Below, piece by piece: positions 1 to 30,534 of a stretch of DNA of 30,534 nucleotides. The position numbers and the translations under genes are program-made. Source of the stretch: a virus; IMG/VR virus record IMGVR_UViG_3300027782_002492, positions 1 through 30,534 of that record; one strand, 5' to 3'. The notes beneath the pieces were generated by a model. The model made no database searches. It saw only the letters and a program-made list of their open reading frames with translations, and was not told the origin of the DNA. The first letter of the stretch is position 1, and the number at the start of each line of letters is the position of its first letter.

Positions 1-582
1 AGTAACGATTTGGCCCATGCCCTTCATTGTGCCTGTACGTGGGAAGTTCAGCAACATAATAAATGATGAGAACAACTGCATACCTTCAGTAAATGCGGAG
101 AACACAGCGATGTGTTTAGCCGTATTTTGTTTAGTTGTATTCTGGTCAGAAATGTCCAACACATATTCGTGTTTGTCTTTCATCTCCTGATACTCAAGGA
201 ACTGATTGTACATTGTATCAGGTAGACCAAGAGTTTCAATCAGGTGTGAGTAAGCAGCAATGTGTAATGCTTCACGAGCTGCAAAGCCCAACAACATCAT
301 ACGCACTTCAGGTTGTTTGAAGTATGGTAGATAGTTATTGACATAACCACCTGCTACATCAATATCACCTTGTGTAAAGAAACGGAAGATATGGGTCAAG
401 AATTGTTTCTCGCTTGCAGTTAAACGATTCTTCCAATCTTTTACATCTTCAAGCATTGGCACTTCTGTATGTAGCCAATGAATCTGTTCGTGTTTTAACC
501 AGGCCTCATAGGCCCATGGGTAATTAAATGGTTTAAAACTGTTACGTTCATCCATTAGATTTGATTTTACTTTTTTAATCAT
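1..582 (-). CDS. nrdB: Ribonucleotide reductase small subunit NrdB (N-terminal 194 residues; runs off the window)
   Basis: Makes the tyrosyl-radical/di-iron subunit of class I ribonucleotide reductase, partner of NrdA (1169-2977), for conversion of ribonucleotides to deoxyribonucleotides in the infected cell. I translated the frame open to the window edge: the first metal-ligand Asp is D73 in FTQGDID, followed by E104 and H107 in REALHIAAY, with the radical tyrosine at Y111 (same E-x-x-H-x-x-x-Y spacing as E. coli E115/H118/Y122), and the next ligand is E166 in FTEGM. The second Glu/His pair lies beyond position 1. I chose the ATG at 582 because AGAGGA lies 8 nt upstream; the internal ATG at 555 has no Shine-Dalgarno sequence. 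It overlaps the thioredoxin stop by 8 nt, suggesting coupled translation. Retention of the tyrosine points to class Ia/b rather than the tyrosine-less Ic type. Confidence 0.95.
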   Translation of the reverse strand, partial: MIKKVKSNLMDERNSFKPFNYPWAYEAWLKHEQIHWLHTEVPMLEDVKDWKNRLTASEKQFLTHIFRFFTQGDIDVAGGYVNNYLPYFKQPEVRMMLLGFAAREALHIAAYSHLIETLGLPDTMYNQFLEYQEMKDKHEYVLDISDQNTTKQNTAKHIAVFSAFTEGMQLFSSFIMLLNFPRTGTMKGMGQIVT

Positions 583-820
583 TCAGCCAGTCCTCTAGTT
601 CTTTTAATGGTTTCATACCAACCAATCGTTTGGTTTCTACATCATCTTGTAGCATAACGAGTGTCGGCACACCTCTAATACCAAACTTGGTGGCCAGTTC
701 TGAGTTTTCGTCAATATCAATAACTTCAATTGAAGTTTCTGTAACAACGTCTTCTAATGTTCTTGCTAACATCTTACATGGTTGACACCATGATGCTGTA
801 AATCTAATTGCTTTTTTCAT
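575..820 (-). CDS. Thioredoxin (small, phage NrdC-like role)
   Basis: Small redox protein of 81 aa that probably re-reduces the NrdA active-site disulfide. It begins with the beta-strand AIRFTASW followed by the active site W11-C12-Q-P-C15, and carries the cis-proline loop GVPTLVML at about residues 50-57, all typical of thioredoxin. It is shorter than bacterial thioredoxins (about 105 aa) because it lacks the N-terminal strand and helix, which is common for phage versions. It lies between the IscA-like gene and nrdB, overlapping nrdB by 8 nt. The Shine-Dalgarno sequence is weak (AAGAAA). A glutaredoxin is less likely because the motif is WCQPC rather than CPYC. I infer the reductant role from the neighbours. 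Confidence 0.9.
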   Translation of the reverse strand: MKKAIRFTASWCQPCKMLARTLEDVVTETSIEVIDIDENSELATKFGIRGVPTLVMLQDDVETKRLVGMKPLKELEDWLND

Positions 821-837
821 TTTTATTTCTTAATTTA

Positions 838-1167
838 TTAAACTGTAAAGGAAGAACCACAACCACAGGTTGATTGTGCGTTTGGATTTTTAATAACAAA
901 TTGACTACTCATAACTTCTTCTATATAATCTATTGATGCGCCTTGTAAATAGTGCATACTCATTGAATCTACTAAAATTTTTAGACCTGGTTTTTCTATG
1001 ATAAAATCATCTTCATTCGGTGATTCGTCTAGTGTAAAACCATATTGAAATCCTGAGCAGCCACCACCTTGGACAAACACTCTCAATTTCATATTAGGAT
1101 TGTTTTCTTCCGCCAATATGTCAGTTATTTTAATATTGGCCGAATCTGTAATTTCTATATCAAACAT
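838..1167 (-). CDS. A-type iron-sulfur cluster carrier (IscA/ErpA/HesB family)
   Basis: 109 aa, a full-length A-type carrier that binds Fe-S clusters or iron and passes them to apoproteins. The three conserved cysteines are present: C37 in [11 protein letters not shown] and C101/C103 near the C-terminus in [10 protein letters not shown] start it at the ATG at 1167, which has GAAGG 5 nt upstream and follows the nrdA stop by one base; a longer TTG-initiated reading from 1185 is open but would overlap nrdA and lacks a better ribosome site. HesB-like genes occur in aquatic T4-like phages. Its position between nrdA and thioredoxin/nrdB suggests a role in iron supply to NrdB or host Fe-S enzymes, but this is only context. 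Confidence 0.92.
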
Positions 1168-1168
1168 A

Positions 1169-2977
1169 TCAACCTTCACAAGCAAGACATTCGTTACCTT
1201 GTGCGATAGCGCTCATGTCTAATTCTTGTATAATTTGTCTTTCAATTTTCTTTGATACTTTATCTGCTTTTGCTAACTTTTCTGAACGGCAGTAGTATAG
1301 GGTCTTCAAACCTTTTTTCCATGCCAAGAAGTGAGCAGCGTGCAAATATGACACATGGCAATCTGGTCTAAAGAATAGGTTGAGTGATTGTGCTTGGTCA
1401 ATATATTCTTGTCTATCAGAGGCATGTTCAACAACCCATCGTTGGTCAATTTCCATTGAGGTTTTAAACACATCTTTATCCCAATCAGACATCCAATTCA
1501 AATGTTGTACAGAACCATCATTAGAAATTATAGATGACCAAATTTGATTATACTCATCTTGACTAATAAGATGGTTATCATCCGACAAATGGTTTTGAAT
1601 TAATCTATCCAAATAACGGTTCTTATTTAAGAAAGAACCCGATAAAGTATCCTGGCGATAAGCATTGGCACGATAAGGTTCAATAGAAGGAGAAGTATTG
1701 CCCATGATAATGGAAGAAGAAGCATTGGGAGCAATAGCCATGAGATGACTAAAACGAAGACCAGTACCTGTTGCATCCGGCGCTTCACCTCTTTCCATTC
1801 CCAATTGCTTGTTCGCTTCATTTAACGTTTCTCTGATATGTTTGAAGATTTGTTTGTTTTTACCAACTGCGAGAGCAGATTCAAAAGGAAGGGAATTCCT
1901 TTGTAAGTAAGCATGAAACCCAAGAGCGCCAATACCAATGCTGCGCTCACGCTGGGCAGAATATTTGGCTCTACTGACTGCATCAGGAGCATTATCGATA
2001 AAGTGCTGTAAAACGTTATCAAGCATCTCAGCCATGTCCCGCAAAAATAATTTATCATTTTTCCAATCATCATAATACTCCAAGTTAACAGAAGATAAAC
2101 AACATACAGCAGTACGCTCTTTATCTGTTGGTAGAATAATCTCACTACACAAATTAGATTGTCTAATTTTTAGACCAAGTTTCTTTTGAAACTCTGGCAT
2201 TGCACGATTACTTGTATCAATAAAATGCAAGTAAGGTTCACCTGTTTGCATACGCATTTCAAGAATACGTTGCCATAAATCTTTAGCAGATATTTGGTCA
2301 CGAACAGTACCATCATGTGGGTCTTTCAAGTGCCATGTATCATCAGCCAATGGATCCAACATAGAATTTTCAATCAATTGCATGAAATCATCCGTAATGT
2401 TAATACCATGATGTAAATTCTGGCAACGCATATTCTGGTCACCTGTTGGTTTACGCATCTCTAAAAATATGAGAATATCCGGATGGCTAATGTCAAGGTA
2501 AGCAGCGTAGGAACCACGGCGAGTCCTACCTTGTCTATAAGCGAGAGATGATGCGTCATATGTGCGAAGATGTGGCATGACTCCAACACTTTTATCATCC
2601 GCTGAACGAATACCAATTCCAATTCCAACTCCTCCGCCCAGCATACTGAGCCAATTTACTTCTGCAAGAGTACTGACCAAACCTTCAGCACTATCATCAA
2701 GATAAGGTAAGAAACATGATATAGGCAAACCACGCTTACTGCGACCATAAGAAAGGATAGGAGTACTGTAAGATAACCAATGCTTGCTAGAATACTCATA
2801 CAAACGTTGAGAATGTTCTTTGTTACTACCAAAAGCGTTTGATACATATGCGAACCTTTCTTGAGGCGATACTTCTTCCTCTTTCATATAACTCTCTTTT
2901 AATCTTTTGATGCCTAATTCATCAAACAAACCATCACGAGAATAGTCTACCTCAATACCGTGAACGATACTTTTCAT
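1169..2977 (-). CDS. nrdA: Ribonucleoside-diphosphate reductase large subunit NrdA, lacking an ATP-cone
   Basis: Catalytic alpha subunit of class I ribonucleotide reductase, 602 aa. Visible hallmarks are the redox cysteine C88 ([10 protein letters not shown]), the thiyl-radical segment N275-L-C277-S-E279 (SNLCSEI), the second redox cysteine around C292 ([10 protein letters not shown]), [18 protein letters not shown], the radical-transfer tyrosines in [10 protein letters not shown], and the C-terminal shuttle pair C597-x-x-C600. C88 corresponds to E. coli C225, so about 137 N-terminal residues, including the ATP-cone allosteric domain, are absent; E. coli and T4 NrdA are about 755-760 aa. The ATG at 2977 has GGAG 6 nt upstream. 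No intein or frameshift was seen. Order thyX-nrdA-iscA-trx-nrdB forms a deoxynucleotide operon. Confidence 0.96.
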
Positions 2978-2995
2978 TTATTACTCCAATTTTTA

Positions 2996-3679
2996 TTATT
3001 CTGTTACAAATTCATCTGCCATGGGAAATACCGTGGCGATTACTTCAGCACACTTTAGTGCTATCTCTCTGTGTTCTTTCTGTGTGCCGTTTGCCGAACG
3101 GAGTTGTATGTAATGAATCCATGAACGTAAAGTTCCGTTCATGTACATACGAGATACGGTGTTGCCTTCTGGTAGAACTGCACGAGCCTGTTCTTTAGCA
3201 ATGCCGTTGGTGACAGCCCAAGTATATGCTTCTTTGGCTGCATTGATTACTGCTTGTTGTTTCTCTTGCCAAATATTATTCAATTCACGGTCATTAGCAT
3301 TAGTCAAATCTAATTCAACACTATTCTGTCTATTCTTGGTGTCTTGTAAACGTGCTTCACGTCCAACAAATGCTAAGTCCTTTGTTGGGTCTGCATATCG
3401 TTGGGAGAATTCTTGAAAAGAAAACGAACGGTGTCTCAAAATCTGTCTCGCAATATCCCTTGTTGTTTCAATTTCTAAACACATACTGGTCATCTCCAAT
3501 GGAGACCAATGTTGGTGTTTAATTAGATAACGAATCAACTTCTCACTTGTATCTTTGTTATTTTGGTTACTGGGATTTGAAACCCTCGCACAAAATGCCA
3601 CCAACTGTTGCACATCATCTATGCCTTCATCAATAAATTCTTGAGTCGGTGCTGAAAAACTAACCATCTTAACGTTCAT
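2996..3679 (-). CDS. thyX: Flavin-dependent thymidylate synthase ThyX
   Basis: Makes dTMP from dUMP using FAD, NADPH and methylene-tetrahydrofolate. The diagnostic ThyX motif RHRx7SxR is intact at R82-R94 (RHRSFSFQEFSQR), preceded by the expected SPLEMTSMCLEIETTRDIARQ-type helix, and the C-terminal part has ARAVLPEGNTVSRMY and RSWIHYIQLR, which hold substrate-binding residues in this family. Length is 227 aa, normal for ThyX. The ATG at 3679 follows the primase stop by one base, with GGAAG further upstream. T4 uses the unrelated ThyA-type Td; ThyX is typical of marine and freshwater T4-like phages. It sits between the primase and nrdA in the deoxynucleotide operon. Confidence 0.96.
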   Translation of the reverse strand: MNVKMVSFSAPTQEFIDEGIDDVQQLVAFCARVSNPSNQNNKDTSEKLIRYLIKHQHWSPLEMTSMCLEIETTRDIARQILRHRSFSFQEFSQRYADPTKDLAFVGREARLQDTKNRQNSVELDLTNANDRELNNIWQEKQQAVINAAKEAYTWAVTNGIAKEQARAVLPEGNTVSRMYMNGTLRSWIHYIQLRSANGTQKEHREIALKCAEVIATVFPMADEFVTE

Positions 3680-3680
3680 A

Positions 3681-4712
3681 TCAAACTTTCTTCCACATGT
3701 TAAAATTCATTTGAGCCCTAAGGCCTGTGAATGAGTTACTACTTATAATATTTTGGATTTCGTCCGGTGAGATGCCACCTAAAATCATTTCATTTATATC
3801 TTTACCTTCAATTCCATTAGGCCATATAACTACAGTATGTTCCAACTTGATTGCATTTTGCATCATCTTAACAATTTCTTTATTTCTAGGTTCATTGTCA
3901 AATATCAAAGTTATTCCTTCTATTGGAATATCTCTTGCAGTTAATGCCAAATTAGCATCACCAGACGCCAGACAGTTATTTAGAAACAAAGAGTCAAGAG
4001 GACCTTCAACTAAGAGGACCTTCTCCTGTTTGTTGACACGCTCGAGACCATATATTAATTTGTTCTGAGAGCCGTTTGTGCGTACAGTCACATAACGTAG
4101 GTGTTTATCACCAGTCTCCAATGCACGACCTGATACTGCAATCAATTCATTATATTCATCATAGAATGGAATGATTAGACGAGCATCATCTACAATCTGT
4201 TTGCCATGGTCAGGGACCAAAACATCTAAGAATTGTTTATAGTGTGATGTGAATAGGAGTTTATCATAATATTTTTCAGGTATGCCACGTTTAGTTACAT
4301 AGTCTAAACAAAAATGTCCACGTGGCAACCTGTTGACCCATTCTGCATGTTCGAAGACTTTTTGTGTTTCGACTTTTCCGAATCTTGGTACGGAGATTTG
4401 TAGAATTGAGTTCGCTGAATGGGAGTTATTGGTTGTACCGTTCTTGTACCGTTCAAGTACATACTCTTTATGTATTGATTGGTCGACATGTTTGACGAGA
4501 TTAACAAGATTTGTACTCACTCCACAATTATGGCAACGATAGAACATATCATTGCCTTTATTAAAGGCATACCCACGAGCCTTGAGTAAATTCTTTTTAG
4601 AATCACCACAAAATGGGCAAGAGAAATTAAACAACCCGTCTTTCTTCTGCTTGAAGTTACGCAAGCGAGAAGAAATCAGGCGAAGATACTTAATATTTGT
4701 TGAAATTGACAT
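3681..4712 (-). CDS. 61: DNA primase (T4 gp61-like, DnaG/Toprim type)
   Basis: Synthesises RNA primers for lagging-strand replication with helicase gp41 (25529-26932). From the ATG at 4712 it is 343 aa. A zinc ribbon near the N-terminus has C32-x-x-C35 (CPFC) and C60-x-x-C63 (CHNC). The Toprim catalytic core follows, with LLVEGPLDSLFLNN near residue 236 and LIFDNEPRNKEI further on. A GTG two codons upstream (4718) is an alternative start. No good Shine-Dalgarno sequence lies at the correct distance; instead a near-consensus sigma70 promoter ends just 8 nt before the ATG, so the message is probably leaderless or nearly so. Gene 61 lies far from gene 41 here and starts the thyX-nrd operon. Confidence 0.9.
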   Translation of the reverse strand: MSISTNIKYLRLISSRLRNFKQKKDGLFNFSCPFCGDSKKNLLKARGYAFNKGNDMFYRCHNCGVSTNLVNLVKHVDQSIHKEYVLERYKNGTTNNSHSANSILQISVPRFGKVETQKVFEHAEWVNRLPRGHFCLDYVTKRGIPEKYYDKLLFTSHYKQFLDVLVPDHGKQIVDDARLIIPFYDEYNELIAVSGRALETGDKHLRYVTVRTNGSQNKLIYGLERVNKQEKVLLVEGPLDSLFLNNCLASGDANLALTARDIPIEGITLIFDNEPRNKEIVKMMQNAIKLEHTVVIWPNGIEGKDINEMILGGISPDEIQNIISSNSFTGLRAQMNFNMWKKV

Positions 4713-4720
4713 AGACACAT

Positions 4721-4749
4721 ACTATAACACACCCTCAACTAGGTGTCAA
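4721..4749 (-). promoter_or_regulatory. Near-consensus sigma70 promoter in front of the primase/nucleotide operon
   Basis: Reading the minus strand, TTGACA (4749-4744) is followed by exactly 17 nt and TATAGT (4726-4721). The -35 is perfect and the -10 matches 5 of 6, with optimal spacing, so it should be used by unmodified host RNA polymerase as an early promoter. The expected transcription start, 6-9 nt downstream, falls at about 4715-4712, at the primase ATG. It occupies the 40-nt gap between the lysis region and the primase, one of few gaps here long enough for a promoter. Confidence 0.75.
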
Positions 4750-4752
4750 GTT

Positions 4753-5193
4753 TTAATTAAAAAGTTTGCCAAAACTGCTAAAATTTACGTTAGATACCAA
4801 CCAAACTAATACAACTATGCCGCCTGCAGCCATCCATTTCCATTCCATAATCTTCTTTAATTCAGTATCTTCTTTTTTGTTGCGTTCGGCAATGTCGTGG
4901 CGCAAAGATTTGATTTCATCCATAATCCTACGTTCCGTCAATTCGACCTTATCGGACAATTCACGGCTAATTGTAGTTATTCTGGAGTGAAGTTCTTTCA
5001 CGTCAGCATCTTTTTCTTCTTCTCTTTTTCGCATATCGTTATAGATTTGTTCTACAATCTTTTCTTGGTTTTGAGCCAGTTTTTCTATGACCTTGTCCAT
5101 TTTGTCGCACAAGGTCATAATTGTGGCAACCTGAGTTTTCAGGATACCAACATCGATTTTTACATCGATACATTCTTTGTCTGACGGATTCAT
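4753..5193 (-). CDS. Coiled-coil protein with C-terminal membrane anchor
   Basis: 146 aa, function unrecognised. Residues about 10-115 are highly charged and heptad-rich (Lys/Glu/Asp with regularly spaced Ile, Leu and Val), predicting a long coiled coil. A single hydrophobic segment at about 120-137 (WMAAGGIVVLVWLVSNV) would anchor it in the inner membrane. Its start overlaps the stop of the secreted protein upstream by one base (TAATG). Coiled coil followed by one membrane helix recalls the XhlA hemolysin-associated family and other lysis accessory proteins, and it is the last gene of the lysis region, but I see no decisive motif. An i-spanin would usually have the opposite layout (N-terminal anchor). 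Confidence 0.75.
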   Translation of the reverse strand: MNPSDKECIDVKIDVGILKTQVATIMTLCDKMDKVIEKLAQNQEKIVEQIYNDMRKREEEKDADVKELHSRITTISRELSDKVELTERRIMDEIKSLRHDIAERNKKEDTELKKIMEWKWMAAGGIVVLVWLVSNVNFSSFGKLFN

Positions 5194-5414
5194 TATTTTT
5201 TCTCAGGAATCGGAGTGCCTTCAAGTTTCTTGTGAACCTTAATTTTTTTGCACTCTTGAACTGGCTTGCCGTCTTTACCTACCACCACTTTACCAGATTT
5301 ATCGGTCTTATCGTGGCAAACCTCTTTAACTTCGCCTGCAGCCATTGCTGGATGATTCCATGACAAGAAAGAAACGCCTGCTACTAGACATATTGTCCAA
5401 AATAAATTTTTCAT
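5193..5414 (-). CDS. Small secreted (periplasmic) protein of unknown function
   Basis: 73 aa with a Sec signal peptide: positively charged start (MKN), a hydrophobic core (LFWTICLVAGVSFL) and an AMA|AG cleavage site at about residue 26. The mature part is about 48 aa, lysine-rich, with two cysteines (EVCHD and VQECKK) that could form a disulfide in the periplasm, and ends HKKLEGTPIPEKK. AAGGA lies 6 nt before the ATG. Similar short signal-peptide proteins occur in aquatic phages, but I know no function. Its place between the holin-like and coiled-coil membrane genes suggests envelope action during lysis or exclusion of other phages; both are inference. Confidence 0.75.
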   Translation of the reverse strand: MKNLFWTICLVAGVSFLSWNHPAMAAGEVKEVCHDKTDKSGKVVVGKDGKPVQECKKIKVHKKLEGTPIPEKK

Positions 5415-5423
5415 ATTTTTTCC

Positions 5424-5945
5424 TTAGAGTTCTGGTTGATAAGCAGCTGCTGGTGCTTTTTTGCCACCAAAACCGGTTACGACTGCTGGTTGTTGAGATT
5501 CAAACGTTCCGCTTCCAAAAGCTGGACTTGGATTAAAGCTTGTTGGTGCAGGTGCGCCGAATGAATTTGGTGTTGCAGGACCGTTGGAGGAACCGAATCC
5601 TCCTGCTGCAGGTGCGCCGAATGTTGTTGTGACGCTTTGTGAAACGGGTGCAAGTCCGCCATTGTTAGCTCCTCCTAATTTTTCCTGTGTTCGACCCCAA
5701 GCAGCAAGACCTAGAACAGCACCCATGGCCATATGAAATAATCCTGCACCTTGTAGTGTGATTGGATTCCATTGTGTTTCAACACGGCCGCCGCCAATTA
5801 CTTGAACTAAGCTCCAAAGAATTGGAAATAACACGAAGTCGGCCATACAAACTAACATATACATCCAACCCATGGCTGGACGCCATTTACTATTCATCCA
5901 GTCTTCTTGTTTTTTTGCGCTTTCGCTTTTTACTTCTTCAGCCAT
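5424..5945 (-). CDS. Holin-like membrane protein with FG/Pro-rich tail
   Basis: 173 aa from the ATG at 5945, which has GGGAG 6 nt upstream and follows the endolysin gene directly; the longer open frame to 5996 has no ribosome site and overlaps the endolysin. The N-terminal region has NSKWRPAMGWMYM and DFVLFPILWSLVQ, forming a first membrane helix (about 24-47), and a second helix in LQGAGLFHMAMGAVLGLAAWGRTQEK (about 65-90), a pattern I associate with a phage holin family. Holins permeabilise the inner membrane for endolysin release. Residues about 95-173 are a low-complexity tail rich in Gly, Ala, Pro, Ser and FG dipeptides, partly generated by a 17-bp direct repeat (5547-5563 and 5607-5623). 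The function is inferred from family resemblance and position next to the endolysin. Confidence 0.7.
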   Translation of the reverse strand: MAEEVKSESAKKQEDWMNSKWRPAMGWMYMLVCMADFVLFPILWSLVQVIGGGRVETQWNPITLQGAGLFHMAMGAVLGLAAWGRTQEKLGGANNGGLAPVSQSVTTTFGAPAAGGFGSSNGPATPNSFGAPAPTSFNPSPAFGSGTFESQQPAVVTGFGGKKAPAAAYQPEL

Positions 5946-5946
5946 A

Positions 5947-6567
5947 TCATGCTCCCAAAACGTGCAATGCGTGGTTATAGTGTTTGATTCTATCATCTAA
6001 ACCGATATAACCGCCATTGATAGCCTTGGTTAAACCTTTAATATCACCCACATCAGCAAAACGATTAAGGTTGTTGGATTCCCAGAACCAACAAGCAGAC
6101 TGAGCAGCACCTTCAAATGTTGATAGGTACTCTGAAGCATCTTCAACTGAGGTTTCAATACTATCTGCAAATGCTTGATAGTTATTTTTACCTGTCAATT
6201 GAATTAGACCACGACCACAGTAACGGTATCCGTCACCACTTTGTTCATCGCCATTTCCCATGCGACTAGCATAAACACGATTAGCAATTGCTTGTTGTTT
6301 ATTTGGCATACTTGCATATGCGTTAGCTAATTCATCAGTTGGGAAATATTTAGGAAATATCTTACGAAGCGTTACTGCTTTGTAATTTAAGTTCTCTTTG
6401 ATTGCACGAAAACCACCAGATTCGTGAGCGCATTGTGCTATGAAAGCTGCAATACGTTGTGGTGTATTGATTTCATAATCTGGTAGTAACTGTTCTAAGG
6501 CCTCATGCCATTCATTAAGATATGGATTGCCTGGGATTAATTCTTTTAGTTGTTCTTTTGTAATCAT
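5947..6567 (-). CDS. Endolysin, glycoside hydrolase family 19 (chitinase-like lysozyme)
   Basis: 206 aa peptidoglycan-cleaving enzyme for host lysis. GH19 features are clear: AAFIAQCAHESGGF with the probable catalytic E49, ENLNYKA, GDGYRYCGRGLIQLTGKNNYQ (substrate-cleft loop), and SACWFWESNNLN followed by GDIKGLTKAINGG. There is no signal peptide or binding domain, so release needs a holin, consistent with the adjacent 5424-5945 gene. I chose the ATG at 6567 because GAGGA is 5 nt upstream; a TTG four codons earlier is part of the ribosome site. The stop overlaps the region just before the holin start. T4 itself uses gpE, a different lysozyme; GH19 endolysins are widespread in aquatic phages. 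Confidence 0.93.
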   Translation of the reverse strand: MITKEQLKELIPGNPYLNEWHEALEQLLPDYEINTPQRIAAFIAQCAHESGGFRAIKENLNYKAVTLRKIFPKYFPTDELANAYASMPNKQQAIANRVYASRMGNGDEQSGDGYRYCGRGLIQLTGKNNYQAFADSIETSVEDASEYLSTFEGAAQSACWFWESNNLNRFADVGDIKGLTKAINGGYIGLDDRIKHYNHALHVLGA

Positions 6568-6575
6568 GTCATTCC

Positions 6576-6764
6576 TCAAGCAAAGGCTAATGCTACATCA
6601 CAAAGCGCAACAACATAACGGAATGTCTGTTCGTCACTGGCACATTCTTGGGCGGCTTTAACATCTTTAATTTCTAGTAAGAGATAATTGCGTTCTTCTA
6701 AACCAATATTACCTAATTGATATTGTTCGATAATGGCTTGTATTTCTATTTCTAGCGGATTCAT
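6576..6764 (-). CDS. Small protein of unknown function in the lysis operon
   Basis: 62 aa from the ATG at 6764, which has GGGAGG 4 nt upstream; this ribosome site rules out the earlier in-frame ATG at 6776. The start overlaps the stop of the lipoprotein gene (ATGA). The protein is acidic and predicted helical (PLEIEIQAIIEQYQLGNIGLEERNYLLLEIKDVKAAQECASDE, described here in two parts of the same helix-rich region), and ends in a hydrophobic stretch (YVVALCDVALAFA) that might associate with the membrane. No family recognised. Translational coupling to the lipoprotein and endolysin suggests a lysis accessory role, which is inference. Confidence 0.7.
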   Translation of the reverse strand: MNPLEIEIQAIIEQYQLGNIGLEERNYLLLEIKDVKAAQECASDEQTFRYVVALCDVALAFA

Positions 6765-7123
6765 CTTGCCTCCCATGCGGATTTGGTTGCATCAATTCTC
6801 ATTAATGACGTTTTCTTACCTAACTCACAAAAGGTTTTGCTTCCACCTTTACTCATACGAACGTAATGACTGTATAAACCCTTAATATTTTCGTGTTGAG
6901 GGTCTTTTCTCCATTCTGTATATTTCTCAAGTTGTTCAGAAACCTTAGTAACTTGAGACCAGTCTGGTTTTTCGCAGTCTATATTTTGCGTATCTATATT
7001 TAGTGTTACCAATTTGTCAAACATTACTGGATCATGGTCTCTTGGCCAATATTTTTTAACTTGGTCAATAGTGGAACAGCCTGAAAGTGCAAAAAATGCA
7101 CATATTACTAATAGTTTTTTCAT
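6761..7123 (-). CDS. Lipoprotein of the lysis cassette, unknown function
   Basis: 120 aa with a clear lipoprotein signal: MKKLLVICAFFALSGC, lipobox LSGC with the lipidated cysteine at residue 16. The mature protein has two further cysteines (NIDCEKPDW and TFCELG) and a central charged helical region (VSEQLEKYTEWRKD), plus HYVRMSKGG. It overlaps the upstream spanin-like lipoprotein by 4 nt (ATGA), and the downstream 62-aa gene by 4 nt. It is too long for a typical Rz1-type o-spanin and I recognise no family, but its position implies action at the outer membrane at lysis. Confidence 0.8.
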   Translation of the reverse strand: MKKLLVICAFFALSGCSTIDQVKKYWPRDHDPVMFDKLVTLNIDTQNIDCEKPDWSQVTKVSEQLEKYTEWRKDPQHENIKGLYSHYVRMSKGGSKTFCELGKKTSLMRIDATKSAWEAR

Positions 7124-7380
7124 TTTACACTTTCATATATTTGTTTTTGTATGCCATACCATTCAATCCAAGCATCCAGTTTTATCGAACACTCATGGTA
7201 TAAAGTATAATTTGAGGTTACTGTCTTAGCAATCTCGCTTAATTTTGTGTCATCACTCAGTTTGGCCAAAGATGGACACTTTTGCAGTAGTTCGTTTGGT
7301 GCCTGTGGAAATTTTGGTGTAACTGGAACTGTGGTGCAACCAGTTACACATAATACTAGGCAAGCAATCAGTAATTTCAT
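7120..7380 (-). CDS. Candidate outer-membrane spanin (Rz1-like lipoprotein)
   Basis: 86 aa lipoprotein: signal MKLLIACLVLCVTGC with lipobox VTGC, lipidated C15, then a proline-containing segment (TTVPVTPKFPQAP) and a helical C-terminal part with NYTLYHECSIKLDAWIEWY. Short, Pro-containing lipoproteins next to a membrane/coiled-coil gene are typical o-spanins, which join inner and outer membranes in the last step of Gram-negative lysis. The start overlaps the upstream membrane protein stop by 4 nt rather than being nested inside it as in lambda Rz/Rz1. The role is a prediction from architecture and context. Confidence 0.75.
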   Translation of the reverse strand: MKLLIACLVLCVTGCTTVPVTPKFPQAPNELLQKCPSLAKLSDDTKLSEIAKTVTSNYTLYHECSIKLDAWIEWYGIQKQIYESVK

Positions 7381-7838
7381 TTTGACTGCTCCGTTGCATC
7401 ATTCAATGCTTTGATAAATTCTTTTGGAATTTCACATTGACCACCAGGTAAAAACTTTGTGTCGTACTTGGTTACTTCTCTATCAACATATTTTACAATA
7501 TCTTGGCCACGTTCTCTGACCAATTCAGTCTTTGTAACTACTTTCGTTACTATCTTAACATTTTCTTCTTTTGATTTTTCTTCTGCTGCAGCAACCTTTT
7601 GTTCCATCTCAGCAACTCTTGCACGCCATGATAATTCGTTCTGTAGACCGCCTTCAAAATAAAGACCAAATAAAAACAGCATGATACCTACAATTTTAAT
7701 TAAAAAACCATAAGGTGCAATAGGAGGAATTTTAGATGTAAAAAGACCTATTACTGAAATTACTATTCCAGAAACAAAAACAGCATGAACAAATAATGTT
7801 AATGCTGTTGGCGAGATTGCTGACAAAAACCACATCAT
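7377..7838 (-). CDS. Membrane protein with coiled-coil region, candidate inner-membrane spanin
   Basis: 153 aa. Two hydrophobic segments at about residues 10-33 (TALTLFVHAVFVSGIVISVIG) and 44-62 (YGFLIKIVGIMLFLFGLYFEGG, read as one helix) are followed by a long charged coiled coil (about 70-125, ending VKYVDREVTKYDTKF) and a soluble tail with one Cys. This anchor-plus-coiled-coil layout and coupling to the o-spanin-like lipoprotein (overlap 7377-7380) suggest the i-spanin partner. Classical Rz proteins have a single anchor, so a two-helix membrane protein is a deviation. Two consecutive ATGs (7838 and 7835) are possible starts; no strong Shine-Dalgarno sequence, so it is probably coupled to the small gene upstream. 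Confidence 0.7.
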   Translation of the reverse strand: MMWFLSAISPTALTLFVHAVFVSGIVISVIGLFTSKIPPIAPYGFLIKIVGIMLFLFGLYFEGGLQNELSWRARVAEMEQKVAAAEEKSKEENVKIVTKVVTKTELVRERGQDIVKYVDREVTKYDTKFLPGGQCEIPKEFIKALNDATEQSK

Positions 7839-8023
7839 GCTAAGTTTGGCGGATTACGATTGAAAGTGCTAAAAGGCATTACTTGTTTCTTGTTCTTCTT
7901 TGAGACACCTGGCTCGCCTGATTTGCCAACACCAATGCCAGCAATGTTACCATCACCTGCATTGTTTACTGGTGCACCACCGACTAAACCAACACCATCT
8001 TCTTTTAATTTTTCTTTTTTCAT
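7835..8023 (-). CDS. Small glycine-rich conserved phage protein, unknown function
   Basis: 62 aa. The N-terminus is basic (MKKEKLKED), the middle is glycine-rich and probably disordered (GLVGGAPVNNAGDGNIAG and GVGKSGEPGVSKK), and the C-terminus is basic with MPFSTFNRNPP. Small proteins of this composition, with PVNNAG and GEPGV-type segments, occur in aquatic T4-like phages, and I know no function. It is probably translated: the start follows the DUF7207-like stop by 6 nt, the stop overlaps the next ATG, and no other frame explains the space. The ribosome site is weak. Confidence 0.65.
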   Translation of the reverse strand: MKKEKLKEDGVGLVGGAPVNNAGDGNIAGIGVGKSGEPGVSKKNKKQVMPFSTFNRNPPNLA

Positions 8024-8029
8024 AGTTGT

Positions 8030-8422
8030 CTACTTTATTTTTCTCAACGCATCTGCAATAACTACATCGATGTTAATATCCGAAGACCTTATGTCGTGAC
8101 CTTTAATACCATACACCACATCAGGCATACAACTCAAAAACAAAAGATAAGTCTTCAGAGAAGGATAATCATCTTTTGATAATTTGAAAAACAATATTCT
8201 AGATGCAACTTCGGGACCAAAAACGTTATAGAGAACAATTAGATGGTTTAAAACTAATTGTTCTCTAAGTTCACCAATTTTTCGGTATCGCTTAAACAAA
8301 CGATTCAAATAAACAAATCGTTTCATGTCTTCTTTAAACTCACTCATTACCATATTGGGCTTATCATAAGCCTTAATGGCATACATCATAATATTTTCGC
8401 TATTCAAATTATCAAAATTCAT
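8030..8422 (-). CDS. Conserved T4-like phage protein (DUF7207-like)
   Basis: 130 aa, all-helical by composition. It matches a hypothetical family frequent in marine T4-like phages, with an N-terminal NSENIMMYAIKAYDKP segment, a basic middle (FVYLNRLFKRYRKIGELREQL), the conserved LNHLIVLYNVFGPE, then LKTYLLFLSCMPD and a C-terminal INIDVVIADALRKI. No enzymatic motif or membrane segment. The DNA encoding residues 52-64 or so contains a perfect 14-bp inverted repeat (8230-8268). It is two bases downstream of the 123-aa gene and is probably co-transcribed with the virion gene at 8796-9143. Function unknown. Confidence 0.85.
   Translation of the reverse strand: MNFDNLNSENIMMYAIKAYDKPNMVMSEFKEDMKRFVYLNRLFKRYRKIGELREQLVLNHLIVLYNVFGPEVASRILFFKLSKDDYPSLKTYLLFLSCMPDVVYGIKGHDIRSSDINIDVVIADALRKIK
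8230..8268. repeat. Perfect 14-bp inverted repeat (stem-loop) inside a coding gene
   Basis: TAGAGAACAATTAG (8230-8243) is followed by an 11-nt loop and its exact reverse complement CTAATTGTTCTCTA (8255-8268). Neither arm is followed by a T-run, and the structure lies inside the 130-aa gene, so it is not an ordinary terminator. It could form a stable RNA hairpin in the message or be a palindromic binding site. Confidence 0.85.
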
Positions 8423-8424
8423 TT

Positions 8425-8796
8425 TTAATCTTCGGTGTCGTCTTCCTCGTCCCCTAAGATTTCTTCTAAACCTTCTTCATCAGTTAATTCAGCATAAAAA
8501 TCATAGCGACCGTCATCAGTTGGACTATAAATGATATAGAGATATACATCATCGTTAATAGGTAATGCCATTTCATCACCTTCAGGATCAAGACCGTAAA
8601 GCGCTGGCATTTCTACACCATAACGCATCAACACTTTACGTAGTCTTTGGACGCCAGATTCTGGTGTCATCAATATGTCATCCAACTCTACATCAAGACT
8701 GTTATTGATTGAGTCTATTACGCTCGCATCAATAGAAGCCGACCCTAGAGCCGGCATCTCACATTCACACTCTTGTAGATATTGTTTAAAATTCAT
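8425..8796 (-). CDS. Acidic conserved phage protein with capsid-targeting-like N-terminus
   Basis: 123 aa, very acidic C-terminus (EEILGDEEDDTED). It matches a hypothetical family I recall from cyanophage-type genomes, with VIDSINNSLDVELDD, the conserved TPESGVQRLRKVLMRYGVEMPALY and LDPEGDE, and YLYIIYSPTDDGRYDFYAEL. Function unknown. The N-terminus MNFKQYLQE resembles the T4 capsid-targeting sequence, with a potential prohead-protease cut after E9 (L-Q-E), so it may be a head-internal protein; that is inference. The start overlaps the stop of the virion protein gene by one base (TAATG). Confidence 0.82.
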   Translation of the reverse strand: MNFKQYLQECECEMPALGSASIDASVIDSINNSLDVELDDILMTPESGVQRLRKVLMRYGVEMPALYGLDPEGDEMALPINDDVYLYIIYSPTDDGRYDFYAELTDEEGLEEILGDEEDDTED

Positions 8797-9143
8797 TATG
8801 CGTCAGCGAATGTTGTGTCATCGTTTGCGGATGCACTACCGTCTGTTGTTGACAACATAGAGCCCATTGCTACCAATGTTTGTGTGTGGATACGACCTGC
8901 ACGACCGCCGGTACCTTGAGTTACAAGGTTCCATCCAGAGTGAGCGCCACGAGTAGTTTTGTTATTAGCAAGACCTTGTTCTACTACGTCAATGCCAAAG
9001 ACACCAACTTTAGCGCCGGATACGTAAGCGCTAGTAGTTGTGTTAGCATACAGAGTTTGACCGTTTGCTGATACGCCAAAACCGCCTGCTACCGCAAATT
9101 TTGGTGCAGAGGTGTTTGCGTCTGTGTTAGACCATAAAGCCAT
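8796..9143 (-). CDS. Small virion structural protein (probable)
   Basis: 115 aa, rich in Ala, Gly, Thr, Ser and Asn, with no charged clusters: the composition of a beta-rich, abundant structural protein. It resembles cyanophage proteins with an N-terminal MALW-NTDA-TSAPKFAVAGG pattern followed by GVFGIDVVEQ and THSGWNLV-type segment (here GAHSGWNLVTQGTGGRAGR), which are annotated as structural in those phages. Expression signals are strong: AGGAG 7 nt before the ATG and a late-promoter-like GATAAATA 31 nt upstream. Its exact place in the particle cannot be told from sequence. Confidence 0.75.
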   Translation of the reverse strand: MALWSNTDANTSAPKFAVAGGFGVSANGQTLYANTTTSAYVSGAKVGVFGIDVVEQGLANNKTTRGAHSGWNLVTQGTGGRAGRIHTQTLVAMGSMLSTTDGSASANDDTTFADA

Positions 9144-9173
9144 TTTGTTTCTCCTAAAATTGGAATTGTTTTG

Positions 9174-10319
9174 TTATTTATCTTCTTTAACTATCTCACT
9201 AGACAAAATTGGATCAGCTTCGAACTTATCCTTTGTCTTGGCTGCTTTTTCTTTAGCAGATTTAGAAGCATCCTTAATGATTTCTGCTTTGCGTGATTCT
9301 TTTAAAGGTTGCTTTTTTGCATCGTTATCAAACTGTTTTCTTGTTGCTTTAACGATACCACTAAAACGTTTATTACCTTTAGCGTAGTCACCCGCTTTGT
9401 CAGCCTTACTAGCGTCTGCGCCAGCAGCCTTTTTATAACGACCCAAAGTATCGTTGGACAATTCATCGATTTGTTCAACTTCTTCTTTAGCCATTTTTCT
9501 TCTTGCCATTACTGCGGCAATTTTAGCACGCTTTGCAGCGGCTTCTTTATCATGTGGTTTATCAGAAGGTTTAACATCTTTCTCATATGCATCACTTTCA
9601 TTCATGTGACCATATTTTTTCTTGTACCAATCAGGCATTCCGTTCTTTTGACGGAAATATCTAACAGTTGCAGAATCATTGGCCTGGTCACGATACTTGT
9701 TTTCAGCAGTAGTATTATGTGACTTCATTGCTTCAGCAGCCTTATGTGCATCTTTAGCAATATACTCTAATTCAGCATTAGTCTTCTTGTGATACTCATG
9801 GCCTTCTAAAGGATGACGTTGAGAAGGACGACCTTCAGTCAATTCAACTTCTTCTTTCATCTCGGAGTACATGTAGTCAGCTGCTGTTTGAATATAATCA
9901 GTAGCAAGAGTAATCTTAGATTGAACCCACTCAGGCATATCTGTATCAGGCTTCAACATGTCTTTAATCATTTCAGCGCAACGTGTTAATGTTGCTAATT
10001 GATTTAAGGCCATGTCGCCTTCATAACCATATTCTGATTCGTCTTTAGCTTCAGAAACTGGTACACAATTAGGAACTTTTTTACCGTTCTTATCTTTCAT
10101 ACCAACCATTTCGTAGCCAGTCCAACAAGGGTCTTCACCCTTCATTTTCTTTTCTTCTTGCATAGAACGCTTCTTCACATGAGCAAGTTGTTGAGCAAAC
10201 TCTTGGGAAGAAACGGCACCATGTTCTTCATCATCAGTAGAAGTAGCAGGACCTTTATCGTGCTTTGGGTCCAGTTTAGCAAATCTGATGGATTTGAAAA
10301 CGTCTGATACTTTTTTCAT
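9174..10319 (-). CDS. Lys/Glu-rich probable prohead-core or head-internal protein (381 aa)
   Basis: Hydrophilic protein, rich in Lys, Glu, Ala and Asp, with no membrane segment or enzymatic motif. Segments of a type common in aquatic T4-like genomes include DPCWTGYEMVGMKDKNGKK followed by VPNCVPVSEA (two Cys), a helical region at about 105-150 (ATLTRCAEMIKDMLKP and following), and EEVEQIDELSNDTLGRYKKAA with the recurrent IDELS-x-x-TL-x-x-Y module. It contains several L/I-x-E sites (ELTE, QIDE, PLKE) that would fit cleavage by a gp21-type prohead protease. The start overlaps the previous stop by one base. A scaffold or internal head protein is my best inference; composition alone cannot prove it. 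Confidence 0.7.
   Translation of the reverse strand: MKKVSDVFKSIRFAKLDPKHDKGPATSTDDEEHGAVSSQEFAQQLAHVKKRSMQEEKKMKGEDPCWTGYEMVGMKDKNGKKVPNCVPVSEAKDESEYGYEGDMALNQLATLTRCAEMIKDMLKPDTDMPEWVQSKITLATDYIQTAADYMYSEMKEEVELTEGRPSQRHPLEGHEYHKKTNAELEYIAKDAHKAAEAMKSHNTTAENKYRDQANDSATVRYFRQKNGMPDWYKKKYGHMNESDAYEKDVKPSDKPHDKEAAAKRAKIAAVMARRKMAKEEVEQIDELSNDTLGRYKKAAGADASKADKAGDYAKGNKRFSGIVKATRKQFDNDAKKQPLKESRKAEIIKDASKSAKEKAAKTKDKFEADPILSSEIVKEDK
9175..9182 (-). promoter_or_regulatory. Late-promoter-like octamer GATAAATA
   Basis: One mismatch to the T4-type late -10 element TATAAATA. It lies 31 nt before the ATG at 9143, leaving a leader of about 25 nt that holds an AGGAG ribosome site, as expected for a late gene. 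It overlaps the last codons of the upstream gene (GAT AAA TAA), so the match could be coincidence. Confidence 0.45.
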
Positions 10320-11938
10320 TACATGTTATCCAATGCTGTTTGGTGACCATCTAACGCACCTTTATGCCAGTCGGCGTGTTCTGTAGTACCCTTTTTATGT
10401 GGATTATCTGCCAACATTTCTTTTTTTCTTGCACGAGCAGTTACTTTAAAACCAGAATCCTGTGCATGGTCTGAAGCATATTCATGGCCTGCTTTGTAAT
10501 GTTCAGATTCAGTTTCCTCTTTCATAGCTTGCTTGGTTGCAGTTGCATACATTACAGACTTAGCATCTTTACCATAACGCTCTTTGAAACCTTGTAGGTT
10601 CTTCTTCATCGACTTAACGTTCTTCTCACGTTTTGCCATTTCAGCATCAGTCATCTCACGTTCGTCTAATTCAATAGTGGACATTTGTACACCATTAACA
10701 TCGTTCAAATCGATAACTTCTACTGTTGTATGTGTTTCTTCTTGTTGAACAGCTTGAACTGAAGGTTTAGCAACATCAGCACCTTTTTTCTTACCATCAA
10801 ACTTGGCCTTTTGGTCTGCAACTTCTTTTGCATAGGTGTCATTATCAACTTCTTCGTTCATGTGAATCTGAGATGCTTTTTTGGCAGCTGCCATTTTGGT
10901 TTTTTCCACGCCAGTTTTATAGTGTTTACTAGTTTCGCTACCGTCCCAATTTTTACCGCCGGAATGATATTGCCAACCTGATTCGTGCTTGGTAACATCA
11001 GCAACGTGTTCACCTGATGGTGAATGTATGCGGCCTTTATCGGTATGTTTCATTTTGATTTTGTAACCATTTCCAATATCAGATTCATTCAAATCTTCAA
11101 CTTCTTCGTTCATGTGAGCTTGTACTGCCTTTTTTGCAGCTGCTGCTTTTGTTTTTTCTACGCCGGTTTTGTAGTGTTTACTTGTTTCTAGGCCGTCCCA
11201 GTTTTTGTTACCAGAGTGGTATCTCCAACCTTCGCCGTGTTCTCTTGTTACAGTAGCTACATGTTCGCCCGATGGAGAATGTATGCGGCCCTTATCAATG
11301 TGTTTCATTCTGATTTTATAACCATTTTCAATATCTGATTCATTTAAATCTTCAACTTCTTCTCTTTTGATACCAGCAGCAGTTAGTGCATCAGCTCTAT
11401 CTTTATATGATTTAATATCAGGAGCAGCCTTTTTAATCGCATCTTTAACTTGTTGAGGAGCATCACTCTTTTCAACATGCTTCATTGTTGTTTTGCCTGC
11501 ATGACTCATTGCTTCTGCAAGACCTTTTAGACCTTTTTCTTGAAGCGCATCAAACATTGATGAGAAGCCTTCATTCACACGAGTTGAACGCTTGAAGTTT
11601 TGACGAGCACCATACTTACCACGAGCAGGTTTTTTTGGTTTGTCAGCAGCTTTTGCTAATTCATTTTCTTTTGCATAGTCAGTATCGCCGTGTTCAGCGC
11701 CTTTGCCTGCATAACCGTAAGTACCTTTGTGAGTATAAGAACCATTTTTTGATTCATACTCTTTTAGTTGCTCAGTTTCTTCCTTCTTCATAGCACGAAG
11801 TTTGGCAAAATCTTTGCCATCAATTTTTTCATCGTCAACAACATCAAGTTTTTGTTGGTTTGGATGGAGTTTCTCAGACATAATGTTTGCAACTATGTCT
11901 GCTACGCTTCTTGTGGTTTTATTATCGAAATTTGACAT
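10319..11938 (-). CDS. Probable head-internal protein with two 85-residue tandem repeats (539 aa)
   Basis: Charged, Lys/Glu/His-rich protein without membrane segments. Residues about 190-360 hold two tandem repeats of 85 and 84 residues, each starting EEVEDLNESDI, then NGYKI-MKH-DKGRIHSPSGEHVA, a W-YHSG-KNWDG-ETSKHYKTGVEKTK segment and ending in an Ala/Lys-rich stretch with HMN. The repeat looks like a small folded beta-rich module. A third EEVD start follows immediately and then diverges. L-x-E sites (DLNE before each repeat, DALQE, KGLAE) could be cut by a prohead protease, releasing the modules. GGAG lies upstream of the ATG at 11938. It is coupled to the 381-aa gene, with which it shares composition. 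Function unknown; a head-internal or core role is inference. Confidence 0.7.
   Translation of the reverse strand: MSNFDNKTTRSVADIVANIMSEKLHPNQQKLDVVDDEKIDGKDFAKLRAMKKEETEQLKEYESKNGSYTHKGTYGYAGKGAEHGDTDYAKENELAKAADKPKKPARGKYGARQNFKRSTRVNEGFSSMFDALQEKGLKGLAEAMSHAGKTTMKHVEKSDAPQQVKDAIKKAAPDIKSYKDRADALTAAGIKREEVEDLNESDIENGYKIRMKHIDKGRIHSPSGEHVATVTREHGEGWRYHSGNKNWDGLETSKHYKTGVEKTKAAAAKKAVQAHMNEEVEDLNESDIGNGYKIKMKHTDKGRIHSPSGEHVADVTKHESGWQYHSGGKNWDGSETSKHYKTGVEKTKMAAAKKASQIHMNEEVDNDTYAKEVADQKAKFDGKKKGADVAKPSVQAVQQEETHTTVEVIDLNDVNGVQMSTIELDEREMTDAEMAKREKNVKSMKKNLQGFKERYGKDAKSVMYATATKQAMKEETESEHYKAGHEYASDHAQDSGFKVTARARKKEMLADNPHKKGTTEHADWHKGALDGHQTALDNM
10856..11362 (-). repeat. Two tandem coding repeats (255 and 252 bp)
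   Basis: Copy 1 spans 11362-11108 and copy 2 spans 11107-10856 on the minus strand. The DNA copies have diverged (many third-position changes) while the protein stays similar, showing the duplication is old and under selection. A third GAAGAAGTT start at 10855 marks the end of copy 2. Confidence 0.9.
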
Positions 11939-11960
11939 GTGTTGTCTCCTAGTTTTTTGT

Positions 11961-12380
11961 TTAACAATTCCATTTACGCAAGGCTAATGCTTTACGTGAT
12001 GGTTCACCATTTGGTTTTTTCATTGGACCTTCCATGCCACCCATACGAGCACAGAATGATTTTCTACGATTTGCTGCCTTAGAACCAGGCTTTAATTTAG
12101 AAGGCGGTGTTGTAACTGCCATTGAAAGTTTAGAACCTGGATTCTCTGCACGATATGAAGCAATACCTTTGCGATTTAGACCGCCTTCAGGATTTTTTCC
12201 TTCTTTACGGCGCCATGCAGCTGTCTCATACAGTTCAACATCATCAACCGATTCAAAATCTTCCCAAATCGTTTCTGCATCTACACCGTGTTCTTCGGCT
12301 AATTCTTGCACCATTTCTTCAATCATATCAAACTGTTCATCCAAAGACAAAGAGGTAATATAAGTTTTAAATGTTTTCAT
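11961..12380 (-). CDS. DUF6321-like conserved phage protein
   Basis: 139 aa. The acidic N-terminal third (FDMIEEMVQELAEEHGVDAE and following) is helical. The C-terminal part matches the DUF6321 pattern I know from T4-like phages: ETAAWRRKEGKNPEGGLNRKG, IASYRAENPGSKLSMAV, KAANRRKSFCARMGGM and a final KALALRKWNC. The many Arg, Lys and conserved Cys/Trp suggest nucleic-acid binding, but no function is known to me. The N-terminus MKTFKTYITS starts like the T4 capsid-targeting sequence (MKTYQEFIAE) but lacks Glu at the cut site; L-D-E at 13-15 is the first possible site. The ATG overlaps the stop of the 749-aa gene (TATGA). Confidence 0.85.
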   Translation of the reverse strand: MKTFKTYITSLSLDEQFDMIEEMVQELAEEHGVDAETIWEDFESVDDVELYETAAWRRKEGKNPEGGLNRKGIASYRAENPGSKLSMAVTTPPSKLKPGSKAANRRKSFCARMGGMEGPMKKPNGEPSRKALALRKWNC

Positions 12381-14626
12381 AGTACGTTTTTACTTTTAAA
12401 GGTAGAAAGGTTGATACCTTTCTTTTTTAGTTCATCTTCTTTTTGAGCACCGATTGAAGCACCAGTTTCATCACCTTGCATTTCTGATACAGGAGTTACT
12501 TTAGAATCTTTTTTTCTAATCTTTTCGCCCATGTCACGACCAAGAGATTCACCAGCGCCAGCCATCGATAGACCAGACTCTATGCCTTTGTCGATGGATT
12601 CCTTGACGGTTTTCTCTTTTTGGCGGGAACGGAGTTCTTCGAAACCGGTTTTGCGGATGTTTGGTTGGAGGGTTTGGGCTGCAAGGGTTTGTTTGTCTTG
12701 GTGACCGGTGAAGGTGTCGGTTCGACTATCGGCAGGCTCGGTGCCTTCTCTAATGGTTCCGGTATCTTTTCTACCACCGGTTCTGGCCCTAATTGAACTA
12801 ACGGTAATTGTTCTACCGATGTTTCCACTGGTGCAACTGCTGTCTGTTCTGGCTTCTTGAATAGGTTCTTGATAAATTGTAACATCATTTTTCTCCTCAT
12901 GTAATTTAACTATGTAACCACCGTGTTTTTTGTCGGTGTTCTGTTGAACGGTTCCACCTTTTAAGTGGGCTTCTTTTGCAGCGCTTCTACGCAACATAAA
13001 AACTCTAATTTTACCATTCTCCGATTTCAGATAATTTGTCTTTTCATTCTCTGAAAGCATTTCTTCAAACTCCTCATTTACTTTATTAGGAGTTTCTTTT
13101 GGTATATTTGTTGGCAACTTTTCAACTGCAACAAGCTTATCGTGTACAACTCGGTATGTTACTTTACCTTTTTGTCCATATCGGCCAAAACCATAATACT
13201 GTAGGCCTAATCGGCGTGCTTCTTCTGTTGCACCAGATTCTGGATGTGGTGCAATTGAAGATTCGCCTTTTGGAATTGGTTGTGTGTCTTTCTTATCCAA
13301 TTCAGAAGCAACCCATTGTTTTGCTTCATCATTCTTTGGAGGTGCCTTAACAAACTTCTGTATCTTTTTGTACAGGTCAAGGAATTCTTTTTCTTTGGCT
13401 GCACGAACTTCAGGTGCAGCTGCACGTAAATCTTCTGAGTTATCTATTTCAGAATAGTTATCACCAAACATCTTAGCAAGTTCAGGTCGTGCGTTTTGAA
13501 CTGACTGCCATTTTTCTTTACGAATGTCTTCTGGTACAGAACGGCCACCACGTTGACCACGTTCTACGTTACGTGATGCCGATACCTCATCACGGGTATT
13601 AACCATAATCATTGAAGACTCATAACCAAGTTCTTCTAAGCGGTCTTTAATCTTTTTAATCTTTGCATGGTCATCACCAGTACCATTGATGATAATACCA
13701 TTTCGACCAAGTAGAGCCAACTTTTGTCTCAACTCAGTCATAGACTTTGCTTTGGTGCGAGCAACTTCTCTAGCACCTTTTTGTGACTGCGGCATTCTTT
13801 TGTCTAGATTTCTTTTGTCCATCAAGTACTCAAGAGCCTTGTCAGAGTTAATCTCGGTTAGACCATGGCCTGCAAGTGTTTTGTCAAGCACATAGTCTTT
13901 ACCAGAACCTGGTCCGCCGCCCATAAAGACTGCTTTGAAGATGGACTTATCGTGAACACCTTCAGTAAGAAATTCTGAGAATTCTTCAAAGTGTTCGTCA
14001 ATCGATTCTTTAACACCACCGATATACTTGTCTAACATACGTTTGACTTTATCGGCACTAGATGCTTGTGGGTATAGAGATTTTACGATTACTCTGCGGC
14101 CTGCATCATCAGCCTTTTGGTACATATCACGTACTTGGCTACCTGAGTATACTTCTTTCTGACCAATTTTGAAGATTTTCTTTTTAGTTACAAAGATATA
14201 ACCGTGACCGCCTTTAGGATTAAAAGAGACACAATCTTTAAGAGATTTGAATGGTTGATAGTAAGCAGGTGAACCATCTTTCTTAGTATAGTTCACAGGG
14301 TCACGCTCTGAGCGTACCAGAATAAGAACATCTTTTTCTGGATTGTATTTGTTTAATATTTCTTGGGGATTAACTGGTTGAACAACTTGTACAAAGTGGT
14401 CAACAACGCCGGCCTGTTGTGCTAGAAATCTTTTATCTGCAAAGGGAATTGGACGGTTCTTTGTGTCGTTAGAAGCTGCAACATAGAAGTCAGCACTAGG
14501 GAAAGCACGCTTGGCTTGTTCGTATGAACTCATGTGACCGGCGTGAAATGGCTGGAATCCTCCGCCATAAACGACAATAACTTTACGTGGTTCTGCCTTC
14601 TCTGACAGAAATTCTTTAAATCTCAT
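12377..14626 (-). CDS. Nucleotidyltransferase-kinase fusion, probable head-processed polyprotein (749 aa)
   Basis: Residues 10-200 form a HIGH-family nucleotidyltransferase: GGGFQPFHAGH at 21-31 binds the nucleotide, and YSGSQVRDMY at 160-169 corresponds to the ISSTxIR-type motif; related aquatic-phage proteins are called cytidylyl- or NMN adenylyltransferases. Residues 228-430 are a P-loop kinase or zeta-toxin-like domain with Walker A GGGPGSGK at 236-243. Residues 527-749 are of unknown function, ending in MQGDETGASIGAQKEDELKKK. Three near-identical segments, MRFKEFLSE (1-9), EEFSEFLTE (214-222) and EEFEEMLSE (518-526), sit in front of the three domains and resemble capsid-targeting and prohead-protease sites. 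Substrates are not determinable from sequence. A late-promoter octamer lies 86 nt upstream, and another gene is nested in the +1 frame at 12580-12885. Confidence 0.85.
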   Translation of the reverse strand: MRFKEFLSEKAEPRKVIVVYGGGFQPFHAGHMSSYEQAKRAFPSADFYVAASNDTKNRPIPFADKRFLAQQAGVVDHFVQVVQPVNPQEILNKYNPEKDVLILVRSERDPVNYTKKDGSPAYYQPFKSLKDCVSFNPKGGHGYIFVTKKKIFKIGQKEVYSGSQVRDMYQKADDAGRRVIVKSLYPQASSADKVKRMLDKYIGGVKESIDEHFEEFSEFLTEGVHDKSIFKAVFMGGGPGSGKDYVLDKTLAGHGLTEINSDKALEYLMDKRNLDKRMPQSQKGAREVARTKAKSMTELRQKLALLGRNGIIINGTGDDHAKIKKIKDRLEELGYESSMIMVNTRDEVSASRNVERGQRGGRSVPEDIRKEKWQSVQNARPELAKMFGDNYSEIDNSEDLRAAAPEVRAAKEKEFLDLYKKIQKFVKAPPKNDEAKQWVASELDKKDTQPIPKGESSIAPHPESGATEEARRLGLQYYGFGRYGQKGKVTYRVVHDKLVAVEKLPTNIPKETPNKVNEEFEEMLSENEKTNYLKSENGKIRVFMLRRSAAKEAHLKGGTVQQNTDKKHGGYIVKLHEEKNDVTIYQEPIQEARTDSSCTSGNIGRTITVSSIRARTGGRKDTGTIREGTEPADSRTDTFTGHQDKQTLAAQTLQPNIRKTGFEELRSRQKEKTVKESIDKGIESGLSMAGAGESLGRDMGEKIRKKDSKVTPVSEMQGDETGASIGAQKEDELKKKGINLSTFKSKNVL
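12580..12885 (-). CDS. Nested proline-rich basic protein, overprinted in the +1 frame of the 749-aa gene
   Basis: 101 aa from the ATG at 12885 (a second ATG lies directly before it at 12888). AGGAG at 12897-12893 is 7 nt from the ATG at 12885, one of the best ribosome sites in the window, although it lies inside another gene. The protein begins with an amphipathic, basic helix (MLQFIKNLFKK), continues with a long Pro/Val/Glu-rich linker (VVEKIPEPLEKAPSLP and similar), and ends in a basic Lys/Arg/Pro/Ser tail (PAKKRKPSRNPSTKA). That ordered design is unlike random off-frame translation, whereas the host frame here is Ser/Thr/Arg-rich low complexity, as expected when constrained by a second frame. 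Function unknown; membrane- or DNA-associated linker proteins have such composition. Confidence 0.6.
   Translation of the reverse strand: MLQFIKNLFKKPEQTAVAPVETSVEQLPLVQLGPEPVVEKIPEPLEKAPSLPIVEPTPSPVTKTNKPLQPKPSNQTSAKPVSKNSVPAKKRKPSRNPSTKA
13049..13075 (-). other. Capsid-targeting-like peptide, internal (EEFEEMLSE), before the C-terminal region
   Basis: Encodes residues 518-526. It separates the kinase part from the C-terminal region. Predicted cut after E526 (L-S-E). Confidence 0.45.
13961..13987 (-). other. Capsid-targeting-like peptide, internal (EEFSEFLTE), before the kinase domain
   Basis: Encodes residues 214-222. It separates the nucleotidyltransferase domain from the P-loop domain, whose Walker A motif begins 14 residues later. 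Predicted cut after E222 (L-T-E). Confidence 0.5.
14600..14626 (-). other. Capsid-targeting-like peptide, N-terminal (MRFKEFLSE)
   Basis: Encodes residues 1-9 of the fusion protein. Aligns without gaps to the end of the T4 targeting peptide (YQEFIAE against FKEFLSE), with L-S-E at the predicted prohead-protease cut after E9. Confidence 0.6.
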
Positions 14627-14653
14627 TTACCCGCCTCTGCAGCAGTTATACTA

Positions 14654-15745
14654 TTATAAGTGTTTTTTTACCGTAGCCATGGCCGAACCGATGACTTGGT
14701 GCATATCGTAGTATTTATACTCCGTTAATCTTCCACCAAAGATTACGTTCTCTAAAGCATCTGCTTTTTCTCGATACTTCTTATATATGGCCGTGTTCTT
14801 CTCATCATTTATAGGATAGTAAGGTACTTTTGTTTTATCCCATTCCGCAGGCATTTCTTTGGTAATGATAGTGAAGTCGGTCTTTGCCTTAGTAAAGTGT
14901 TTATGTTCTACTATACGAGTCCATGGCACACTGGCGTCGGGATAGTTAATCATAGCACTACCTTGTGCGTTATCAGTCTCCAATCGTTCATGGATGAAGT
15001 CCAAAGTACGATACTCTAACTCACCAAACTCATAATTAAAGTACTCATCAATCTTGCCTGTGAACACAATCTTATCGGCAAGTTGGTCCCACAAATCTTT
15101 ATGTTTGAAATAATCGGCATCTACTCTTACGTCTATGCCTTCAAGCATACGTTCAAATAACTTGCCATAACCATCCTCAGGAATGCCTTGATGTTTATCA
15201 TCAAAGTAATTGTTATCGTATGTAAAACGTAGAGGTAAACGCTTAATGATAAATGCAGGCAACTCTTTAGGGTCTTTCTGCCATTGTTTCTCAGTATAGC
15301 CTTTAATCAAGGTTTCGTATATGTCACGGCCAACCAATGAGAGAGCTTGTTCTTCTAAGTTGGTTGGTTCACCAGTAAAACGTTGAGAGTTTATAACTTC
15401 TTTGGCCTGGTCAGGTGTTGTTACACCCCACATTTCATAAAACGTATTCATATTAAATGGTAACGAATACATTCTACCTTTGGTTGTGGACTTTGGTTCA
15501 AGCCTGAAGTTGTTAAACTTGGAAAATTTATTTACAAATTCCCAAATGCGGTCATCATTCGTGTGGAAGATATGAGGCCCATACAAATGAACATCGATGC
15601 CATCCACATTTTGTGAGTAAGCATTCCCACCAATGTGAGAACGATTATCAATGACTAAACATTTTTTGCCTGCATCAGTAGCAAGTCTAGCGAAAGTGGC
15701 ACCAAAGAAACCAGCACCAACTATTACGAAATCATATGGTTTCAT
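14654..15745 (-). CDS. glf: UDP-galactopyranose mutase
   Basis: Flavoenzyme that interconverts UDP-galactopyranose and UDP-galactofuranose, the donor for galactofuranose in surface glycans. The 363-aa length is normal for bacterial Glf. The N-terminal dinucleotide site is GAGFFG (G10, G12, G15), then NRSHIGGNAYS, GIDVHLYGPHIFHT, RMYSLPFNMNTF, and GYTEKQW with LPLRFTYDNNYFDD (substrate-cleft residues), and near the end FGGRLTEYKYYDMHQVIG-type sequence binding FAD. The ATG overlaps the preceding stop (ATGA), placing it last in the sugar island. A late-promoter octamer for the next gene is embedded near its 3' end. Confidence 0.96.
   Translation of the reverse strand: MKPYDFVIVGAGFFGATFARLATDAGKKCLVIDNRSHIGGNAYSQNVDGIDVHLYGPHIFHTNDDRIWEFVNKFSKFNNFRLEPKSTTKGRMYSLPFNMNTFYEMWGVTTPDQAKEVINSQRFTGEPTNLEEQALSLVGRDIYETLIKGYTEKQWQKDPKELPAFIIKRLPLRFTYDNNYFDDKHQGIPEDGYGKLFERMLEGIDVRVDADYFKHKDLWDQLADKIVFTGKIDEYFNYEFGELEYRTLDFIHERLETDNAQGSAMINYPDASVPWTRIVEHKHFTKAKTDFTIITKEMPAEWDKTKVPYYPINDEKNTAIYKKYREKADALENVIFGGRLTEYKYYDMHQVIGSAMATVKKHL
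14712..14719 (-). promoter_or_regulatory. T4-type late promoter element TATAAATA
   Basis: Perfect match to the T4 late -10 element, and the only perfect one I found in the window. It lies 86 nt upstream of the ATG of the nucleotidyltransferase-kinase gene, inside the glf 3' end, and would drive the head-internal protein block as a late unit. It also encodes part of EYKYYD in glf, so chance cannot be excluded. Confidence 0.5.
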
Positions 15746-16536
15746 TCTTTACGGATACTTTGGTTATATTCCCAAACTGTTGAGAACAAACGGTCATCAA
15801 TATCGTTTTCTTTGAGTGTGTTAATCAAAGCGTTAATGTCTTTAGGGAAACAGTAACCGCCAAAACCCATCTGACCATCAGGACCTGGAACTTTAGTGTG
15901 TGAACCACCAATACGTGTATCCGAACAAACACCATCTTTAACAGAATCAAAATTCATTCCAAGTTTCTGACAGATTTGGAATAGGTTGTTAAAGAAAGCA
16001 ACCTTAGAAGCTAAGAATGAATTACAAAAATACTTAATCGTTTCAGATTCATTAGAAGAAACAATCTGAATAGGAGTATATGGAAAATATTGAGTGTAAA
16101 AATCTTTTAACTTGAAACAATATTCTTGATTGCCGCCAATGATGTTGCGGTCAGAATTGCGGAAGTCTTCAACAGCATTTACTGCGGTCAAAAATTCTGG
16201 ATTATGTACAATATTAAATGGATATTTACGAGACAATTTCTCAGTAGTACCGATTGGCACAGTTGATTTAATCACAAACAATGGGTCTTTTTTAAACGTT
16301 CTAGACCGTGCTTCAATGTCCATAAAGAAAGCATTGACAAAAGACAAATCACATTCACCATTTGATTGCATTGGTGTAGGAAGACAAATGAAAATAATGT
16401 CAGAACCTAACACTTCTTCTAATTCATTTAGTCGTTTCTCGACTTTAACGTCATACACCTTTGTAAGGACTTTGTCCTTAAAGTTTTGGTAAATTGCATT
16501 ACCAACAAAACCATTACCAATAACACCAACTTGCAT
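15742..16536 (-). CDS. UDP-sugar (UDP-glucose/GDP-mannose-type) dehydrogenase-like protein, short form
   Basis: 264 aa. An N-terminal Rossmann domain has GNGFVG (G7-G12), then IIFICLPTPM, FVIKSTVPIGTTE and HNPEFLTAVNAVEDF, and the central domain ends in GFGGYCFPKD with the catalytic C229. These are hallmarks of nucleotide-sugar 6-dehydrogenases, which oxidise the sugar to a uronate. The C-terminal UDP-binding domain of the usual 390-450 aa enzymes is missing: only 35 residues follow the catalytic loop, and the gene ends cleanly at the glf start. It may work as a short variant or act on a different substrate. I chose the ATG at 16536, with GGAG 6 nt upstream. Confidence 0.88.
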   Translation of the reverse strand: MQVGVIGNGFVGNAIYQNFKDKVLTKVYDVKVEKRLNELEEVLGSDIIFICLPTPMQSNGECDLSFVNAFFMDIEARSRTFKKDPLFVIKSTVPIGTTEKLSRKYPFNIVHNPEFLTAVNAVEDFRNSDRNIIGGNQEYCFKLKDFYTQYFPYTPIQIVSSNESETIKYFCNSFLASKVAFFNNLFQICQKLGMNFDSVKDGVCSDTRIGGSHTKVPGPDGQMGFGGYCFPKDINALINTLKENDIDDRLFSTVWEYNQSIRKE

Positions 16537-16537
16537 A

Positions 16538-17350
16538 TTAAACTCCATTCATAATTTTACTATACAGGGATTTAAAGTTATCCCCATCCATCTTATCAAA
16601 CATGTGTACAAAAGGTATGTAGTCGTACAACTCTATGTTCTGGCCGCCTTCTGTTTGTAACTTAGAAGGTATCACCATATCAGGTGTGTAGTTAAATGTC
16701 ATAACTGGCACTTCATCAAATGGAACTGGATTCATATTGAAGTATGAGTGTGCGATAGCAAAGATAATTTCATCTACACGACCACCTCTAAAAGCACGGC
16801 GGCATTTATATTCATCATATCTATAGAACACCACTTTACAGTAATTAAAGAACTGTTCTAGGAAAGAATTCTTTCTCAGATAAAAGAAACCACCATGAAC
16901 ATGAGGTACGTGTTTACCATATGCTTTCGAAACTTCTTCGATAGCACCCCAATGCCAGTTAGGATCATTCTTACGACCTAACATTCTAATTGGAAATGGT
17001 TGTTTTGACATATAATCCCAAAGAGCTTCTGGATTATACTGACAAAGAACATCAGAATCAACAATTATGTTTTCTTCATAAGGTAAATATTTTTCAAAAT
17101 TGATTCTAGGATAAAGACAATACTTCTCAAAACCTGTGTCACAGAAAGTCCACAAATCATCACGAGGATTGAATTCTATTAGTTTGTCAAACACACCCAT
17201 AGCCTCAGCATATTCACGGTCTTGTTCGTGAATTAGTAAACTCATAGGCCTATTACAACCAGACTTACGAATAGTTTCGAGTAGTAGATATGACTCTAAT
17301 ATGTATTGTTTACCAAGACCTATTAGAAAATAACCTTGATTTAACGCCAT
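16538..17350 (-). CDS. Glycosyltransferase (GT-A fold, GT8-like)
   Basis: 270 aa. Opens with a GT-A-type strand and helix (YFLIGLGKQYILESYLLLETIRKSG), then a DxD-like metal site NIIVDSDVLCQYNP at about residues 93-106, followed by HVHGGFFYLRKNSFLEQF, FRGGRVDEIIFAIAH and FNYTPDM, consistent with a retaining hexosyltransferase. The donor and acceptor cannot be predicted. The ATG at 17350 overlaps the methyltransferase stop by 10 nt. It belongs to the sugar island and may use a nucleotide sugar produced by the neighbouring epimerase, dehydrogenase and mutase. Confidence 0.82.
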   Translation of the reverse strand: MALNQGYFLIGLGKQYILESYLLLETIRKSGCNRPMSLLIHEQDREYAEAMGVFDKLIEFNPRDDLWTFCDTGFEKYCLYPRINFEKYLPYEENIIVDSDVLCQYNPEALWDYMSKQPFPIRMLGRKNDPNWHWGAIEEVSKAYGKHVPHVHGGFFYLRKNSFLEQFFNYCKVVFYRYDEYKCRRAFRGGRVDEIIFAIAHSYFNMNPVPFDEVPVMTFNYTPDMVIPSKLQTEGGQNIELYDYIPFVHMFDKMDGDNFKSLYSKIMNGV

Positions 17351-17934
17351 GCTTCTGATACCAAATTAGGATATTTTTTCAACTTTTCAAGCAATGCTGC
17401 TTCACGAATTTCAATTTCTTCACGGTTTTTAAAGAATCGAGCATGCCATTCTACAGAAATATGGTTAATATATTCCATAGTTCCGTCAGCAATCATTTTC
17501 TCTAATGTATCAAACTCAGAGCCTTCAATGTCCATTTTGACAATGATGTTGTCTTCTGGTTGAAATGATTCTTTGATGAATGAAGAAAAGTCGAAACATG
17601 TTACTTCACGCTGTAACTTAAACTGGTCATTAGCTTGCATACCCCATGGATCCCATTTGTCCAACGGAATCACGGAAGAACCCATGCCTGTGTCGTCTTC
17701 GCCAGGTGGTGTTTCAATATTAACTGTGATAGTACCATTGTGGTCACTAACAGCTGCATTGAAGGCACGAACGCCTGGAGTTAGATGGCCATATTCTTTA
17801 ATGAACTTTTCAAAGGTAACAGGATTTGCTTCGAACGTATAAATTTCCCAAGTTTGGTCCATATTAAATCGTTCAATGAATTCCCTCATACCTTGGCCGT
17901 AATGAGTACCTAAATCTAAAAATACATTTTTCAT
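17341..17934 (-). CDS. FkbM-family SAM-dependent methyltransferase
   Basis: 197 aa from the ATG at 17934, which follows the upstream stop by one base with GGAA upstream. Motif I is VFLDLGTHYGQG (SAM site), with an acidic second strand IYTFEANPVTFEKF, and the FkbM hallmark NIIVKMDIEGSEFDTLEKM at about residues 140-160. FkbM enzymes O-methylate sugars or polyketides; within a glycan gene group it probably caps or modifies a sugar. Length is normal for the family. Confidence 0.9.
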   Translation of the reverse strand: MKNVFLDLGTHYGQGMREFIERFNMDQTWEIYTFEANPVTFEKFIKEYGHLTPGVRAFNAAVSDHNGTITVNIETPPGEDDTGMGSSVIPLDKWDPWGMQANDQFKLQREVTCFDFSSFIKESFQPEDNIIVKMDIEGSEFDTLEKMIADGTMEYINHISVEWHARFFKNREEIEIREAALLEKLKKYPNLVSEAWR

Positions 17935-17935
17935 A

Positions 17936-18508
17936 TTATTTCCAAGCAATTAAAATACGGCTATCTGCAGCCGCAGTTGATGAATCGTCTATAGTTTTTA
18001 CTTTTGTTCCCGTTGGTAACACATCAGTAATTGAATTAAACCAAGCGGCATTAGGAATATCTTCAATCACTAATATACCACCAGGATTAAGTTTTGGATA
18101 ATACAACTTAGCACACATTAACATAGATTCTAAATTGTGGGGGCCATCATCATTCACAATGTCAAATGTACCTAGTGAGTCAGCAAACTCTTTAGTGTAA
18201 GCATCTGCAATGATGATTCGTGTTCTATTTGGGTCAACACGACCTTGAATATTTTCTAAAGATTTTCTAGGTTCAATATCAACTACAGTAATATCACCTT
18301 GAGGAAAATACTTATCCCAAGCAATTGTAGAGGCACCATGATAAGCACCAATCTCCAACAATTTTACAGGTTTATCTCGCCATTGTTCAAACAATGGATC
18401 ATAGTCTTTAGTGTATGGATGCTTAGTAAGTTTATCTGTTCCCCAGCCTTTAGCTTCATCAAGGAACAAACCTTCCTCTTCCATAATCTCATGGAGAGAT
18501 TTATACAT
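17936..18508 (-). CDS. Class I SAM-dependent methyltransferase (macrocin O-methyltransferase-like)
   Basis: 190 aa. KLLEIGAYHGASTIAWDKYFP at about residues 48-68 is motif I, ITVVDIEP is the acidic ribose-binding strand, TFDIVNDDGPHNLESM carries the metal-site-like Asp pair and His, and GGILVIEDIP is motif III. These features recall sugar O-methyltransferases of the TylF/MycE type. Start at the ATG overlapping the epimerase stop region. With the FkbM protein it gives two methyltransferases in the same glycan island. Confidence 0.85.
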   Translation of the reverse strand: MYKSLHEIMEEEGLFLDEAKGWGTDKLTKHPYTKDYDPLFEQWRDKPVKLLEIGAYHGASTIAWDKYFPQGDITVVDIEPRKSLENIQGRVDPNRTRIIIADAYTKEFADSLGTFDIVNDDGPHNLESMLMCAKLYYPKLNPGGILVIEDIPNAAWFNSITDVLPTGTKVKTIDDSSTAAADSRILIAWK

Positions 18509-19413
18509 TATAGGTTATCTTTCACATAGTCTTCAATACGTTTTTTAGGTGACCAACCGAAAGTGGTATTAATTTTAGTGTTATTAGCTAGTGTGATATA
18601 TGCTTCACCTAGTCGTGGTGGAACAAATTTAATATTATCTGAAATCATTTGAGCAAGTTCAAGCACGGAATGATTTGTTCCTGTGCCAACGTTATAAACT
18701 TTTCCGTAAGTGTCATCAGCTGATACTTGTTCATGTTGCATAGCAAGAATGTTTGCTTCAACAACATCATCAACGTGTGTGAAGTCTCGGCGTTGAGTAC
18801 CATCACCAACGATGGTTAATGGTTGGTCAAATCTTTTTTGGCGCAAGAACAGACCAACAACTGGTGCATAAGGACCTTTTAGTGGTTCTCTTGGACCATA
18901 TACGTTGAAGTAACGGAAGATTACTGTATCAAGACCAAATAGGTCGGTGTACATCTTACACAGTTTCTCACCAGATACCTTTGAAACAGAATATGGATTC
19001 AAGCAATCATCAGACATTTCTTCGGAAAGTGGAGGTTCATTCTTTAAACCATAACCAGATGACGTAGAAGAATACATAACACGTTTTACTTTTGCTTCAC
19101 GAGCACATTGAAGTACTGTTGCTGTGCCGAGTGTATTTGTCCTAACTGCTAACAAAGGATTTTCGATTGCTGGTTGAATACGAGATTCGGCCGCACAATG
19201 GAAAACATAATCAGCGCCATCGTAAATTGGTCGAGTATCTCCATAGTTTGCTATGTCTAAAATAAAATATGTTGCTTTAGGATTAAAATAAAAGTGGTCG
19301 TGTACCTCTGACGATTCATTGTCAATAACAACAACTTTATGACCCATTTCCACCAAACGATCCACAATATGGGAACCAATAAAACCGCTGCCACCTGTTA
19401 CAATAATTTTCAT
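18508..19413 (-). CDS. NAD-dependent nucleotide-sugar epimerase/dehydratase (extended SDR)
   Basis: 301 aa. N-terminal NAD site GGSGFIG (G7, G10, G13), VIDNESSE acidic turn, catalytic tyrosine/lysine pair Y141-S-V-S-K145 preceded by a Ser/Thr-rich VMYSSTSSGYG strand, RYFNVYGPRE and RDFTHVDDVVEA, all typical of GalE- or WbpP-like UDP-sugar 4-epimerases. The exact sugar is uncertain. I chose the ATG at 19413 because GAGG is 7 nt upstream and the Rossmann strand starts at once; the longer open frame overlaps the upstream gene. It would supply UDP-galactose or a related sugar to the mutase at 14654-15745. Confidence 0.92.
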   Translation of the reverse strand: MKIIVTGGSGFIGSHIVDRLVEMGHKVVVIDNESSEVHDHFYFNPKATYFILDIANYGDTRPIYDGADYVFHCAAESRIQPAIENPLLAVRTNTLGTATVLQCAREAKVKRVMYSSTSSGYGLKNEPPLSEEMSDDCLNPYSVSKVSGEKLCKMYTDLFGLDTVIFRYFNVYGPREPLKGPYAPVVGLFLRQKRFDQPLTIVGDGTQRRDFTHVDDVVEANILAMQHEQVSADDTYGKVYNVGTGTNHSVLELAQMISDNIKFVPPRLGEAYITLANNTKINTTFGWSPKKRIEDYVKDNL

Positions 19414-19415
19414 AT

Positions 19416-20141
19416 TCATACCTCTAAAATAAGTTCTTTCTCTACTTGAGATTCTGTAAAATTCCATTCTTCGTTGTAGTGTTCTTTCATAAACTTAGGA
19501 AACACATCTAACAACAACTTGTCCATTTCTGCAAAAGCATTGCTCTTATCATAAGAAGATACTTTCTTTGGATGATACATCTGTGAGCAATGAATTACTG
19601 CAGCGTCTTCTTTAGTTAGGTCACAAAGGACCTTGTCAAATCCCCAACCAGAATAAATGTCATATCTGTTCCACAAATCCAAACAAAGTGGAATCAATGA
19701 TGTATGAATAACTGGTCCCATAACTTCAATGAAGTTGGTCTTAGTGTACTTGATGCCAGGTTTATTACGCAGAATGGGATAGAATACATCCGAATCATTA
19801 GTAACAGACAACTGAAAAACTTTCAAATCTCTTTCTTTAGCCAATTCAAATGCACGATTTAGGTTTTGTACATCTGTAATCAAATCATCATCAAAGAACG
19901 CCACATACTCATACTTTTTATAGTCGAGTTTTTCTAGGTATTCTTTGGCAAGATTCCATTTAAAACCACGTTGCTCGGCAAGGCCATCATACGTACCATC
20001 TTCTGGCTTGAATCCAGAATATTGTATCACAAAGGTTTCATAATTGCGGTTATCTTTCGTGTAACGCCAATGATTATCTTTATCAAAGCGGGCATCAAAT
20101 GTTAATGGATTACCAACAGGACAAAAAACTAGATTACGCAT
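19416..20141 (-). CDS. DUF707-like protein, probable glycosyltransferase
   Basis: 241 aa from the ATG at 20141, with GAGG 6 nt upstream and an 8-nt overlap with the upstream gene. It matches the DUF707 layout: an NLVFCPVGNP start, KWNLAKEYLEK, YEYVAFFDDDLITD (acidic strand equivalent to a DxD site, at about residues 77-90), NFIEVMGPVIHTS and YDIYSGWGFDKVL. DUF707 proteins are poorly characterised GT-A-like proteins, usually found near glycan genes. Together with the gene before it, it suggests sequential sugar addition. Confidence 0.78.
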   Translation of the reverse strand: MRNLVFCPVGNPLTFDARFDKDNHWRYTKDNRNYETFVIQYSGFKPEDGTYDGLAEQRGFKWNLAKEYLEKLDYKKYEYVAFFDDDLITDVQNLNRAFELAKERDLKVFQLSVTNDSDVFYPILRNKPGIKYTKTNFIEVMGPVIHTSLIPLCLDLWNRYDIYSGWGFDKVLCDLTKEDAAVIHCSQMYHPKKVSSYDKSNAFAEMDKLLLDVFPKFMKEHYNEEWNFTESQVEKELILEV

Positions 20142-21000
20142 ATTTAGCCTCAATGATTCTACTCCATTCAGGCACTCGGTCATATTGATGAACAATAGCG
20201 TGTGGTGTGCCGGTACTTGTACATACCACTCCATCTTTCATAATAGGACTAGGTTCAAGCAAGAATTCACGGAAAGAATCAATCTTTCTAGGGTCAACTG
20301 TTGTACCGCATTGTGCAGCCCAACCTTCTTCACTCATTGTGAATCGTGTAATGTCTTTGTATGGCTTTAGATTCAATAACACATTAAGTCCGGCTTGGTC
20401 AGGACCACCGCCACCAGGAACGTTAGCAGGTGCGCCGCCGCAAGACAAGAAAATGTTTTGCATTAGGTCTAACATTGTTTGGAATTTACCTGCAATGACA
20501 CCAGCATTGTAAATTGGATTCTCTTGCATACGTTCAGCAATCAATGGACCAAACGATAGGTGCATGTTTTGTTTGCCCCAAGGTTCATCCATATAACGTA
20601 GTGATTCGCAAGAAGCAATAATTTCTTTATCGCCAATATTGTTGTCAACCCATGTAGATGGGTTAGATTGAAAAACAACATCTCTTACATCTGTAGTGAT
20701 GATGTATCGATATTGTTCTTTGTTTTGAAGTCTGTTTAAGAAGAATGGAATGTGAGCAAATCTCTCAAGGCAAATATTAAAATTTTCCTTGTTATAAACC
20801 AACTTGTTGTTTTCATCATCACGGCCAAAAGCAAAGATTGTATAGTTGCGTTTAGCTAGTTCTTCTGCTACTTCATAATCTAAGTTATAACATAACATTA
20901 CTTTTAGACCATCGAATCCCGATTGGTCAAGGGAGTTTACCCACGTTTTAATTTTATCATAGTTGTAATTTGTAATACAACCAACCACTATATCTCTCAT
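20134..21000 (-). CDS. Glycosyltransferase-like protein
   Basis: 288 aa. The N-terminal GT-A-type region has DIVVGCITNYNYDKIKTWVNS and a second strand VMLCYNLDYEVAEELAKRN; the acidic site is YRYIITTDVRDVVFQSNPSTW at about residues 97-117, a D-x-x-D form, followed by NPIYNAGVIAGKFQTMLDL and GGGGPDQAGLNVLL. This resembles phage proteins that read as hexosyltransferases, but the family is uncertain. GTGAGG lies upstream of the ATG at 21000, and this is the first gene of the sugar island in transcription order. Confidence 0.72.
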   Translation of the reverse strand: MRDIVVGCITNYNYDKIKTWVNSLDQSGFDGLKVMLCYNLDYEVAEELAKRNYTIFAFGRDDENNKLVYNKENFNICLERFAHIPFFLNRLQNKEQYRYIITTDVRDVVFQSNPSTWVDNNIGDKEIIASCESLRYMDEPWGKQNMHLSFGPLIAERMQENPIYNAGVIAGKFQTMLDLMQNIFLSCGGAPANVPGGGGPDQAGLNVLLNLKPYKDITRFTMSEEGWAAQCGTTVDPRKIDSFREFLLEPSPIMKDGVVCTSTGTPHAIVHQYDRVPEWSRIIEAKYA

Positions 21001-21022
21001 AATAACCTCACGTTTTAAATTA

Positions 21023-21382
21023 TCAATACTTACTCTTTATATATTGTCTAAACTTTTTAAAGTCCTGACCCGGAGTGTCTTTCATATAAGACTGAACCAA
21101 TGTGGAAGTACCATCTTGGCCTGCGCCAGCCTTTGGTAGAATATCTGGCTTAACTTCTTCATGTACACTCTTATGTAGTTTAACACCAGTAACGTCTTGC
21201 ACCATTTTCCAGGCATCTTTATGACGCTTGTTCTTTACGTGGTCATCAAACTTCTTTTTCTGTTCGTCATTGGCTTTCTGTTTGAACTTAATCAACTCCA
21301 TAATGCCTATGTTACCAGCGTATGCAGCTTCGGTCAACTGCTTTCTGGTTTCACGAACCTTCTTTATTGCATTAATGCTCAT
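21023..21382 (-). CDS. Small conserved phage protein with possible head-protease site
   Basis: 119 aa, basic and helical. A pattern I recall from aquatic T4-like phages is present: AAYAGNIGIMELIKF, a Lys-rich region with KHVKNKRHKDAWKMVQ-type sequence (here VKNKRHKDAWKMVQDVTGV), and a C-terminal GQDFKKFRQYIKSKY. R-K-Q-L-T-E18 precedes AAYAGN, so it too could be cut after L-T-E by a prohead protease. AGAGG is 5 nt from the ATG. Function unknown. Confidence 0.8.
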   Translation of the reverse strand: MSINAIKKVRETRKQLTEAAYAGNIGIMELIKFKQKANDEQKKKFDDHVKNKRHKDAWKMVQDVTGVKLHKSVHEEVKPDILPKAGAGQDGTSTLVQSYMKDTPGQDFKKFRQYIKSKY

Positions 21383-21383
21383 C

Positions 21384-21665
21384 TTAACCTCTGGTTAGAT
21401 TTAAAATCTTTTGAATTTGTGCTTCTAAAATAGGCTTACGATTTGGCCATTTGATAACTGGTTGTTCTGCGGTCTTCAAAAGGTTTGTTAAGAAAGGCAT
21501 AATAATCTTTTCTACTTGTTGCAAGCGAACTTTATATTCCTCTACAGTTTCATCTTTCTCAGCAATAATCGCATTATATTCTTCTTCATCTACTGCGGTA
21601 AAACCAAAATCATCATCGCCATATTCGGCCATAATTTTACTAATGTCATATTTTATATCAGCCAT
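21384..21665 (-). CDS. Small conserved T4-like phage protein, unknown function
   Basis: 93 aa, acidic N-terminus (YGDDDFGFTAVDEEEYNA) followed by a helical part (EEYKVRLQQVEKIIMPFLTN) and a conserved ending VIKWPNRKPILEAQI plus ILNLTRG. The combination IMPFL, IKWPNR and LTRG recurs in aquatic T4-like genomes. No enzyme motif. Its ATG overlaps the ligase-like stop by one base (TAATG), with GGAG 6 nt upstream, so it is translated with that gene. Function unknown. Confidence 0.82.
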   Translation of the reverse strand: MADIKYDISKIMAEYGDDDFGFTAVDEEEYNAIIAEKDETVEEYKVRLQQVEKIIMPFLTNLLKTAEQPVIKWPNRKPILEAQIQKILNLTRG

Positions 21666-22897
21666 TATTTACTCCAGTTCTTGGCAGCGTTAAAGTTTTG
21701 ATGAGCGAATTCTAAACGGTCAATTAACTTCAAAGCACCGCCTGAAAGTTTATCTACACAAACAAATCCCTCAGGACCCGTTACTTTGAAACCATCATCT
21801 GTACGAACAAATGTATCTACTGAAGACTTGATTGTTTCCAACTTACGGACAATCATAACTTTAGCATCAACAATATCATTCATCAAATCAAAAATTAATT
21901 TTAATTGACCTGCATTACCACGGAAGAAACGCATAACTTCAGTCTTTTCACCAATACGTTTCTTCTTTGTGTCTTCTTTCTTGGCAGCCAAGATTTCTTT
22001 ATTCAAACGGTCTTCAATCCAACGAATCAATTGTACTGTATGTTGTTGAGTGTCTTTAATGTGTTCGCCTGCACGGACTTTGGTATTGTTAAAAGTCTTA
22101 ATGTACAAGTTAAATGTTTCGTTAGTAGAAATTCTATTCAACACGGCAGGATTAATTGATTGGAATATTTTGCCAGCAGTTGAAAGAATATCTGTTAGTT
22201 CTCTTGTTTCTTTATCAGTAAATGTTGCGGTGCCTGAAGCATCTACAAACGAAGCATCACGGAACCAAACATCTTTAGTTTGCGTAAAATTACCAACATC
22301 TATATTGAATGATGCACGTAATGAGTCCATCGATTTACCATTATATGTGGTGTGAAATACAATACCCATCTGAGCAGCCATCATCTTTTTGGCCATTACT
22401 GAATCGGAAGGCACAGCATAAACAATAGTGTTTGGTTGAAAGGTGATGTATGATTGTCCATCAATAGTCTTGCTATCAAGGTCACCTTTACTAAACATCA
22501 TGTCGCCTTGAATGATACCTTTGATTCCAAGTTTTGGTAAGAAAGCCAATGCGACTTTCAACTTATCATTCAGACCAGGATTTGGATGGTTCTTATCAAT
22601 ATCATCATTTGTATAATTCAGTTTACCTTCTTTATTGAAGACTGATTTAGTACCAACAAAGAACTTCCCATTATCTGGATTGGTACCACAGATAATGGCA
22701 GGTGCACCATCCCACTTTGTGGTAATGTTGGTTTTATTTGAAGAATGGCCGGCCAACATATCACGCAAAGAACGTAGAAAGTTAATAGAGTCTCTAGCGC
22801 CATTAACACCATTATTCAGGACATTGTCCTCAAGGTGTTCTAGGTGAAGATTAGCACCTTCTTTGGATGCTTCTGATAAAAATTGTGTGAAGTTCAT
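21665..22897 (-). CDS. DUF6267-like protein with nucleotidyltransferase/ligase motifs and capsid-targeting-like N-terminus
   Basis: 410 aa from the ATG at 22897 (one base after the previous stop). I recognise the family pattern (HLEHLEDNVLNNGVNGARD, then TKWDGAPAIICGTN), usually annotated as unknown. Sequence inspection shows an order like that of ATP-dependent RNA/DNA ligases: K61-W-D-G (motif I, K-x-D-G, covalent lysine), GTKS with K84 about 23 residues later (Ia-like), IIQGD at 129-132 (motif III-like), PEGFV with E376 (motif IV) and ALKLIDR with K390 (motif V). The distance between motifs III and IV is long, implying an insertion. The N-terminus MNFTQFLSE matches the capsid-targeting-like motif, predicting a cut after E9. 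Ligase activity is inference. Confidence 0.78.
   Translation of the reverse strand: MNFTQFLSEASKEGANLHLEHLEDNVLNNGVNGARDSINFLRSLRDMLAGHSSNKTNITTKWDGAPAIICGTNPDNGKFFVGTKSVFNKEGKLNYTNDDIDKNHPNPGLNDKLKVALAFLPKLGIKGIIQGDMMFSKGDLDSKTIDGQSYITFQPNTIVYAVPSDSVMAKKMMAAQMGIVFHTTYNGKSMDSLRASFNIDVGNFTQTKDVWFRDASFVDASGTATFTDKETRELTDILSTAGKIFQSINPAVLNRISTNETFNLYIKTFNNTKVRAGEHIKDTQQHTVQLIRWIEDRLNKEILAAKKEDTKKKRIGEKTEVMRFFRGNAGQLKLIFDLMNDIVDAKVMIVRKLETIKSSVDTFVRTDDGFKVTGPEGFVCVDKLSGGALKLIDRLEFAHQNFNAAKNWSK
22871..22897 (-). other. Capsid-targeting-like peptide (MNFTQFLSE) on the ligase-like protein
   Basis: Encodes residues 1-9. Same F-x-[E/Q]-F-L-S-E core as the fusion protein at 14600-14626, in a protein with no other resemblance to it; predicted cut after E9. 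Confidence 0.55.
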
Positions 22898-22898
22898 G

Positions 22899-24020
22899 TT
22901 AGTATAATTTTCCAAACGGCCCAAACTGACTACCTTTTTTCTGTGCTAAAAAACACATGTCAGTTAAAAGATTGTCTCTTTCTTCTTTTTTCATTTCAGA
23001 AATATTATATAAAAAATTTAATTGCATTAATTTAGAATTTGCTGTGTGTGGTTCAAGAGTAAAAACTTTTTGCATGTTGGAAATAAATTCATCTTCATTT
23101 TTTATACCAGTGTCAACATTTGCAGCTGAAATTGAAGCATATACTTTCTTAGCATATTTTAAAGATGTATCATCGTTAAATTCTGCACCGGTCATTGGAT
23201 ATTCTTTATGATTGTTTTTGAAAGGTATTTTATAATCTTTTAATAATTTTGCTAACAAGTCTAATGGTGTTTTACCTAAACGAGCTTTAGTTCCAGCAGA
23301 AGATGTGGGTTCAAATTTTAAATTATTATAACCTGATGTGCTATTTGCTTTAATTTGAAAATCATATTTTACACCACCACCATCTACAATAATTCTTGTA
23401 TCTTGTGTTGCAAATTGTGTCCCATTTTTCAAACTCAACGGACACTTCATAGATGAGATATTAAAATTATAATTTTTCTTATCGGGAAAATCATCTTCAT
23501 TAATATTCACTTCTTCATATTTAGCTTCTTTACCAGAAATTAATTTTAAAGAAACACCAACAAGTCTACGTTGTTTGTATAAAGTCCTCATAAGAGCATT
23601 TAACTCTAACAAACTGGAAACTTTTCCGTCTTCTATTACTTTTTTAATGTCTGAAATAACTTTTCGTTCATCTTGAATACACCAAATATCAGCAGGATCC
23701 CATGAGTCTTTTTTAGAAATTTTAAACTTTGCACGAACCAATTCTGTAATAAAATCCATAAATCCACCATCTCTATTGAATTCTGTAAACTTAGCTGATG
23801 AAAATTCTTTAAACATTGTTTTCTGTTGAGCATAAAAAGCTTTTAGCCATTCAGCATTTATTGCTGGATATATTTCTACCAACTCCTTATATTTTTTATC
23901 TTTTACAATATCTTCTGGACTATTGTATTTTTGATTGTCATTTAGTACTCTGCGAAAAATCCACGCAGAACCTAGTTCTTGCATCCTTGTTAATTCAGCT
24001 GCTGAATAAGATTTAGCCAT
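22899..24020 (-). CDS. Unrecognised phage protein, possible nuclease fold
   Basis: 373 aa, soluble, Lys-rich. I do not recognise it with confidence. Visible features are a helical N-terminus (AAELTRMQELGSAWIFRRVL), a DSWDPADIWCIQ segment with D111, LLELNALMRTLYKQ, and VGVSLKLISG with K159, followed by KYEEVNINEDDF. The order acidic residue, then a beta-strand ending in S-L-K, recalls the D...(E/S)xK core of PD-(D/E)xK nucleases, but the middle Glu is missing, so this is tentative. CGGAG lies 7 nt before the ATG and a late-promoter-like element lies just upstream. It is directly followed by the ligase-like gene, suggesting a functional pair. Confidence 0.75.
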   Translation of the reverse strand: MAKSYSAAELTRMQELGSAWIFRRVLNDNQKYNSPEDIVKDKKYKELVEIYPAINAEWLKAFYAQQKTMFKEFSSAKFTEFNRDGGFMDFITELVRAKFKISKKDSWDPADIWCIQDERKVISDIKKVIEDGKVSSLLELNALMRTLYKQRRLVGVSLKLISGKEAKYEEVNINEDDFPDKKNYNFNISSMKCPLSLKNGTQFATQDTRIIVDGGGVKYDFQIKANSTSGYNNLKFEPTSSAGTKARLGKTPLDLLAKLLKDYKIPFKNNHKEYPMTGAEFNDDTSLKYAKKVYASISAANVDTGIKNEDEFISNMQKVFTLEPHTANSKLMQLNFLYNISEMKKEERDNLLTDMCFLAQKKGSQFGPFGKLY

Positions 24021-24044
24021 ATAAACACTCCGATTGTTATTAAG

Positions 24045-24052
24045 TATTTATG
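24045..24052 (-). promoter_or_regulatory. Late-promoter-like element CATAAATA upstream of 22899-24020
   Basis: One mismatch to TATAAATA, with a short leader of about 18-20 nt containing CGGAG before the ATG at 24020. It lies in the 41-nt gap, one of the longer gaps here. A TTGACA (24077-24072) with a poor -10 (TAGCAT) at 17 nt also lies here, so the site might be used early instead. Confidence 0.45.
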
Positions 24053-24061
24053 CTACATCAT

Positions 24062-25180
24062 TTATCGAATAATGTCAATCTCTTTATCACCTGTCCAAAC
24101 TTCTGTCTCATTTCTGATACGACCTTCAGAGGTCAAGGTTTCGAATCGATTTGCAGCCTTCTTCCTCCACCAGTCAATTACGTTCTCCAGGTGGAATTTA
24201 TCGTAGTTTTCCTTGTCTGGAATCAATTTATCTGTTCGTCCCATCACTACATCCGCAAAGTTGCTAAAACCATAGTTGGATGCGTAATAACGCTTCTTCT
24301 CAGTAAGAGATAGTGCGTTAGTAATTGTTTGTTGAAACCCAGCGTATTCTGGCTCACCTTTCAATGCCTGTTTAGTGAGACTGATAATCCTGTTGGAGAT
24401 TTTCAGTTTGCGACTAGAAGCATCAGCAGGTACAATCTCACCGAGGGCAGACTCAACGTAGTTCTTAATGTCATCATAAGGTTTGCCGTGCATCATCGGC
24501 AAAAAATCAGAATCCGTTAGTCCCTTGAATCTTAGATAAGGTTTCATACCATCATACTGTGATGATGATTTGGACGTGCCATAGAGACTTGTGGTCTCAA
24601 ATAGACACGTATTCATATCATACTTGGCGTTCAACTTCTCACGCACCCAATGTGAACAACAGATAGCGGCAAGTAATTTACCGCCAAGGTAATTATACCC
24701 AAATGGTTGAGCAGGCACAATAACAAAACCCATAATTGAAGTATTGTTAAAGTGTTTGCCGCCATTAGGTACTTGAGTGAATACACCGCCAAGCATTTCA
24801 TTTCTTGGTTTCATATTGATAACTGGTGAACCAAGGCGAATGAAACCAACCCACTTTTTAGAAGTCTTTTCCCAAACAGCCAATCTCAAACAACGGCCAG
24901 GAATACTGGTCATGTTTGAGTGAGATGAAATCATATTCAAGTAAATGTCCCAAGTATCTTGAGGCAGTTCAATGAGTTCAAAGTCCATGTCATTAGGATG
25001 CATGGTAAAATCAGAGAACAAGTCTTCTTCAGGTCCCATGCCAGGCAGAGTAAACGGCCTGTCTGATAATGAATTCAACTTTTGGTCACGAATGTAATCA
25101 TCAATTCGGCCAAAGCGGTCAAAATAATTAGAGAAGATGGTGGCACAATAAAGGCCTTGTTCTTTAGTTAGTTTTTGCAT
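24062..25180 (-). CDS. DUF4338-like protein (distant DruA resemblance)
   Basis: 372 aa from the ATG at 25180; the TTG-initiated longer frame overlaps the upstream gene. The core at about residues 110-240 has WVGFIRLGSPVINMKPRNEM, then GFVIVPAQPFGYNYLGGKLLAA, a CSHWVREKLNAKYD helix, LFETTSLYGTSKSSSQYDG and YLRFKGLTDSDFLP. The order VP-strand, L-A helix, ETT/ETF strand, GT-x-Y and G-T matches the DUF4338 pattern, whose best-known member is DruA of the Druantia antiphage system. Phage versions are known only as hypothetical proteins. The N-terminal 100 residues (start QKLTKEQGLYCATIF) are not recognised. No Shine-Dalgarno sequence is visible; it is probably coupled to the membrane gene upstream, one base away. 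Confidence 0.7.
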   Translation of the reverse strand: MQKLTKEQGLYCATIFSNYFDRFGRIDDYIRDQKLNSLSDRPFTLPGMGPEEDLFSDFTMHPNDMDFELIELPQDTWDIYLNMISSHSNMTSIPGRCLRLAVWEKTSKKWVGFIRLGSPVINMKPRNEMLGGVFTQVPNGGKHFNNTSIMGFVIVPAQPFGYNYLGGKLLAAICCSHWVREKLNAKYDMNTCLFETTSLYGTSKSSSQYDGMKPYLRFKGLTDSDFLPMMHGKPYDDIKNYVESALGEIVPADASSRKLKISNRIISLTKQALKGEPEYAGFQQTITNALSLTEKKRYYASNYGFSNFADVVMGRTDKLIPDKENYDKFHLENVIDWWRKKAANRFETLTSEGRIRNETEVWTGDKEIDIIR

Positions 25181-25181
25181 T

Positions 25182-25532
25182 TTAAATAATGTGTTTCGCA
25201 AGTACCATTAAACTCAACCAAGTCCACATAGTGTTGAAACCTACAAGAGTTGGCAATAATTTCTTGTTTGAAGCCCAAATCAAAGTTAGACTTGTAATCA
25301 ACGTCAACCAATACAACCACCAAATTTGAATACCGAAGATTAGACCTGGAATAATGATAATGGCTTTTGCCAACCAACTAACAAACTCTACGGTGTTGTA
25401 GTCTGTCCAATATTCTTTGGTGAACCACATACCATAACATTCTTTGACTTTAGCCCAACCAATGTGTGTATAAGACACACCAATTAGAATAGCCCATACA
25501 CCAACCGCAAATATTATTTGTAAATCACTCAT
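25182..25532 (-). CDS. Small membrane protein of unknown function
   Basis: 116 aa with about four hydrophobic segments: residues 5-25 (QIIFAVGVWAILIGVSYTHI), 50-68 (FVSWLAKAIIIIPGLIFGI), 70-87 (WWLYWLTLITSLTLIWA) and 94-113 (LVGFNTMWTWLSLMVLA). A charged loop between the first two has WAKVKECYGMWFTKEYW. No family recognised. It starts with the overlap ATGA at the helicase stop, with GAGGGG 8 nt upstream, so it is translated with gp41. A membrane protein inside the replication group might attach replication to the membrane or alter the host envelope; both are speculation. Confidence 0.8.
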   Translation of the reverse strand: MSDLQIIFAVGVWAILIGVSYTHIGWAKVKECYGMWFTKEYWTDYNTVEFVSWLAKAIIIIPGLIFGIQIWWLYWLTLITSLTLIWASNKKLLPTLVGFNTMWTWLSLMVLAKHII

Positions 25533-26932
25533 ACTTTAAACCCCTCAAATTTTTTCTTACCAAATTTATTTTCACGATTACCAAATGTGTTGATTGGTTT
25601 ATCGTCTTGTACTTGTCCCGAATCTACAATGTCTTGTTGTGCGGATTGCTCAGCATCATATAGTTTCATCTTAGAACGGTCAACACCAATAACAAATCGT
25701 TTATAGATGTTAGGATCACCATAACGATTTTTCAATTGTTTCACCATCAACTGATTCAACTGTTCAAGTTCTTCAGTACTAATCAACGCAAACATAAAGT
25801 CGGCAGTTGCAGGCAGACCAAACGATTCAGAAGTATCTTCCAAACCAACGTCTGTATTACTAAAACCTGAACGAGTTGTCTGTGTAGCAGAAACAATCGG
25901 TACATTAAATTCAACCGCAAGTCCACGGAGTTCTTCAGCAATGGCCTTGATGTAACTATAAGAGTTAACGTTAGCACCAGGTTTAATACGAGATGAAGCA
26001 CAAATATTTAAATAATCAATAAAAATAATTTGCGGTTGAAAATTCTTCTTCAAATGCAGTTCATTCAGTAAAGAACGGAAGTGCAATGAATTTGCAGAGG
26101 CAGTTGGATATTCTTTGATAATCAACTTGCCGTGTGTTTTACTTTTGAGTGTGTCAAATTTACGGTCATAATCACTCTTGGTCATAGAATGTAAATCATT
26201 CATAGACACATTCAACAAGTTCGCATCGATACGTTCAGCGATACGTTCTTCTGCCATTTCTAATGTGATGTAAAGAACATTTTGGCCTTGTGACAGACAC
26301 GAAGCCGCAACGTGACACATAAACATGGATTTACCAACGCCGGTACCAGCAAGACAAATATTCAATGTTTTGTTTGGCAAGCCGCCTTTTGTAATCTTGT
26401 TTAATAGGTCAATGTCGAATGGGATTCTAGATTCTTGTTTATGGTAAAAGTCGAAACGGGAACTAGAATCATTGATATAGTCGTGACCAACGTTACTATC
26501 AAAAGAAACACCAAGCGCATTTGAAAGGAGCTTTGGGATTTCTCCCTTGCTTTTTGTAGATTTAGTATCATCAAGAATCGATACAGATTCCATGATAGCA
26601 TTATATATCGCCTTGTCCTGACAGAACTTTTCAGTTTGTTCCACCAACCATTGTTGTTCGGTTGGTTCTTTTTTGTTATGATTGATTTCATCCAACAGAT
26701 TTAAAGCACCCTTGACCTCAACATCATTCAATGATTTGGAATCTGTAAGGTCAATAACGAGTGCCTCATGGGTTGGAAGCGTTTTATATTTGTTGATAAA
26801 TTCGGACACAAGGTTGAAGACAATCTTCTCCTTGTTGTCCGAAAAATAATCTACATGAATAAACGGTAATACTTTTCTGGTATATTCCTCAGAATAAACG
26901 AGGTTTTTCAGAATCGTTGTTTCTAGTTTCAT
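25529..26932 (-). CDS. 41: Replicative DNA helicase (T4 gp41-like, DnaB family)
   Basis: 467 aa hexameric 5'-3' helicase that unwinds the fork and works with primase gp61. It aligns with T4 gp41 along its length: the N-terminal VLPFIHVDYFSDNKEKIVFN, then IPFDIDLLNKITKGG, Walker A AGTGVGKS at 195-202, VLYITLEMAEERIAERIDAN, LRSLLNELHLKKNF-type segment, Walker B IIFIDYLNIC, and ESFGLPATADFMFALI with LKNRYGD. The ATG at 26932 gives the same N-terminal register as T4; the open frame continues to 26995 without better support. It overlaps the gp40-position gene by 44 nt, the longest ordinary overlap here. Confidence 0.96.
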   Translation of the reverse strand: MKLETTILKNLVYSEEYTRKVLPFIHVDYFSDNKEKIVFNLVSEFINKYKTLPTHEALVIDLTDSKSLNDVEVKGALNLLDEINHNKKEPTEQQWLVEQTEKFCQDKAIYNAIMESVSILDDTKSTKSKGEIPKLLSNALGVSFDSNVGHDYINDSSSRFDFYHKQESRIPFDIDLLNKITKGGLPNKTLNICLAGTGVGKSMFMCHVAASCLSQGQNVLYITLEMAEERIAERIDANLLNVSMNDLHSMTKSDYDRKFDTLKSKTHGKLIIKEYPTASANSLHFRSLLNELHLKKNFQPQIIFIDYLNICASSRIKPGANVNSYSYIKAIAEELRGLAVEFNVPIVSATQTTRSGFSNTDVGLEDTSESFGLPATADFMFALISTEELEQLNQLMVKQLKNRYGDPNIYKRFVIGVDRSKMKLYDAEQSAQQDIVDSGQVQDDKPINTFGNRENKFGKKKFEGFKV

Positions 26933-27203
26933 CTTGTACTTTTGCCAATAATATGTGTGATAGGATATTTCCCATGAGTATACTAAAAACCTCATCAGAA
27001 GTCAAGTCATCTATGTCATGTTCACCTGGATATACGATAGTGTAACCGAATTGCAAACGAGGTACTGGACCAGAATCATCCACCCTAACCTTATTGTAAT
27101 GGTATACTACGCCACGGTAATCTGGCGATAGTACCTCTACGCCGGTGATTTCAGAATTTTTAAAATCTATGAATCTAAAATCTTTATTCTCCGTCAGCGT
27201 CAT
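26889..27203 (-). CDS. Conserved protein in the T4 gene 40 position (head-vertex chaperone-like)
   Basis: 104 aa. In T4, gene 40 (head-vertex assembly chaperone) lies between uvsX and 41, as this gene does. The protein has a beta-rich start (DFRFIDFKNSEITGVEVL, VVYHYNKVRVDD, LQFGYTIVYPG) and a C-terminal acidic/helical part (SDEVFSILMGNILSHILLAKVQ). I see no residue pattern that proves homology to gp40, so the name is by position. I chose the ATG at 27203 because GGGAG is 6 nt upstream; this overlaps the uvsX stop by 20 nt. The 3' end overlaps gene 41 by 44 nt. Confidence 0.7.
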   Translation of the reverse strand: MTLTENKDFRFIDFKNSEITGVEVLSPDYRGVVYHYNKVRVDDSGPVPRLQFGYTIVYPGEHDIDDLTSDEVFSILMGNILSHILLAKVQDETRNNDSEKPRLF

Positions 27204-28248
27204 CGACTTCTCCCGAAACAACATCTTCTTCCAAAAGGCTGCCATACGAGATAGCAAATTTAGATTTAACATATTCTTTAAACTCCGCATTAGTCAGAAT
27301 TGAATCCCAAAACTCTCCGTTTAAGGTATCCGCCATTCGTTTCTTTTCACCAATCTCACCTGTCTCACGATTTACTTTTGCAAACCAACCATTAGATGGT
27401 TTGGTTACAAAGCCGCCTTCAAGTGCAATGTCCATTAGGCCCGAGTACTTCTGGATACCGCCTTCGAATGTAACGAGGAATGGAAACTTGGACTTCTCAC
27501 GGACAAAACGAGACTTCTCAATGTTGATGGTAAAGTTCCAACCAACAAGGTCAGTACCATCTTTCTCTTGTGACTTACCAATGATGAACACTTGGTTAGC
27601 AGAGTACATACCGCCAGTACCACCAGACATAACAGACTTACTAAACATTTCCATAGTTTGGTAAGTATGGTTAACTGCGATACAAGGAATATCTTTAGTT
27701 GTCAAGTGTGGTGTAACAATACGCCACAAAGATTTCATAACACGAGCACGAGACATATCTGCAACTGACTTTTCATCCAATGCGTCTTCAACTTCTTTCT
27801 TGGATGCGAGGTTACCAACAGAGTCGATAAAAATAATCACTTTGTCGCCACGTTCGATTGCTTCGAGGCGCTTTGAAATATCAAACTTCAACTGCTCAAG
27901 ATGTTCAATTGGAATGTGGAGAACACGGTCAGTATCGATACCATTGGTCTTAATATAATCTGGTGTGATACCAAATTCAGAATCGTAGAACAAACAAACT
28001 GCATCTGGATGTTTGTTCATATATGCTTTGACAAGCACTAGACCAAGGAGAGATTTAAAGTGTTTAGATGGACCTGCAAGAAAGGTAAGACCTGAAACAA
28101 GGCCGCCATCTACTTGACCGGATAATGCCAGATTAATAATTGGCACTTCAGTCTGTACGCCTTCTTTTTTGTTGAAGAAGGTAGATTCACTTAGCAGTTC
28201 CGTAGATTTAATGGAACCAACTTTTTTCATTTTTTCGAGTAAACTCAT
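27184..28248 (-). CDS. uvsX: RecA-like recombinase UvsX
   Basis: 354 aa strand-exchange ATPase for recombination-dependent replication and repair. The N-terminus has VPIINLALSGQVDGGL and LTFLAGPSKHFKS at 54-66, which is the UvsX-type Walker A (GPSKHFKS), then AVCLFYDSEFG, KVIFIDSVGNL as Walker B, and SGGTGGMYSANQVFIIGKSQ (loop L2 region). The acidic C-terminus EEDVVSGEVDDADGE is also typical. AAGGA lies 6 nt before the ATG. It lies downstream of gp43 after a 59-nt gap with a hairpin, and is followed by the gp40-position gene and gene 41 in the T4 order. Confidence 0.96.
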   Translation of the reverse strand: MSLLEKMKKVGSIKSTELLSESTFFNKKEGVQTEVPIINLALSGQVDGGLVSGLTFLAGPSKHFKSLLGLVLVKAYMNKHPDAVCLFYDSEFGITPDYIKTNGIDTDRVLHIPIEHLEQLKFDISKRLEAIERGDKVIIFIDSVGNLASKKEVEDALDEKSVADMSRARVMKSLWRIVTPHLTTKDIPCIAVNHTYQTMEMFSKSVMSGGTGGMYSANQVFIIGKSQEKDGTDLVGWNFTINIEKSRFVREKSKFPFLVTFEGGIQKYSGLMDIALEGGFVTKPSNGWFAKVNRETGEIGEKKRMADTLNGEFWDSILTNAEFKEYVKSKFAISYGSLLEEDVVSGEVDDADGE

Positions 28249-28282
28249 TTTATTTCCTTTATGTTGTGTTGAGTATTTTAAA

Positions 28283-28299
28283 GTGGGGAACTACCCCAC
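28283..28299 (-). terminator. GC-rich hairpin between gp43 and uvsX, possible terminator or attenuator
   Basis: GTGGGG (28283-28288) and CCCCAC (28294-28299) form a 6-bp perfect stem with a 5-nt loop. On the transcribed (minus) strand the stem is followed only by TTTAAAAT, a weak tail; on the plus strand it is followed by GTTTTTATTT. It lies in the 59-nt gap between genes 43 and uvsX, one of the few gaps in the window, so it may end or slow gene 43 transcription or protect the uvsX mRNA. Adjacent GATAAATA (28312-28305) is a late-promoter-like sequence, overlapping the polymerase stop. Confidence 0.5.
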
Positions 28300-28307
28300 G
28301 TTTTTAT

Positions 28308-30534
28308 TTATCCAAAAAACGATTCTAGGCTGTTTTGTTTTTCAATTTGCCAATCAATCGTATCAAGAATTGCCTTTATAGGGTCAATGAACGTTTTATC
28401 AAATTGCATATCATAATCAACATACGATTGAAGACCGAATTCTTTTGGTAAACGACCTGGGAAAGAAATCACAGAATCTTTTAAAGGATTAGGCGAGCGC
28501 AGATATGTAAACTTCAACTTCTCGCCTTCTTTAATGAGAGGGTAAGTCTTTGATAGTTTCATATCATTCAACAGTTTATTATACAACAAGGCGCCTTTCA
28601 CATGGATAGGAGTGCCTTTCTTGTAAATTTGTGTTGAATCGGCATACTCTTTCAAGCCATTACAACCACGAGGAAAGGAGATTTCTTCAGGAGGTAATGT
28701 TTTAAATTCTTCACGGAAGTCCATAATAAACTTTTGCACAGTTGCTTCGTCAGTATTAACAACCAACTTAATAACATCATACATCTTTGTACGAACAGCT
28801 GCAGGTGTAGATGACTTCACCATTTCTAAACCCATAACTTTCATATGAGGTTCAGAGTATTGAACACCTTCGTTGTTATACACGTTTAGAATGTAACGTT
28901 TCTTAGCAGTCCAAATGCCTTTGTCTGCAAGAGCTTCACGTTTCATTTGCATTTTTTGTTGGTAAGCGTGAACATACGTAGCAAGCTCTTGATAACTCGA
29001 ATCGATAAAAGGTTGAATTTTCTGTTCACAGACTTTATCCATGAAGGCGATGATTGCATTAATATCCGATTTGTCTTTATACACCGTATCAACAAGCTCA
29101 CCAAGGCGGAGATAAATCGAATCTGTGTCTGAGGCGATAACATAATCTTTGTCTGTCTTTAAAATATTATTCATAAATTGGTTCAATTTACCTTCGATCC
29201 AACGAATAGACAATTGACCAGCTAATGTCACAGCAAGTGCAAGGCGAATATCGTAAAAACGGAAGTATTGGGAACCAAGAACACCATAAGCAGAGTTCAA
29301 AGATAACTTCTTCGCTAATTGCAAGTTGTCGTAACGGGCGACCAATTTAGCAATTTCTTTTTGCTTGATTGGGTCTTTTTCATTCTCATACTCTTGTTTA
29401 TGTTTAAGCATCAATTTCTTAAACTTTTTACGGTCTTCATACAATTCTTCCATCATACGAGGCAAGAAGCCTTGTTTGTCTGTACGAAAGAATTGGCCGT
29501 TTGGTGTCAGAGTAACACCATTAAGTTTTGATGTATCAATCTTCTTAGTCAGCAGTTGGTCAACATTAACACCCTCCGAGATAATAGCTCGCATTTCTGG
29601 AGTATAATCACTTGGGTCAATCAACGTTTCTGGTGACAAGTTGTATTGCATCAACAAATGTGGATACAACGAGTTCAAGTCAAATGAAGCCACGTTCATG
29701 TGCATACCAACTTGAGGGTCTTTAACGTATGCGCCTTCGAAAGCAGAATCTTTCATCTTGAATTCTTTAGGCGGTACAACAATACCTTTCTCAAGCAAAT
29801 AGGAATAAATCAAAGAATCCCACATTCTTGTCTGAGCAAAAATGTCTTCATAGTTTGATTTGGTATCGTAAGCAAGAGTTAGACCAAGTTCAAGGAGTTT
29901 TAACTTGTCTTCGAGTTGAACGACAAGTCCCACATCTTTGATGTTATACTCAATAAATTTTTGATAGTTAAGTCGATATAGTTGGTGTAAGTTGTCATAT
30001 TCATCATAAGAGATTTTGTTTTCGCCAAGTTCTTGACTGGCAATATGGTCAAGGCGATAAGATTCTTGTGACTTACCATTAGGCGCATACCACTTATACA
30101 GTTCAATGTAGTCAAGTGCAGCAACACCAGAGATAATATAAGCGGTCAACTCACGACCATGTTTACCTTTTACTTTGCGTTCCCATACATTATTCCAAGG
30201 CGACAATTTCTTAACTTCGTCTTCGCCAAGAATTTTATTGAAACGATTTACAATATAAGGAATATCAAAGAACTCGGTATTCCAACCAGTAATAACATCT
30301 GGATAGTCCAGAGTCCAATAGTTTAGAAAACGCTTGCAAAGGTCATACTCATCTTTACATTGAAAGTACTTCTCATCACCTTTGACTTGATATTCACCAC
30401 AACCAAATACAACAGTTTCACCATTGTGAATGTGTACACAGATAGCGGTGATTGGTTGTTCGGCACGATATGGGTCAGGAAAACCATTCTCTGAGCCAAC
30501 CTCAATATCAATAAACGCAATGCGAATATCGTTA
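28308..30534 (-). CDS. 43: DNA polymerase gp43 (family B), N-terminus outside the window
   Basis: Replicative polymerase with 3'-5' proofreading. The open frame reaches the window edge (codons from 30533), so the ORF start at 30206 is only an internal TTG. Proofreading motifs: AFIDIEVGSENGFPDP (Exo I) within the first visible residues, VITGWNTEFFDIPYIVNRF (Exo II) and YNIKDVGLVVQLEDKL (Exo III). Polymerase motifs: SFDLNSLYPHL (A), KLSLNSAYGVLG (B) and IASDTDSIY (C), then TAKKRYILNVYN. Exo I is at T4 residue 112, so about 100-110 residues are missing upstream. The C-terminus SLESFFG resembles the sliding-clamp-binding tail (T4 ASLFDMFDF). No intein was seen. Confidence 0.97.
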   Translation of the reverse strand, partial: NDIRIAFIDIEVGSENGFPDPYRAEQPITAICVHIHNGETVVFGCGEYQVKGDEKYFQCKDEYDLCKRFLNYWTLDYPDVITGWNTEFFDIPYIVNRFNKILGEDEVKKLSPWNNVWERKVKGKHGRELTAYIISGVAALDYIELYKWYAPNGKSQESYRLDHIASQELGENKISYDEYDNLHQLYRLNYQKFIEYNIKDVGLVVQLEDKLKLLELGLTLAYDTKSNYEDIFAQTRMWDSLIYSYLLEKGIVVPPKEFKMKDSAFEGAYVKDPQVGMHMNVASFDLNSLYPHLLMQYNLSPETLIDPSDYTPEMRAIISEGVNVDQLLTKKIDTSKLNGVTLTPNGQFFRTDKQGFLPRMMEELYEDRKKFKKLMLKHKQEYENEKDPIKQKEIAKLVARYDNLQLAKKLSLNSAYGVLGSQYFRFYDIRLALAVTLAGQLSIRWIEGKLNQFMNNILKTDKDYVIASDTDSIYLRLGELVDTVYKDKSDINAIIAFMDKVCEQKIQPFIDSSYQELATYVHAYQQKMQMKREALADKGIWTAKKRYILNVYNNEGVQYSEPHMKVMGLEMVKSSTPAAVRTKMYDVIKLVVNTDEATVQKFIMDFREEFKTLPPEEISFPRGCNGLKEYADSTQIYKKGTPIHVKGALLYNKLLNDMKLSKTYPLIKEGEKLKFTYLRSPNPLKDSVISFPGRLPKEFGLQSYVDYDMQFDKTFIDPIKAILDTIDWQIEKQNSLESFFG

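What the first reader, a model, noticed from the sequence alone, without database searches (positions are those of the whole stretch)
12377..14626. Enzyme fusion that may be a capsid-targeted polyprotein with three near-identical cleavage segments at domain boundaries
The segments MRFKEFLSE (residues 1-9), EEFSEFLTE (214-222) and EEFEEMLSE (518-526) share F-x-E-[F/M]-L-[S/T]-E. They lie before the nucleotidyltransferase, the P-loop kinase (Walker A 14 residues later) and the C-terminal region. T4 internal head proteins carry MKTYQEFIAE, which directs them into the prohead and is cut by gp21 after L/I-x-E. Three copies at the boundaries suggest a single precursor packaged and then cut into separate enzymes within the head, to be injected with DNA. 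I know of no described phage that delivers a nucleotidyltransferase and kinase this way.
Basis: partly seen in the sequence, partly recalled or inferred. Interest (0 to 1): 0.8.

Follow-up and report, generated by a model that had tools for sequence, protein, structure and literature searches.

The report
Phage head-packaged enzyme polyprotein
A marine T4-like phage gene joins a nucleotidyltransferase, a kinase and a third region into one protein, with what look like the phage's own head-protease cut signals at each joint, suggesting the chain is packed into the virus head, cut into separate proteins and injected into the next host with the DNA.

Summary
The three segments exist, on the minus strand (12377-14626, 749 aa): MRFKEFLSE, EEFSEFLTE, EEFEEMLSE. 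Three such motifs arise in about 5 per million shuffles of this protein. In an alignment of 65 related proteins, segments 1 and 2 keep a hydrophobic P3 and glutamate P1 with a freely varying P2; segment 3 is looser. An AlphaFold model puts all three in low-confidence linkers. T4's gp23 site (FGSFLTE|A) and IPII/IPIII tags (MKTYQEFIAE|A) share the pattern. The gp21 protease is present in 8 of 10 relatives, and their gp23 carries [LI]xE|A or T. The kinase is a separate gene starting at segment 2 in two cultured phages. Around this gene, small modules recur as stand-alone genes and inside longer proteins, with [LIVM]xE at the homology start in 39 of 88 shifted alignments, against 5% inside the same alignments. 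Published virion mass spectrometry of cyanophages S-CREM2 and S-SCSM1 detects related nucleotidyltransferases that begin MKNFSSFLTE and MKSFLQFLKE. So a capsid-targeted precursor is well supported. Cleavage and injection are inferred, and the kinase has not been shown in a virion. It is a new variant of the T4 internal-head-protein/polyvalent-protein theme, not a new category.

The parts
12377..14626 (-). Fusion ORF, 749 aa: tag + nucleotidyltransferase + zeta-like P-loop kinase + C-terminal region
   Evidence: 80 relatives kept in IMG/VR
14600..14626 (-). Segment 1, MRFKEFLSE (aa 1-9): predicted capsid-targeting tag and first cut site after E9
   Evidence: F at P7 and P4, E at P1 nearly invariant; same tag on virion-detected NTases
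14306..14572 (-). Nucleotidyltransferase domain (aa 19-107 by Pfam; fold extends to about 204)
   Evidence: PF01467 E=4e-7; HxGH at 28-31; weak PDB profile matches to PPAT and NadR
14006..14008 (-). E207 (GVKE|SIDE): possible additional cut site at the start of the linker
   Evidence: E 96%, P3 LIVM 94% but P4 is G; inference only
13961..13987 (-). Segment 2, EEFSEFLTE (aa 214-222): predicted cut site E222|G223
   Evidence: [LIVM]xE in 44/44; pLDDT<50 at 205-227; start of stand-alone kinases in HTVC008M and Melnitz
13487..13936 (-). Zeta/AAA_33-type P-loop kinase domain (aa 231-380)
   Evidence: PF06414 E=6e-14; Walker A 238-243
13049..13075 (-). Segment 3, EEFEEMLSE (aa 518-526): predicted cut site E526|N527, weaker
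   Evidence: [LIVM]xE in 28/39, F at P3 in 10; pLDDT<50 at 504-528; module insertion point in relatives
12380..13048 (-). C-terminal region (aa 527-749), mostly disordered, with further [LIV]xE at E676 and E715
11961..12380 (-). DUF6321 protein, next gene; module begins ELYE|TAAWRRKEGK
   Evidence: PF19846 E=6e-22; module mobile in relatives
10319..11938 (-). Mosaic module protein, 539 aa
   Evidence: shifted alignments
9174..10319 (-). Mosaic module protein, 381 aa, with PVSE|AKDESEYGYEGD and VELTE|GRPSQRHP
8425..8796 (-). Small protein with tag-like N-terminus MNFKQYLQE
21023..21382 (-). Stand-alone module QLTE|AAYAGNIG, found inside longer fusions of relatives
21665..22894 (-). DUF6267 protein with tag-like N-terminus MNFTQFLSE|A
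   Evidence: PF19782 E=6e-114

Best explanation
The ORF encodes a capsid-targeted precursor. Segment 1 acts like the T4 capsid-targeting sequence and brings the chain into the prohead core. The gp21-type prohead protease then cuts after the glutamate of [LI]xE at segments 1 and 2, probably at segment 3, and perhaps at E207, E676 and E715. This would release a nucleotidyltransferase (~22-24 kDa), a zeta-like kinase (~34 kDa) and C-terminal fragments inside the head, to be ejected with the DNA. Shown here: motif, conservation, linker position, presence of gp21 in relatives, module shuffling at such sites. From published proteomes: virion presence of related tagged nucleotidyltransferases. Inferred: cleavage, release, injection, and the enzymes' substrates.
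For: Shuffle test 5e-6. Conservation with variable P2. AlphaFold linkers with pLDDT<50 at 9-11, 205-227, 504-528. T4 references: gp23 FGSFLTE|A, IPII/IPIII MKTYQEFIAE|A, IPI and Alt. gp21 (PF03420) in 8/10 relatives; gp23 of six relatives carries [LI]xE followed by A or T at about residue 50-55. Tag-like N-termini on 2-4 proteins per relative against ~0.1 expected. Separate kinase genes starting at segment 2. Module homology starts at [LIVM]xE in 39/88 cluster alignments, 5% inside the same alignments, 4% for shifted alignments elsewhere. Virion MS: S-CREM2 gp154 and S-SCSM1 gp281. NATAAATA (late-promoter-like) upstream in 31/63 relatives against 1.1% background.
Against: No cleavage product has been observed. 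The kinase has not been found in any virion proteome I could read. The window is a 30.5-kb fragment without head genes. Segment 3 has F at P3 in about a quarter of relatives. Segment 1 has Q or K at P1' in most, unlike the A of T4 IPs. The authors of both cyanophage proteomes caution that such enzymes could be co-purified contaminants. The window's nucleotidyltransferase is only ~20% identical to the virion-detected type. The 88 alignments are not independent, and BLAST start points are approximate.
Confidence: 0.66

Rival explanations
1. Packaged but not cut internally: segment 1 is a capsid-targeting tag, and segments 2 and 3 are leftovers of gene fusion or extra core-binding helices, so an intact multi-domain effector is injected, as proposed for polyvalent proteins.
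For: Segment 2 coincides with the start of stand-alone kinases, which fusion alone would explain; N4 virion RNA polymerase is a packaged unprocessed example.
Against: P1 E and P3 L/I/V of segment 2 are kept in 44/44 while P2 takes 14 residues, which a relic would not show; the sites lie in low-confidence linkers; gp21 would be active in the same compartment.
Confidence: 0.2
2. Ordinary bifunctional cytoplasmic enzyme, for example a NadR-like NAD salvage protein (adenylyltransferase plus kinase), with similar linker helices by chance or for domain contacts.
For: NadR has the same two kinds of domain, and weak matches to NadR appear by profile and fold search.
Against: Kinase matches zeta/AAA_33; domain order is swapped and split in HTVC008M; kinase-only and different-NTase versions exist; tagged NTases occur in virions.
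Confidence: 0.09
3. The segments are a generic amphipathic linker or docking helix for a non-capsid complex and have nothing to do with the head.
For: Short helices are predicted at 3-11, 213-217 and 517-524.
Against: Same motif at the T4 gp23 cut site and IP tags; shared by unrelated proteins in the same cluster.
Confidence: 0.05

Closest known systems
T4 internal head proteins IPI, IPII, IPIII and Alt (capsid-targeting sequence, cut by gp21)
   Same: Short N-terminal tag of the same pattern; [LI]xE site; gp21 protease present in relatives; Alt is an injected enzyme
   Different: T4 proteins carry one N-terminal propeptide each; here similar sites recur at domain boundaries of one long chain
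Polyvalent proteins (Iyer et al. 2017, PMC5512222)
   Same: Several unlike enzyme domains in one chain predicted to be virion-packaged and injected; zeta-like kinases reported fused to MuF head proteins
   Different: Processing there is attributed mainly to embedded peptidase domains; here no peptidase domain was found and the sites fit the head-maturation protease
NMNAT-like/cytidylyltransferase virion proteins of cyanophages S-SCSM1, S-CREM2 (S-CBWM1, S-SZBM1 as cited)
   Same: HIGH-type nucleotidyltransferase with F-x-x-F-L-x-E N-terminus (checked in S-CREM2 and S-SCSM1), detected in virions
   Different: Stand-alone genes without the kinase; the published accounts read here do not mention the tag
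SPN3US/phiKZ-like ejection proteins with prohead-protease propeptides (PMC5694885, PMC10052503)
   Same: Many injected head proteins cut during maturation
   Different: Cut at AxE, N-terminal propeptides; no domain-by-domain release described in the passages read

Membership tests
T4-type internal head protein | N-terminal capsid-targeting sequence | tested here: met
   Pattern matches T4 IPII/IPIII and is conserved; function not assayed
T4-type internal head protein | [LI]xE cut site for gp21 | tested here: met
   Sequence only:
T4-type internal head protein | gp21 protease in the same genome | tested here: inconclusive
   Absent from the 30.5-kb fragment, present in 8/10 relatives
T4-type internal head protein | Present in the virion | not testable with these tools
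   Only for related NTases in other phages
T4-type internal head protein | Injected into the host | not testable with these tools
   none
Polyvalent protein | Two or more disparate domains in one polypeptide | tested here: met
   NTase and zeta-like kinase
Polyvalent protein | Embedded peptidase domain (common, not universal) | tested here: not met
   No peptidase family in Pfam scan
NadR (NMN adenylyltransferase plus ribosylnicotinamide kinase) | Matches NadR-type kinase | tested here: not met
   Kinase matches Zeta_toxin/AAA_33; only the NTase part of a relative touches the NadR model, far below cut-off

The most novel reading that the evidence does not exclude
T4-superfamily marine phages keep a library of small cargo modules, each preceded by a head-protease site, that are shuffled between stand-alone genes and long precursors, so the capsid-maturation protease doubles as a polyprotein processor that delivers several separate proteins per gene into the host.
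Probability: 0.5. Interest if true: 0.82.

Novelty: new variant of a known kind. Interest (0 to 1): 0.7.

Why it matters
Cyanophage virion proteomes keep turning up enzymes whose presence has been puzzling or put down to contamination. A shared packaging tag and cut-site rule would explain them, predict cargo from sequence alone across many T4-like marine phages (the nucleotidyltransferase, DUF6321 and DUF6267 searches hit 532, 530 and 469 phage records), and give a simple way to load phage heads with several proteins from one gene.

Tried and rejected
gp21 search in the window itself: nothing, since it is a fragment. NadR assignment: not supported for the kinase. Strict motif as a stand-alone predictor: rejected, about 4-5 chance matches per genome and also present in ordinary glycosyl/methyltransferase genes of this window. 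PADLOC: no match. Strict tag among virion-detected S-CREM2 ORFs: 2 of 20 v 1 of 27 undetected in the 98-142 kb stretch, too few to count as enrichment. Full-length fold search: low-confidence whole model (pTM 0.36) gave generic P-loop kinases and ATP sulfurylase, not used for function. Literature searches for the tag in cyanophages, DUF6321 or DUF6267 found nothing. Nucleotidyltransferases in jumbo phages K64-1, XbC2, Cassandra and SCTP-2, and in cyanophage P-HM1, lack the tag, so it is not part of the enzyme fold, but it is also not universal.

Full report
Observation. The ORF lies on the minus strand, 12377-14626, 749 aa. The three segments are exactly as described. Pfam finds a cytidylyltransferase-like domain (19-107) and a Zeta_toxin/AAA_33 kinase (231-380). 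Shuffling the protein gave three motif matches in 5 per million cases (one of 200,000 shuffles). The motif by itself is common enough that ordinary proteins carry it: 8-16 matches per ~165-kb relative against 4-5.4 expected.

Relatives. A scan of viral contigs confirmed 96 relatives, of which 80 were kept. Most have a nucleotidyltransferase, the kinase and the C-terminal region, but several start at the kinase, the nucleotidyltransferase is of two diverged types, and extra modules are inserted after segment 3. In an alignment of 65, the columns that are conserved are the ones a gp21-type protease would read: glutamate at P1, L/I at P3, F or other hydrophobic at P4 and P7, with P2 free. Counts on 44 rows: segment 1 37/40, segment 2 44/44, segment 3 28/39 with F at P3 in another 10. 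Of all alignment columns with a conserved glutamate, only 9, 222 and 526 also have mostly hydrophobic P3 and P4.

Structure. The AlphaFold model (mean pLDDT 62) has confident domains separated by stretches under 50 at 9-11, 205-227 and 504-528, which hold the segments, and long disordered parts at 578-661 and 674-726. Whole-model fold search was uninformative beyond P-loop kinase.

T4 yardstick. T4 gp23 reads AFGSFLTE|AEIGG, IPII and IPIII start MKTYQEFIAE|A, IPI and Alt have ITE. The cut positions are established knowledge of T4; capsid targeting by this tag is Mullaney and Black 1996 as cited in PMC5694885. Eight of ten relatives carry gp21 (the two without are partial records), and gp23 of six of them has [LI]xE, followed by A in five and T in one, near residue 50-55.

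A wider pattern. In six near-complete relatives, 2-4 proteins per genome begin with the strict tag, about 0.1 expected. They include this fusion, DUF6267, DUF6321 and a HAD-like protein, often close together. Short modules recur at different places: AAYxGNIG, DLRKWF, GRPSQRHPLEGHEYHKK, AKDxxEYxYEGDMA, DUF6321. Examples in the window are QLTE|AAYAGNIG (21023-21382), VELTE|GRPSQRHP and PVSE|AKDESEYGYEGD (9174-10319). Among 88 shifted alignments in the cluster, 39 have [LIVM]xE at the same offset at the start of homology, 5% do so inside the same alignments, and 4% of 448 shifted alignments elsewhere do. These alignments are not independent.

Split genes. In Pelagibacter phage HTVC008M the kinase (MIPFILKE|GLYD) and a nucleotidyltransferase (MKTLKELLRKK) are separate neighbouring genes in the opposite order; in Melnitz the kinase starts MKTFAELQE|GVYD. 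In Agrobacterium phage Atu_ph07 the kinase sits in gp53 (778 aa), whose first part resembles an ADP-ribosyltransferase by eye (not tested by a profile; Pfam named only the kinase). gp53 and several following proteins (for example gp55-gp61) begin M[KR]WxQL[TN]E or close to it. That region (CDS 31-76) had 29 proteins detected in virions, but whether gp53 is one is in a supplement I could not read.

Virion evidence. In S-CREM2, purified virions contained gp154 cytidylyltransferase (3 unique peptides), whose sequence starts MKNFSSFLTE|ADEK, gp136 (MQTFSMFFSE|D) and mosaic proteins gp137 and gp160. In S-SCSM1 the NMNAT gp281 starts MKSFLQFLKE|AAES and is flagged as a virion protein together with neighbours. 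Both papers say contamination cannot be ruled out. The window's own nucleotidyltransferase is only about 20% identical to the commoner type.

Expression. NATAAATA lies within 120 bp upstream in 31 of 63 relatives, 1.1% background, as expected for late, virion-related genes; that this is the late-promoter consensus rests on general knowledge.

Conclusion. A capsid-targeted precursor cut by the head protease is the best reading (0.66). Cleavage, injection and the substrates remain unproven. It is a variant of internal head proteins and polyvalent proteins, not a new category.

Noticed in passing
14627-14645 (minus strand), upstream of the fusion: A leader of about 16 nt, CTGCTGTAGAGGCGGA, is conserved just before the start codon in most relatives; in the window and four of six near-complete relatives its core sits in front of this gene and of no other gene start. 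It may be a translational operator.
   Followed up: partly
L003 / L150, Atu_ph07 gp53-gp63: A run of proteins that look like ADP-ribosyltransferase paralogs by eye, many with the near-identical N-terminus M[KR]WxQL[TN]E, in a region rich in virion-detected proteins.
   Followed up: partly
24062-25201 (minus strand): Protein with a DruA (Druantia) domain match, PF14236 E=1e-9, in a phage genome near the replication genes.
   Followed up: no
14654-20234 (minus strand): Island of UDP-galactopyranose mutase, UDP-glucose dehydrogenase-like, FkbM methyltransferase, epimerase and glycosyltransferase-like genes between the DUF6267 gene and the fusion.
   Followed up: no
575-3679 (minus strand): Thioredoxin, Fe-S cluster carrier (PF01521), ribonucleotide reductase and ThyX in a row.
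   Followed up: no
L005:3762-8261, cyanophage PSS2 minor head protein: The same kinase family is embedded in a protein annotated as minor head protein, consistent with the MuF-zeta fusions of PMC5512222.
   Followed up: no
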